Of a DNA stretch of 64,000 nucleotides, positions 1 to 64,000 are shown piece by piece. Position 1 is the stretch's first letter, and each line of letters starts with the position of its first letter. Both the position numbers and the translations under genes were made by a program. The notes beneath the pieces are model-generated. The model was not told where the DNA came from. It did no database searches and saw only the letters and a program-made list of their open reading frames with translations. Source of the stretch: Marchantia polymorpha subsp. ruderalis (taxonomy: Eukaryota > Streptophyta > Marchantiopsida > Marchantiales > Marchantiaceae); assembly GCA_037833965.1 (NCBI GenBank), contig AP031355.1, forward strand, positions 28,731,501 to 28,795,500. Reading direction: 5' to 3'.

Positions 1-584
1 ACTTCGTGTAAACCTTGGTTTGCAATTCAGGTTGTGTGTTTGTTACTGGATCGTGTCTCAGTTAAGTTCTCAGTCGGGTCTGCACTCCCTGCGTTTGGTG
101 CGAGAGTCGAGGGTGACGTCCACGGCGTATGAAGAGGCTTCGTTCCGAAGTGGGAAGTCCAGTCCGGGTACCCTACGCTAGTTCCTGGCGGAAGGGCAGT
201 AAAAGCCGGAGTGGGAGTCACTACCTGCAGAACCTCTGAGTGAACTTTTGAGACACTTTCCTCCTGAAATCCGAAGTGGAGGTCCTGACCGACCTCCGAG
301 TTGTGCTTTTGCCAGTTTCAGGTGTGTGTGTGTGTGTGTGTGTGTGTGTTGAGTGACCACGCTGTACCGTGCATCCTCCGAGCATCCTCCGAGTCGAGAT
401 CCTCCTCCGAGTCGAGCCTCCGAGTCGAGCACTGCAGTATTTCTGGGAGTGACAGTCGCCTAGAATTCAAACTCTACAAAAGTCTGTTAAACGTGACACT
501 TTTACTCTGTGTGTTGCCTCTGTCCCTGTGGGTTCGATCTTTTTACCACCATACTGCAGTTTTAGCCTTTGGTGGGTTATTACA
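1..584 (+). repeat. Element L: 3' part (R-U5) of an LTR, truncated by window edge
   Basis: This matches the last ~600 bp of the LTRs of A, B and C and ends in the same terminal block (GGTGGGTTATTACA, ending at 584). Its variant (GGTGGG rather than AGTGGG, no first copy of the U5 duplication) matches the minus-strand LTR end at 2033-2983, so it belongs to the H subfamily. A (GT)n microsatellite lies at about 322-350. No tRNA-type PBS follows 584, so I read it as a 3' or solo LTR end rather than a 5' LTR. No coding function is visible. Confidence 0.8.
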
Positions 585-718
585 AAAGCCTAGAACTAAT
601 CTCAGATCTCTTGATTTCTCTATTTATATTCTTCAAGAATTCTTATTGTTGATTTTCCATGTTTTGAAGATGGAGCAAATTTGTTGCATCGTCATAAAGT
701 AATAGAGGTGCCATACAG
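585..718. other. Unassigned 134-bp spacer between L and fragment O
   Basis: AT-richer than its surroundings and with no match to other parts of the window that I can see. It lies between the LTR end of L and the point where fragment O stops resembling the U3 ORF. It could be remnant host DNA, a piece of a different transposon, or a diverged internal leader of L. I see no motif that decides between these. Confidence 0.4.
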
Positions 719-2032
719 GATCTAAGGCAGTGGGGGATCCCACTGCCTGAGCCCCTGTTCCGGCTCGATCTTCGGTTCTCGAAGGGGTCGGCGCCGCAGT
801 TACTTTTGTCACCCTTGCACCGCCCGTTTCTACTGCCGGCTCTTCCGGCGCGATCTGCGCGGAAGGTGTCTTCGCCGGAGGTGTGTCCGCCGAAGGCGCC
901 CGCAAAATGGTCGCCGGCCTTGTCCGATTCGCAGTCGGCGAATTTGGCCGACTCTCAGTTGACCGACTCCCAGTCGGCCGACTAGCAGTTGTCCGACTGG
1001 CGGTCGGATCCACCCTGCGCGTCTTTACTCCGCTTGGCCTGCTTGCTGGAGGCGTTTTCCCAGAAGCGCCTTCTGCCGCAGACGACCCTCTGAGAGTTGT
1101 TGGCTCGTCAGCCAAACTCCCTTCTGCTTCCGGCCTGTTGTCCGGTTCAACGCGCTGCTCAGTTGGCCGTCCTTGAGTGGGCCGTCCTTCAGTCGCCGAC
1201 TCGCAGTCGGCCGACTGTCAGTTCGCCTGTCTTCTTCTGGAGGCATCGGTGCCTTCTGCGCAGAGGGGTTCGCCGACCTCCCCAGAATCTGCGCGATTAT
1301 CTCCTCCTGCGTGGGTAGGATACTCCGCCGGACTGGAGTACGCCCGGTCTCTTCACTACTAGTTGGCAACACCATTTTGCGTGCCCTCTGTTTCGGCCGG
1401 CTGTGAAGCTCGTTGGTTGGCCGACTCCGAGTCGGCGCAGCGGGAGCTTCCGGCTGCCTGTCTTCAGGTCTCTCATCCCATTTCCGCTTCCGCGGTGCGC
1501 GCTCACTTCGACGCTCTTCTGCTGCTCTTGCCGGAGCCGGAGCTGGAGCTGGAGTTGGACTGGCAGGTGCTTCGTCCGGATCTGTGTCCACTTCGGCCTC
1601 CCGCAAGTATCTACCCGGATAACTCCGGGTCAGCAGCGAAAACCGTGTCCGCTCTGAAGCTGTCAAACATCCCATCGCTCGATAAAACACGATCAGGTAA
1701 GGCGAAAGATGATTGAGGGTCCCTCCTCTCTCTTCTTGCGCATGTTGGCACGTCACCTTCCACAGGAGCCGTGCCCAATGAACCGGAGCTCCTGACAACA
1801 CTAGCTCCACAAATCCCACTTGCCAACCATGCATGTAGGCGGTCTTGGTCGGCTGCAATATCTGAAGCAATGCAGTCGCGACATTTCTCCGCAATCGATC
1901 TTTGTAATCCCGCATCCGGAAACCGTTCTTGGGATGCCTGGCAACTTTGAAAAGATCATTGTAGGAGACTTCTTCCTCCTTGGACACCTTCACGCTCTCG
2001 GCCTCGAAGAGGAGATACCCTTCCTCGCCTGC
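719..2032 (-). pseudogene. Element O: central fragment of a U3 ORF, frameshifted
   Basis: Reading leftward from 2032, the frame encodes the conserved core of the U3 ORF found in A, B and C. Shared blocks include LLFEAESVKV, RDYKDR, GGTLNHLSP and the linker block SRPKQRARK. The frame runs open to 1025; homology then continues in another frame (about 1115 to 719), so one frameshift lies near 1080-1115. The N-terminal part is missing because element H inserted at 2033. The C-terminal part is missing where homology stops at ~719. Against A, a 23-codon stretch around the GGTLNHLSP block shows 9 synonymous and 5 amino-acid-changing codon differences by my hand count. It is a relic of an older LTR and the outermost recognisable layer of the nest. 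Confidence 0.75.
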
Positions 2033-2943
2033 TGTAATAACCCACCAAAGGCTAAAACTGCAGTATGGTGGTAAAAAGATCGAACCCACAGGGACAGAGG
2101 CAACACGCAGAGTAAAAAGTGTCACGTTTAACAGACTTTTGTAGAGTTTGAATTCTCAGGCGACTGTCACTCCCAGAAATATTGCAGTGCTCGACTCGGA
2201 GGAGGATACTCGACTCGGAGGATGCTCGGAGGATGCACAGTACAGCGTAGTCACTCAACACACACACACACACACACACCTGAAACTGGCAAAAGCACAA
2301 CTCGGAGGTCGGTCAGGACCTCCGCTTCGGATTTCAGGGGGAAAATGTTTCACAAGTTCACTCAGAGGCTCTGCAGGTAGTGACTCCCACTCCGGCTTTT
2401 ACTGCCCTTCCGCCAGGAACTAGCGTAGGGAACCCGGACGGGACTTCCCACTTCGGAACGAAGCCCCTTCATACGCCGTGGACGTCACCCTCGACTCACA
2501 CCAAACGCAGGGGGTACAGGCCCGACTGAGAACTTAACTGAGACACAATCCAGTAACACACACACACACAACCTGAATTGCAAACCAAGGCTTACACGAA
2601 GTAATAAAACTTCACTTTGGCATTCAGGGGAAACTTCCCGTAGGAGTACAATCAGGATATGTCACTCGAAGGAGTAAGGGGGAACTGTTCAAGTCTCTAA
2701 CTCGCAGCCGGCTCTTAGCATCAGAAATCACCCGCAGGTGCAGATCCGCACTACTCAAGTCTCTAACCGGGTGCTAGCTCTGAACATTCAGCCGAAGGCC
2801 TTCAACTACAACATACGGTAACTTCGCTATGCTGCAGCTTCTCTACGTGGTGCCAAGACCAAAATGCACAAACACGCCAAGAAAGTGAGTTCCTGATCTG
2901 CATTTCCGAAACTGGAAGAGTCCCAAGGCAAAACGCCTTGATC

Positions 2944-2952
2944 TACTTTATA
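2944..2952 (-). promoter_or_regulatory. TATA box of element H LTR
   Basis: TATAAAGTA on the minus strand, at the position equivalent to TATAAAATA in the A/B/C LTRs, just after the U3 ORF stop. It is followed by hairpin 2924-2940 (CAAGGC/GCCTTG arms). Confidence 0.6.
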
Positions 2953-2978
2953 CCCTCTAAGGTCCTAACTAACACTAC

Positions 2979-2983
2979 GCTAT
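2979..2983. repeat. Target-site duplication of element A, left copy (GCTAT)
   Basis: GCTAT directly precedes the TGTGGTACC start of A's 5' LTR and is repeated at 18955-18959 after A's 3' LTR. It proves that A is one complete insertion into H's LTR. Confidence 0.95.
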
Positions 2984-3283
2984 TGTGGTACCCCACTTTT
3001 GGCAATTTTGAGGAAATTAAAACATTTTTGGAAAACTGTACCCTGGCAGCATTGTAAATAGCCTTCGGTACATCAAAACGGAGTGAATCCGGAAGAACGC
3101 GGGGATTCTCGAGGGATCTTGTAGAATCTGGGATTTGGGGTGCAGCAGTAAGGACAGGCACCACCCTCCCTGCGAGCTCTGCAGTTAGGATCCCTACGAC
3201 GCAAGGCGCAAAACCCGCCTTCGGAGGTTGCGTCCGCGGCTGTAGGGAAACCCTCCATAATTAGGTCAACCCTCGGGCGCCTT

Positions 3284-3362
3284 GACCAAGTTAGGGTCCC
3301 GTTGGAAAGAGCTCGACGCACTGATTCCAACGAGTCCAAGAACGCTTGGAACGGATGAGGAC
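3284..3362 (+). repeat. Single copy of the LTR sub-repeat
   Basis: The block containing CCGTTGGAAAGAGCTCG and CCAAGAACGCTTGGAACGG is the reverse complement of a unit that occurs 4-5 times in the minus-strand LTRs of H (21360-22490) and S (29128-30530). A, B and C carry one unit, so unit copy number separates LTR subfamilies. Function unknown; a position in U3 would suit an enhancer. Confidence 0.6.
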
Positions 3363-3490
3363 TTAGGGAGTTATCACTATTGGAAGAAACGGAGGCGGTC
3401 GCCTACGGCGGAAAGAGTTCGCCACCGGCGCGAATTCCGCCTACGCGGAAGGGGGAATCAAGTTTTGTCCTATGCGCGGACGAAGGCGTT

Positions 3491-3506
3491 CGCCTGTGCA
3501 CAGGCG
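3491..3506. repeat. 16-bp perfect palindrome CGCCTGTGCACAGGCG
   Basis: Perfect palindrome recurring through U3 and inside the U3 ORF in every copy. Here it is in non-coding U3. Copies B and C carry an extra palindrome a little downstream in the same region that A lacks. Confidence 0.8.
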
Positions 3507-4209
3507 AAGTAGGGTTAGGGGAGGCGCGAAGTCCGCCTACGCACAGGCGCTTCGGCGTCGGCGGAAAATCCGCCTTGGGCCCTAGAAATGCGCCTTGTGA
3601 GGTAGAAAGTGTACGACGCCTTCCGCGCCAGCGCAGTGCCGCGTACGGCGGAAGAGCCGCCAGAGTAATCAAATCAGTACGGACCATGCGGACGGGACGG
3701 GTGGATGCGCTCTTGGACGGACGGAGTTGCGGCGGCGGAAGCGCCGACGAAGAAACAAGGAACGGACAGACTGGACGGAGACGGCTGACCACGGTCAACG
3801 CCTTCCGCGCCAGCGCAGCGCCGCGCGCGGAATTCGCCTGCGCACAGGCGACCGCATGTGCACAGGAGGATGAAGTTCCGTGCCGGCGGAGCATCCGCCG
3901 AGGCTCCTGCCTGCGCACAGGCAGGAGTTGAACTTTTGTCCGACATGCGGACACACGCGTCAAGGCAGAGGGGGATTGGCCGAGGGGCGGTACGAACAAG
4001 TGTACCGCGCAAGGCGGAAAACTCGCCTTCGGCGCTACGCCCCCATGTTCGCGGGGTAATACGCTCGCGGAGTTCAAATCCGCCAATTCGAGCGTGAGAG
4101 TTTAATCGACGACGGCGGAGCGTGAAGCCGCGCGTGAGAGCGAAGACCGTTCCAGCGTACAGCCGGCGCGGCCATCAAGTGAGACGTTCTTCACGAGCAA
4201 GGGCCGACC

Positions 4210-7062
4210 ATGACCTTCGACCGGGCGGCGGAGAACGTCCCATTCTTGAATTCGCGATTCCAATCTCTTGTGCGCGCTGCGCGCATCCATCTGCTGGCTG
4301 CTAAACATTCTCGACGTCGTCGCACAGGAGATTTCTTGTTGATTGAGGGAGAAGTGAATGCGCGTGATTTGAAATTGAGGGCGATTAGAGTTTGCCGAGA
4401 GAGAAAGAAGCTCGGGCGGTGCGGAAGTAGAATGAGCGGGCGAGCGAACCCCAGGAACGCAATGACGAGACCGAGCAGATTGCGGATGGTGCCACTTCGC
4501 CTACCACAGAACGGGCTGCGCGCTTTCGAGGAGCGCTTAATAGCAAGAAAGCTCGATTTCTTGCTATGGGGATGGAACTACATCTGTGCGAATATGGTGC
4601 GCGAGTGGCTAGAGCCACAGGGACCACCCTCGCGCGGATTGCGTCCGCATGTTGATCGGTGGACAGTCCAAGATTGGGCGCAGGCGTTGGGAAGATGTGC
4701 TGGCATGCCAGGGCATCTCCTTTTCGACAGTGAGAGCATCAAGGTGACCAAGCAGGAAGAGGCGCAATTTGTGGAGTTGTTCAAGACCGGGAGGTCTACC
4801 AAGAATGGGTACAGGACCCGTGATTACAAGGATCGATTTCGCCGGACTTTGTCCGCGGCGCTGATGCAATTACTGCAGCCGCACCGCGCCTGCTACATCA
4901 CATTGTGGCAGGTCTCTTTTGTGGAGTGCGTCATCGAGGGAACTCCAATTCACTGGGCGAGCATCCTGCACAGGGTGATGCGACAGCACGCGTTTGAGGA
5001 GAAGGGGGGAACTCTAAACCATCTTTCTCCTTTCCTCATCAATTTTTATCGACAGCGGAATTGTTTGACAGCGGCGGAGCTTGAACATTTTCCGCCATTG
5101 TCCATCGACCATCCCGGGAAGTATGTGCGGGAGAATGAGGTCGACACTGATGCAGAGGAGTCACCGACTTCTACCCCATCAAGGCGGAGGGACGAAGGGA
5201 GACACACTCCTGCAGCACGAGTGCCGCGGAAGCGGCGATGGAGGGAAGAGTCTGAAGAGGAGCAGCATCAAGAACCCTCTGCTCCCATTCGACCGCGGCC
5301 GCTGTGCGAGTCATACAGCCGGCCGAAGCAGAAGGCACGCAGACTGGTGTTACCAGCCGACAGTGCGGACACGGCGACGATTGCGACGGAGAAAGGAAGT
5401 GCGTCGCCAGAGAAGCATGAGGAAGCGCGGACGACCGCAGGAGCAACGGGCCACGCTGCAACCTCGACGGGAGAGAGGCCGCCTACGGGCCAAGGGCCTC
5501 CGGAGTTACCACGTGCGATGCGGACAGATGTTCCGTTTGCGCACAGACGAGCCTCCGCGGACGGACGAGCCTCCGCGGACAGGCGATCACAAGTGGACGT
5601 GGATCTACGCTTACGCGTGGGAAGGAGCAGTCCGCCTGTGCACAGGCGCTCACCTGTGCACAGGTCGCCTGTGCACAGGACACCTCCACACGTGCCGCCT
5701 GTGCACAGGCAAGAATCACCCCCGTTCCAACGTAGGAAGGGGAAGGAGCCGGCGGAAGAACCGCCTACGAGACACCGGCCCTCGGGGCCAGACCCTCCGG
5801 CGCACCACGCGCCGCAATTTGCGCCTTCGGCGCCAGGGCCTTCGAGCCGAGGAGATACGAGCAGGGAGCGTGCGGAGGCCGCACCATCGGCGGGAAGTCC
5901 GCCGATAGATGCGCCTTCGGCGGTAGGGCCTATAGGCCAAGGGACATCGGGCGAGCGGCCCCCGGCCATGTCGCCTTCGGCGATGGATGTCCGCGGCGCT
6001 ACGCCTGCGGCGGACAAGGCGCCGGCAATTGCGCCTGCGCACGGGCCGGGCACAGCCCCCACGGACCGATCAAGGGAGCAGCAACAGACGGAGGAGCGGA
6101 GTGACTGTCCGCGGGATGAAATTTCGATGCGCGATGCGCAATCAAACCCCGCGCAGCCACCCTCCGCTCGATCGCCTTCGGCGGCGGGCGACGGCGGCAG
6201 AGAGGACGCGGTAGACAACCAACACGCGAGCGACGGGGATGCCGCACGGGTACATTCACCTTCCGCCTTAGACATTTTGGCGACGAGCAGCGAGGCTGCA
6301 GCCGTGCCTTCGCAGGCAGCACACGTCGATGACGTGCAGCCCCACTCGGGGCAGTCGCCGACGCAATCAATGGCGACTGAAATTCTCCACTCGGATGATG
6401 ACGACGGAGGCTCCACGGAAGAAATGTCAGGAGCAGAAGACACCGAGGAGGAGGATGAGGAAATTGTTGGAGCGCCGGCGGCGGCGCTCTCTGAGCAGGT
6501 GATTCCGTTGCTGAGGTACTTGGATCGCAAGGTCGATAAATACGCCGACCCACTCCAGCCGGGATCTTACATCGAGTTAGTGCGCAGGCGGACTCGCACT
6601 AAAGTCCACACCAGCAAGCTGTTAACTAGAGTGGACCAGGAGTTGAGGGAATTGAAGGAGAAGCATGCATGCTTGTGGGGTCAGTATAAACTTAATCAGA
6701 AATTCTACAAGCACTCCGAGAAGATGAAGGATGAGAAACTGGACGAGCTCACCAAGGAGCAGGTGAAGGCGCAGGAGAAACTCACACTGCGTGAGTTTGA
6801 ATTGCGCGCAGCCGGGTTGTTGTCAGGCGACAGTAGGAGTCGGCGGAAGGTAGCAAAGAAGCTCGATGCCTTTCTGTCGAAGGCACAGGATACCATGTCC
6901 GCCCTCGAAGTGGAGGTGTCCGCGGCGTTGCAGCGTTTGGGACTGCGCAGTCGAGCGGAAGATTGGCAGGGTAGGGAGTTAGTGCGCGGCAGTCGGCCGC
7001 GCAGGAGACGTAGTACAGGTTCCGCGGAGTGTAGTGTAGCGTGGTTCCGTGCAGGCGTGTAG
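4210..7062 (+). CDS. U3 ORF of element A, 5' LTR copy (950 aa, unknown protein)
   Basis: I do not recognise a named gene. It begins with ATG in a fair context (A at -3) and lies wholly inside U3. Residues ~1-95 are basic. Residues ~95-300 form a conserved tryptophan-rich globular core (REWLEP, HLLFDSES, GTPIHWA, KGGTLNHLSP) whose pattern recalls, from memory, the 'putative plant transposon protein' domain (PF20167-like). Residues ~310-750 are a Pro/Arg/Ser/Ala-rich, probably disordered linker with repeated PVHR units encoded by palindromes, then an acidic run. Residues ~760-870 are charged and coiled-coil-like, with a conserved tail (TLREFELRAA, LGLRSR) and an Arg-rich end. Relative to C it lacks 96 codons of the coiled coil, in frame. 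It has no gag, protease, RT or envelope features that I can see. As the 5' copy it lies upstream of the element promoter. Confidence 0.75.
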   Translation: MTFDRAAENVPFLNSRFQSLVRAARIHLLAAKHSRRRRTGDFLLIEGEVNARDLKLRAIRVCRERKKLGRCGSRMSGRANPRNAMTRPSRLRMVPLRLPQNGLRAFEERLIARKLDFLLWGWNYICANMVREWLEPQGPPSRGLRPHVDRWTVQDWAQALGRCAGMPGHLLFDSESIKVTKQEEAQFVELFKTGRSTKNGYRTRDYKDRFRRTLSAALMQLLQPHRACYITLWQVSFVECVIEGTPIHWASILHRVMRQHAFEEKGGTLNHLSPFLINFYRQRNCLTAAELEHFPPLSIDHPGKYVRENEVDTDAEESPTSTPSRRRDEGRHTPAARVPRKRRWREESEEEQHQEPSAPIRPRPLCESYSRPKQKARRLVLPADSADTATIATEKGSASPEKHEEARTTAGATGHAATSTGERPPTGQGPPELPRAMRTDVPFAHRRASADGRASADRRSQVDVDLRLRVGRSSPPVHRRSPVHRSPVHRTPPHVPPVHRQESPPFQRRKGKEPAEEPPTRHRPSGPDPPAHHAPQFAPSAPGPSSRGDTSRERAEAAPSAGSPPIDAPSAVGPIGQGTSGERPPAMSPSAMDVRGATPAADKAPAIAPAHGPGTAPTDRSREQQQTEERSDCPRDEISMRDAQSNPAQPPSARSPSAAGDGGREDAVDNQHASDGDAARVHSPSALDILATSSEAAAVPSQAAHVDDVQPHSGQSPTQSMATEILHSDDDDGGSTEEMSGAEDTEEEDEEIVGAPAAALSEQVIPLLRYLDRKVDKYADPLQPGSYIELVRRRTRTKVHTSKLLTRVDQELRELKEKHACLWGQYKLNQKFYKHSEKMKDEKLDELTKEQVKAQEKLTLREFELRAAGLLSGDSRSRRKVAKKLDAFLSKAQDTMSALEVEVSAALQRLGLRSRAEDWQGRELVRGSRPRRRRSTGSAECSVAWFRAGV
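5633..5712. repeat. Cluster of palindromes inside the U3 ORF
   Basis: Four CCTGTGCACAGG cores in 80 bp, read as repeated PVHR peptides. C has five here (37254-37343), so the array changes size by whole codons. Confidence 0.75.
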
Positions 7063-7098
7063 CGTAGTGCAGTGTAGTGCTAGGTAGGACTTAGAAGG

Positions 7099-7107
7099 TA
7101 TAAAATA
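7099..7107 (+). promoter_or_regulatory. TATA box of element A, 5' LTR
   Basis: TATAAAATA 36 bp after the U3 ORF stop, the only good TATA box I see in the LTR. It predicts a genomic RNA start near 7130, which places the U3 ORF upstream of the promoter in this LTR and near the 3' end of the RNA in the other. Hairpin 7111-7127 follows at once. Confidence 0.7.
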
Positions 7108-7110
7108 GTT

Positions 7111-7127
7111 CCAGGCGTTTTGCCTGG
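7111..7127 (+). other. Promoter-proximal hairpin CCAGGC-GTTTT-GCCTGG
   Basis: Perfect 6-bp stem with a 5-nt loop directly after the TATA box, present in A, B, C and S. H has CAAGGC/GCCTTG, where a C-G pair has become A-T on both sides. The covariation supports a conserved structure, either in RNA just after or around the transcript start, or in DNA. Confidence 0.6.
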
Positions 7128-8069
7128 GGTTCTTTCCCATCAGAAGTGCAGATCAGGAACCCATTTCCTTTGCGTGTTTGTGTCCTTGAGTTCTGTCACC
7201 ACGCACGAGGAGTTACAACTTAGCGTTCCGCATTTTGTAGCTGAAGGCCTTCGGCCGAATGTTCAGAGCTAGTCCATTGGTTAGAGACTTGAGTAGTTCG
7301 GATCTGCACCTGCGGGTGACTGCCGATGCTCAGAGCCAGTGACTAGTTAGATACTTGAACAGTTTCGCCCCTACACCTTCGAGTGTTCCTTTCTGTTTGT
7401 ACTCCCTTGGGATTTTTCCCCTGAATGCCAAAGTGAAGTTTTGCTACTTCGTGTAAGCCTTGGTTGTAAATTCAGGTTACGCTGCAGCAGGTGCTTTGAG
7501 GGTAACCCCTGTAGTATTTCTGGAAATGACAAGTGCCTGAGAATTCAAACTCTTCAATAGACTGTTGTTGTGTTACTGGAATGTTTCACAGTGAGTCCTT
7601 CAGTGCGGACCTGTGTTCTCTGCGCGTTTTGTGAGTTGAGAGTGTTGTTCACCGCGTATGAGTGACTTCGATCCGAAGTAGGCAGTCCAAACCGGGTTTC
7701 CTACGCTAGCAGCAAGCTAGTGGAAGCGTTGTAAAAGCCGGAGTTGGAAGTCACTACCCGCAGCTTCGCTGAGTGTACTCTTGAGAGACTTCCCCCCTGA
7801 AATCTTGAGTAGAGGTCCTAACGGATCTCTGGGTTGTGTTTCTGTAGTTTCAGGTGTGTGTGTGTGTGTGTGTACGCTGCACTGTGCGACCTCCGAGTGC
7901 GCTCCGAGTGGACACTTGCAGTATTTCTGGGAGTGACAGTCGCCTGAGAATTCAAACTCATCAATAGTCTGTTAAACGTGACACTTTGTACCCTGTGTGT
8001 TCCTCTGTCCCTGTGGATTCGACCTTTCTACCACTATATTGCAGTTTTAGCCTTTAGTGGGTTATTACA
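7128..8069 (+). other. R-U5 leader of element A, non-coding
   Basis: About 0.94 kb without a convincing gene. It contains two similar blocks with GTTCAGAGCTAG / GCTCAGAGCCAG and a duplicated block with GAATTCAAACTC. A (GT)n tract at about 7855-7873 varies in length among LTR copies. The R/U5 boundary cannot be placed from sequence alone. Confidence 0.6.
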
Positions 8070-8091
8070 TAAGAAGCCGACAACCTCTTTT

Positions 8092-8109
8092 TGGCGCCGC
8101 TGCCGGGGA
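8092..8109 (+). other. Primer-binding site, tRNA-Asp type (element A)
   Basis: TGGCGCCGCTGCCGGGGA is complementary to a tRNA-Asp-like 3' end; the plant consensus from memory is TGGCGCCGTTGCCGGGG, one mismatch. It starts 22 nt after the LTR end, an unusually wide gap, which is conserved in B (32846) and C (40016). Confidence 0.85.
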
Positions 8110-8144
8110 CAGTTGCGTCAACACCGGGGTTTTTACGAGCAGCC

Positions 8145-8186
8145 ATGCTCGGTGAATGTCGACTGGGGCTAGCGGGAGCAACCTAA
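8145..8186 (+). other. Overlapping 13-codon upstream ORF before gag
   Basis: An ATG with G at -3 opens a 13-codon frame that ends in TAA at 8184-8186 and overlaps the gag ATG (8156) in another frame. The gag ATG itself has T at -3, a weak context. The same arrangement is kept in B and C. It may limit gag translation through leaky scanning; it could also be chance. Confidence 0.4.
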
Positions 8187-10990
8187 GTGCTAGAGCTGTC
8201 CGCAGGTTCCGACGAGATTCAGAGAAGGCCGTGGAAGAGACACGGCGTCAAAACAAGAAAACACCAAAAAGAGTACCTAAGCCTAGTTCGGCCGACATCC
8301 TTGGGGAACCTACCCCCGGCGACTCGGAACCAAACTTGGTGCTTACAGTTCTACTAGATATTCCTTGCACGGACCCGCCTCGTGAATTAGAAACGACCGC
8401 CCGAGAACCGTCGACAGACACACCGATGGCGGACGGACAAGCCAATGTGCGGCTACCTCAGCCGATTACTAAACATTCCTACCCAAAGTATAAAGGGAGT
8501 GGGGATGACGACGATGCAGATTCATACATCAAGTTGTTCGAATCGGTGTCTATTGCCAATCGCGAGATCGCAGACGACGACCGACTAAGGATCTTTCCAA
8601 GCCTTCTGCGGAAGAAAGCGAGGAGTTGGTACAATCACGAGAGCATCGATCCGACTGGGTTGACAACATGGGCCCAGCTGAAGGAGAAGTTCCTTCGCCG
8701 CTTCCGCGAGCTCGGCTACGACAGCCGGGTTTTGACAAAGTTACGTAATTTGCAGCGAGAGAAGAAGGAGAGTCTGCGTGACTACACTGAGAGATTTCTG
8801 GACCTCCTTGACAGAATACCGAAAACAGGACCAGGGTCCCCTTTCTCGGTACAACAAGCTGTGGATTGGTACGTGACCGGTTTAACTCGGGAGATGGAGA
8901 CTTTTTGCCGACGCAGCAAGTGCGACACTATTGAGGATGTGATTGCATCGGCAGAAGCCTTCGAAACTTCCACTCTCAACCGAAGAGGGAGAGAGAGACG
9001 GGAGTCGAAGGAGCGAAAACCGAAGGGAGGGCGAAGACGACGTAGAGGTACAACTCCGTCATCGGAGGAATCGTCTTCGGACGAGAACCGTTCCTCATCC
9101 GAAGAAGAGGAAACCTCATCGTCGGAGGAGGAGAAGAAGAGGAAGAAGCATGGGGCAGCGAAGAAAAAGGGCACCCGACGAGTGACTACGGACAGAGCGC
9201 CGGGAGACATAGCCTCGAAGATGGAGACCCTTGTGAAGGACTTCGCCGATCTCAAGGTTCAAGTGGTAGGCGGGCATGATCGCCGAAAATCACCCGGGAG
9301 AGTGCGAGCGAACTTATGGTGTACTACGTGCGGGGCGGTGGGACATGCAAACACCGAGTGCCTTACCACCCGTCCGTCATATCCAGTCAACGCAGTAGAG
9401 TGGGCACAACCGTACTATGGAGAGCACCCCCAGTACTATGGAGAGGCTAGCGAAGAGACAGCCTACGCCGTCCAGTCGGTTCCTACCCCTACTGCAGTTT
9501 CAGCAATGCAAGTCCCACGATATCATCCGGTGGATCGGGCCACTACAGTACCCGTGAGGCGGAGAGCACCTCCAGGGACGTTTGACCCACCGCCACCGCG
9601 AGCTTGTTATAATTGCGGGGAAGTTGGACACTTCTCACCGCAGTGTCCCCATCCAAAAAGGCGAAACGATTATGTTCCGACATGTAGTAATTGCAAGAAG
9701 ACCGGGCATACTGCGCCAGAGTGTGATCAGCCACCAGTCCCTCGGCCAGCGGTACGATTTGTGAACCCTCCTGCCAAGGAGGACGTCCAAGTTAACCAGG
9801 TCGAAGTAGGTTCAGACGGGGATGACGAAGACGAAGAATGGCCGGCGGAAGAGGTTATGTGCGCACGGGTCGAAACTCGTAGTTCCAAGAAATCGAAGGA
9901 GCAAGAGCGTGACACTCGCAAGCACGAACGGAGAACCGACGACCGGACGGGAAAAGGGAAGGAGAAGACATCCAGCAAGTCCGACTTGCGACCTGCACGG
10001 AAGCCTTCGGCTACGCGAGAGGCACCAGCAGTGCGCCCCCAGACAGCAGTCGAGGACGAGCCAGTACGCTTGCTGAAACGGGACTATGCTCCGGATATCC
10101 GCAACGAGGTAACCAACCTGTTGAAGGAAGCGATCCGCACTCAAAAGGACCCACCGCGGCCAGACTTGACATCCTTCCTTGGGGCGAAGTTGGCAGCCAC
10201 CGTGGAACCTCACAGAGCGTCGCCGCCGACCCCGGCGACCCAACGCGCCCACTATGACTTGGTCGAAGATCTCGGGAGTCGAAAAGTGAACATCACGTTC
10301 AAGCAGCTCTTGGAGGACAATAAGACGTATCGGAGAATGTTGATGCTTTCGCTACGGCGTCCGCGGAAGCCGCGCGCATCCACATCCTCTCAAGTATATC
10401 AAGTGGAGAGCGAAGACCAAGGGCCACCAGAGATCGATGTGGAAATAGCAGGGTGTTGTGTACGCAGGGTGCCAATCGACTCTGGATCAGGAGTCAACAT
10501 AATGACGGAGGATACCGCGAGAGCCTTGGGGTTCAGTCAATACGAACCCTCGAAGCGTGTGTTGAGATTAGCGGATCAGACGCGGAGAATGCCTGCAGGT
10601 ATGCTGCGCAATGTCAAGACAATCATCGGGGGTGTGGACTTTCGGTTGACGTATATCATCCTTCAACCGATGATGAAGCAGGGCTATGACGTTCTGCTCG
10701 GGCGACCATGGCTATATGGCGCACAAGTCAGATGTGATTGGCGAAGGCATCGCCTTAAGTTTCCCCATCCTTCGGAACCGACCAAAACCATTACGGTGCC
10801 CTGGAATAGGGTCAGACACGAAGGAGAGACCCCATCGACAAGTGCAGGTTACACATCGGGCGGGGACAGTGAGACGACCGCGCGATCGGATTCCAGTGGT
10901 ACCGAATCCGATTATTTCGTGGGATTCGTTGCCTGCTGTTCGGTGGGAGAAGAAGAAGAGCCGGAAGCTATTCAGCCGGAAGACGAATAG
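8156..10990 (+). CDS. gag-pr: Gag-protease polyprotein of element A (944 aa)
   Basis: Capsid/nucleocapsid precursor with C-terminal aspartic protease. Residues ~95-260 are the retrotransposon gag core (FPSLLRKKARSWY, LKEKFLRRF, YTERFLDLLDR). Residues ~290-340 are Ser/Glu/Lys-rich. There are three CX2CX4HX4C zinc knuckles, at ~388 (CTTCGAVGHANTEC), ~484 (CYNCGEVGHFSPQC) and ~510 (CSNCKKTGHTAPEC). Three is more than the usual one or two. The protease has catalytic Asp at residue 775 in IDSGSGVN and a later GYDVLLGRPWL block. A TGA lies immediately upstream in frame, so 8156 is the first possible start. It ends in UAG, with pol continuing in the same frame, so the product is probably Gag-PR with some Gag-PR-Pol by readthrough. 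Confidence 0.92.
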   Translation: MSTGASGSNLSARAVRRFRRDSEKAVEETRRQNKKTPKRVPKPSSADILGEPTPGDSEPNLVLTVLLDIPCTDPPRELETTAREPSTDTPMADGQANVRLPQPITKHSYPKYKGSGDDDDADSYIKLFESVSIANREIADDDRLRIFPSLLRKKARSWYNHESIDPTGLTTWAQLKEKFLRRFRELGYDSRVLTKLRNLQREKKESLRDYTERFLDLLDRIPKTGPGSPFSVQQAVDWYVTGLTREMETFCRRSKCDTIEDVIASAEAFETSTLNRRGRERRESKERKPKGGRRRRRGTTPSSEESSSDENRSSSEEEETSSSEEEKKRKKHGAAKKKGTRRVTTDRAPGDIASKMETLVKDFADLKVQVVGGHDRRKSPGRVRANLWCTTCGAVGHANTECLTTRPSYPVNAVEWAQPYYGEHPQYYGEASEETAYAVQSVPTPTAVSAMQVPRYHPVDRATTVPVRRRAPPGTFDPPPPRACYNCGEVGHFSPQCPHPKRRNDYVPTCSNCKKTGHTAPECDQPPVPRPAVRFVNPPAKEDVQVNQVEVGSDGDDEDEEWPAEEVMCARVETRSSKKSKEQERDTRKHERRTDDRTGKGKEKTSSKSDLRPARKPSATREAPAVRPQTAVEDEPVRLLKRDYAPDIRNEVTNLLKEAIRTQKDPPRPDLTSFLGAKLAATVEPHRASPPTPATQRAHYDLVEDLGSRKVNITFKQLLEDNKTYRRMLMLSLRRPRKPRASTSSQVYQVESEDQGPPEIDVEIAGCCVRRVPIDSGSGVNIMTEDTARALGFSQYEPSKRVLRLADQTRRMPAGMLRNVKTIIGGVDFRLTYIILQPMMKQGYDVLLGRPWLYGAQVRCDWRRHRLKFPHPSEPTKTITVPWNRVRHEGETPSTSAGYTSGGDSETTARSDSSGTESDYFVGFVACCSVGEEEEPEAIQPEDE

Positions 10991-10996
10991 CAATTA
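10988..10996 (+). promoter_or_regulatory. Leaky stop UAG CAA UUA between gag-pr and pol
   Basis: The gag stop is followed by CAA UUA, identical to the type I readthrough context UAG CAR YYA known from tobamoviruses. Pol follows in the same frame. The nonamer is conserved in C (42909) and B (60222). The first pol codons offer GTG but no nearby ATG, so readthrough is the simplest route to Pol. Confidence 0.8.
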
Positions 10997-13831
10997 ACTG
11001 TGGGACTGGGAAGGAGTGAGACGAGTCACACCGAGGGCATTGTCGACCCTAGTGACTGTCACGAAGTACAACTCAGTCCCGACAAGTGCTTGAAGGTATC
11101 AAGCGCAGTGAGAGGAGACGAGCTAAGGAAAGTACAGGCATTCCTTAGCCATTATGTCGACGTCTTCGCCTGGAAGATCGAAGACATGAAGGGGATACCT
11201 GCACGGTATGGGGAACACCGTATCGATTTACTGGACGACTCAGTACCCATACGACAGCGCCAGTATCGCCTCAACCCAAAATACTCCTTGCTAGTTAAGG
11301 AGGAGATAGATAAGTACTTGAGTGCTGGTATTATTTACCCTGTGCTCAGCAGTGAGTGGGTGTCGCCGATTGTTATCGTACCCAAGAAGTTGACGGGTAA
11401 GATACGAGTGTGTCAGGATTTCCGGAAGTTGAATGCAGCAACACGCAAGGATCATCACCCGTTACCATTCACGGATGCCATTCTAGACCATGTCGCAGGA
11501 CATGAATGTTATAGCTTCCTGGATGGGTTCTCAGGTTACAATCAGGTGTCTATCCGAGAACAGGACAAGGATAAAACTACGTTCACAACCGACTGGGGAA
11601 CTTACGCATACCACAAGATGCCCTTCGGTCTGTGCAACGCGCCTGCCACCTTTCAACGGATGATGACCAATATCTTCCAGGAACAACTGAGGAAGTTCCT
11701 GGAAATATTCATAGATGACTTCTGTGTCTTTGGGAAGCGGTCTGAACACCTAAGTCACTTGAAGCAGACCTTCGATAAATGTAGAGAGAGCAGTTTATCA
11801 CTGCATCCCGAGAAGTGCTTTTTCTTTATGACTAGTGGGATCTTGTTGGGTCATCGGGTCTCGGCAGACGGCATTGCGGTGGACATCGAGAAGGTCAAGG
11901 TTATACTCGAGCTTGAGCCACCCACGAATCTAAGAGAGCTGCGAGCATTCCTGGGTCATGTGGGCTACTACCGAAGATTCATACACCTGTATGCAATACT
12001 GGCGGCGGACCTGACCAAGTTGTTGAAGAAGGACGAGCCTTATGCTTGGGGTGCGAACCAGCAGTCAGCATTTGAGGCTCTTAAAGCGAAACTCACGACT
12101 GCTCCCGTACTAAGGAGTCCAGACTGGAATCGACCATTCCATGTTTACGTTGACACATCTGCATTCGCCATCGGTGTAGTACTGAGTCAAAAGGATGACA
12201 ACAAAAAGGACTACCCGATCTACTTCGCGAGCCGACAGCTGTCTCTAGCAGAGCGGAAGTACACCACGACGGAGAGAGAAGCGTTGGGGATGGTGTACTC
12301 CTGTAAAAAGTTCCGTCACTACCTAATCTGCTACGAGTTTGTGTTCCATGTGGACCACTACGCATTGCAACACCTAGTCAAGAAAGCCGACCTATCCGGT
12401 CGGATCGCCAGGTGGGTGTTGTTACTACAAGAGTTCACCTACACAGTCCAGACCAGGAAAGGGGTGCACCACGAAAATGCGGATTACTTGTCCCGATTAT
12501 GGACCCAGCCGACAGAGGAGGAATTGGTGGATGATTTTCCAGATGAAGAGTTATTTCAGTTGTCTGCAGGACATGAGTCCCGCTATGCCGACCTGTATCG
12601 ATATCTGCTAACCCTCCAGTGTCCCGTAGGCTTGGATTTGGAACAGCGAACTGTCTTTATTCATAAGGCAGGCCCGTACCAACTCCAGCAGGGGGTTTTG
12701 TTCAAGAAGATGGCAGATGAGCGCTTATGCAGATGCCTGGAGGAATCAGAGGTACCAAGAATAGTGAGTGCGATGCATACAGAGGAGGCGGGTGGACACT
12801 ATGCCACCAGGAACACGGTCACAAAGATTCTAAATGCGGGGTATTGGTGGCCGACCATGTTTAAGGATGTTCTCGATTACATCCGCAAGTGCGACAGTTG
12901 CCAGAGGACGGGGAGACCGACGCCTACAACACGCTGGCCCCTGACTCCCATCATGCCTCTAGCACCTTTCGAAAAGTGGGGCATTGACTTTGTAGGGCCG
13001 ATACAACCAGTGACTAGAAGTACACGAAGGCGCTACATTCTGGTAGCAACGGACTACGCCACCAAAATGGTAGAGGCCAGGGCCACCAGAAGGGATGATG
13101 CTGCCACAGTGGCAGCCTTCTTGTTTGAGTCGATCATCACACGCTACGGATGTCCCTTAGAGCTAGTCAGCGACCGGGGCACGCATTTTCTGAATCAGAT
13201 CATCGAAGATCTGACACGGTATTTCCACATCAAGCACCGGAAGACTACTCCATACAATCCCAAGGCAAATGGACTGACGGAGAAGTCCAATGGTCTGCTG
13301 TGTAAAATACTACTCAAGGTCACGGTGAATCACGCTCACGACTGGGATACGAAGCTAGCAGCCGCTCTATGGGCGTACCGGACAGCTGAGAAGATCACGA
13401 CCAAACAGACACCATACTTTCTGGTGTATGGGCAACACCCGATCCTCCCGATCGAATTTGAAGTACCCACCCAACGAACGTTGGATTTGCAGAGGATGGG
13501 CGCAGAGGAGAGTCAGCTCTACAGGTTACAGGAGGTCACGCTGCTGGATGAGAGGAGACGAGACGCCGAAGATCGCACCAGGAAAATCCAGCTCCGCCGA
13601 AAGGAGAGATACGATAAAAAGATCAAACCGGTACTCCTGCAGGCGGGTGATTTGGCATTGCTCTACGACAGCAGGCATGCCAGATTCCCAGGCAAACTGC
13701 ACCTAAGATGGATGGGACCTTACAGGGTTGTCGAAGTCTTCCCGAATGGATCCATCCAACTTGCGGACCTGGCCGGCGATTTGTTAGGCACCCGAGTGAA
13801 CGGGTGGCGGTTGAAGAAATACCACATGTGA
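10991..13831 (+). CDS. pol: Pol: reverse transcriptase-RNase H-integrase of element A (946 codons)
   Basis: Counted from the codon after UAG. The RT catalytic motif FIDDF is at ~239-243, preceded by KMPFGLCNAPATFQRMM. RNase H is at ~380-500 (YVDTSAFAIG, TTEREALGM, HVDHYAL). The integrase has an HHCC zinc region at ~590-645 (CDSCQ) and a DD35E triad from GIDFVGPI (~666), LVSDRGTHF (~728) and the Glu of NGLTEKSNG (~764). A C-terminal GPY-type module follows (WMGPYRVVEVF). There is no chromodomain. The first in-frame ATG is about 65 codons in, within the pre-RT region, which argues for expression as a Gag-PR-Pol readthrough product. The frame is intact throughout. Confidence 0.93.
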   Translation, partial: QLTVGLGRSETSHTEGIVDPSDCHEVQLSPDKCLKVSSAVRGDELRKVQAFLSHYVDVFAWKIEDMKGIPARYGEHRIDLLDDSVPIRQRQYRLNPKYSLLVKEEIDKYLSAGIIYPVLSSEWVSPIVIVPKKLTGKIRVCQDFRKLNAATRKDHHPLPFTDAILDHVAGHECYSFLDGFSGYNQVSIREQDKDKTTFTTDWGTYAYHKMPFGLCNAPATFQRMMTNIFQEQLRKFLEIFIDDFCVFGKRSEHLSHLKQTFDKCRESSLSLHPEKCFFFMTSGILLGHRVSADGIAVDIEKVKVILELEPPTNLRELRAFLGHVGYYRRFIHLYAILAADLTKLLKKDEPYAWGANQQSAFEALKAKLTTAPVLRSPDWNRPFHVYVDTSAFAIGVVLSQKDDNKKDYPIYFASRQLSLAERKYTTTEREALGMVYSCKKFRHYLICYEFVFHVDHYALQHLVKKADLSGRIARWVLLLQEFTYTVQTRKGVHHENADYLSRLWTQPTEEELVDDFPDEELFQLSAGHESRYADLYRYLLTLQCPVGLDLEQRTVFIHKAGPYQLQQGVLFKKMADERLCRCLEESEVPRIVSAMHTEEAGGHYATRNTVTKILNAGYWWPTMFKDVLDYIRKCDSCQRTGRPTPTTRWPLTPIMPLAPFEKWGIDFVGPIQPVTRSTRRRYILVATDYATKMVEARATRRDDAATVAAFLFESIITRYGCPLELVSDRGTHFLNQIIEDLTRYFHIKHRKTTPYNPKANGLTEKSNGLLCKILLKVTVNHAHDWDTKLAAALWAYRTAEKITTKQTPYFLVYGQHPILPIEFEVPTQRTLDLQRMGAEESQLYRLQEVTLLDERRRDAEDRTRKIQLRRKERYDKKIKPVLLQAGDLALLYDSRHARFPGKLHLRWMGPYRVVEVFPNGSIQLADLAGDLLGTRVNGWRLKKYHM

Positions 13832-13855
13832 GTGTTCGCGTGGGCGCTCACAATT

Positions 13856-13868
13856 GAGGAGGGGAGCA
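13856..13868 (+). other. Polypurine tract of element A
   Basis: GAGGAGGGGAGCA directly before the 3' LTR start TGTGGTACC. This purine run is the expected plus-strand primer. The same site is at 63090 in B, and in C (45777) it has one extra G. Confidence 0.85.
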
Positions 13869-15094
13869 TGTGGTACCCCACTTTTGGCAATTTTGAGGAA
13901 ATTAAAACATTTTTGGAAAACTGTACCCTGGCAGCATTGTAAATAGCCTTCGGTACATCAAAACGGAGTGAATCCGGAAGAACGCGGGGATTCTCGAGGG
14001 ATCTTGTAGAATCTGGGATTTGGGGTGCAGCAGTAAGGACAGGCACCACCCTCCCTGCGAGCTCTGCAGTTAGGATCCCTACGACGCAAGGCGCAAAACC
14101 CGCCTTCGGAGGTTGCGTCCGCGGCTGTAGGGAAACCCTCCATAATTAGGTCAACCCTCGGGCGCCTTGACCAAGTTAGGGTCCCGTTGGAAAGAGCTCG
14201 ACGCACTGATTCCAACGAGTCCAAGAACGCTTGGAACGGATGAGGACTTAGGGAGTTATCACTATTGGAAGAAACGGAGGCGGTCGCCTACGGCGGAAAG
14301 AGTTCGCCACCGGCGCGAATTCCGCCTACGCGGAAGGGGGAATCAAGTTTTGTCCTATGCGCGGACGAAGGCGTTCGCCTGTGCACAGGCGAAGTAGGGT
14401 TAGGGGAGGCGCGAAGTCCGCCTACGCACAGGCGCTTCGGCGTCGGCGGAAAATCCGCCTTGGGCCCTAGAAATGCGCCTTGTGAGGTAGAAAGTGTACG
14501 ACGCCTTCCGCGCCAGCGCAGTGCCGCGTACGGCGGAAGAGCCGCCAGAGTAATCAAATCAGTACGGACCATGCGGACGGGACGGGTGGATGCGCTCTTG
14601 GACGGACGGAGTTGCGGCGGCGGAAGCGCCGACGAAGAAACAAGGAACGGACAGACTGGACGGAGACGGCTGACCACGGTCAACGCCTTCCGCGCCAGCG
14701 CAGCGCCGCGCGCGGAATTCGCCTGCGCACAGGCGACCGCATGTGCACAGGAGGATGAAGTTCCGTGCCGGCGGAGCATCCGCCGAGGCTCCTGCCTGCG
14801 CACAGGCAGGAGTTGAACTTTTGTCCGACATGCGGACACACGCGTCAAGGCAGAGGGGGATTGGCCGAGGGGCGGTACGAACAAGTGTACCGCGCAAGGC
14901 GGAAAACTCGCCTTCGGCGCTACGCCCCCATGTTCGCGGGGTAATACGCTCGCGGAGTTCAAATCCGCCAATTCGAGCGTGAGAGTTTAATCGACGACGG
15001 CGGAGCGTGAAGCCGCGCGTGAGAGCGAAGACCGTTCCAGCGTACAGCCGGCGCGGCCATCAAGTGAGACGTTCTTCACGAGCAAGGGCCGACC

Positions 15095-17947
15095 ATGACC
15101 TTCGACCGGGCGGCGGAGAACGTCCCATTCTTGAATTCGCGATTCCAATCTCTTGTGCGCGCTGCGCGCATCCATCTGCTGGCTGCTAAACATTCTCGAC
15201 GTCGTCGCACAGGAGATTTCTTGTTGATTGAGGGAGAAGTGAATGCGCGTGATTTGAAATTGAGGGCGATTAGAGTTTGCCGAGAGAGAAAGAAGCTCGG
15301 GCGGTGCGGAAGTAGAATGAGCGGGCGAGCGAACCCCAGGAACGCAATGACGAGACCGAGCAGATTGCGGATGGTGCCACTTCGCCTACCACAGAACGGG
15401 CTGCGCGCTTTCGAGGAGCGCTTAATAGCAAGAAAGCTCGATTTCTTGCTATGGGGATGGAACTACATCTGTGCGAATATGGTGCGCGAGTGGCTAGAGC
15501 CACAGGGACCACCCTCGCGCGGATTGCGTCCGCATGTTGATCGGTGGACAGTCCAAGATTGGGCGCAGGCGTTGGGAAGATGTGCTGGCATGCCAGGGCA
15601 TCTCCTTTTCGACAGTGAGAGCATCAAGGTGACCAAGCAGGAAGAGGCGCAATTTGTGGAGTTGTTCAAGACCGGGAGGTCTACCAAGAATGGGTACAGG
15701 ACCCGTGATTACAAGGATCGATTTCGCCGGACTTTGTCCGCGGCGCTGATGCAATTACTGCAGCCGCACCGCGCCTGCTACATCACATTGTGGCAGGTCT
15801 CTTTTGTGGAGTGCGTCATCGAGGGAACTCCAATTCACTGGGCGAGCATCCTGCACAGGGTGATGCGACAGCACGCGTTTGAGGAGAAGGGGGGAACTCT
15901 AAACCATCTTTCTCCTTTCCTCATCAATTTTTATCGACAGCGGAATTGTTTGACAGCGGCGGAGCTTGAACATTTTCCGCCATTGTCCATCGACCATCCC
16001 GGGAAGTATGTGCGGGAGAATGAGGTCGACACTGATGCAGAGGAGTCACCGACTTCTACCCCATCAAGGCGGAGGGACGAAGGGAGACACACTCCTGCAG
16101 CACGAGTGCCGCGGAAGCGGCGATGGAGGGAAGAGTCTGAAGAGGAGCAGCATCAAGAACCCTCTGCTCCCATTCGACCGCGGCCGCTGTGCGAGTCATA
16201 CAGCCGGCCGAAGCAGAAGGCACGCAGACTGGTGTTACCAGCCGACAGTGCGGACACGGCGACGATTGCGACGGAGAAAGGAAGTGCGTCGCCAGAGAAG
16301 CATGAGGAAGCGCGGACGACCGCAGGAGCAACGGGCCACGCTGCAACCTCGACGGGAGAGAGGCCGCCTACGGGCCAAGGGCCTCCGGAGTTACCACGTG
16401 CGATGCGGACAGATGTTCCGTTTGCGCACAGACGAGCCTCCGCGGACGGACGAGCCTCCGCGGACAGGCGATCACAAGTGGACGTGGATCTACGCTTACG
16501 CGTGGGAAGGAGCAGTCCGCCTGTGCACAGGCGCTCACCTGTGCACAGGTCGCCTGTGCACAGGACACCTCCACACGTGCCGCCTGTGCACAGGCAAGAA
16601 TCACCCCCGTTCCAACGTAGGAAGGGGAAGGAGCCGGCGGAAGAACCGCCTACGAGACACCGGCCCTCGGGGCCAGACCCTCCGGCGCACCACGCGCCGC
16701 AATTTGCGCCTTCGGCGCCAGGGCCTTCGAGCCGAGGAGATACGAGCAGGGAGCGTGCGGAGGCCGCACCATCGGCGGGAAGTCCGCCGATAGATGCGCC
16801 TTCGGCGGTAGGGCCTATAGGCCAAGGGACATCGGGCGAGCGGCCCCCGGCCATGTCGCCTTCGGCGATGGATGTCCGCGGCGCTACGCCTGCGGCGGAC
16901 AAGGCGCCGGCAATTGCGCCTGCGCACGGGCCGGGCACAGCCCCCACGGACCGATCAAGGGAGCAGCAACAGACGGAGGAGCGGAGTGACTGTCCGCGGG
17001 ATGAAATTTCGATGCGCGATGCGCAATCAAACCCCGCGCAGCCACCCTCCGCTCGATCGCCTTCGGCGGCGGGCGACGGCGGCAGAGAGGACGCGGTAGA
17101 CAACCAACACGCGAGCGACGGGGATGCCGCACGGGTACATTCACCTTCCGCCTTAGACATTTTGGCGACGAGCAGCGAGGCTGCAGCCGTGCCTTCGCAG
17201 GCAGCACACGTCGATGACGTGCAGCCCCACTCGGGGCAGTCGCCGACGCAATCAATGGCGACTGAAATTCTCCACTCGGATGATGACGACGGAGGCTCCA
17301 CGGAAGAAATGTCAGGAGCAGAAGACACCGAGGAGGAGGATGAGGAAATTGTTGGAGCGCCGGCGGCGGCGCTCTCTGAGCAGGTGATTCCGTTGCTGAG
17401 GTACTTGGATCGCAAGGTCGATAAATACGCCGACCCACTCCAGCCGGGATCTTACATCGAGTTAGTGCGCAGGCGGACTCGCACTAAAGTCCACACCAGC
17501 AAGCTGTTAACTAGAGTGGACCAGGAGTTGAGGGAATTGAAGGAGAAGCATGCATGCTTGTGGGGTCAGTATAAACTTAATCAGAAATTCTACAAGCACT
17601 CCGAGAAGATGAAGGATGAGAAACTGGACGAGCTCACCAAGGAGCAGGTGAAGGCGCAGGAGAAACTCACACTGCGTGAGTTTGAATTGCGCGCAGCCGG
17701 GTTGTTGTCAGGCGACAGTAGGAGTCGGCGGAAGGTAGCAAAGAAGCTCGATGCCTTTCTGTCGAAGGCACAGGATACCATGTCCGCCCTCGAAGTGGAG
17801 GTGTCCGCGGCGTTGCAGCGTTTGGGACTGCGCAGTCGAGCGGAAGATTGGCAGGGTAGGGAGTTAGTGCGCGGCAGTCGGCCGCGCAGGAGACGTAGTA
17901 CAGGTTCCGCGGAGTGTAGTGTAGCGTGGTTCCGTGCAGGCGTGTAG
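15095..17947 (+). CDS. U3 ORF of element A, 3' LTR copy (950 aa, unknown protein)
   Basis: Same encoded protein as the 5' copy at 4210-7062. This copy lies 1.26 kb after the pol stop and upstream of the LTR TATA box at 17984. A transcript begun in the 5' LTR and ended in R of this LTR would carry it as the 3'-terminal cistron, where retroviruses keep env or accessory genes. No separate promoter is evident between pol and its ATG, so expression would need a spliced or internally initiated RNA; neither is provable here. For domains see the 5' copy. Confidence 0.75.
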   Translation: MTFDRAAENVPFLNSRFQSLVRAARIHLLAAKHSRRRRTGDFLLIEGEVNARDLKLRAIRVCRERKKLGRCGSRMSGRANPRNAMTRPSRLRMVPLRLPQNGLRAFEERLIARKLDFLLWGWNYICANMVREWLEPQGPPSRGLRPHVDRWTVQDWAQALGRCAGMPGHLLFDSESIKVTKQEEAQFVELFKTGRSTKNGYRTRDYKDRFRRTLSAALMQLLQPHRACYITLWQVSFVECVIEGTPIHWASILHRVMRQHAFEEKGGTLNHLSPFLINFYRQRNCLTAAELEHFPPLSIDHPGKYVRENEVDTDAEESPTSTPSRRRDEGRHTPAARVPRKRRWREESEEEQHQEPSAPIRPRPLCESYSRPKQKARRLVLPADSADTATIATEKGSASPEKHEEARTTAGATGHAATSTGERPPTGQGPPELPRAMRTDVPFAHRRASADGRASADRRSQVDVDLRLRVGRSSPPVHRRSPVHRSPVHRTPPHVPPVHRQESPPFQRRKGKEPAEEPPTRHRPSGPDPPAHHAPQFAPSAPGPSSRGDTSRERAEAAPSAGSPPIDAPSAVGPIGQGTSGERPPAMSPSAMDVRGATPAADKAPAIAPAHGPGTAPTDRSREQQQTEERSDCPRDEISMRDAQSNPAQPPSARSPSAAGDGGREDAVDNQHASDGDAARVHSPSALDILATSSEAAAVPSQAAHVDDVQPHSGQSPTQSMATEILHSDDDDGGSTEEMSGAEDTEEEDEEIVGAPAAALSEQVIPLLRYLDRKVDKYADPLQPGSYIELVRRRTRTKVHTSKLLTRVDQELRELKEKHACLWGQYKLNQKFYKHSEKMKDEKLDELTKEQVKAQEKLTLREFELRAAGLLSGDSRSRRKVAKKLDAFLSKAQDTMSALEVEVSAALQRLGLRSRAEDWQGRELVRGSRPRRRRSTGSAECSVAWFRAGV

Positions 17948-17983
17948 CGTAGTGCAGTGTAGTGCTAGGTAGGACTTAGAAGG

Positions 17984-17992
17984 TATAAAATA
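17984..17992 (+). promoter_or_regulatory. TATA box of element A, 3' LTR
   Basis: TATAAAATA, copy of the 5' LTR box. In this position it would drive transcription outward into element H. The hairpin copy is at 17996-18012. Confidence 0.6.
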
Positions 17993-18954
17993 GTTCCAGG
18001 CGTTTTGCCTGGGGTTCTTTCCCATCAGAAGTGCAGATCAGGAACCCATTTCCTTTGCGTGTTTGTGTCCTTGAGTTCTGTCACCACGCACGAGGAGTTA
18101 CAACTTAGCGTTCCGCATTTTGTAGCTGAAGGCCTTCGGCCGAATGTTCAGAGCTAGTCCATTGGTTAGAGACTTGAGTAGTTCGGATCTGCACCTGCGG
18201 GTGACTGCCGATGCTCAGAGCCAGTGACTAGTTAGATACTTGAACAGTTTCGCCCCTACACCTTCGAGTGTTCCTTTCTGTTTGTACTCCCTTGGGATTT
18301 TTCCCCTGAATGCCAAAGTGAAGTTTTGCTACTTCGTGTAAGCCTTGGTTGTAAATTCAGGTTACGCTGCAGCAGGTGCTTTGAGGGTAACCCCTGTAGT
18401 ATTTCTGGGAATGACAAGTGCCTGAGAATTCAAACTCTTCAATAGACTGTTGTTGTGTTACTGGAATGTTTCACAGTGAGTCCTTCAGTGCGGACCTGTG
18501 TTCTCTGCGCGTTTTGTGAGTTGAGAGTGTTGTTCACCGCGTATGAGTGACTTCGATCCGAAGTAGGCAGTCCAAACCGGGTTTCCTACGCTAGCAGCAA
18601 GCTAGTGGAAGCGTTGTAAAAGCCGGAGTTGGAAGTCACTACCCGCAGCTTCGCTGAGTGTACTCTTGAGAGACTTCCCCCCTGAAATCTTGAGTAGAGG
18701 TCCTAACGGATCTCTGGGTTGTGTTTCTGTAGTTTCAGGTGTGTGTGTGTGTGTGTGTACGCTGCACTGTGCGACCTCCGAGTGCGCTCCGAGTGGACAC
18801 TTGCAGTATTTCTGGGAGTGACAGTCGCCTGAGAATTCAAACTCATCAATAGTCTGTTAAACGTGACACTTTGTACCCTGTGTGTTCCTCTGTCCCTGTG
18901 GGTTCGACCTTTCTACCACTATATTGCAGTTTTAGCCTTTAGTGGGTTATTACA

Positions 18955-18959
18955 GCTAT
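18955..18959. repeat. Target-site duplication of element A, right copy (GCTAT)
   Basis: Matches 2979-2983 exactly. Confidence 0.95.
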
Positions 18960-18960
18960 C

Positions 18961-20336
18961 CTATCTGCTACTCGCAACACCTGCACGAAACCAACCTACG
19001 CTACAGCACTCTGCAGACCCGGTGCTGCGCCTCCTGCGCGCCGGACTGCCTCGCTCTCTATCTCTACCTTGCCAATCTTCCGACCGGCTGCGCAACCCCA
19101 GACGCCGGAGGGCTGCAGTCACTTCCGACTCCAAGTGCGCCATAGTGTCGCGCGCACCCGACAAGAAGGCTTCTAATTTCCTTGCTACTCGCCGCCGACT
19201 CCGACTGTCACCCTCCGTCAATGCCGCCGCCCGAAGCTCAAACTCCCTGAGTGTGATCTTCTCTTGAGCTGCCACCTCCCAATGGGCGTATCCTTTTAGA
19301 CAGTGAGTCACCCGCGTCGCCAACTCTTCTCGCGCCCGGCAGCTGCTTTCCACCTCTGCTAGCTGCACTTCCGCATCTGCGCGCTGCGCCCTCAAATCCG
19401 CGCACTCGGATTGCAAGTTGCGCAACAATTCCTCATCCTCCTTGCGTGTGCTTTGACTTTCTTCTAAGGCGCGCTTCTGGCGCGCAAGCTCTTCTGCTAA
19501 GATGCGGTTTTGTCTCCGCTCTTCCTGCAATTCCGACTCGATCTTTGCCCGCATTAGCTCGGCATCCGCCTGGTTTTTCGTCGCCGCATCCTCCCTCTGC
19601 TGTTGCAAGGTTTGGTATAGCTTCTGCGTGACCGCCAGGTGCTGTCGGAGGGTAGTGTTCCTATCCTGCAATGTTTGGCACCTAGAGGCCCAAGTGGCCA
19701 CCTTGCTCCTCGTCCTGCGCTTGACAGTCTCCACGTAAGACTGCGGTTTTCTAGTACCCGAGTACTTGGATGTCTTGCGATCCAGATATCGCAGAAGTGG
19801 AACTATCTGCTCGCACAACACCCATGTTGACGTTTTTTGCACAGAGTCCGCTTCCTGCTCTTCCGAACTCGTCTCATCCTCCGTTTCGAGGATTTCAGTC
19901 GCCACCGAATCCCTTGGCGACTCCCTGGAACTGTGGCGCGCAGCAGATTCCGCCGCGACTGCCGCTCCACTCCCTGCTAAAATATCCAAAGCAGTGGGGG
20001 ATCCCACTGCTTGAGCCCCTGTTCCGGCTCGATCTTCGGTTTCCGAAGGGGTCGACGCCGCAGTGACTTTGGTCACCTTTGCACCGCCCGCTTCTGCTGC
20101 CTGCCCTTCCGGCGCGATCTGCACGGAAGGTGTCTTCGCTGGAGGTGCGTCCGCCGAAGGCGTCCACACAATGGTCGCCGGCCCTGTCCGTCTCGCAGTC
20201 GGCGAATCTGGCCGACTCTCTGTTGACCGACTCGCAGTCGGCCGACTAGCAGTTGTCCGACTGGCAGTCGGATCCATCCTGCGCGTCTTCACTCCACTTG
20301 GCCTGCTTGCTGGCGGCGTTTTCCCAGAAGTGCCTT
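18961..20336 (-). pseudogene. C-terminal part of a U3 ORF in element H
   Basis: An open minus-strand frame of about 450 codons matching the second half of the A/C U3 ORF: linker (SRPSGVKTRR), acidic region, conserved block QIVPLLRYLDRK, a long coiled coil and the tail HCLKGYAHWEV / TLREFELRAA. It keeps the coiled-coil segment that A has lost. In a 27-codon window (about 19228-19308) against C I count 15 synonymous and 2 amino-acid-changing codon differences. The N-terminal half is absent; homology stops at ~20336 and unrelated LTR sequence follows. No obvious ATG matches the family start, so it is either a truncated gene or a shorter variant. Confidence 0.7.
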
Positions 20337-21360
20337 GTGAGCCTAAACTCCCCACCCTTCAGCGTTTGTATTCCAGGTGGGGGTTCGAGCTCCCATAATC
20401 TAACTTCTCTGATCTCAACCATGTGGTCAAAGTGTATTCAAGACAATGAGATCATAAACACTTGCTCTCTCACAGACAATTATCCAGAACTGAAAATAAT
20501 AACTTGCTGTCTGCTATCTCCACAAGAGCAGCAGACAAGCTCTTTGTTACATAAAGATCTAACCCAACTCTGGGTGACTTCTCAATACCACAGCCGCTGT
20601 GGTCTATCCTAGCTCCGAGTTCCACTCCCAATTCCTACTCGGATTTCAGTGTCGATTTCTCAGCTTCCACCTTCAGACCCCACCAGATTCCTCTCTTAGA
20701 TTCAACTCTCCCTTTTCAGTTTCAATTTCAGATCCCGACTGTCAGATTTCAGTCTCAAATTTCGCTTCACTCTCAGCTCCCATTCTCAGGTCTTCCACTC
20801 GGATTTCAGCTCCCACTCACAGATTACACTTCAATCTCAGATCCCAATCTCAGATTTTCCACTCACAGATTACACTTCAATCTCGGATCCCACTCACAGA
20901 TTACACTTCAATCTCAGATCCCACTCACAGATGTCGCACCTCAATCTCAGATCCCAATCTCATTTCACTCCACGATACAACTCATCACCCACGAGAGGTT
21001 GCTTTCTCCTCCTTCGAACTCTCCACACTCCCCTCCTAATCCTCACCACTTCCCTGCGAAAATCACTCACATCCACACTCTATCCTCCTACCGATCCAAC
21101 CAGCGTCTCCACACGATGGCACACCACACGATCTCTATCCCCAGGCCGAAAATTCCTCTCCAACGTTCAAGGGCCGAGTCACCCACAGCCCGCGATGATG
21201 GGCAACGGCCTGGCTCCCATGTGCAACTTCATGCCCCACGCTGCCACACCTGTACAGTCTTTATTTATGATCACGTCAACATCCGCCGTCCAAAATTGTC
21301 TTCCGCGCACTGCCGAAGGCATCCCCCCGCCGAAGACACTCTTCTCCACTTTTGCCTATC
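20337..21360 (-). other. Non-coding U3 segment of H with CT-rich repeats
   Basis: No gene seen. It includes a CT/AC-rich stretch (about 20590-21080). The part from ~21180 onward is alignable by eye with ~28860-29120 of solo LTR S, showing the shared LTR ancestry. Confidence 0.5.
20812..20962. repeat. Tandem array of ~30-40-bp CT-rich units
   Basis: About four units built on CTCACAGATTACACTTCAAT followed by CTCAGATCCC. Unit boundaries are imperfect. Likely slippage-born satellite within the LTR. Confidence 0.75.
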
Positions 21361-22490
21361 TATAACAGTCACCTCGACGCCCATAACTCACGGATCCCTG
21401 CTTCGTTTGCAACGTTCTTGGGCTCGTTGGAACAAGCGTGTTGTGCTCTTTCCAAAGAGCCCCTAACTAAGTCAAACCAATAAGAATTGAGAAAGTTATG
21501 ATGGTTTTTACTCTTCCGCCGAAGGCGTTCGCCTATCCGCAGGCCGCCTATCCACAGGCCGTCCGCCTATCCACAGGCCGTCCGCGTCCGTGCGCAGGTG
21601 TCCGCCTGTGCACAGGCCGTCCGCGTCCGTGCGCAGGTGTCCGCCTGTGCACAGGCCGAAGGCCCCTCTAACTGTTAACGCCGAAAGACTCTCTCCTAAC
21701 CATGACAGCCGCTTTCAACGCTCATAACTCAGTGATTACTAATCCGTTTCAAGAGATCTTGGTCTCGTTGGAACCAGCGCGTTGAGTTCTTTCCAACGAC
21801 ACCCAAATCAAGTCAAACCGCTAAGAATTGAAAAAGATATGCTGGTTTTACTGCTTCGCCGAAGGCCGGCAACCGCCAAAGGCGTGCATCCGCCCATCGG
21901 ACAAAAGTTAATCTCCCTTCCGCGTAGGCGGAATTCCCGCCGGAGGCGAACTCCTTTCGCCGAAGGTGAACGTCTACATATCTTTCGATAGTCATAACTC
22001 TCTGAGTCCTCATTCGTTCCAAGCGTTCTTGGGCTCGTTGGAACGAGCGTCGCGAGTTCTTCTCAACGAGACCCCAACCAACGCAAACCGTTAAGAATTG
22101 AAAACGTTATGTCGATTTTACCCTTCCGCCGAAGGCCTGCCTGTGCATAGGCCGCCTACTCGCAACCCGCCTGTGCACAGGCCGTCCGCCTGTGCACAGG
22201 CGTCCGCGTCCGTCCGCGTCCGCGTTGTTAGCCGCCTACTCGCAACCCGCCTTTGCACAGGCCGTCCGCCTGTCCTACCCGCAGGCCGCCTACGCGCATG
22301 TCGCCTTGGGCCGAAGGCCCCTCTATATCAGAAACTTCCGCCGCTCCTAACTCGGTGATGCCTCATCCGTTTCAAGAGTTCTTGGTCTCGTTGGAACAAG
22401 CGTCGCGAGTTCTTTCCAACAAGACCCTAATTGAGTCAAGGCGTCACACATTGAAAACGTTATGAAAGTTTCACTCCTTCGCCAAAGGCC
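21360..22490 (-). repeat. Four diverged tandem copies of the LTR sub-repeat
   Basis: The anchor CTCGTTGGAA occurs at about 21423, 21765, 22033 and 22387, each followed by a CTTTCCAA or similar block and AAGAATTGA or a variant, then a palindrome-rich stretch with GCCGAAGGC and CCTGTGCACAGG cores. Spacing is about 270-350 bp. S has five such units; A, B and C have one. Confidence 0.7.
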
Positions 22491-22676
22491 TTTCTCCGAA
22501 GGGACTTCACCGAAGGCACTTCGCCAAAGACCTTGCCCCGAAGGCCCCCTTCCGCACCTTGTGCCCCCTAACCATCACACCAACTCCTAATCTTGCAGAA
22601 ACTTTCAGAAAACCCCAAGCATAATTTTGCAAGAGCTTAAATCCAAACTTTTAACTCTCATAAGGGTAAAAAGACA

Positions 22677-22700
22677 TGTGAGCACAGTTTTGTGCTCACA
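22677..22700. repeat. Perfect 24-bp hairpin TGTGAGCACA-GTTT-TGTGCTCACA
   Basis: Ten-base arms and a four-base loop at the inferred outer edge of H's 3' LTR. The minus-strand arm would be the LTR terminus itself. Confidence 0.7.
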
Positions 22701-22758
22701 TCATTGGCGACCATCAGGGGAAGATCCCAGAATCTCTAGCTCTGCAGGCTAGACAGCT

Positions 22759-24747
22759 TCAAATCCGGTACTGCTTGCATCTACTTCCTGCAGTGCGTGT
22801 GGGGAAAACTTCTCCATTCAACGTTTCCAACTGCACTGAGTTGTTTGGAAATACCTCACGAATCAGATAAGGCCCTGACCATACTGCATCAAACTTTCCT
22901 GGGAACTCAAGCTTCCTACCATCCTGGAGCATCACCATCATACCTGGCCTCAGTGTCCTTTTCTTATGCTTCTTGTCAAAGGTGATTTTTCTCCTCCGTT
23001 GAATGGCCTCAATATGTTGAGCACTCATTCTTCTCCTCTCATCAAGCTCTTCTAATGTAGTTAGCCTATTCCTTAATGACTGACTGTTTGTAAGCCGTGA
23101 CTGCACTGCAACTCGGAGTGATTCCACCTCGAATTCGATGGGAAGAGTGGCCTCCAATCCATACACTAACGAAAACGGCGTTGCCTGGGTCGTCACCTTG
23201 AAAGTTGTCCGATAAGCCCACAATGCTGCTGTCAGCTTGGTGTCCCAATCCCTTTTTGAGTCAACCACCGTTTTGCGAAGAATGCTCACCAGAGTCCCAT
23301 TGACTCGCTCTGTCTGACCATTTGTCTGCGGATGATAAGGAGTCGTTTTTCTGTGATCTATTTCAAACCTATCTGTTAATTCTTGAAACAACTCATTCAA
23401 GAAGTGCCTGCCCCTATCACTAACCAGAATCTTGGGACATCCAAACCTTGAAATGGTGTTTTCGTACATGAATGTGGCAGCATGAGCAGCCGTATTCGTC
23501 TTCACCGCTTTTGCTTCTGCCCACTTTGTCAAGTATTCTGTCGCAACTATGATGTAAGCCATGCCTCTTGACGAATGAGGATGAATCTCACCGATATAAT
23601 CAATTCCCCATTTTTCAAAAGGTACAAGTGGCAATGAAACGTGTAGAGGCATCTCCATTCGAAGGTCATTCCTAGCATACCTCTGACAGGCATCACAGCG
23701 CTTCACATATTCATGACAGTCCCTAAACAACCTAGGCCAGAAGTATCCCGCTCTAAGTATTTTCTGACCTGTGAGTTGGCCAGAGAAATGTCCTCCACAA
23801 GCACTGTCGTGGCAAGCCTCTAAAATTGCAGGAACCTCCACTTCTGACACACACCTTCTCAGAACACCATCAGCTCCCCTTCTAAACAATCTGTGACCAA
23901 TCACTGCAAAATGTCTACTGTTGACTCTCACCTTCCTCCTTTCCTCCTTAGTCCAATCACCTGACAACTGCTGAGTTGTCAAAAACTCTACTATTCCAGC
24001 GTACCACTCTGGCTGAGCTATTACTACAAAAAGACTATCATCTATCAGTCTATCATCTAATGGACTAGTCCCTACATCCTCCGACAACCTAGATAGATGA
24101 TCGGCCTGCAAGTGCATGCGACCAGGTTTATACTCCACAGTGTAGTCAAATTCCTCCAGCAATAAAACCCACCTGGCCAATCTTCCACTAAGCTCCGCCT
24201 TGTTCACCAGATATTTGATTGCCATATGATCAACGAAAAAAACTACTGGATTACAGATCAGATAATGTCTAAACTTCTTGACTGAAAAAACCATGGCCAA
24301 GCATTCCCTCTCGGTTGTAGAATAGTTCCTCTCCACTGGATTCAACTGCCTACAGGCATAAGCGATTGGCAGGTCCTTCCCTTTCTCCCCTGTAGACTGA
24401 CACAACGCACTACCCACAGCTACACTACTCGCATCACAGAAAACGTGAAAAGGCATGCTCCAATCAAGAGGCCTCAACACCGGATAAGTACTCAACCTGG
24501 ACTTCAACTCTTCAAAAGCTTCTTGACAAGCATCTGTCCACTCAAACCTGTTCTCCTTCCACAACAATTGAGTAATAGGCACTACAATCCTGGCAAAATC
24601 AGGAATCAACTCTCTATACCACCCTACATGTCCCAATAACTTGGCTACACCCTTGGCATTCGTGGGAGTTGCCAATCCTTCAATGACTGCAATCTTATCA
24701 GGATCCGGTTCTCTTCCCTTCTCACTCACAACATAACCCAAAAGAAC
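22759..24747 (-). pseudogene. pol: Element H pol (RT end-RNase H-integrase), truncated by insertion of B
   Basis: An open minus-strand frame of 660 codons ending at 22759. It starts inside RT (LLGYVVSEKG, the strand after the catalytic site) because element B inserted at 24748. It then has the RT thumb (LLGHVGWYREL), RNase H (FCDASSVAVG, TTERECLAMVF, FVDHMAIKYL) and integrase with HHCC (CDACQ), GIDYIGEI, LVSDRGRHF and the Glu of NGQTERVNG, then VWSGPYLIREVF at the C-terminus. No internal stop. It is clearly diverged from the A/B/C pol, so H is another gypsy lineage with a related LTR. Its upstream half should lie beyond element B, outside the window. Confidence 0.9.
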
Positions 24748-25991
24748 TGTGGTACCCCACTTTTGGCAATTTTGAGGAAATTAAAACATTTTTGGAAAAC
24801 TGTACCCTGGCAGCATTGTAAATAGCCTTCGGTACATCAAAACGGAGTGAATCCGGAAGATCGCGGGGATTCTCGAGGGATCTTGTAGAATCTGGGATTT
24901 GGGGTGCAGCAGTGAGGACAGGCACCACCCTCCCTGCGAGCTCTGCAGTTAGGACCCCTACGACGCAAGGCGCAAAACCCGCCTTCGGAGGTTGCGTCCG
25001 CGGCTGTAGGGAAACCCTCCATAATTAGGTCAACCCTCGGGCGCCTTGACCAAGTTAGGGTCCCGTTGGAAAGAGCTCGACGCACTGATTCCAACGAGTC
25101 CAAGAACGCTTGGAACGGATGAGGACTTAGGGAGTTATCACTATTGGAAGAAACGGAGGCGGTCGCCTACGGCGGAAAGAGTTCGCCACCGGCGCGAATT
25201 CCGCCTACGCGGAATGGGGAATCAAGTTTTGTCCTATGCGCGGACGAAGGCGTTCGCCTGTGCACAGGCGAAGTAGGGTTAGGGGAGGCGCGAAGTCCGC
25301 CTACGCACAGGCGCTCGCCTGTGCACAGGCGCTTCGGCGTCGGCGGAAAATCCGCCTTGGGCCCTAGAAATGCGCCTTGTGAGGTAGAAAGTGTACGGCG
25401 CCTTCCGCGCCAGCGCAGCGCCGCATACGGCGGAAGAGCCGCCAGAGTAATCAAATCGGTACGGACCATGCGGACGGGACGGGTGGATGCGCTCTTGGAC
25501 GGACGGAGTTGCGGCGGCGGAAGCGCCGACGAAGAGACAAGGAACGGACAGACTGCACGGAGACGGCTGACCACGGTCAACGCCTTCCGCGCCAGCGCGA
25601 CGCCGCGCACGGAATTCGCCTGCGCACAGGCGACCGCCTGTGCACAGGAGGATGAAGTTCCGTGCCGGCGGAGCATCCGCCGAGGCTCCCGCCTGCGCAC
25701 AGGCAGGAGTTGAACTTTTGTCCGACATGCGGACACACACGTCAAGGCAGAGGGGGATTGGCCGAGGGGCGGTACGAACAAGTGTACCGCGCAAGGCGGA
25801 AAACTCGCCTTCGGCGCTACGCCCCCATGTCCGCGGGGTAATACGCTCGCGGAGTTCAAATCCGCCAATTCGAGCGTGAGAGTTTAATCGACGACGGCGG
25901 AGCGTGAAGCCGCGCGTGAGAGCGAAGACCGTTCCAGCGTATAGCCGGCGCGGCCATCAAGTGAGACGTTCTTCACGAGCAAGAGCCGACC

Positions 25992-27636
25992 ATGACCTTC
26001 GACCGGGCGGCGGAGAACGTCCCATTCTTGAATTCGCGATTCCAATCTCTTGTGCGCGCTGCGCGCATCCATCTGCTGGCTGCTAAACATTCTCGACGTC
26101 GTCGCACAGGAGATTTCTTGTTGATTGAGGGAGAAGTGAATGTGCGTGATTTGGAATTGAGGGCGATTAGAGTTTGCCGAGAGAGAAAGAAGCTCGGGCG
26201 GTGCGGGAGTAGAATGAGCGGGCGAGCGAACCCCAGGAACGCAATGTCGAGACCGAGCAGATTGCGGATGGTGCCACTTCGCCTACCACAGAACGGGCTG
26301 CGCGCTTTCGAGGAGCGCTTAATAGCAAGAAAGCTCGATTTCTTGCTATGGGGATGGAACTACATCTGTGCGAATATGGTGCGCGAGTGGCTAGAGCCAC
26401 AGGGACCACCCTCGCGCGGATTGCGTCCGCATGTTGATCGGTGGACAGTCCAAGATTGGGCGCAGGCGTTGGGAAGATGTGCTGGCATGCCAGGACATCT
26501 CCTTTTAGAGAGTGAGAGCATCAAGGTGACCAAGCAGGAAGAGGCACAATTTGTGGAGCTGTTCAAGACCGGGAGGTCTACCAAGAATGGGTACAGGACC
26601 CGTGATTACAAGGATCGATTTCGCCGGACTTTGTCCGCGGCGCTGATGCAATTACTGCAGCCGCACCGCGCCTGCTACATCACATTGTGGCAGGTCTCTT
26701 TTGTGGAGTGTGTCATCGAGGGAACTCCAATTCACTGGGCGAGCATCCTGCACAGGGTGATGCGACAGCACGCGTTTGAGGAGAAGGGGGGAACTCTAAA
26801 CCATCTTTCTCCTTTCCTCATCAATTTTTATCGACAGCGGAATTGTTTGACAGCGGCGGAGCTTGAACATTTTCCGCCATTGTCCATCGACCATCCCGGG
26901 AAGTATGTGCGGGAGAATGAGGTCGACACTGATGCAGAGGAGTCACCGACTTCTACCCCATCAAGGCGGAGGGACGAAGGGAGACACACTCCTGCAGCAC
27001 GAGTGCCGCGGAAGCGGCGATGGAGGGAAGAGTCTGAAGAGGAGCAGCATCAAGAACCCTCTGCTCCCATTCGACCGCGGCCGCTGTGCGAGTCATACAG
27101 CCGGCCGAAGCAGAAGGCACGCAGACTGGTGTTACCAGCCGACAGTGCGGACACGGCGACGATTGCGACGGAGAAAGGAAGTGCGTCGCCAGAGAAGCAT
27201 GAGGAAGCGCGGACGACCGCAGGAGCAACGGGCCACGCTGCAACCTCGACGGGAGAGAGGCCGCCTACGGGCCAAGGGCCTCCGGAGTTACCACGTGCGA
27301 TGCGGACAGATGTTCCGTTTGCGCACAGACGAGCCTCCGCGGACGGACGAGCCTCCGCGGACAGGCGATCACAAGTGGACGTGGATCTACGCTTACGCGT
27401 GGGAAGGAGCAGTCCGCCTATGCACAGGCGCTCACCTGTGCACAGGTCGCCTGTGCACAGGACACCTCCACACGTGCCGCCTGTGCACAGGCAAGAATCA
27501 CCCCCGTTCCAACGTAGGAAGGGGAAGGAGCCGGCGGAAGAACCGCCTACGAGACACCGGCCCTCGGGGCCAGACCCTCCGGCGCACCACGCGCCGCAAT
27601 TTGCGCCTTCGGCGCCAGGGCCTTCGAGCCGAGGAG
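25992..27636 (+). pseudogene. U3 ORF of element B, N-terminal part (interrupted)
   Basis: Encodes the basic N-terminus, conserved core and palindrome-rich linker as in A, then is cut at 27636 by solo LTR S, which gives a stop codon after a few bases. The second part resumes at 30750. AGGAG is duplicated at the break. Confidence 0.85.
27632..27636. repeat. Target-site duplication of S, left copy (AGGAG)
   Basis: AGGAG is repeated at 30745-30749. The uninterrupted sequence in A (around 5850) has it once. Confidence 0.9.
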
Positions 27637-28582
27637 TGTAATAACCCACTAAAGGCTAAAACTGCAATATAGTGGTAGAAAGGTCGAACCCACAGGGACA
27701 GAGGAACACACAGGGTACAAAGTGTCACGTTTTAACAGACTATTGAGGAGTTTGAATTCTCAGGCGACTTTCACTCCCAGAAATACTGCAAGTGTCCACT
27801 CGGAGCGCACTCGGAGGTCGCACAGTGCAGCGTAACACACACACACACACACACACCTGAAACTACAGAAACACAACCCAGAGATCCGTTAGGACCTCTA
27901 CTTCAAGATTTCAGGGGGAAAGTCTCTCACGAGCACACTCGGCAAAGCTGCGGGCAGTGACTTCCAACTCCGGCTTTTACAACGCTTCCACTAGCTTGCT
28001 GCTAGTGTAGGAAACCCGGTTTGGACTACCTACTTCGGATCGAAGTCACTCAGACGCGGTGAACAACACCCTCAACTCACAAAACGCGCAGAGAACACAG
28101 GTCCACACTGAAGGACTCACTGTGAAACATTCCAGTAACACAACAACAGTCTATTGAAGAGTTTGAATTCTCAGGCACTTGTCATTCCCAGAAATACTAC
28201 AGGGGTTACCCTCAAGGCACCTGCTGCAGCGTAACCTGAATTTACAACCAAGGCTTACACGAAGTAGCAAAACTTCACTTTGGCATTCAGGGGAAAAATC
28301 CCAAGGAGTACAATCAGAAAGAAACACTCGAAGGTGTAGGGGCGAAACTGTTCAAGTATCTAACTAGTCACTGGCTCTGAGCATCGGCAGTCACCCGCAG
28401 GTGCAGATCCGAACTACTCAAGTCTCTAACCAATGTACTAGCTCTGAACATTCGGCCGAAGCCCTTCAGCTACAAAATGCGGAACGCTAAGTTGTAACTC
28501 CTCGTGCGTGGTGACAGAACTCAAGGACACAAACACGCAAAGGAAATGGGTTCCTGATCTATACTTCTGATGGGAAAGAACC

Positions 28583-28611
28583 CCAGGCAAAACGCCTGGA
28601 ACTATTTTATA
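28583..28611 (-). promoter_or_regulatory. TATA box and hairpin of solo LTR S
   Basis: Minus-strand TATAAAATA at 28611-28603, followed by the CCAGGC/GCCTGG hairpin (28599-28583). The core promoter is conserved although the upstream U3 differs from A/B/C. Confidence 0.6.
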
Positions 28612-29127
28612 CCTTCTAAGTCCTACCTAACACTACACTGCAATGCCATGGTGCGAGCCGCAACAGATCCTACACCTGAGGAGTCGGCGGCTGCTGCCTT
28701 CCCCTCTAACTTACAACCTAAATCTAACCCTAACCCTAAATCTGAATCCTAAGCCTACTGTACAGAGCCGCCAGCGCCTTACCATCCAAGATCTGAGGCT
28801 GAAAATTTGCAGGCAGGCGTGGCCGGCCGAGATCAACGGCCCCACAAAATTTCAGATCCATCCGACCGTCCATCGCAAAGATATGGGCCCCGCAAGATCT
28901 CTGAACCTAGGCCAAAATTCCTTCTCCAAAATCCGAGGACTGTGGGTTCCACGCGTCCTACACGCAAGCCGCCTACTCGCAGGCCGCCACTGCCACACCT
29001 GAACATTCTACATTCATGACCACCCGATCCTCGCCGGAGGAAATCTCCTTCCGCGCACCGCCGAATGCGTCCAACCGCCAAAGACGCACTTCCACACCTT
29101 GTCAATCTCTAACAGTCACCCCGACGC

Positions 29128-30530
29128 CCATAACTCACGGATCCCTGCTTCGTTTGCAACGTTCTTGGGCTCGTTGGAACGAGCGTGTTGTGCTCTTTCC
29201 AACGAGCCCCTAACCAAGTCAAACGGATAAGAATTGAGAAAGTTATCACTGTTTTACTCTTCCGCCGAAGGCGTGCAACCGTCGAAGGCGTCCGTCCGCG
29301 CATCGGACAAAAGTCGATCTCCCTACCTCCGAAGGCGGAATTCCCGGAAGCGTAACCCCGAAGGCGAACATCTAGGGCCGAAGGAGAACGTCTACGTATC
29401 TTCCGATAGTCCTAACTCCCTAAATTCCCATCCGTCCCAGGCGTTCTTGGGCTCGTTGGAACGAGCGTCGCGAGCTCTTTCCAACGAGACCCTAACCACC
29501 GCAAACCATTAAGAATTGAAAACACTATGTCAATTTTACCCTTCCGCCGAAGGCCTGCCTGTGCACAGGCCGCCTACTTGCAACCCGCCTGTGCACAGGC
29601 GTCCGCGTCCGTCCGCGGCGTAAGCCGCCTCTCTAAGTGTTAACGCCGAAGGCCCCTCTAAATGTTAGCACCGAAGGCTCTCCATATCAGAAACTTCCGC
29701 CGCTTCTAACTCGGTGATGCCTCATCCGTTTCAAGAGATCTTGGTTTCGTTGGAACCAGCTCGTCGAGTTCTTTCCAACGAGACCCGAATCAAGTCAAAC
29801 CGCTAAGAATTGAGAAAGTAATGTTGGTTTTACTCTTCCGCCGAAGGCGTTCGCCTATCCACAGTCCGTCCGCGGCGCTGACCTGTCCGTCCGCGGCGCT
29901 GAGCTGGCGCAGAAGGCGCCGTACACTTTCTACCTCACAAGGCGCATTCCTAGGGCCCAAGGCGGATTTCCCGCCGACGCCGTAGCGCCTGTGCACAGTT
30001 GGCACGTGTGGAGGTGACCTGTGCACAGGCGAACTTCCTTCGTCCGCGCATAGGACAAAACTTTCTTCGCCGGTGCGCAGGCGGAAAGCTGAGTATCTTG
30101 CGACCTTCATAACTCCCGGAATTCTCCTCCGTTCGTGGCGTTCTTGGGCTCGTTAGAATCAGCGCGTTGAGCTCTTTCCAACGAGACCCTAACCAAGTCG
30201 AGGCGTTGCGCATTGAGAAAGTTATGAGGGTTTCACTCTTCCGCCGAATGCACTCTCCCGTATCGCCAAAGGCGTTGACCCGAAGGCGTTGATCGAAGGC
30301 GTCTACCGCCCAAGGCGCATCTTCCGGCGGTTCTTCCGCCGAAGGAGTACCGCCAAAGTCGCTCTACCGCCGAAGGCCCCCCCCCCATCAGTAACTTCCG
30401 ACACTCATAACTCAGTGACCTCTCATCCGTTTCACAAGTTCTTGGTCTCGTTAGAACGAGCGTCGCGAGCTCTTTGCAACAAGACCCGAAGCAACTCAAG
30501 GCGTTACGAATTGAGAAAGTTATGAGTGAT
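29128..30530 (-). repeat. Five tandem copies of the LTR sub-repeat in S
   Basis: Anchors of the CTCGTTGGAA type lie near 29171, 29452, 29755, 30152 and 30448 (some with TTAGAA). Each is followed by the AGACCC-type and AAGAATTGA-type blocks and GCCGAAGGC-rich sequence. Confidence 0.65.
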
Positions 30531-30744
30531 CTACCGCCGAAGGTGCTCGAAGCTGATCCTGCAGCATGAACCGCCCGTTCCGTCCCAAGCGTCCCACTGT
30601 GGCCTAAGCCCAAAACCCCTTGACTGTCCTCGATCCTCTTTTTACTCTGGTTTCGCGTACTGATTACTATTTACAGCTGCTGCCGCGGTACTTACTATTC
30701 AAAAATGTTTTAGTTCCGACAAAAACAAAAAGTGGGTTACCACA

Positions 30745-30749
30745 AGGAG
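30745..30749. repeat. Target-site duplication of S, right copy (AGGAG)
   Basis: Matches 27632-27636. Confidence 0.9.
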
Positions 30750-31819
30750 ATACGAGCAGCGAGGCTGCAGCCGTGCCTTCGCAGGCAGCACACGTCGATG
30801 ACGTGCAGCCCCACTCGGGGCAGTCGCCGATGCAATCAATGGCGACTGAAATTCTCCACTCGGATGATGACGACGGAGGCTCCACGGAAGAAATGTCAGG
30901 AGCAGAAGACACCGAGGAGGAGGAGGAGGAAATTGTTGGAGCGCCGGCGGCGGCGCTCTCTGAGCAGGTGATTCCGTTGCTGAGGTACTTGGATCGCAAG
31001 GTCGATAAATACGCCGACCCACTCCAGCCGGGATCTTACATCGAGTTAGTGCGCAGGCGGACTCGCACTAAAGTCCACACCAGCAAGCTGTTAGCTAGAG
31101 TGGACCAGGAGTTGAGGGAATTGAAGGAGAAGCATGCATGCTTGTGGGGTCAGTATAAACTTAATCAGAAATTCTACAAGCACTCCGAGAAGATGAAGGA
31201 TGAGAAACTGGACGAGCTCACCAAGGAGCAGGTGAAGGTCAAGGAAGCACTCATTTCTAAGCAGGCCCAGAATCGGATTTTGTCAGAGGAGCTCGTGCGA
31301 CAGACGCGGTTGTTGGAACAATGTCAGCTCGCACGGCAGGCGGATGAAGAGTTAATCCGCAGGTTACAGTCAGAGTGTGGCGAATTGAGAGCGCAACGTG
31401 CTGAGGCCGAATCGCAATTAGTGATAATTGAAGAGGATCGCAGGAAGGAGGCGGATCGCACGAAGGTGGAGACGGCGAGGCGTGTCGCCCACTGTCTCAA
31501 GGGCTACGCCCACTGGGAAGTGAAGGCGCAGGAGAAACTCACACTGCGTGAGTTTGAATTGCGCGCAGCCGGGTTGTTGTCAGGCGACAGTAGGAGTCGG
31601 CGGAAGGTAGCAAAGAAGCTCGATGCCTTTCTGTCGAAGGCACAGGATACCATGTCCGCCCTCGAAGTGGAGGTGTCCGCGGCGTTGCAGCGTTTGGGAC
31701 TGCGCAGTCGAGCGGAAGATTGGCAGGGTAGGGAGTTAGTGCGCGGCAGTCGGCCGCGCAGGAGACGTAGTACAGGATCCGCGGAGTGTAGTGTAGCGTG
31801 GTTCCGTGCAGGCGTGTAG
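30750..31819 (+). pseudogene. U3 ORF of element B, C-terminal part
   Basis: Continues the frame cut at 27636. Just after the junction the sequence passes from one ACGAGCAG to the equivalent of a second ACGAGCAG that lies 426 bp further on in A (5857 versus 6283), so 142 linker codons were deleted in frame before S inserted. The acidic region, full-length coiled coil (present here, absent in A) and conserved tail follow. An ATG at 30620 inside S opens the frame by chance. Confidence 0.8.
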
Positions 31820-31855
31820 CGTAGTGCAGTGTAGTGTTAGGTAGGACTTAGAAGG

Positions 31856-31864
31856 TATAAAATA
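31856..31864 (+). promoter_or_regulatory. TATA box of element B, 5' LTR
   Basis: TATAAAATA after the U3 ORF stop, followed by the conserved hairpin. Confidence 0.65.
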
Positions 31865-32845
31865 GTTCCAGGCGTTTTGCCTGGGGTTCTTTCCCATCAG
31901 AAGTGCAGATCAGGAACCCATTTCCTTTGCGTGTTTGTGTCCTTGAGTTCTGTCACCACGCACGAGGAGTTACAACTTAGCGTTCCGCATTTTGTAGCTG
32001 AAGGCCTTCGGCCGAATGTTCAGAGCTAGTACATTGGTTAGAGACTTGAGTAGTTCGGATCTGCACCTGCGGGTGACTGCCGATGCTCAGAGCCAGTGAC
32101 TAGTTAGATACTTGAACAGTTTCGCCCCTACACCTTCGAGTGTTTCTTTCTGATGTACTCCTTGGGATTTTTCCCCTTAATGCCAAAGTGAAGTTTTGCT
32201 ACTTCGTGTAAGCCTTGGTTGTAAATTCAGGTTACGCTGCAGCAGGTGCCTTGAGGGTAACCCCTGTAGTATTTCTGGGAATGACAAGTGCCTGAGAATT
32301 CAAACTCTTCAATAGACTGTTGTTGTGTTACTGGAATGTTTCTCAGTGAGTCCTTCAGTGCGGACCTGTGTTCTCTGCGCGTTTTGTGAGTTGAGAGTGT
32401 TGTTCACCGCGTACGAGTGACTTCGATCCGAAGTAGGCAGTCCAAACCGGGTTTCCTACACTAGCAGCAAGCTAGTGGAAGTGTTGTAAAAGCCGGAGTT
32501 GGAAGTCACTACCCGCAGCTTTGCCGAGTGTGCTCGCGAGAGACTTTCCCCCTGAAATCCTGAAGTAGAGGTCCTAACGGATCTCTGGGTTGTGTTTCTG
32601 TAGTTTCAGGTGTGTGTGTGTGTGTTACGCTGCACTGTGCGACCTCCGAGTGCGCTCCGAGTGGACACTTGCAGTATTTCTGGGAGTGACAGTTGCCTGA
32701 GAATTCAAACTCCTCAATAGTCTGTTAAAACGTGACACTTTGTACCCTGTGTGTTCCTCTGTCCCTGTGGGTTCGACCTTTCTACCACTATATTGCAGTT
32801 TTAGCCTTTAGTGGGTTATTACATAAGAAGCCGACGACTTCTTTT

Positions 32846-32863
32846 TGGCGCCGCTGCCGGGGA
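32846..32863 (+). other. Primer-binding site of element B
   Basis: Same tRNA-Asp-type sequence and same 22-nt offset from the LTR as in A. Confidence 0.85.
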
Positions 32864-32909
32864 CAGTTGCGTCAACACCGGGGTTTTTACGAGCAGCCAT
32901 GCTCGGTGA

Positions 32910-34584
32910 ATGTCGACTGGGGCTAGCGGGAGCAACCTAAGTGCTAGAGCTGTCCGCAGGTTCCGACGAGATTCAGAGAAGGCCGTGGAAGAGACACGGC
33001 GTCAAAACAAGAAAACACCAAAAAGAGTACCTAAGCCTAGTTCGGCCGACATCCTTGGGGAACCTACCCCCGGCGACTCGGAACCAAACTTGGTGCTTAC
33101 AGTTCTACTAGATATTCCTTGCACGGACCCGCCTCGTGAATTAGAAACGACCGCCCGAGAACCGTCGACAGACACACCGATGGCGGACGGACAAGCCAAT
33201 GTGCGGCTACCACAGCCGATTACTAAACATTCCTACCCAAAGTATAAAGGGAGTGGGGATGATGACGATGCAGATTCATACATCAAGTTGTTCGAATCGG
33301 TGTCTATTGCCAATCGCGAGATCGCAGACGACGACCGACTAAGGATCTTTCCAAGCCTTCTGCGGAAGAAAGCGAGGAGTTGGTACAATCACGAGAGCAT
33401 CGATCCGACTGGGTTGACAACATGGGCCCAGCTGAAGGAGAAGTTCCTTCACCGCTTCCGCGAGCTCGGCTACGACAGCCGGGTTTTGACAAAGTTACGT
33501 AATTTGCAGCGAGAGAAGAAGGAGAGTCTGCGTGACTACACTGAGAGATTTCTGGACCTCCTTGACAGAATACCGAAAACAGGACCAGGGTCCCCTTTCT
33601 CGGTACAACAAGCTGTGGATTGGTACGTGACCGGTTTAACTCGGGAGATGGAGACTTTTTGCCGACGCAGCAAGTGCGACACTATTGAGGATGTGATTGC
33701 ATCGGCAGAAGCCTTCGAAACTTCCACTCTCAACCGAAGAGGGAGAGAGAGACGGGAGTCGAAGGAGCGAAAACCGAAGGGAGGGCGAAGACGACGTAGA
33801 GGTACAACTCCGTCATCGGAGGAATCGTCTTCGGACGAGAACCGTTCCTCATCCGAAGAAGAGGAAACCTCATCCTCGGAGGAGGAGAAGAAGAGGAAGA
33901 AGCATGGGGCAGCGAAGAAAAAGGGCACCCGACGAGTGACTACGGACAGAGCGCCGGGAGACATAGCCTCGAAGATGGAGACCCTTGTGAAGGACTTCGC
34001 CGATCTCAAGGTTCAAGTGGTAGGCGGGCATGATCGCCGAAAATCACCCGGGAGAGTGCGAGCGAACTTATGGTGTACTACGTGCGGGGCGGTGGGACAT
34101 GCAAACACCGAGTGCCTTACCACCCGTCCGTCATATCCAGTCAACGCAGTAGAGTGGGCACAACCGTACTATGGAGAGCACCCCCAGTACTATGGAGAGG
34201 CTAGCGAAGAGACAGCCTACGCCGTCCAGTCGGTTCCTACCCCTACTGCAGTTTCAGCAATGCAAGTCCCACGATATCATCCGGTGGATCGGGCCACTAC
34301 AGTACCCGTGAGGCGGAGAGCACCTCCAGGGACGTTTGACCCACCGCCACCGCGAGCTTGTTATAATTGCGGGGAAGTTGGACACTTCTCACCGCAGTGT
34401 CCCCATCCAAAAAGGCGAAACGATTATGTTCCGACATGTAGTAATTGCAAGAAGACCGGGCATACTGCGCCAGAGTGTGATCAGCCACCAGTCCCTCGGC
34501 CAGCGGTACGATTTGTGAACCCTCCTGCCAAGGAGGACGTCCAAGTTAACCAGGTCGAAGTAGGTTCAGACGGGGATGACGAAG
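32910..34584 (+). pseudogene. gag-pr: Element B gag-pr, 5' part (interrupted by C)
   Basis: Nearly identical to A's gag through the three zinc knuckles. It is cut at codon 559 by element C; the chimeric frame runs 74 bp into C's LTR before a stop. With 59065-60224 it adds up to 2835 nt, exactly the length of A's gag, so B was intact when C inserted. Confidence 0.92.
34580..34584. repeat. Target-site duplication of element C, left copy (CGAAG)
   Basis: CGAAG is repeated at 59060-59064. A's gag has the uninterrupted sequence. Confidence 0.95.
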
Positions 34585-35829
34585 TGTGGTACCCCACTTT
34601 TGGCAATTTTGAGGAAATTAAAACAATTTTGGAAAACTGTACCCTGGCAGCATTGTAAATAGCCTCCGGTACATCAAAACAGAGTGAATCCGGAAGATCG
34701 CGGGGATTCTCGAGGGATCTTGTAGAATCTGGGATTTGGGGTGCCGCAGTAAGGACAGGCACCACCCTCCCTGCGAGCTCCGCAGTTAGGATCTCTACGG
34801 CGCAAGGCGCAAAACCCGCCTTCGGAGGTTGCGTCCGCGGCTGTAGGGAAACCCCCGTAAATAGGTCAACCCTCGGGCGCCTTGACCAAGTTAGGGTCCC
34901 GTTGGAAAGAGCTCGACGCGCTGATTCTAACGAGCCCAAGAACGCTTGGAACGGACGAGGACTTAGGGACATATCGCTACTGGAAGAAACGGAGGCGGTC
35001 GCCTACGGCGGAAGGAGTTCGCCACAGGCGCGAATTCCGCCTACGCGGAAGGGGGATTCAAGTTTTGTCCTATGCGCGGGCGAAGGCGTTCGCCTGTGCA
35101 CAGGCGAAGTAGGGTTAGGGAAGGCGCAAGTCCGCCTACGCACAGGCGTACGCCTGTGCACAGGCACTTCGGCGTCGGCGGAAAATCCGCCTTGGGCCCT
35201 AGAAATGCGCCTTGTGAGGTAGAGAGTGTACGGCGCCTTCCGCGCCAGCGCAGCGCCGCGTACGTCGGAAGAGCCGCCAGAGTAATCCAACAGGTACGGA
35301 CCGTGCGGACGGCACGGGTGGATGCGCTCTTGGACGGACGGAGTTGCGGCGGCGGAAGCGCCGACGGAGAGACAAGGAACGGACAGACTGGACGGAGACA
35401 GCTGACCACGGTCAACGCCTTCCGCGCCAGCGCAGCGCCGCGGACGGAATTCGCCTGCGCACAGGCGAACGCCTGTGCACAGGAGGATGTTCAAGTTCCG
35501 CACCGGCGGAGGATCCGCCGAGGCCCCTGCCTTCGCACAGGCAGGAGTTGAATTTTTGTCCGACATGCGGACACACGCCTCAAGGCAGAAGGAGATTGGC
35601 CGAGGGGCGGTACGAACAAGTGTACCGCGCAAGGCGGAAAACTCGCCTTCGGCGCTACGCCCCCATGTCCGGAGGGTGACACGCTCGCGGAGTTCAAATC
35701 CGCCAATTCGAGCGTGAGAGTTTAATCGACGACGGCGGAGCGTGAAGCCGCGCGTGAGAGCGAAGACCGTTCCAGCGTACAGCCGGCGCGGCCATCAAGT
35801 GAGACGTTCTTCACGACCAAGAGCCGACC

Positions 35830-38800
35830 ATGACCTTCGACCGGGCGGCGGAGAACGTCCCATTCTTGAATTCGCGATTCCAATCTCTTGTGCGCGCTGC
35901 GCGCATCCATCTGCTGGCTGCGGAACATTCTCGACGTCGTCACACAGGAGATTTCTTGTTGATTGAGGGAGAAGTGAGTGCGCGTGATTTGGAATTGAGA
36001 GCGATTAGAGTTTGCCGAGAGAGAAAGAAACGCGGGCAGTGCGGAAGTAGAATGAGCGGGCGAGCGAACCCCAGGAACGCAATGACGAGACCGAGCAGAT
36101 TGCGTATGGTGCCACTTCGCCTGCCGCAGAACGGGCTGCGCGCTTTCGAAGAGCGCTTAATAGCAAGAAAGCTCGATTTCTTGCTATGGGGATGGAATTA
36201 CATCTGTGCGAATATGGTGCGCGAGTGGCTAGAGCCACAGGGACCACCCTCGCGCGGATTGCGTCCGCATGTTGACCGGTGGACAGTCCAAGATTGGGCG
36301 CAGGCGTTGGGAAGATGTGCTGGCATGCCAGGGCATCTCCTTTTCGACAGCGAGAGCATCAAGGTGACCAAGCAAGAAGAGGCGCAATTTGTGGAGCTGT
36401 TCAAGACCGGGAGGTCTACCAAGAATGGGTACAGGACCCGTGATTACAAAGATCGATTTCGACGGACTTTGTCCGCGGCGCTGATGCAATTACTGCAGCC
36501 GCACCGTGCCTGCTACATCACATTGTGGCAGGTCTCTTTTGTGGAGTGCGTCATCGAGGGAACTCCAATTCACTGGGCGAGCATCCTGCACAGGGTGATG
36601 CGACAGCACGCGTTTGAGGAGAAGGGGGGAACTCTAAACCATCTTTCTCCTTTCCTCATCAATTTTTATCGACAGCGGAATTGTTTGACAGCGGCGGAGC
36701 TTGAACATTTTCCGCCATTGTCCATCGACCATCCCGGGAAGTATGTGCGGGAGAACGAGGTCGATACTGACGCCGAGGAGTCCCCGACTTCTACCCCATC
36801 AAGACGGAGGGACGAAGGGAGACACACCCCTGCGGCGCGAGTGCCGCGGAAGCGGCGATGGAGAGAAGAGTCTGAAGAGGAGCAGCATCAAGAACCCTCT
36901 GCTCCCATTCGACCGCGGCCGCTGTGCGAGCCATACAGCCGGCCGAAGCAGAAGGCACGCAGACTGGTGTTGCCAGCTGACAGTGCAGACACGGCGACGA
37001 TTGCGACGGAGATAGGAAGTGCGTCGCCAGAGAGGCGAGAGGAAGCGCGGACGACCGCAGGAGCAGCGGGCCACGCTGCAACCTCGTCGGGAGAGAGGCC
37101 GCCTACGGGCCAAGGGCCTCCGGAGTTACCACGTGCGATGCGGATAGAGGTTCCGTTCGCGCACAGGCAAACCTCCGCGGACGGACGAGCCTCCGCGGAT
37201 CGGCGAACACAAGTGGACGTGGATCTACGCTTACGCGTGGGAAGGAGCAGTCCGCCTGTGCACAGGCGCTCGCCTGTGCACAGGTCGCCTGTGCACAGGT
37301 CACCTGTGCACAGAACACCTCCGCACGTGCCGCCTGTGCACAGGCAAGAATCACCCCCGTTCCAACGTAGGAAGGGGAAGGAGCCGGCGGAAGAACCGCC
37401 TACGAGACACCGGCCCTCGGGGCCAGACCCTCCGGCGCACCACGCGCCGCAATTTGCGCCTTCGGCGCCAGGGCCTTCGAGCAGAGGAGATACGAGTAGA
37501 GAGCGTGCGGAGGCCGCACCATCGGCGGGAAGTACGCCGATAGATGCGCCTTCGGCGGTAGGGCCTATAGGCCAAGGAACATCGGGCGTGCGGCCCCCGG
37601 CCATGTCGCCTTCGGCGATAGATGTCCGCGGCGCTACGCCCGCGACGGACAAGGCGCCGGCAAATGCGCCTGCGCACAGGCCGGGCACAGCCCCCACGGA
37701 CCGATCGAGGGAGCAGCAGACGGAGGAGCGGAGTGACTGTCCGCGGGAGGAAATCTCGATACGCGATGCGCAATCCAACCCCGCGCAGCCACCCTCCGCT
37801 CAATCGCCTTCGGCGACGGACGACGGCGACAGAGAGAATGCGGTAGGCAATCAACCAGCGAGCGACGGGGATGCCGCTCGGATACATTCGCCTTCCGCCT
37901 TAGACATTTTGGCGACGAGCAGCGAGGCTGCAGCCGTGCCTTCACAGGCAGCACACGTCGAGGACGTGCAGCCCCACTCGGGGCAGTCGCCGACGCATTC
38001 AATGGCGACTGAAATTCTCCACTCGGATGATGACGACGGAGGCTCCACGGAAGAAATGTCAGGAGCAGAAGACACCGAGGAGGAGGAGGAGGAAATTGTT
38101 GGAGCGCCGGCGGCGGCGCTCTCTGAGCAGGTGATTCCGTTGCTGCGGTACTTGGATCGCAAGGTCGATAAATACGCCGACCCACTCCAGCCGGGATCTT
38201 ACATCGAGTTAGTGCGCAGGCGGACTCGCACTAAAGTCCACACCAGTAAGCTATTAGCTAGAGTGGACCAGGAGTTGAGGGACTTGAAGGAGAAGCATGA
38301 GTGCTTGTGGGGACAGTACAAGCTTAATCAGAAGTTCTACAAGCACTCCGAGAAGATGAAGGATGAGAAACTGGGCGAGCTCACCAAGGAGCGGGTGAAG
38401 GTCAAGGAAGCACTCGATTCTGAGCAGGCCCAGAATCGGATTTTGTCAGAGGAGCTCGTGCGACAGACGCGGTTGTTGGAACAATGTCAGCTCGCACGGC
38501 AGGCGGATGAAGAATTAATCCGCAGGTTACAGTCAGAGTGTGGCGAATTGAGAGCGCAACGTGCCGAAGCCGAATCGCAATTAGTGACGATTGAAGAGGA
38601 TCGCAGGAAGGAGGCGGATCGCACGAAGGTGGAGACGGCGAGGCGAGTCGCCCACTGTCTCAAGGGCTACGCCCACTGGGAAGTGAAGGCGCAGGAGAAA
38701 CTCACACTGCGTGAGTTTGAATTGCGCGCAGCCGGGTTGTTGTCAGGCGACAGTAGGAGTCGGCGGAAGGTAGCGAAGAAGCTCGAGGCCTTTCTGTCGA

Positions 38801-38982
38801 AGGCACAGGATACCATGTCCGCCCTCGAGGGGGAGGTGTCCGCGGCGTTGCAGGGTTTGGGACTGCGCAGTCGAGCGGAAGAGTGGCAGGGTAGAGAGTT
38901 AGTGCGCGGCAGTCGGCCGCGCAGGAGACGTAGTACAGGTTCCGCGGAGTGTAGTGTAGCGTGGTTCCGTGCAGGCGTGTAG
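35830..38982 (+). CDS. U3 ORF of element C, 5' LTR copy (1050 aa, full-length form)
   Basis: The longest and probably ancestral form of the unknown U3 protein. It has a basic N-terminus, a conserved core at ~95-300 with GTPIHWA and KGGTLNHLSP, and a Pro/Arg/Ser-rich linker with five palindrome-encoded PVHR-type repeats. The acidic run EDTEEEEEE is followed by QVIPLLRYLDRK and an uninterrupted charged coiled coil at ~765-960 (ILSEELVRQTRLLEQ, RRLQSECGELRAQRAE). The tail is KGYAHWEVKAQEKLTLREF, then RRKVAKKLEAF and an Arg-rich end. B and H retain the coiled-coil segment lost in A. A DNA/RNA-binding or structural role is possible given the basic ends and coiled coil, but the function is unknown. 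Confidence 0.78.
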   Translation: MTFDRAAENVPFLNSRFQSLVRAARIHLLAAEHSRRRHTGDFLLIEGEVSARDLELRAIRVCRERKKRGQCGSRMSGRANPRNAMTRPSRLRMVPLRLPQNGLRAFEERLIARKLDFLLWGWNYICANMVREWLEPQGPPSRGLRPHVDRWTVQDWAQALGRCAGMPGHLLFDSESIKVTKQEEAQFVELFKTGRSTKNGYRTRDYKDRFRRTLSAALMQLLQPHRACYITLWQVSFVECVIEGTPIHWASILHRVMRQHAFEEKGGTLNHLSPFLINFYRQRNCLTAAELEHFPPLSIDHPGKYVRENEVDTDAEESPTSTPSRRRDEGRHTPAARVPRKRRWREESEEEQHQEPSAPIRPRPLCEPYSRPKQKARRLVLPADSADTATIATEIGSASPERREEARTTAGAAGHAATSSGERPPTGQGPPELPRAMRIEVPFAHRQTSADGRASADRRTQVDVDLRLRVGRSSPPVHRRSPVHRSPVHRSPVHRTPPHVPPVHRQESPPFQRRKGKEPAEEPPTRHRPSGPDPPAHHAPQFAPSAPGPSSRGDTSRERAEAAPSAGSTPIDAPSAVGPIGQGTSGVRPPAMSPSAIDVRGATPATDKAPANAPAHRPGTAPTDRSREQQTEERSDCPREEISIRDAQSNPAQPPSAQSPSATDDGDRENAVGNQPASDGDAARIHSPSALDILATSSEAAAVPSQAAHVEDVQPHSGQSPTHSMATEILHSDDDDGGSTEEMSGAEDTEEEEEEIVGAPAAALSEQVIPLLRYLDRKVDKYADPLQPGSYIELVRRRTRTKVHTSKLLARVDQELRDLKEKHECLWGQYKLNQKFYKHSEKMKDEKLGELTKERVKVKEALDSEQAQNRILSEELVRQTRLLEQCQLARQADEELIRRLQSECGELRAQRAEAESQLVTIEEDRRKEADRTKVETARRVAHCLKGYAHWEVKAQEKLTLREFELRAAGLLSGDSRSRRKVAKKLEAFLSKAQDTMSALEGEVSAALQGLGLRSRAEEWQGRELVRGSRPRRRRSTGSAECSVAWFRAGV

Positions 38983-39018
38983 CGTAGTGCAGTGTAGTGC
39001 TAGGTAGGACTTAGAAGG

Positions 39019-39027
39019 TATAAAATA
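39019..39027 (+). promoter_or_regulatory. TATA box of element C, 5' LTR
   Basis: TATAAAATA 36 bp after the U3 ORF stop; hairpin at 39031-39047. Confidence 0.65.
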
Positions 39028-40015
39028 GTTCCAGGCGTTTTGCCTGGGGTTCTTTCCCATCAGAAGTGCAGATCAGGAACCCATTTCCTTTGCGTGTTTG
39101 TGTCCTTGAGTTCTGTCACCACGCACGAGGAGTTACAACTTAGCGTTCCGCATTTTGTAGCTGAAGGCCTTCGGCCGAATGTTCAGAGCTAGTACATTGG
39201 TTAGAGACTTGAGTAGTTCGGATCTGCACCTGCGGGTGACTGCCGATGCTCAGAGCCAGTGACTAGTTAGATACTTGAACAGTTTCGCCCCTACACCTTC
39301 GAGTGTTTCTTTCTGATTGTACTCCTTGGGATTTTTCCCCTGAATGCCAAAGTGAAGTTTTGCTACTTCGTGTAAGCCTTGGTTGTAAATTCAGGTTACG
39401 CTGCAGCAGGTGCCTTGAGGGTAACCCCTGTAGTATTTCTGGGAATGACAAGTGCCTGAGAATTCAAACTCTTCAATAGACTGTTGTTGTGTTACTGGAA
39501 TGTTTCACAGTGAGTCCTTCAGTGCGGACCTGTGTTCTCTGCGCGTTTTGTGAGTTGAGAGTGTTGTTCACCGCGTATGAGTGACTTCGATCCGAAGTAG
39601 GTAGTCCAAACCGGGTTTCCTACACTAGCAGCAAGCTAGTGGAAGCGTTGTAAAAGCCGGAGTTGGAAGTCACTGCCCGCAGCTTTGCCGAGTGTGCTCG
39701 TGAGAGACTTTCCCCCTGAAATCTTGAAGTAGAGGTCCTAACGGATCTCTGGGTTGTGTTTCTGTAGTTTCAAGTGTGTGTGTGTGTGTGTGTGTTACGC
39801 TGCACTGTGCGACCTCCGAGTGCGCTCCGAGTGGACACTTGCAGTATTTCTGGGAGTGACAGTTGCCTGAGAATTCAAACTCCTCAATAGTCTGTTAAAA
39901 CGTGACACTTTGTACCCTGTGTGTTCCTCTGTCCCTGTGGGTTCGACCTTTCTACCACTATATTGCAGTTTTAGCCTTTAGTGGGTTATTACATAAGAAG
40001 CCGACAACTTCTTTT

Positions 40016-40033
40016 TGGCGCCGCTGCCGGGGA
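40016..40033 (+). other. Primer-binding site of element C
   Basis: TGGCGCCGCTGCCGGGGA, 22 nt after the LTR end, as in A and B. Confidence 0.85.
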
Positions 40034-40079
40034 CAGTTGCGTCAACACCGGGGTTTTTACGAGCAGCCATGCTCGGTGA

Positions 40080-42911
40080 ATGTCGACTGGGGCTGGCGGG
40101 AGCAACCTAAGTGCTAGAGCTGTCCGCAAGTTCCGACGAGATTCAGAGAAGGCCGTGGAAGAGACACGGCGTCAAAACAAGAAAACACCAAAAAGAGTAC
40201 CTAAGCCTAGTTCGGCCGACACCCTTGGGGAACCTACCCCCGACGACTCGGAACCAAACTTGGTGCTTATAGTTCTACTAGATATTCCTTGCACGGACCC
40301 GCCTAGTGAAGTAGAGCCGACCGACCGAGAACCGTCGACAGACACACCGATGGCGGACGGACAAGCCAATGTGCGGCTACCTCAGCCGATTACCAAACAT
40401 TCCTACCCGAAGTACAAAGGGAGTGGGGATGACGACGATGCAGATTCATACATCAAGTTATTCGAGTCGGTGTCTATTGCCAATCGCGAGATCGCAGACG
40501 ACGACCGACTAAGGATCTTTCCAAGCCTTCTGCGGAAGAAAGCGAGGAGTTGGTACAATCACGAGAGCATCGATCCGACTGGGTTGACAACATGGGCCCA
40601 GCTGAAGGAGAAGTTCCTTCGCCGCTTCCGCGAGCTCGGCTACGACAGCCGGGTTTTGACAAAGTTACGTAATTTGCAGCGAGAGAAGAAGGAGAGTCTG
40701 CGTGACTACACTGAGAGGTTTCTGGACCTCCTCGACAGAATACCGAAAACAGGACCAGGGTCCCCTTTCTCGGTACAACAAGCTGTGGATTGGTACGTGA
40801 CCGGTTTAACTCGGGAGATGGAGACTTTTTGCCGACGTAGCAAGTGCGACACTATTGAGGATGTGATTGCATCGGCAGAAGCCTTCAAAACTTCCACTCT
40901 CAACCGAAGAGGGAGAGAGAGACGGGAGTCGAAGGAGCGAAAACCGAAGGGGGGGCGAAGACGACGTAGAGGTACCACTCCGTCATCGGAGGAATCGTCT
41001 TCGGACGAGAACCGTTCTTCATCCGAAGAAGAGGAAACCTCATCGTCGGAGGAGGAGAAGAAGCGGAAGAAGCGTGGGTCAGCGAAGAAAAAGGGCATCC
41101 GACGAGTGACTACGGACAGAGCGCCGGGAGACATAGCCTCGAAGATGGAGACCCTTGTAAAGGACTTTGCCGATCTCAAGGTGCAAGTGGTAGGCGGGCA
41201 TGATCGCCGAAAATCACCCGGAAGAGTGCGAGCGAACTTATGGTGTACTACGTGCGGGGCGGTGGGACATGCAAACACTGAGTGCCTTACCACCCGGCCG
41301 TCATACCCAGTCAACGCAGTAGAGTGGGCGCAACCGTACTATGGAGAGCACCCTCAGTACTATGGAGAGGCTAGCGAAGAGACAGCCTACGCCGTCCAGT
41401 CGGTTCCTACCCCTCCTGCAGTTTCAGCAATGCAAGTCCCACGATATATTCCGGTGGATCGGGCCACTACGGTACCTGTGAGGCGGAGAGCACCTCCAGG
41501 GACGTTTGACCCACCGCCACCGCGAGCTTGTTATAATTGCGGAGAAGTTGGGCACTTCTCACCGCAGTGTCCCCATCCAAAGAGGCGGAACGATTATGCT
41601 CCGACATGTAGTAATTGCAAGAAGGTCGGGCACACTGCGCCAGAGTGCGATCAACCACCAGTCCCTCGGCCAGTGGTACGATTTGTGAACACTCCTGCCA
41701 AGGAGGACGTGCAAGTTAACCAGGTCGAAGTAGGTTCAGACGGGGATGGCGAAGACGAAGAATGGCCGGATGAAGAGGTCATGTGCGCACGGGTCGAAAC
41801 TCGTAGTTCCAAGAAATCGAAGGAGCAAGAGCGAGACACTCGCAAGCACGAACGGAGACCCGCCGACCGGACGGGAAAAGGAAAGGAGAAGACATCCAGC
41901 AAGTCCGACTTGCGACCTGCTCGGAAGTCTTCGGCTACGCGAGAAACACCAGCAGTGCGCCCCCAGACGGCAGTCGAGGACGAGCCAGTGCGCCTACTGA
42001 AACGGGACTATGCTCCGGATATCCGCAACGAGGTAGCCAACCTGTTGCAGGAAGCGATCCGCACTCAAAAAGACCCACCGCGGCCAGACTTGACATCCTC
42101 CCTTGGGGCGAAGTTGGCAGCCACCGTGGAACCTCGCAGAGCGTCGCCGACCCCGGCGACCCAACGCGCCCACTATGACTTGGTTGAAGATCTCGGAAGT
42201 CGAAAGGTGAACATCACGTTCAAGCAGCTCTTGGAGGACAATAAGACGTATCGGAGAATGTTGATGCTTTCGCTACGGCATCCGCGGAAGCCGCGCGCAT
42301 CCACATCCTCTCAAGTATATCAAGTGGAGAGCGAAGACCAAGGGCCACCCGAGATCGATGTGGAGATAGCAGGGTGTTGTGTGCGCAGAGTGCCAATCGA
42401 CTCTGGATCAGGAGTCAACATAATGACGGAGGATACAGCGAGAGCCTTGGGGTTCAATCAATACGAACCCTCGAAGCGTGTGTTGAGATTAGCGGATCAG
42501 ACACGGAGAATGCCTGCAGGTATGCTGCGCAATGTCAAGACAACCATCGGGGGTGCGGACTTTCGGTTGACGTATATCATCCTTCAGCCGATGATGAAGC
42601 AGGGCTATGACGTTCTGCTCGGGCGACCATGGCTATATGGTGCACAAGTCAGATGTGATTGGCGAAGACATCGCCTTAAGTTTCCTCATCCTTCGGAACC
42701 GACCAAAACCATTACGGTGCCCTGGAATAGGGTCAGGCACGAAGGAGAGACCCCATCGACAAGTGCAGGTTACACATCGGGCGAGGACAGTGAGTCGACC
42801 GCGCGATCGGATTCCAGTGGTACCGAATCCGATTACTTCGTGGGATTCGTTGCCTGCTGTTCGGTGGAAGAAGAAGAAGAGACGGAAGCTATTCAGCCGG
42901 AAGACGAATAG
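40080..42911 (+). CDS. gag-pr: Gag-protease polyprotein of element C (943 aa)
   Basis: Same plan as A's gag: capsid core, Ser/Glu-rich stretch, three CX2CX4HX4C knuckles (the third reads CSNCKKVGHTAPEC) and protease IDSGSGVN. It differs from A at scattered residues and lacks one proline codon, giving 943 aa. The overlapping upstream ORF is kept. It ends in UAG CAA UUA (42909-42917) with pol in frame. Confidence 0.92.
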   Translation: MSTGAGGSNLSARAVRKFRRDSEKAVEETRRQNKKTPKRVPKPSSADTLGEPTPDDSEPNLVLIVLLDIPCTDPPSEVEPTDREPSTDTPMADGQANVRLPQPITKHSYPKYKGSGDDDDADSYIKLFESVSIANREIADDDRLRIFPSLLRKKARSWYNHESIDPTGLTTWAQLKEKFLRRFRELGYDSRVLTKLRNLQREKKESLRDYTERFLDLLDRIPKTGPGSPFSVQQAVDWYVTGLTREMETFCRRSKCDTIEDVIASAEAFKTSTLNRRGRERRESKERKPKGGRRRRRGTTPSSEESSSDENRSSSEEEETSSSEEEKKRKKRGSAKKKGIRRVTTDRAPGDIASKMETLVKDFADLKVQVVGGHDRRKSPGRVRANLWCTTCGAVGHANTECLTTRPSYPVNAVEWAQPYYGEHPQYYGEASEETAYAVQSVPTPPAVSAMQVPRYIPVDRATTVPVRRRAPPGTFDPPPPRACYNCGEVGHFSPQCPHPKRRNDYAPTCSNCKKVGHTAPECDQPPVPRPVVRFVNTPAKEDVQVNQVEVGSDGDGEDEEWPDEEVMCARVETRSSKKSKEQERDTRKHERRPADRTGKGKEKTSSKSDLRPARKSSATRETPAVRPQTAVEDEPVRLLKRDYAPDIRNEVANLLQEAIRTQKDPPRPDLTSSLGAKLAATVEPRRASPTPATQRAHYDLVEDLGSRKVNITFKQLLEDNKTYRRMLMLSLRHPRKPRASTSSQVYQVESEDQGPPEIDVEIAGCCVRRVPIDSGSGVNIMTEDTARALGFNQYEPSKRVLRLADQTRRMPAGMLRNVKTTIGGADFRLTYIILQPMMKQGYDVLLGRPWLYGAQVRCDWRRHRLKFPHPSEPTKTITVPWNRVRHEGETPSTSAGYTSGEDSESTARSDSSGTESDYFVGFVACCSVEEEEETEAIQPEDE

Positions 42912-42917
42912 CAATTA
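42909..42917 (+). promoter_or_regulatory. Leaky stop UAG CAA UUA in element C
   Basis: Identical nonamer to A and B although the surrounding gag codons have diverged. Confidence 0.8.
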
Positions 42918-45752
42918 ACTGTGGGACTGGGAAGGAGTGAGACGAGTCACACCGAGGGCATTGTCGACCCTAGTGACTGTCACGAAGTACAACTCAGTCC
43001 CGGCAAGTGCTTGAAGGTATCAAGCGCAGTGAGAGGAGACGAGCTAAGGAAAGTACAGGCATTCCTTAGCCATTATGTCGACGTCTTTGCCTGGAAGATC
43101 GAAGACATGAAGGGGATACCTGCACGGTATGGGGAACACCGTATCGATTTACTGGACGACTCAGTACCCATACGACAGCGCCAGTATCGCCTCAACCCAA
43201 AGTACTCCTTGCTAGTGAAAGAGGAGATAGATAAGTACTTGAGCGCTGGTATTATTTATCCTGTGCTCAGCAGTGAGTGGGTGTCGCCGATTGTTATCGT
43301 ACCCAAGAAGTTGACGGGTAAGATACGAGTGTGTCAGGATTTCCGGAAGTTGAATGCAGCAACACGCAAGGATCATCACCCGTTACCATTCACGGATGCC
43401 ATTCTAGACCATGTCGCAGGACATGAATGTTATAGCTTCCTGGATGGGTTCTCAGGTTACAATCAGGTGTCTATCCGTGAACAGGACAAGGATAAAACTA
43501 CGTTCACAACCGACTGGGGAACTTACGCATACCACAAGATGCCCTTCGGTCTGTGCAACGCGCCTGCCACCTTTCAACGGATGATGACCAATATCTTTCA
43601 GGAACAACTGAGGAAGTCCCTGGAAATATTCATAGATGACTTCTGTGTCTTTGGGAAGCGATCTGAACACCTAAGTCACTTGAAGCAGACCTTCGATAAA
43701 TGTAGAGAGAGCAGTTTATCACTGCATCCCGAGAAGTGCTTTTTCTTTATGACTAGCGGGATCTTGTTGGGTCATCGGGTCTCGGCAGACGGCATTGCGG
43801 TGGACATCGAGAAGGTCAAGGTTATACTCGAGCTTGAGCCACCCACGAATCTAAGAGAGCTGCGAGCATTCCTGGGTCATGTGGGCTACTACCGAAGATT
43901 CATACACATGTATGCAATACTGGCGGCGGACCTGACCAAGTTGTTGAAGAAGGACGAGCCTTATGCTTGGGGTGCGAACCAGCAGTCAGCATTTGAAGCT
44001 CTGAAAGCGAAACTCACGACTGCTCCCGTACTAAGGAGTCCGGACTGGAATCGACCATTCCATGTTTACGTTGACACCTCGGCATTCGCCATCGGTGTAG
44101 TACTGAGTCAAAAGGATGACAACAAAAAGGACTACCCGATCTACTTCGCGAGCCGACAGCTGTCTCTAGCAGAGCGGAAGTACACCACGACGGAGAGAGA
44201 AGCGTTGGGGATGGTGTACTCCTGTAAAAAGTTCCGTCACTACCTAATCTGCTACGAGTTTGTGTTCCATGTGGACCACTACGCATTGCAACACCTAGTC
44301 AAGAAAGCCGACCTATCCGGTCGAATCGCCAGGTGGGTGTTGTTACTACAAGAGTTCACCTACACAGTCCAGACCAGGAAAGGGGTGCACCACGAAAATG
44401 CGGATTACTTGTCCCGATTATGGACCCAGCCGACAGAGGAGGAATTGGTGGACGATTTTCCAGATGAAGAGTTATTTCAGTTGTCTGCAGGACATGAGTC
44501 CCGCTATGCCGACCTGTATCGATATCTACTAACCCTCCAGTGTCCCGAAGGCATGGATTTGGAACAGCGAACTGTCTTTATTCATAAGGCAGGCCCGTAC
44601 CAACTCCAGCAGGGAGTTTTGTTTAAGAAGATGGCAGACGAGCGCTTATGCAGATGCCTGGAGGAATCAGAAATACCAAGAATAGTGAGTGCGATGCATA
44701 CTGAGGAGGCGGGTGGACACTATGCCACCAGGAACACGGTCACAAAGATCCTAAATGCGGGGTATTGGTGGCCGACTATGTTTAAGGATGTTCTCGATTA
44801 CATCCGCAAGTGCGACAGTTGCCAGAGGACGGGGAGACCGACGCCTACAACACGCTGGCCCCTGACTCCCATCATGCCTCTAGCACCTTTCGAAAAGTGG
44901 GGTATTGACTTTGTAGGGCCGATACAACCAGTGACTAGAAGTACACGAAGGCGCTACATTCTGGTAGCAACGGACTACGCCACCAAAATGGTAGAGGCCA
45001 GAGCCACCAGAAGGGATGATGCTGCCACAGTCGCCGCATTCTTGTTTGAGTCGATCATCACACGCTACGGATGTCCCTTAGAGCTAGTCAGCGACCGGGG
45101 CACGCATTTTCTGAATCAGATCATCGAAGATCTGACACGGTATTTCCACATCAAGCACCGGAAGACTACTCCATACAATCCCAAGGCAAATGGACTAACG
45201 GAGAAGTCCAATGGTCTGCTGTGTAAAATACTACTCAAGGTCACGGTGAATCACGCTCACGACTGGGATACGAAGCTAGCAGCCGCTCTATGGGCGTACC
45301 GCACAGCTGAGAAGATCACGACCAAACAGACACCATACTTTCTGGTGTATGGGCAACACCCGATCCTCCCGATCGAATTTGAAGTACCCACCCAACGAAC
45401 GTTGGATTTGCAGAGGATGGGCGCAGAGGAGAGTCAGCTCTACAGGTTACAGGAAGTCACGCTGCTGGATGAGAGGAGAAGAGACGCCGAAGATCGCACC
45501 AGGAAAATCCAGCTCCGCCGAAAGGAGAGATACGATAAAAAGATCAAACCGGTACTCCTGCAGGCGGGTGATTTGGCATTGCTCTACGACAGCAGACATG
45601 CCAGGTTCCCAGGCAAACTGCACCTAAGGTGGATGGGACCTTACAGGGTTGTCGAAGTCTTCCCGAATGGATCCATCCAACTTGCGGACCTGGCCGGCGA
45701 TTTGTTAGGCACCCGAGTGAACGGGTGGCGGTTGAAGAAATACCACATGTGA
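42912..45752 (+). CDS. pol: Pol (RT-RNase H-integrase) of element C
   Basis: Intact, same length as A's pol (946 codons after UAG) and almost the same sequence. FIDDF, TTEREALGM, LVSDRGTHF and NGLTEKSNG are all present. A few substitutions relative to A (for example Ser for Phe just before the FIDDF strand) touch no catalytic residue. Expression is expected by readthrough as in A. Confidence 0.92.
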   Translation, partial: QLTVGLGRSETSHTEGIVDPSDCHEVQLSPGKCLKVSSAVRGDELRKVQAFLSHYVDVFAWKIEDMKGIPARYGEHRIDLLDDSVPIRQRQYRLNPKYSLLVKEEIDKYLSAGIIYPVLSSEWVSPIVIVPKKLTGKIRVCQDFRKLNAATRKDHHPLPFTDAILDHVAGHECYSFLDGFSGYNQVSIREQDKDKTTFTTDWGTYAYHKMPFGLCNAPATFQRMMTNIFQEQLRKSLEIFIDDFCVFGKRSEHLSHLKQTFDKCRESSLSLHPEKCFFFMTSGILLGHRVSADGIAVDIEKVKVILELEPPTNLRELRAFLGHVGYYRRFIHMYAILAADLTKLLKKDEPYAWGANQQSAFEALKAKLTTAPVLRSPDWNRPFHVYVDTSAFAIGVVLSQKDDNKKDYPIYFASRQLSLAERKYTTTEREALGMVYSCKKFRHYLICYEFVFHVDHYALQHLVKKADLSGRIARWVLLLQEFTYTVQTRKGVHHENADYLSRLWTQPTEEELVDDFPDEELFQLSAGHESRYADLYRYLLTLQCPEGMDLEQRTVFIHKAGPYQLQQGVLFKKMADERLCRCLEESEIPRIVSAMHTEEAGGHYATRNTVTKILNAGYWWPTMFKDVLDYIRKCDSCQRTGRPTPTTRWPLTPIMPLAPFEKWGIDFVGPIQPVTRSTRRRYILVATDYATKMVEARATRRDDAATVAAFLFESIITRYGCPLELVSDRGTHFLNQIIEDLTRYFHIKHRKTTPYNPKANGLTEKSNGLLCKILLKVTVNHAHDWDTKLAAALWAYRTAEKITTKQTPYFLVYGQHPILPIEFEVPTQRTLDLQRMGAEESQLYRLQEVTLLDERRRDAEDRTRKIQLRRKERYDKKIKPVLLQAGDLALLYDSRHARFPGKLHLRWMGPYRVVEVFPNGSIQLADLAGDLLGTRVNGWRLKKYHM

Positions 45753-45776
45753 GTGTTCGCGTGGGCGCTCACAATT

Positions 45777-45789
45777 GAGGAGGGGGGCA
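45777..45789 (+). other. Polypurine tract of element C
   Basis: GAGGAGGGGGGCA directly before the 3' LTR. Confidence 0.85.
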
Positions 45790-47034
45790 TGTGGTACCCC
45801 ACTTTTGGCAATTTTGAGGAAATTAAAACAATTTTGGAAAACTGTACCCTGGCAGCATTGTAAATAGCCTCCGGTACATCAAAACAGAGTGAATCCGGAA
45901 GATCGCGGGGATTCTCGAGGGATCTTGTAGAATCTGGGATTTGGGGTGCCGCAGTAAGGACAGGCACCACCCTCCCTGCGAGCTCCGCAGTTAGGATCTC
46001 TACGGCGCAAGGCGCAAAACCCGCCTTCGGAGGTTGCGTCCGCGGCTGTAGGGAAACCCCCGTAAATAGGTCAACCCTCGGGCGCCTTGACCAAGTTAGG
46101 GTCCCGTTGGAAAGAGCTCGACGCGCTGATTCTAACGAGCCCAAGAACGCTTGGAACGGACGAGGACTTAGGGACATATCGCTACTGGAAGAAACGGAGG
46201 CGGTCGCCTACGGCGGAAGGAGTTCGCCACAGGCGCGAATTCCGCCTACGCGGAAGGGGGATTCAAGTTTTGTCCTATGCGCGGGCGAAGGCGTTCGCCT
46301 GTGCACAGGCGAAGTAGGGTTAGGGAAGGCGCAAGTCCGCCTACGCACAGGCGTACGCCTGTGCACAGGCACTTCGGCGTCGGCGGAAAATCCGCCTTGG
46401 GCCCTAGAAATGCGCCTTGTGAGGTAGAGAGTGTACGGCGCCTTCCGCGCCAGCGCAGCGCCGCGTACGTCGGAAGAGCCGCCAGAGTAATCCAACAGGT
46501 ACGGACCGTGCGGACGGCACGGGTGGATGCGCTCTTGGACGGACGGAGTTGCGGCGGCGGAAGCGCCGACGGAGAGACAAGGAACGGACAGACTGGACGG
46601 AGACGGCTGACCACGGTCAACGCCTTCCGCGCCAGCGCAGCGCCGCGGACGGAATTCGCCTGCGCACAGGCGAACGCCTGTGCACAGGAGGATGTTCAAG
46701 TTCCGCACCGGCGGAGGATCCGCCGAGGCCCCTGCCTTCGCACAGGCAGGAGTTGAATTTTTGTCCGACATGCGGACACACGCCTCAAGGCAGAAGGAGA
46801 TTGGCCGAGGGGCGGTACGAACAAGTGTACCGCGCAAGGCGGAAAACTCGCCTTCGGCGCTACGCCCCCATGTCCGGAGGGTGACACGCTCGCGGAGTTC
46901 AAATCCGCCAATTCGAGCGTGAGAGTTTAATCGACGACGGCGGAGCGTGAAGCCGCGCGTGAGAGCGAAGACCGTTCCAGCGTACAGCCGGCGCGGCCAT
47001 CAAGTGAGACGTTCTTCACGACCAAGAGCCGACC

Positions 47035-47414
47035 ATGACCTTCGACCGGGCGGCGGAGAACGTCCCATTCTTGAATTCGCGATTCCAATCTCTTGTGCGC
47101 GCTGCGCGCATCCATCTGCTGGCTGCGGAACATTCTCGACGTCGTCACACAGGAGATTTCTTGTTGATTGAGGGAGAAGTGAGTGCGCGTGATTTGGAAT
47201 TGAGAGCGATTAGAGTTTGCCGAGAGAGAAAGAAACGCGGGCAGTGCGGAAGTAGAATGAGCGGGCGAGCGAACCCCAGGAACGCAATGACGAGACCGAG
47301 CAGATTGCGTATGGTGCCACTTCGCCTGCCGCAGAACGGGCTGCGCGCTTTCGAAGAGCGCTTAATAGCAAGAAAGCTCGATTTCTTGCTATGGGGATGG
47401 AATTACATCTGTGC
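47035..47414 (+). pseudogene. U3 ORF of element C, 3' LTR copy, N-terminal part
   Basis: The first 380 nt are identical in plan to the 5' copy, cut inside codon 127 by element D. With 55278-58050 the total is 3153 nt, the same as the 5' copy, so the frame was intact before D arrived. Confidence 0.9.
47411..47414. repeat. Target-site duplication of element D, left copy (GTGC)
   Basis: GTGC is repeated at 55274-55277. The 5' LTR of C has the uninterrupted site. The duplication is four bases, against five for A, C and S. Confidence 0.85.
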
Positions 47415-48272
47415 TGCAACCTCCGGGCTGACTCTCACTCAGGTTTACCTCTGATGGCTTTGTGGTAGCGCATCATGGTTCTAGAAGACTAAGATTCATA
47501 CTCTCACTCATGTCCCAAACACCTTCTCTTACAAACTCTCATGTATCACTCCAACTCACACACAACTCTCCTCACATCACCCTCTTCACATAAATGCAAA
47601 CACACGTCGATACTCCAAGATACTCAAAAACTTCACTCCTTCATTACTGAAACAAGTCCTCACACATGACTCTCCAAACTTCCTTGAGAGGTGCTACTCT
47701 ACCTCTCTATTTATACTACTTGAGAAGTTACCATAGTAACATGTGGTAATTTCTCCTAACTTACTTTTACCTAGGTAAGTTTGACTAACCTTCTCTACGT
47801 GGCAACATGCCATTGGCCTACCTAAACCTTCTAGAAGCTTCCGGAATCCAAGGTTGAGGTGGCGACATGCCATTGGAAGCTTTTAAACTTCTACAAGCTT
47901 CCTAGCCACTAAGTCAACATTAGACTTAGTCTAGCCAATCATCTTTCATACATTTAGTCAAACCAATCAAATCCAAGCTTCTAGTCAAATATCTAATCCC
48001 TTGGAATCTAGAACTTTTGTATGAGACAAAATAGAAGTGCTCATTCCTTGTGAAAGACAAAATAGAAGTGCTCACTCCATTCTTCTAGAACTCCGCTAAT
48101 TATTCCGCCAACTATAGAGATTGTAGCTAAACTTAGTCATGACTAGATAAACTTAGTTATAACTAACTAGTTTAGTCATAACTAGCTAGTCTTAGCTATG
48201 CCTTGGCTAATCATCCTTATTCCCTTGACCACTTTTAAGACTTAGTACATATGTGCAACACCCAGTCTTACA
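47415..48272 (-). repeat. Element D 3' LTR (858 bp)
   Basis: On the minus strand it starts TGTAAGACTGGG and ends GGAGGTTGCA. TATAAATA lies on the minus strand at 47715-47708. The same sequence occurs at 54416-55273. Confidence 0.93.
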
Positions 48273-48284
48273 TTTACCCCCGGA
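48273..48284 (-). other. Polypurine tract of element D
   Basis: Minus strand CCGGGGGTAAA-type run directly before the LTR start TGTAAGAC. Confidence 0.75.
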
Positions 48285-48295
48285 CCAAGATTTCA

Positions 48296-51200
48296 CTACG
48301 CCCTCGGAGTGAAAGAATCTGATCTTCGATGGAATAACTTCAACTTGTCGTGGTTGACTCGATCGAAGTGACGTCCTCCTAACTCCTTGATGTCATAAGT
48401 GAAATTTCCCCACACCTTCTCAACTATGAAAGGTCCAAAATACTTAGGAAGAAACTTTTTCCTAGCTCTCTTGTATCTAATTGCATCAAAGAGCATCACC
48501 CAATCACCTTCCTTGAACGGTTTCAAGTTCTGGTTTCCACTTCGTTTGTCGTGATACTTCTTCTGCAACTGTTGAGCCCGCTCCACTCGTACCATGGCTA
48601 GTGCTCGAGCTTCCTCCAACTCCATCAATTGTTGTTGGCGAGACTTGATGGCTTCTGCTCCATTTGATTTCTTCAACCTTTGCTGGATTGTTGTGAATGT
48701 TGTCAAGTCAAACTGTATGGGAAGTTTTGACTCAACTCCATACACCATCCGAAAAGGTGAGTATCCAGTAGATGTCTTCCATGTTGTGCGATACTCCCAT
48801 AAGATAGCATGGAGCCTCTTGTCCCAATTGTGTTTACTCCCGTCCATGTCTGCATCCTTGGCCAACATCATACACAAAGTGTAGTTGGTCCGCTCCGCCA
48901 ACCCATTAGCGTTAGGTTTGTAGGAAGTGGTCACTCGAGCCTTGATGGAAAAGTGCTCCAACATGGCTTGAATCATACTTCCCACAAATTCTCCTCCTCT
49001 ATCTGATACTAACTCCAATGGACAACCAAATCGAGTAATGATTCTCTCATATAAAAATCTACCAACCTCCTTCTCATTAGTAGATTTAAGTGGTCTTGCC
49101 TCTACCCACTTCGTAAGATAATCTGTAGCTATCACAATGAACTTATTCCCTCGAGGAGTAAGATTCAAAGGACCTACAAAATCTATTCCCCACTTTTCAA
49201 AAGGACCTAACACTGGTACAGAAATCATAGGAGGGGTTTTCATGGACTTTTTAGCAAAAGCTTGACACACATCACAACTTTTGCAATATTCCACACAATC
49301 CTTAAAAATACCCTTCCAATGATAACCAGCATCAAGAATTTTGAAGGCAGTTACCTTCCCCGCAAAATGTCCTCCACATACTGCACCATCATGAAACTCC
49401 TTCATGAGTTGTAATGCCTCTCCTCTCCCAACCGCCCTTCGTAGAAGTCCGTCAGCTCCTTGATGAAAAAGTACCTTCTCCATGATCATATATGGTTGAC
49501 ATCTCTTCACTAATGCATTTTTCTCCCTTTGATGCATTCCTTGAGAAAGCTCTCCTTTAGAGATGAAATCCCAAATTTCCTTGTACTCCTCCGGTACTGT
49601 TGTCACCGTGTCCATGACTAGCAAGTCCTCATCCGGAAAGGTGTCATCTACTGACTGATCTCCTCCATCATCATATGCTCTCGACATCAAATCCGCATTA
49701 GCATGCTTCTTTCCAGGTCTATCCTCAATGGTATAATCAAACTCTGCTAGTAGTAGCTTCCATCTAGCTATCCTCCCTTCAGCATTAGGCTTGTTGAAAA
49801 TGTATTTCAAAGCCTTATGATCAGTCACTATAGTGAATCTCCCACCCAAAAAATAATGTCGAAACTTCTTAAGTGAGAAGATTACAGCTAACGCCTCTCT
49901 CTCTGTCACTGAGTAGTTCTTCTCCGCTTGAACCATTTGTCTACTAGCATAGGCAATTGGATGATCATGCTTTTCATCATCTAATTGACTCAAGGTGCAT
50001 CCTACAGCAATATTTGATGCATCTGTGTAGAGAATGAAAGGTTTACCCCAATCCGGTTTCGCCAAAATTGGAGCCGTCACCAACGCCTTCTTGAGAACTT
50101 CGAACGCCGTCTTTGCAGCTTCATCCTTGAAAATGAGTTCGTACTCCACTCCCTTCTTCATGTAATTTGTCAAGGCATGAGCTTTGTTGGAGAAGGACAA
50201 GATGAACCGTCGATAGTACCCCACCATACCAAGGAATTGCCTCAACTTGGTTAAAGTCGCCGGAAAAGGTAACTCCATGATCCGTGTCACCTTCTCTGGG
50301 TCCACCGCTATACCATTCTTGGAGATGATATGCCCCAACAATAGGCCTTCCTCACATCCAAAAATGCATTTTTCTGGATTGAGTGAAGCCTTAGCTTCCT
50401 CCAGCCGTTGAAGTATTTTGATCAAATGATCAAAATGATCCGCTTTCCTCCCGTAAACACAAAAATCATCTATGAAATCCCTTACAAACTTTCCAATGAA
50501 AGGTTCAAACACTCTATTCATGAACCTTTGAAAAGTGGCAGGAGCATTACATAGACCAAACGGCATCACTCTAAAAGCGAAGGTTCCCCATGGAGTAGTA
50601 AAAGTTGTTTTGAGTTGGTCTTCTAAGGCAATTTGGATTTGGTTATAGCCACTATAACCATCTCCAAAACTATACCACTCATGGCCAGCAACCTCCTCTA
50701 GAATCTCATCTATGAAAGGCAAGGGATAGTAGTCTTTCTTTGTGACAGCATTCAACTTTTTGTAATCTACGCACACTCGTAGCTTACCATTCTTCTTCTT
50801 CACTATCACAATTGGAGACACCCATTCAGAATTTTCTACCTCGTAGATGAAGCCAGCCTCCTTGAGCTTGTCGATCTCCTCCTTCACCACAAGAGCCGTA
50901 GGTGGATTTATTCGGCGTTGCTTTTGCCGAATAGGACGAGCTTTCTCCTCCAACTCGATGCGATGAGTCTCCAACGTCACATGCTTAAGATCCTTGTAAC
51001 TAAAGGCAAAAACATGAATATATTTGCGAAATATATCCAGAAACTTTGCCTTTTCCTCCTTGGTAACCTTGGGACCAAACCTGAGAGTGGACAGTCGTCG
51101 ACACACCTCCTCTTCGCTCATCTCCACTTTGTCAGGATCTTTCTTCACTCCAGGCCTAGGCAACAACTCCATGGCAGCAATGACTTGTACTTGAACATTA

Positions 51201-53062
51201 TCATCAGAAGAGTACTCCGATGATGTTTCTTGATCAGAAGTTGAGATGTCTGTGTCAACTTCTGAAAAGCTACCACTCTCTTCACTCTCAGATTCCCAAT
51301 ACTCGTCAGTTGGTCTATCTGAGTCAGTGGTGGATTCCCCTCCTCTCGTCAAAGGAACCTTAACTCGATGGTTCTTTGGGCCTATCCTCAAATAGCCCTT
51401 GTGCCATCGGTCCGTAGTCCTTACCGCCCTCAACCAAGGACGTCCCAACAGCAAGTCGTAGCTAGCTTCCTTGAGAATTTGGAAGGAAAGCAAAGTTTGC
51501 ACTCCCCTCACACTAACCACAACTTTGTCTACCACCCCCAGTGGTCTTACCTTCTGTTTGTTGGCCATACCAACAATTATGCTAGAAGGTCTAGAAGGTT
51601 GCATACCCAACTTCTGCATCAACCTCTCAGACATGGCATTCACAGCCGATCCACCATCAACCAATACATCTGATACATCATGTCCATTGATCCTCACTTC
51701 GATCTTTGAAGCATGTGTACATACCTCCGAAGCAGCCGCATCCACCACCCCAACTCCCACATTGGTCATGTGAGCCTTCCCCTTAGATTTCCGCTTCTTG
51801 GTCCTTGTGGAGATAAGACCTCCTCTTAACTCCTTCCGAATGGCTGGATTCAAGGCAATCAGCTGACCAACTGTTATATTGGCCTTCTGATTTCCTACAT
51901 CCTCCACCACGTCATACTTAGCTTGAGAAGATGAAATGGAAAAGTCATCCATGCCCAACTTCTTCCTTGGTACTCTTGGTTGACTCACTCCACTTGACCG
52001 TGTACTTCGACTTGGCGTGTCCTCCATGAAAATCGACTCGTCCGCAAATCGGGCCCGCTTCTTCTCATGAGCAAGGATATCCACTTTCGATTTTGAGCTC
52101 TCCCCTTTCTCAAAAGTGCATTGATGAGGGAATACATCAATGGATGCTACTCCCTTATCCTTGGCTTGTTGCGTGGCCGGTGCATTGTTGTTGTGCCGAA
52201 CTCCATCATGTTGTCGAGGGTTAGGACAATTCCTCTGAAAATGAGGACCTCCACAAGAAAAGCAAGAAACCGCAAAGTTTCCTGAAGGTGGATTTCCTCT
52301 TGGAGGATAATTTCCATACCCCCTAGAGCCTCCTACTACGTTCTGATTCCTCTTCTCCCACAACTGTACTACATTGATCTTGAGATCTGCTAGAGTCTCC
52401 GTGATAGATTTCAACTCATTTTGAAAATCCACACTAGGATTCGCTATCGTGGATGAAGTAGAAGTGTTTGAAACAATAGACCTTCCTACAACCGGTGGAG
52501 CTACTTCTCTAGCCACCAAGCTAGAATCATCATCTTCTAAGCTCTCCTCCATTCTAATAGCAATTCGAATGGCTTCAGCCTTAGAAGAGGGCTTCTCGTA
52601 TCTCACCTTACTTCGAATCTCTGGTCTCAAACCTCCAACGAAGTTCTTCATGAGCATCGCCCTTATCCCCACCATTGTAGCATCCACTTCGTCTCCGCCC
52701 TTCCTCAACACCACGTGGAATCTAGATTCCAACTTCTCGGTTCTCTCCACATAGGTCCTCACCTTCTCGTTCTCTCCTTGTTTCAAGAAGGTGACCTCAC
52801 ACATCAACTTTTCATAACTTTCACTGGGAAGAAAGTTTTCGATCAGGTTCTCCGTTAATGTCTCCCACGTGTCGTCCTCCGAATGCTCCCTCTTGTACTC
52901 CTTGTACCACTTGAGAGCAGAATCCTCCAAGAAATCCGGCAAAAGCATAGCCCACTCGTCTTTCTTCCTCTCATTGTTTCCTATGCAAGCCCTCTTGAAG
53001 TCCCTAACAAAAGCTTCTACATCCTCATTCTCCCTCCCATAAAATACCGGAAGCTTCCCCAT
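48296..53062 (-). CDS. gag-pol: Gag-pol polyprotein of element D (~1588 aa, single frame)
   Basis: ATG at 53062, two codons inside the open frame; a TAG lies just upstream (53071-53069). Gag core at ~20-170 (LPDFLEDSALKWYKEY, YVERTEKLESRF). One zinc knuckle at ~267-280 with CX2CX3HX4C spacing (CFSCGGPHFQRNC). Protease Asp at ~468 in VDGGSAVN, with Gly where Ser/Thr is usual. RT has YPLPFIDEIL and FIDDF (~863). RNase H has LYTDASNIAVG and VTEREALAVIF. The integrase has an HHCC region with CDVCQ, GIDFVGPL, LVSDRGGEF and the Glu of NGLAERTNY, then FGPFIVEKVW near the end. No chromodomain. Unlike A/B/C there is no stop between gag and pol. Confidence 0.92.
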   Translation of the reverse strand: MGKLPVFYGRENEDVEAFVRDFKRACIGNNERKKDEWAMLLPDFLEDSALKWYKEYKREHSEDDTWETLTENLIENFLPSESYEKLMCEVTFLKQGENEKVRTYVERTEKLESRFHVVLRKGGDEVDATMVGIRAMLMKNFVGGLRPEIRSKVRYEKPSSKAEAIRIAIRMEESLEDDDSSLVAREVAPPVVGRSIVSNTSTSSTIANPSVDFQNELKSITETLADLKINVVQLWEKRNQNVVGGSRGYGNYPPRGNPPSGNFAVSCFSCGGPHFQRNCPNPRQHDGVRHNNNAPATQQAKDKGVASIDVFPHQCTFEKGESSKSKVDILAHEKKRARFADESIFMEDTPSRSTRSSGVSQPRVPRKKLGMDDFSISSSQAKYDVVEDVGNQKANITVGQLIALNPAIRKELRGGLISTRTKKRKSKGKAHMTNVGVGVVDAAASEVCTHASKIEVRINGHDVSDVLVDGGSAVNAMSERLMQKLGMQPSRPSSIIVGMANKQKVRPLGVVDKVVVSVRGVQTLLSFQILKEASYDLLLGRPWLRAVRTTDRWHKGYLRIGPKNHRVKVPLTRGGESTTDSDRPTDEYWESESEESGSFSEVDTDISTSDQETSSEYSSDDNVQVQVIAAMELLPRPGVKKDPDKVEMSEEEVCRRLSTLRFGPKVTKEEKAKFLDIFRKYIHVFAFSYKDLKHVTLETHRIELEEKARPIRQKQRRINPPTALVVKEEIDKLKEAGFIYEVENSEWVSPIVIVKKKNGKLRVCVDYKKLNAVTKKDYYPLPFIDEILEEVAGHEWYSFGDGYSGYNQIQIALEDQLKTTFTTPWGTFAFRVMPFGLCNAPATFQRFMNRVFEPFIGKFVRDFIDDFCVYGRKADHFDHLIKILQRLEEAKASLNPEKCIFGCEEGLLLGHIISKNGIAVDPEKVTRIMELPFPATLTKLRQFLGMVGYYRRFILSFSNKAHALTNYMKKGVEYELIFKDEAAKTAFEVLKKALVTAPILAKPDWGKPFILYTDASNIAVGCTLSQLDDEKHDHPIAYASRQMVQAEKNYSVTEREALAVIFSLKKFRHYFLGGRFTIVTDHKALKYIFNKPNAEGRIARWKLLLAEFDYTIEDRPGKKHANADLMSRAYDDGGDQSVDDTFPDEDLLVMDTVTTVPEEYKEIWDFISKGELSQGMHQREKNALVKRCQPYMIMEKVLFHQGADGLLRRAVGRGEALQLMKEFHDGAVCGGHFAGKVTAFKILDAGYHWKGIFKDCVEYCKSCDVCQAFAKKSMKTPPMISVPVLGPFEKWGIDFVGPLNLTPRGNKFIVIATDYLTKWVEARPLKSTNEKEVGRFLYERIITRFGCPLELVSDRGGEFVGSMIQAMLEHFSIKARVTTSYKPNANGLAERTNYTLCMMLAKDADMDGSKHNWDKRLHAILWEYRTTWKTSTGYSPFRMVYGVESKLPIQFDLTTFTTIQQRLKKSNGAEAIKSRQQQLMELEEARALAMVRVERAQQLQKKYHDKRSGNQNLKPFKEGDWVMLFDAIRYKRARKKFLPKYFGPFIVEKVWGNFTYDIKELGGRHFDRVNHDKLKLFHRRSDSFTPRA

Positions 53063-53070
53063 TTCCAACT

Positions 53071-53072
<2 letters not shown>

Positions 53073-53101
<29 letters not shown>
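53073..53101 (-). repeat. 29-nt A tract (T on + strand) between extra ORF and gag-pol of D
   Basis: An uninterrupted homopolymer directly upstream of the gag-pol start and 11 nt after the stop of the decayed extra ORF. It could be a leader slippage product or the tail of a captured, retroposed sequence. Confidence 0.85.
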
Positions 53102-53112
53102 CTATTGGAAAT

Positions 53113-53738
53113 TTATATGGGGCTTCCTAATACAATATAAACAACACTAACTCCATCCTTGAGTAATTCATCAAAGGAAACACAAAAGGAATTGGTTGTT
53201 CCAAGATAGCCAAAGCTCTCTCCTCTCCTAGGCATACGATGAGTCTTACCCTCATCATCATCTTCTCCATCATTCGAATGATGATCTCCATCTTCAGTTG
53301 GAGCTTGAACCCGCTGAGGTCACTTTCTCTGTTTCAGCACTTAGCTTGCCGTCAAACCCTTCCACAAGTGATTCCAGAAGTGCCTTCACTCCGCTGCATT
53401 CGTGTCCCGCTGGTAGCCCAATCACTCCGCAATTGTCACAGAAGGTGGCGCTTTGGGATTCATGTGGCGATGATGGTCCCAAGTGAAGTTTCAAATCTCC
53501 CAAGTTCCTCTTGCTCCTCAATCTTCTATCTTTGTTCCGCAGGGAACAATTGACAACCTTATGGCCCTCCTCTCCACAATAAAAAACAAGTTTCACGTTT
53601 GACTCTTGGAGATTGACTCACTACTCTTTCTTCAAACTCCACCTTGAATTCTCTTGTATTGGAGTCTAAAGACACTATAACATCCAAGCCTTGAGGTACT
53701 TTGGATAACCTAACCTTCCAACCTTCTTGTTCACTCAT
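53113..53738 (-). pseudogene. Extra zinc-knuckle ORF upstream of gag-pol in element D, frameshifted
   Basis: I do not recognise the gene. It begins ATG at 53738 (MSEQEGWKVRLSK) and ends TAA at 53113-53115, about 208 codons over three frames. The first shift falls in a run of six T/A bases next to the first cysteine of a knuckle (CGEEGHKVVNC visible in the 53596-53294 frame). The second lies just before 53294. A second zinc-type motif, CDNCGVIGLPAGHEC, follows, then an acidic stretch (NDGEDDDEG). Two breaks show it is no longer made as one protein in this copy. Position before gag recalls the extra ORF of Ogre-type elements; capture of a host sequence is an alternative. Confidence 0.55.
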
Positions 53739-54390
53739 TTTCCCATAAGGTGGAAACCACTCAAAAGACCTCTCCCAGAAACGCTATCTACTTGGCGAAA
53801 ACTGTGAATAAAGAAATCAAAAACTTTTGCTTTGTTATCTTGCTTTTGTACCCCCTCAACTTCAAATCAACATAACTTCGTCTCTAGACGTGATCTCTCA
53901 GTGAAATTTTGACTCAAACGTAGCTTATCTTCCAATACACACTCGTACGAAGTTTCAAAGCCTAAATTGAAATACAGAAAAAGTAATCAACTCTGTACAA
54001 ACTTTCCAGAGAGCAGACTTTTGATACCCGTGAAAACCCACTCAACTTCTAACTCTCATATCTTTCTGTTAACACATGATCTGGACCTGAAACAAAAACG
54101 TAAATTTTCTCTATCTTTCACTCTAAAATCAATAAAAACTTTGAAGAAAACCTTCAAAAATACTTTTCGGTGTCTAAGATCACTTTTCTCTCAAAAAGAC
54201 ATGTTTACGTGAACAAAACATACAAAATCACTTCTAGGCTATCATATGAGACTATGGGATAAACAAATGGAATTTCGCTCTCAAGCACACTCTCCGCTCT
54301 TTCATTCCCCAATGTTAACACCAAGTGATCCCTCATGGATACTTTCTCTCGAGCTAGAAATCGAATCCTAAACATTCCGCCTTCTAGATT
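53739..54390 (-). other. Untranslated leader of element D
   Basis: AT-rich sequence between the PBS and the extra ORF. Short open frames occur on both strands but none has a recognisable domain. I see nothing more in it. Confidence 0.5.
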
Positions 54391-54393
54391 GAG

Positions 54394-54411
54394 GTCCCGG
54401 CAACGGAACCA
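54394..54411 (-). other. Primer-binding site of element D
   Basis: Minus strand TGGTTCCGTTGCCGGGAC, four bases inside the 5' LTR. It ends a tRNA-like CCCGGCAACGGAACCA on the + strand. It resembles but does not equal the tRNA-Asp site of A/B/C; the primer tRNA is not assigned. Confidence 0.75.
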
Positions 54412-54415
54412 AAAA

Positions 54416-55273
54416 TGCAACCTCCGGGCTGACTCTCACTCAGGTTTACCTCTGATGGCTTTGTGGTAGCGCATCATGGTTCTAGAAGACTAAGATTCAT
54501 ACTCTCACTCATGTCCCAAACACCTTCTCTTACAAACTCTCATGTATCACTCCAACTCACACACAACTCTCCTCACATCACCCTCTTCACATAAATGCAA
54601 ACACACGTCGATACTCCAAGATACTCAAAAACTTCACTCCTTCATTACTGAAACAAGTCCTCACACATGACTCTCCAAACTTCCTTGAGAGGTGCTACTC
54701 TACCTCTCTATTTATACTACTTGAGAAGTTACCATAGTAACATGTGGTAATTTCTCCTAACTTACTTTTACCTAGGTAAGTTTGACTAACCTTCTCTACG
54801 TGGCAACATGCCATTGGCCTACCTAAACCTTCTAGAAGCTTCCGGAATCCAAGGTTGAGGTGGCGACATGCCATTGGAAGCTTTTAAACTTCTACAAGCT
54901 TCCTAGCCACTAAGTCAACATTAGACTTAGTCTAGCCAATCATCTTTCATACATTTAGTCAAACCAATCAAATCCAAGCTTCTAGTCAAATATCTAATCC
55001 CTTGGAATCTAGAACTTTTGTATGAGACAAAATAGAAGTGCTCATTCCTTGTGAAAGACAAAATAGAAGTGCTCACTCCATTCTTCTAGAACTCCGCTAA
55101 TTATTCCGCCAACTATAGAGATTGTAGCTAAACTTAGTCATGACTAGATAAACTTAGTTATAACTAACTAGTTTAGTCATAACTAGCTAGTCTTAGCTAT
55201 GCCTTGGCTAATCATCCTTATTCCCTTGACCACTTTTAAGACTTAGTACATATGTGCAACACCCAGTCTTACA
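54416..55273 (-). repeat. Element D 5' LTR (858 bp)
   Basis: Matches 47415-48272 along its length; TATAAATA on the minus strand at 54716-54709 would start D's RNA. Confidence 0.93.
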
Positions 55274-55277
55274 GTGC
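55274..55277. repeat. Target-site duplication of element D, right copy (GTGC)
   Basis: Matches 47411-47414. Confidence 0.85.
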
Positions 55278-58050
55278 GAATATGGTGCGCGAGTGGCTAG
55301 AGCCACAGGGACCACCCTCGCGCGGATTGCGTCCGCATGTTGACCGGTGGACAGTCCAAGATTGGGCGCAGGCGTTGGGAAGATGTGCTGGCATGCCAGG
55401 GCATCTCCTTTTCGACAGCGAGAGCATCAAGGTGACCAAGCAAGAAGAGGCGCAATTTGTGGAGCTGTTCAAGACCGGGAGGTCTACCAAGAATGGGTAC
55501 AGGACCCGTGATTACAAAGATCGATTTCGACGGACTTTGTCCGCGGCGCTGATGCAATTACTGCAGCCGCACCGTGCCTGCTACATCACATTGTGGCAGG
55601 TCTCTTTTGTGGAGTGCGTCATCGAGGGAACTCCAATTCACTGGGCGAGCATCCTGCACAGGGTGATGCGACAGCACGCGTTTGAGGAGAAGGGGGGAAC
55701 TCTAAACCATCTTTCTCCTTTCCTCATCAATTTTTATCGACAGCGGAATTGTTTGACAGCGGCGGAGCTTGAACATTTTCCGCCATTGTCCATCGACCAT
55801 CCCGGGAAGTATGTGCGGGAGAACGAGGTCGATACTGACGCCGAGGAGTCCCCGACTTCTACCCCATCAAGACGGAGGGACGAAGGGAGACACACTCCTG
55901 CGGCGCGAGTGCCGCGGAAGCGGCGATGGAGAGAAGAGTCTGAAGAGGAGCAGCATCAAGAACCCTCTGCTCCCATTCGACCGCGGCCGCTGTGCGAGCC
56001 ATACAGCCGGCCGAAGCAGAAGGCACGCAGACTGGTGTTGCCAGCTGACAGTGCAGACACGGCGACGATTGCGACGGAGATAGGAAGTGCGTCGCCAGAG
56101 AGGCGAGAGGAAGCGCGGACGACCGCAGGAGCAGCGGGCCACGCTGCAACCTCGTCGGGAGAGAGGCCGCCTACGGGCCAAGGGCCTCCGGAGTTACCAC
56201 GTGCGATGCGGACAGAGGTTCCGTTCGCGCACAGGCAAACCTCCGCGGACGGACGAGCCTCCGCGGATCGGCGAACACAAGTGGACGTGGATCTACGCTT
56301 ACGCGTGGGAAGGAGCAGTCCGCCTGTGCACAGGCGCTCGCCTGTGCACAGGTCGCCTGTGCACAGGTCACCTGTGCACAGAACACCTCCGCACGTGCCG
56401 CCTGTGCACAGGCAAGAATCACCCCCGTTCCAACGTAGGAAGGGGAAGGAGCCGGCGGAAGAACCGCCTACGAGACACCGGCCCTCGGGGCCAGACCCTC
56501 CGGCGCACCACGCGCCGCAATTTGCGCCTTCGGCGCCAGGGCCTTCGAGCAGAGGAGATACGAGTAGAGAGCGTGCGGAGGCCGCACCATCGGCGGGAAG
56601 TACGCCGATAGATGCGCCTTCGGCGGTAGGGCCTATAGGCCAAGGAACATCGGGCGTGCGGCCCCCGGCCATGTCGCCTTCGGCGATAGATGTCCGCGGC
56701 GCTACGCCCGCGACGGACAAGGCGCCGGCAAATGCGCCTGCGCACAGGCCGGGCACAGCCCCCACGGACCGATCGAGGGAGCAGCAGACGGAGGAGCGGA
56801 GTGACTGTCCGCGGGAGGAAATCTCGATACGCGATGCGCAATCCAACCCCGCGCAGCCACCCTCCGCTCAATCGCCTTCGGCGACGGACGACGGCGACAG
56901 AGAGAATGCGGTAGGCAATCAACCAGCGAGCGACGGGGATGCCGCTCGGATACATTCGCCTTCCGCCTTAGACATTTTGGCGACGAGCAGCGAGGCTACA
57001 GCCGTGCCTTCACAGGCAGCACACGTCGAGGACGTGCAGCCCCACTCGGGGCAGTCGCCGACGCATTCAATGGCGACTGAAATTCTCCACTCGGATGATG
57101 ACGACGGAGGCTCCACGGAAGAAATGTCAGGAGCAGAAGACACCGAGGAGGAGGAGGAGGAAATTGTTGGAGCGCCGGCGGCGGCGCTCTCTGAGCAGGT
57201 GATTCCGTTGCTGCGGTACTTGGATCGCAAGGTCGATAAATACGCCGACCCACTCCAGCCGGGATCTTACATCGAGTTAGTGCGCAGGCGGACTCGCACT
57301 AAAGTCCACACCAGTAAGCTATTAGCTAGAGTGGACCAGGAGTTGAGGGACTTGAAGGAGAAGCATGAGTGCTTGTGGGGACAGTACAAGCTTAATCAGA
57401 AGTTCTACAAGCACTCCGAGAAGATGAAGGATGAGAAACTGGGCGAGCTCACCAAGGAGCGGGTGAAGGTCAAGGAAGCACTCGATTCTGAGCAGGCCCA
57501 GAATCGGATTTTGTCAGAGGAGCTCGTGCGACAGACGCGGTTGTTGGAACAATGTCAGCTCGCACGGCAGGCGGATGAAGAATTAATCCGCAGGTTACAG
57601 TCAGAGTGTGGCGAATTGAGAGCGCAACGTGCCGAAGCCGAATCGCAATTAGTGACGATTGAAGAGGATCGCAGGAAGGAGGCGGATCGCACGAAGGTGG
57701 AGACGGCGAGGCGAGTCGCCCACTGTCTCAAGGGCTACGCCCACTGGGAAGTGAAGGCGCAGGAGAAACTCACACTGCGTGAGTTTGAATTGCGCGCAGC
57801 CGGGTTGTTGTCAGGCGACAGTAGGAGTCGGCGGAAGGTAGCGAAGAAGCTCGAGGCCTTTCTGTCGAAGGCACAGGATACCATGTCCGCCCTCGAGGGG
57901 GAGGTGTCCGCGGCGTTGCAGCGTTTGGGACTGCGCAGTCGAGCGGAAGAGTGGCAGGGTAGAGAGTTAGTGCGCGGCAGTCGGCCGCGCAGGAGACGTA
58001 GTACAGGTTCCGCGGAGTGTAGTGTAGCGTGGTTCCGTGCAGGCGTGTAG
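55278..58050 (+). pseudogene. U3 ORF of element C, 3' LTR copy, C-terminal part
   Basis: Resumes the frame cut at 47414 and stays open to the family stop, with core, linker, acidic region, full coiled coil and tail. Because of D, the genomic RNA of this copy of C could not encode an intact U3 protein from its 3' LTR. A start within D's LTR (55252) joins the frame only by chance. Confidence 0.9.
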
Positions 58051-58086
58051 CGTAGTGCAGTGTAGTGCTAGGTAGGACTTAGAAGG

Positions 58087-58095
58087 TATAAAATA
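58087..58095 (+). promoter_or_regulatory. TATA box of element C, 3' LTR
   Basis: TATAAAATA, copy of 39019-39027. Confidence 0.6.
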
Positions 58096-59059
58096 GTTCC
58101 AGGCGTTTTGCCTGGGGTTCTTTCCCATCAGAAGTGCAGATCAGGAACCCATTTCCTTTGCGTGTTTGTGTCCTTGAGTTCTGTCACCACGCACGAGGAG
58201 TTACAACTTAGCGTTCCGCATTTTGTAGCTGAAGGCCTTCGGCCGAATGTTCAGAGCTAGTACATTGGTTAGAGACTTGAGTAGTTCGGATCTGCACCTG
58301 CGGGTGACTGCCGATGCTCAGAGCCAGTGACTAGTTAGATACTTGAACAGTTTCGCCCCTACACCTTCGAGTGTTTCTTTCTGATTGTACTCCTTGGGAT
58401 TTTTCCCCTGAATGCCAAAGTGAAGTTTTGCTACTTCGTGTAAGCCTTGGTTGTAAATTCAGGTTACGCTGCAGCAGGTGCCTTGAGGGTAACCCCTGTA
58501 GTATTTCTGGGAATGACAAGTGCCTGAGAATTCAAACTCTTCAATAGACTGTTGTTGTGTTACTGGAATGTTTCACAGTGAGTCCTTCAGTGCGGACCTG
58601 TGTTCTCTGCGCGTTTTGTGAGTTGAGAGTGTTGTTCACCGCGTATGAGTGACTTCGATCCGAAGTAGGTAGTCCAAACCGGGTTTCCTACACTAGCAGC
58701 AAGCTAGTGGAAGCGTTGTAAAAGCCGGAGTTGGAAGTCACTGCCCGCAGCTTTGCCGAGTGTGCTCGTGAGAGACTTTCCCCCTGAAATCTTGAAGTAG
58801 AGGTCCTAACGGATCTCTGGGTTGTGTTTCTGTAGTTTCAGGTGTGTGTGTGTGTGTGTGTTACGCTGCACTGTGCGACCTCCGAGTGCGCTCCGAGTGG
58901 ACACTTGCAGTATTTCTGGGAGTGACAGTTGCCTGAGAATTCAAACTCCTCAATAGTCTGTTAAAACGTGACACTTTGTACCCTGTGTGTTCCTCTGTCC
59001 CTGTGGGTTCGACCTTTCTACCACTATATTGCAGTTTTAGCCTTTAGTGGGTTATTACA

Positions 59060-59064
59060 CGAAG
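59060..59064. repeat. Target-site duplication of element C, right copy (CGAAG)
   Basis: Matches 34580-34584. Confidence 0.95.
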
Positions 59065-60224
59065 ACGAAGAATGGCCGGCGGAAGAGGTTATGTGCGCAC
59101 GGGTCGAAACTCGTAGTTCCAAGAAATCGAAGGAGCAAGAGCGTGACACTCGCAAGCACGAACGGAGAACCGACGACCGGACGGGAAAAGGGAAGGAGAA
59201 GACATCCAGCAAGTCCGACTTGCGACCTGCACGGAAGTCTTCGGCTACGCGAGAGGCACCAGCAGCGCGCCCCCAGACAACAGTCGAGGACGAGCCAGTA
59301 CGCTTGCTGAAACGGGACTATGCTCCGGATATCCGCAACGAGGTAACCAACCTGTTGAAGGAAGCGATCCGCACTCAAAAGGACCCACAGCGGCCAGACT
59401 TGACATCCTTCCTTGGGGCGAAGTTGGCAGCCACCGTGGAACCTCGCAGAGCGTCGCCGCCGACCCCGGCGACCCAACGCGCCCACTATGACTTGGTCGA
59501 AGATCTCGGGAGTCGGAAAGTGAACATCACGTTCAAGCAGCTCCTGGAGGACAATAAGACGTATCGGAGAATGTTGATGCTTTCGCTACGGCGTCCGCGG
59601 AAGCCGCGCGCATCCACATCCTCTCAAGTATATCAAGTGGAGAGCGAAGACCAAGGGCCACCAGAGATCGATGTGGAAATAGCAGGGTGTTGTGTACGTA
59701 GGGTGCCAATCGACTCTGGATCAGGAGTCAACATAATGACGGAGGATACCGCGAGAGCCTTGGAGTTCAGTCAATACGAACCCTCGAAGCGTGTGTTGAG
59801 ATTAGCGGATCAGACGCGGAGAATGCCTGCAGGTATGCTGCGCAATGTCAAGACAATCATCGGGGGTGCGGACTTTCGGTTGACGTATATCATCCTTCAA
59901 CCGATGATGAAGCAGGGCTATGACGTTCTGCTCGGGCGACCATGGCTATATGGCGCACAAGTCAGATGTGATTGGCGAAGGCATCGCCTTAAGTTTCCCC
60001 ATCCTTCGGAACCGACCAAAACCATTACGGTGCCCTGGAATAGGGTCAGACACGAAGGAGAGACCCCATCGACAAGTGCAAGTTACACATCGGGCGGGGA
60101 CAGTGAGTCGACCGCGCGATCGGATTCCAGTGGTACCGAATCCGACTATTTCGTGGGATTCGTTGCCTGCTATTCGGTGGGAGAAGAAGAAGAGCCGGAA
60201 GCTATTCAGCCGGAAGACGAATAG
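59065..60224 (+). pseudogene. gag-pr: Element B gag-pr, 3' part with protease
   Basis: Resumes B's gag after element C. It has the acidic and basic region, the protease IDSGSGVN and GYDVLLGRPWL, and ends in UAG CAA UUA. One change near the protease site (ALEFSQ where A has ALGFSQ). It is now separated from its start and translated only from a chance frame in C's U5. Confidence 0.9.
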
Positions 60225-60230
60225 CAATTA
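60222..60230 (+). promoter_or_regulatory. Leaky stop UAG CAA UUA in element B
   Basis: Third conserved copy of the readthrough nonamer. Confidence 0.8.
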
Positions 60231-63065
60231 ACTGTGGGACTGGGAAGGAGTGAGACGAGTCACACCGAGGGCATTGTCGACCCTAGTGACTGTCACGAAG
60301 TACAACTCAGTCCCGACAAGTGCTTGAAGGTATCAAGCGCAGTGAGAGGAGACGAGCTAAGGAAAGTACAGGCATTCCTTAGCCATTATGTCGACGTCTT
60401 CGCCTGGAAGATCGAAGACATGAAGGGGATACCTGCACGGTATGGGGAACACCGTATCGATTTACTGGACGACTCAGTACCCATACGACAGCGCCAGTAT
60501 CGCCTCAACCCAAAATACTCCTTGCTAGTTAAGGAGGAGATAGATAAGTACTTGAGTGCTGGTATTATTTACCCTGTGCTCAGCAGTGAGTGGGTGTCGC
60601 CGATTGTTATCGTACCCAAGAAGTTGACGGGTAAGATACGAGTGTGTCAGGATTTCCGGAAGTTGAATGCAGCAACACGCAAGGATCATCACCCGTTACC
60701 ATTCACGGATGCCATTCTAGACCATGTCGCAGGACATGAATGTTATAGCTTCCTGGATGGGTTCTCAGGTTACAATCAGGTGTCTATCCGGGAACAGGAC
60801 AAGGATAAAACTACGTTCACAACCGACTGGGGAACTTACGCATACCACAAGATGCCCTTCGGTCTGTGCAACGCGCCTGCCACCTTTCAACGGATGATGA
60901 CCAATATCTTCCAGGAACAACTGAGGAAGTTCCTGGAAATATTCATAGATGACTTCTGTGTCTTTGGGAAGCGGTCTGAACACCTAAGTCACTTGAAGCA
61001 GACCTTCGATAAATGTAGAGAGAGCAGTTTATCACTGCATCCCGAGAAGTGCTTTTTCTTTATAACTAGTGGGATCTTGTTGGGTCATCGGGTCTCGGCA
61101 GACGGCATTGCGGTGGACATCGAGAAGGTCAAGGTTATACTCGAGCTTGAGCCACCCACGAATCTAAGAGAGCTGCGAGCATTCCTGGGTCATGTGGGCT
61201 ACTACCGAAGATTCATACACCTGTATGCAATACTGGCGGCGGACCTGACCAAGTTGTTGAAGAAGGACGAGCCTTATGCTTGGGGTGCGAACCAGCAGTC
61301 AGCATTTGAGGCTCTTAAAGCGAAACTCACGACTGCTCCCGTACTAAGGAGTCCAGACTGGAATCGACCATTCCATGTTTACGTTGACACATCTGCATTC
61401 GCCATCGGTGTAGTGCTGAGTCAAAAGGATGACAACAAAAAGGACTACCCGATCTACTTCGCGAGCCGACAGCTGTCTCTAGCAGAGCGGAAGTACACCA
61501 CGACGGAGAGAGAAGCGTTGGGGATGGTGTACTCCTGTAAAAAGTTCCGTCACTACCTAATCTGCTACGAGTTTGTGTTCCATGTGGACCACTACGCATT
61601 GCAACACCTAGTCAAGAAAGCCAACCTATCCGGTCGGATCGCCAGGTGGGTGTTGTTACTACAAGAGTTCACCTACACAGTCCAGACCAGGAAAGGGGTG
61701 CACCACGAAAATGCGGATTACTTGTCCCGATTATGGACCCAGCCGACAGAGGAGGAATTGGTGGACGATTTTCCAGATGAAGAGTTATTTCAGTTGTCTG
61801 CAGGACATGAGTCCCGCTATGCCGACCTGTATCGATATCTGCTAACCCTCCAGTGTCCCGTAGGCATGGATTTGGAACAGCGAACTGTCTTTATTCATAA
61901 GGCAGGCCCGTACCAACTCCAGCAGGGGGTTTTGTTCAAGAAGATGGCAGATGAGCGCTTATGCAGATGCCTGGAGGAATCAGAGGTACCAAGAATAGTG
62001 AGTGCGATGCATACAGAGGAGGCGGGTGGACACTATGCCACCAGGAACACGGTCACAAAGATTCTAAATGCGGGGTATTGGTGGCCGACCATGTTTAAGG
62101 ATGTTCTCGATTACATCCGCAAGTGCGACAGTTGCCAGAGGACGGGGAGACCTACGCCTACAACACGCTGGCCCCTGACTCCCATCATGCCTCTAGCACC
62201 TTTCGAAAAGTGGGGCATTGACTTTGTAGGGCCGATACAACCAGTGACTAGAAGTACACGAAGGCGCTACATTCTGGTAGCAACGGACTACGCCACCAAA
62301 ATGGTAGAGGCCAGGGCCACCAGAAGGGATGATGCTGCCACAGTGGCAGCCTTCTTGTTTGAGTCGATCATCACACGTTACGGATGTCCCTTAGAGCTAG
62401 TCAGCGACCGGGGCACGCATTTTCTGAATCAGATCATCGAAGATTTGACACGGTATTTCCACATCAAGCACCGGAAGACTACTCCATACAATCCCAAGGC
62501 AAATGGACTGACGGAGAAGTCCAATGGTCTGCTGTGTAAAATACTACTCAAGGTCACGGTGAATCACGCTCACGACTGGGATACGAAGCTAGCAGCCGCT
62601 CTATGGGCGTACCGGACAGCTGAGAAGATCACGACCAAACAGACACCATACTTTCTGGTGTATGGGCAACACCCGATCCTCCCGATCGAATTTGAAGTAC
62701 CCACCCAACGAACGTTGGATTTGCAGAGGATGGGCGCAGAGGAGAGTCAGCTCTATAGGTTACAGGAGGTCACGCTGTTGGATGAGAGGAGACGAGACGC
62801 CGAAGATCGCACCAGGAAAATCCAGCTCCGCCGAAAGGAGAGATACGATAAAAAGATCAAACCGGTACTCCTGCAGGCGGGTGATTTGGCATTGCTCTAC
62901 GACAGCAGGCATGCCAGATTCCCAGGCAAACTGCACCTAAGATGGATGGGACCTTACAGGGTTGTCGAAGTCTTCCCGAATGGATCCATCCAACTTGCGG
63001 ACCTGGCCGGCGATTTGTTAGGCACCCGAGTGAACGGGTGGCGGTTGAAGAAATACCACATGTGA
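60225..63065 (+). CDS. pol: Pol (RT-RNase H-integrase) of element B
   Basis: Open along its full 946 codons and almost identical to A's pol, with FIDDF, TTEREALGM, CDSCQ, GIDFVGPI, LVSDRGTHF, NGLTEKSNG and the WMGPYRVVEVF module. Small differences from A include Ile for Met before TSGILLG and Asn for Asp in KKANLSG. Since gag is split by C and pol has no start of its own, this copy is unlikely to be expressed despite intact coding. Confidence 0.92.
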   Translation, partial: QLTVGLGRSETSHTEGIVDPSDCHEVQLSPDKCLKVSSAVRGDELRKVQAFLSHYVDVFAWKIEDMKGIPARYGEHRIDLLDDSVPIRQRQYRLNPKYSLLVKEEIDKYLSAGIIYPVLSSEWVSPIVIVPKKLTGKIRVCQDFRKLNAATRKDHHPLPFTDAILDHVAGHECYSFLDGFSGYNQVSIREQDKDKTTFTTDWGTYAYHKMPFGLCNAPATFQRMMTNIFQEQLRKFLEIFIDDFCVFGKRSEHLSHLKQTFDKCRESSLSLHPEKCFFFITSGILLGHRVSADGIAVDIEKVKVILELEPPTNLRELRAFLGHVGYYRRFIHLYAILAADLTKLLKKDEPYAWGANQQSAFEALKAKLTTAPVLRSPDWNRPFHVYVDTSAFAIGVVLSQKDDNKKDYPIYFASRQLSLAERKYTTTEREALGMVYSCKKFRHYLICYEFVFHVDHYALQHLVKKANLSGRIARWVLLLQEFTYTVQTRKGVHHENADYLSRLWTQPTEEELVDDFPDEELFQLSAGHESRYADLYRYLLTLQCPVGMDLEQRTVFIHKAGPYQLQQGVLFKKMADERLCRCLEESEVPRIVSAMHTEEAGGHYATRNTVTKILNAGYWWPTMFKDVLDYIRKCDSCQRTGRPTPTTRWPLTPIMPLAPFEKWGIDFVGPIQPVTRSTRRRYILVATDYATKMVEARATRRDDAATVAAFLFESIITRYGCPLELVSDRGTHFLNQIIEDLTRYFHIKHRKTTPYNPKANGLTEKSNGLLCKILLKVTVNHAHDWDTKLAAALWAYRTAEKITTKQTPYFLVYGQHPILPIEFEVPTQRTLDLQRMGAEESQLYRLQEVTLLDERRRDAEDRTRKIQLRRKERYDKKIKPVLLQAGDLALLYDSRHARFPGKLHLRWMGPYRVVEVFPNGSIQLADLAGDLLGTRVNGWRLKKYHM

Positions 63066-63089
63066 GTGTTCGCGTGGGCGCTCACAATT

Positions 63090-63102
63090 GAGGAGGGGAG
63101 CA
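63090..63102 (+). other. Polypurine tract of element B
   Basis: GAGGAGGGGAGCA directly before the 3' LTR, identical to A. Confidence 0.85.
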
Positions 63103-64000
63103 TGTGGTACCCCACTTTTGGCAATTTTGAGGAAATTAAAACATTTTTGGAAAACTGTACCCTGGCAGCATTGTAAATAGCCTTCGGTACATCAAAACGG
63201 AGTGAATCCGGAAGATCGCGGGGATTCTCGAGGGATCTTGTAGAATCTGGGATTTGGGGTGCAGCAGTGAGGACAGGCACCACCCTCCCTGCGAGCTCTG
63301 CAGTTAGGACCCCTACGACGCAAGGCGCAAAACCCGCCTTCGGAGGTTGCGTCCGCGGCTGTAGGGAAACCCTCCATAATTAGGTCAACCCTCGGGCGCC
63401 TTGACCAAGTTAGGGTCCCGTTGAAAAGAGCTCGACGCACTGATTCCAACGAGTCCAAGAACGCTTGGAACGGATGAGGACTTAGGGAGTTATCACTATT
63501 GGAAGAAACGGAGGCGGTCGCCTACGGCGGAAAGAGTTCGCCACCGGCGCAAATTCCGCCTACGCGGAATGGGGAATCAAGTTTTGTCCTATGCGCGGAC
63601 GAAGGCGTTCGCCTGTGCACAGGCGAAGTAGGGTTAGGGGAGGCGCGAAGTCCGCCTACGCACAGGCGCTCGCCTGTGCACAGGCGCTTCGGCGTCGGCG
63701 GAAAATCCGCCTTGGGCCCTAGAAATGCGCCTTGTGAGGTAGAAAGTGTACGGCGCCTTCCGCGCCAGCGCAGCGCCGCATACGGCGGAAGAGCCGCCAG
63801 AGTAATCAAATCGGTACGGACCATGCGGACGGGACGGGTGGATGCGCTCTTGGACGGACGGAGTTGCGGCGGCGGAAGCGCCGACGAAGAGACAAGGAAC
63901 GGACAGACTGCACGGAGACGGCTGACCACGGTCAACGCCTTCCGCGCCAGCGCGACGCCGCGCACGGAATTCGCCTGCGCACAGGCGACCGCCTGTGCAC
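63103..64000 (+). repeat. Element B 3' LTR, first 898 bp (cut by window end)
   Basis: Starts TGTGGTACCCCAC and shares B's private variants with 24748 onward, including the extra palindrome. The U3 ORF would start about 345 bp past the window edge. H's pol should resume after this LTR. Confidence 0.9.

What the first reader, a model, noticed from the sequence alone, without database searches (positions are those of the whole stretch)
4210..7062. A ~1000-codon gene encoded entirely inside the LTR U3 of a plant gypsy-type element
Seen: A, B and C carry a 950-1050-codon frame upstream of the TATA box within 5-kb LTRs, so each element has two copies. In the predicted RNA the 3' copy is the last cistron. 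Known: MMTV sag is coded in U3 and lentiviral nef overlaps U3; plant elements usually place extra ORFs between pol and the LTR or before gag. Inference: the extra gene moved into, or was engulfed by, the LTR, so every transposition delivers two copies and even solo LTRs could carry it. The protein has a conserved Trp-rich core, a disordered linker and a coiled coil.
Basis: partly seen in the sequence, partly recalled or inferred. Interest (0 to 1): 0.88.

Follow-up and report, generated by a model that had tools for sequence, protein, structure and literature searches.

The report
Conserved gene inside retrotransposon end repeats
In a liverwort genome, an abundant family of jumping genes carries an extra protein-coding gene entirely inside its repeated ends, so a full copy holds it twice and leftover single ends can keep it; the gene shows clear signs of natural selection, but what it does is not known.

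Summary
Elements A (2984-18954) and C (34585-59059) are Ty3/gypsy elements with 5.1-5.4 kb LTRs. An ORF lies wholly in U3 and ends 36 bp before the TATA box. The conserved start is ATG 4462, not 4210, giving 866 aa (A) and 966 aa (C). Three window copies are uninterrupted; B's is split by a solo LTR, C's 3' copy by element D. It is a real gene: A versus C shows 18 synonymous and 0 nonsynonymous differences in the core; whole-ORF dN/dS (0.205) matches gag-pro (0.207). In 11 of 25 diverged rows an LTR start lies 0.9-1.5 kb upstream. The genome has 3085 LTR starts of this type. Of 27 copies without detected stops, 13 are solo LTRs, all with identical 5-bp flanks. No Pfam, PDB or fold match; named relatives are all Marchantia polymorpha. 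I infer a nuclear coiled-coil protein, made from 3'-LTR RNA, acting in trans on the element's LTR or RNA; expression is untested. Extra ORFs of plant elements are known; my limited searches listed none inside an LTR.

The parts
2984..8069 (+). Element A, 5' LTR (5086 bp)
   Evidence: Self-BLAST 99.96% to 13869-18954; 2 differences; TSD GCTAT with 18955-18959
4462..7062 (+). U3 gene of A, 5' LTR copy, 866 aa, conserved ATG to stop
4462..5200 (+). Conserved Trp-rich core of the gene (about 246 codons)
   Evidence: 18 synonymous, 0 nonsynonymous differences A versus C; substitutions by codon position 1, 0, 17
7099..7105 (+). TATA box, U3/R promoter
8092..8109 (+). Primer binding site
8156..10990 (+). 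gag-pro frame of A, ending in TAG
10991..13831 (+). pol frame of A (RT, RNase H, integrase), same frame as gag-pro
13856..13864 (+). Polypurine tract just before the 3' LTR
   Evidence: sequence; junction pattern found 1151 times in the genome
13869..18954 (+). Element A, 3' LTR
15347..17947 (+). U3 gene of A, 3' LTR copy
24748..27636 (+). Element B, first part of its 5' LTR with the first part of its gene copy, interrupted at 27636
27637..30744 (-). Solo LTR without the gene, inserted in B's gene copy, flanked by AGGAG
34585..39993 (+). Element C, 5' LTR (5409 bp)
   Evidence: TSD CGAAG with the base after 59059
36082..38982 (+). U3 gene of C, 5' LTR copy, 966 aa
47287..58050 (+). U3 gene of C, 3' LTR copy, interrupted by element D (47415-55273)

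Best explanation
Shown: U3 of this liverwort Ty3/gypsy family contains a complete gene of 866-966 codons under purifying selection. It lies inside the LTR also in relatives with about half the protein sequence changed, and it persists in solo LTRs. Inferred from the anatomy: the element's RNA runs from R of the 5' LTR to R of the 3' LTR, so it carries the gene once, as the last cistron (the 3' LTR copy), and reverse transcription then writes it into both LTRs. Inferred origin: a 3' extra ORF, as many plant elements have, was engulfed when a polypurine tract arose upstream of it. Inferred function (the committed guess, about 0.45): a nuclear, coiled-coil protein that acts in trans on the element's own LTR chromatin, as an anti-silencing factor or transactivator. 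That there is a real gene in U3 I hold at about 0.95.
For: Core A versus C 18 synonymous / 0 nonsynonymous, and pN/pS 0.012 over 28 pairs of 8 copies. Core dN/dS 0.06, 0.13 and 0.20 in three more diverged copies. Whole gene 0.205, gag-pro 0.207, pol 0.045. Conserved ATG in 20 of 25 rows. LTR match on both sides of the gene in L031 and at the 3' end in L032. LTR-start-like sequence 0.9-1.5 kb upstream in 11 of 25 rows. 43 of 49 listed exact LTR starts on C2 have an exact gene 25-mer 1.53-1.59 kb downstream. 13 of 27 checked copies are solo LTRs with identical 5-bp flanks. No membrane-like segment (highest 19-residue hydropathy 1.14). Basic stretches (PRKRRW, RPKQKARRL) and an acidic patch seen by eye in the alignment. 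Dense U3 repeats: CCTGTGCACAGG 39 times in the window, none expected, none in R-U5 or in A's internal part.
Against: No RNA, protein or cell data. No TATA box or AATAAA in U3 upstream of the gene in A or C. 18 of 47 scored copies have stops. Linker (pN/pS 0.33) and tail (0.22) are much less constrained than the core. A relative LTR lacks the gene. A's own copy lost 96 codons of the tail in both LTRs, so the full tail may not be needed in cis. The U3 repeats run through the gene's linker too, so they need not be binding sites. Nuclear location is read by eye only. 14 of 25 diverged rows show no clear LTR start in the stretch read.
Confidence: 0.45

Rival explanations
1. RNA-export factor: the protein is made from a spliced RNA and lets unspliced genomic RNA leave the nucleus, as CERV does for the nematode gypsy element Cer1.
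For: [quoted passage not shown] The U3 gene is likewise 3'-most, named only in one genus, without membrane segment. A gene at the 3' end of a long RNA would need splicing or another way of starting translation.
Against: No splice data. No homology tested. It does not by itself explain why the gene is kept in the LTR.
Confidence: 0.25
2. Structural or env-like protein: a particle or envelope component in the place where retroviruses have env.
For: Last cistron, downstream of pol; coiled coil; extra ORFs of plant elements have been speculated to be env-like (PMC6317226, passages).
Against: No hydrophobic segment; no viral fold match (from a weak model).
Confidence: 0.1
3. Relic: the gene was under selection in the past but is no longer made or needed by the young copies.
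For: 18 of 47 scored copies have stops; A carries a 96-codon deletion in both LTRs; an LTR without the gene exists in many-copy relatives' neighbourhood.
Against: A-C core differences are all synonymous although A and C are young insertions (LTRs 2 of 5086 and about 5 of 5413 aligned positions different).
Confidence: 0.13
4. Chance open frame in GC-rich DNA.
For: GC-rich sequence; a 432-codon frame on the minus strand overlaps it; low-complexity linker.
Against: Codon-position pattern 1, 0, 17 in the core and length beyond 300 simulations; dN/dS; conserved start.
Confidence: 0.02

Closest known systems
Extra ORFs (eORF-3'F) of plant OTA elements (Ogre, Tat, Athila); PMC6317226, passages
   Same: Ty3/gypsy element without chromodomain match, large LTRs, additional long sense ORF 3' of pol with no homology to known domains.
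   Different: There the ORFs are sorted as 5' or 3' of the polyprotein and are described as highly divergent within a lineage, with function in doubt; here the ORF is inside U3, in both LTRs, conserved across families and under measurable purifying selection.
[not shown]
   Same: Marchantia genomes hold Tat-clade elements without the additional RNase H; no such domain was listed in pol here.
   Different: No tree was made; the passages seen do not mention an ORF in the LTR.
MMTV sag and lentiviral nef (recalled)
   Same: Gene coded in, or overlapping, U3 and hence in both LTRs.
   Different: Animal retroviruses; no sequence or fold match found; nef only overlaps U3.
CERV of Cer1, Caenorhabditis elegans; PMC10309623, passages
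   Same: Lineage-specific nuclear accessory protein of a gypsy-type element from a 3' ORF (nuclear only inferred here).
   Different: [quoted passage not shown] made by splicing, known by experiment.
VANC anti-silencing proteins of VANDAL transposons; PMC10398659, abstract
   Same: Possible analogy: element-coded protein and fast-changing short repeats in noncoding parts of the element.
   Different: DNA transposon; homology not tested; no binding shown here.

Membership tests
Ty3/gypsy LTR retrotransposon | gag, protease, RT, RNase H, integrase in that order, LTRs, PBS, PPT, target duplication | tested here: met
   Pfam matches in order in A (protease-like match just under its cut-off); LTRs and TSDs; PBS 8092
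Plant Tat clade (as defined by an additional RNase H) | additional RNase H domain | tested here: not met
   [not shown]
[not shown]
   No reference sequences at hand
eORF-3'F of plant elements | ORF of 250 codons or more 3' of the polyprotein, sense | tested here: met
   A: pol ends 13831, gene 15347-17947
[quoted passage not shown]
   Only 37 bp lie between the pol stop and the 3' LTR; the gene is in both LTRs
PF20167 (Transposase_32) | profile match | tested here: not met
   hmmscan of A, C and 32 alignment members without a match; genome search uninformative
Plant mobile domain PF10536, PF04195, ATHILA ORF-1 PF03078 | profile match | tested here: not met
   None listed among matches
U3-encoded genes such as MMTV sag | whole ORF inside U3 | tested here: met
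   ORF between LTR start and TATA box; works-like only, no kinship
Env-like protein | membrane-spanning segment | tested here: not met
   Highest 19-residue mean hydropathy 1.14 in A and C
Rev/CERV-like export factor | spliced mRNA, nuclear protein needed for export of genomic RNA | not testable with these tools
   No RNA or cell data
VANC-like anti-silencing protein | binding to element repeats and loss of methylation | not testable with these tools
   Only the presence of U3 repeats was tested

The most novel reading that the evidence does not exclude
The gene-bearing LTR is itself a protein-coding unit: 5' and solo LTRs express the protein from a promoter in the first 1.5 kb of U3 and end the RNA in R. 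The genome would then hold a dispersed, element-free supply of a trans-acting factor that keeps the family, and relatives whose LTRs lack the gene, active.
Probability: 0.15. Interest if true: 0.88.

Novelty: new variant of a known kind. Interest (0 to 1): 0.72.

Why it matters
The main survey of plant LTR retrotransposons asks whether their extra ORFs have any function (PMC6317226, passages). Here is one that is conserved, abundant and measurably selected in what is very probably a model liverwort, so it can be tested. Its place in U3 means that a full element holds two copies, and that recombination to a solo LTR removes gag and pol but leaves the gene, so LTRs usually treated as non-coding can be coding.

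Tried and rejected
Chance frame: rejected by the Markov null and codon positions. Antisense frame: core substitutions follow the sense frame, and the 432-codon antisense frame has no Pfam match at E<=0.01. PF20167 and other plant transposon domains: no match; one search was uninformative. A resemblance of the core to PF20167 is a memory of mine and rests on no call. Solved structures: none at E<=1. Two AlphaFold models of the core were weak (mean pLDDT 48.4 and 56.7); fold searches with the second gave no match at E<=0.001 in PDB or viral libraries, so nothing is concluded. Relatives in other plants: three protein searches gave only Marchantia polymorpha names and five unnamed contig proteins; limits on length and on the number scored mean that others could be missed. 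Host: P0008 matches the genome at 98%, P0001 at only 89%, so species or strain is not certain.

Literature: searches (20 of 61 papers listed; 15 of 48; 1 of 1; 8 of 11; 15 of 15; 2 of 2; 10 of 396; 12 of 50; 10 of 15) and 92 (4 of 4); listings only, except the papers whose passages or abstract I cite.

Full report
What is there. The window lies in a 241-Mb, 9-contig genome (C6:28731501-28795500). Relatives of the protein that carry a name are all Marchantia polymorpha 'AXG93' hypothetical proteins, and one matches the genome at 98% over residues 81-710, so the host is very probably that liverwort or a near relative. Element A (2984-18954) has LTRs of 5086 bp that differ at 2 positions, flanks GCTAT, a primer binding site at 8092, a gag-pro frame (gag and zinc-knuckle matches, a protease match just under its cut-off) and a pol frame (RT, RNase H, integrase). 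Element C (34585-59059, flanks CGAAG) sits inside element B, and carries element D in its own 3' LTR.

The ORF. Stop-to-stop frames of 959 (A) and 1059 (C) codons fill most of U3 and end 36 bp before TATAAAA (7062 and 7099 in A). In 300 second-order Markov sequences of C's LTR the longest frame was 480 codons. Relatives have an ATG at the position of 4462 in 20 of 25 rows, 21 counting one that is a base off; the other four rows do not (two of the 25 rows are one locus read twice, and four are near-identical loci). I therefore take 4462 as the start: 866 aa in A, 966 aa in C. A lacks 96 codons of the tail. Of five copies in the window (A twice, C twice, B once; B's 3' LTR runs off) three are uninterrupted.

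Selection. Between A and C the core (residues 81-330, 250 codons) has 18 synonymous and no nonsynonymous differences; by codon position they fall 1, 0, 17. Over 8 copies (28 pairs) pN/pS is 0.012 in the core, 0.33 in the linker, 0.22 in the tail. More diverged copies give core dN/dS 0.06 (X92, 157 codons), 0.13 (Y80) and 0.20 (L031); in L030 and L032 synonymous sites are saturated or nearly so. From the ATG the whole gene has dN/dS 0.205, gag-pro 0.207, pol 0.045. Stops do occur: of 47 scored genome copies, 30 have none in the main match, 29 when a stop in one copy's second match is counted.

Placement across families. L031 (49% protein identity in its best core match) matches C's LTR at its first 156 bp (69%) and through its last base, with the gene between; L032 (57%) matches through the last base. 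No PBS-like sequence and no gag match was found in the four stretches read. LTR-start-like sequence with at most 2 mismatches lies 0.87-1.49 kb upstream of the gene in 11 of 25 rows; of the 14 others two have a 4-mismatch match, and most of the rows offered only 1.5 kb of upstream sequence. One row, Y80, belongs to the closer families. The first part of U3 hardly aligns between L031 or L032 and C, while gene and R-U5 do. The locus of the annotated protein AXG93_1200s1210 also has an LTR start 1.4 kb upstream.

Numbers. With up to 2 mismatches the genome has 3085 LTR starts of this type, 1151 internal-to-LTR junctions, 1387 LTR-to-internal junctions and 3266 matches to a 25-mer of the gene; the difference suggests some hundreds of solo LTRs, roughly, since the patterns differ in stringency. 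Of 49 exact LTR starts listed on contig C2 up to 30.78 Mb, where the gene list ends, 43 have an exact gene 25-mer 1.53-1.59 kb downstream. I read both ends of 27 of the 30 copies without stops in the main match (left out: A's two and one with a stop in its second match): 13 are solo LTRs, all with identical 5-bp flanks, 6 are 5' LTRs, 3 are 3' LTRs, 5 could not be resolved. The stretch between the two matches of a copy (roughly 80 codons) was not scored for stops. It was read in full for five of the 27, among them three of the solo LTRs (L005, L007, L008), which are open throughout.

A gene-less relative. The inverted solo LTR at 27637-30744, flanked by AGGAG, has R-U5 97.7-99.0% identical to those of B and C, but C's protein finds nothing in it; three annotated gene models match it (P0002, P0060, P0073), P0002 in a part that lies before its core and that I take to be translated U3 repeats; the other two were not examined. 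Either the gene was lost there or U3 was exchanged.

Function. No Pfam family fits (only weak coiled-coil and low-complexity matches), no PDB relative by sequence, weak models without fold matches. No membrane segment. The alignment shows a conserved Trp-rich core, a fast linker with conserved basic stretches and an acidic patch, and a conserved coiled-coil-like tail (by eye). I infer a nuclear trans-acting accessory. Two precedents bracket the options: CERV of Cer1, needed for export of unspliced RNA (PMC10309623, passages), and VANC, which counters silencing at repeats (PMC10398659, abstract). U3 is full of short repeats: CCTGTGCACAGG occurs 39 times in the window against none in 100 shuffles, and CGCCTTCGGC 27 times against 0.26. 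That would suit the second precedent, but the repeats also run through the gene's linker, and L031 has the second motif without the first.

Noticed in passing
10988-10990, 42909-42911, 60222-60224: gag-pro and pol are in one frame, parted by TAG followed by CAATTA in A, B and C. Of 655 genome matches to the surroundings with any codon allowed there, all 100 that were listed read TAG. It equals the tobamovirus leaky-stop context (recalled) and suggests programmed readthrough.
   Followed up: partly
27637-30744 (minus strand): Solo LTR with R-U5 97.7-99.0% like that of B and C but a U3 of repeated blocks and no gene.
   Followed up: partly
3493-6182 and other U3 stretches of the window: Short repeats CCTGTGCACAGG (39 in the window) and CGCCTTCGGC (27), far above shuffles, in U3 and the gene's linker; the first is absent from R-U5 and from A's internal part.
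   Followed up: partly
47415-55273: Element D, another Ty3/gypsy element on the minus strand with a single 1590-codon gag-pol frame and identical 858-bp LTRs, inserted in the gene copy of C's 3' LTR.
   Followed up: no
G000:C2:31345298-31390058: Five LTR starts exactly 11184 bp apart, four of them with an internal-to-LTR junction: a tandem LTR-internal array.
   Followed up: no
G000:C1:2.4-3.3 Mb: The same element pair and gene relatives recur three or four times at intervals of some hundred kb on the 5.6-Mb contig C1, as if large segments were duplicated.
   Followed up: no
protein P0042 (AXG93_4541s1020): The conserved core is joined to a different charged, coiled-coil-like tail: tail swapping in the family, or a gene-model join.
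   Followed up: no
22762-24780 (minus strand): Fragment of another pol frame (RNase H, integrase) between elements A and B.
   Followed up: no
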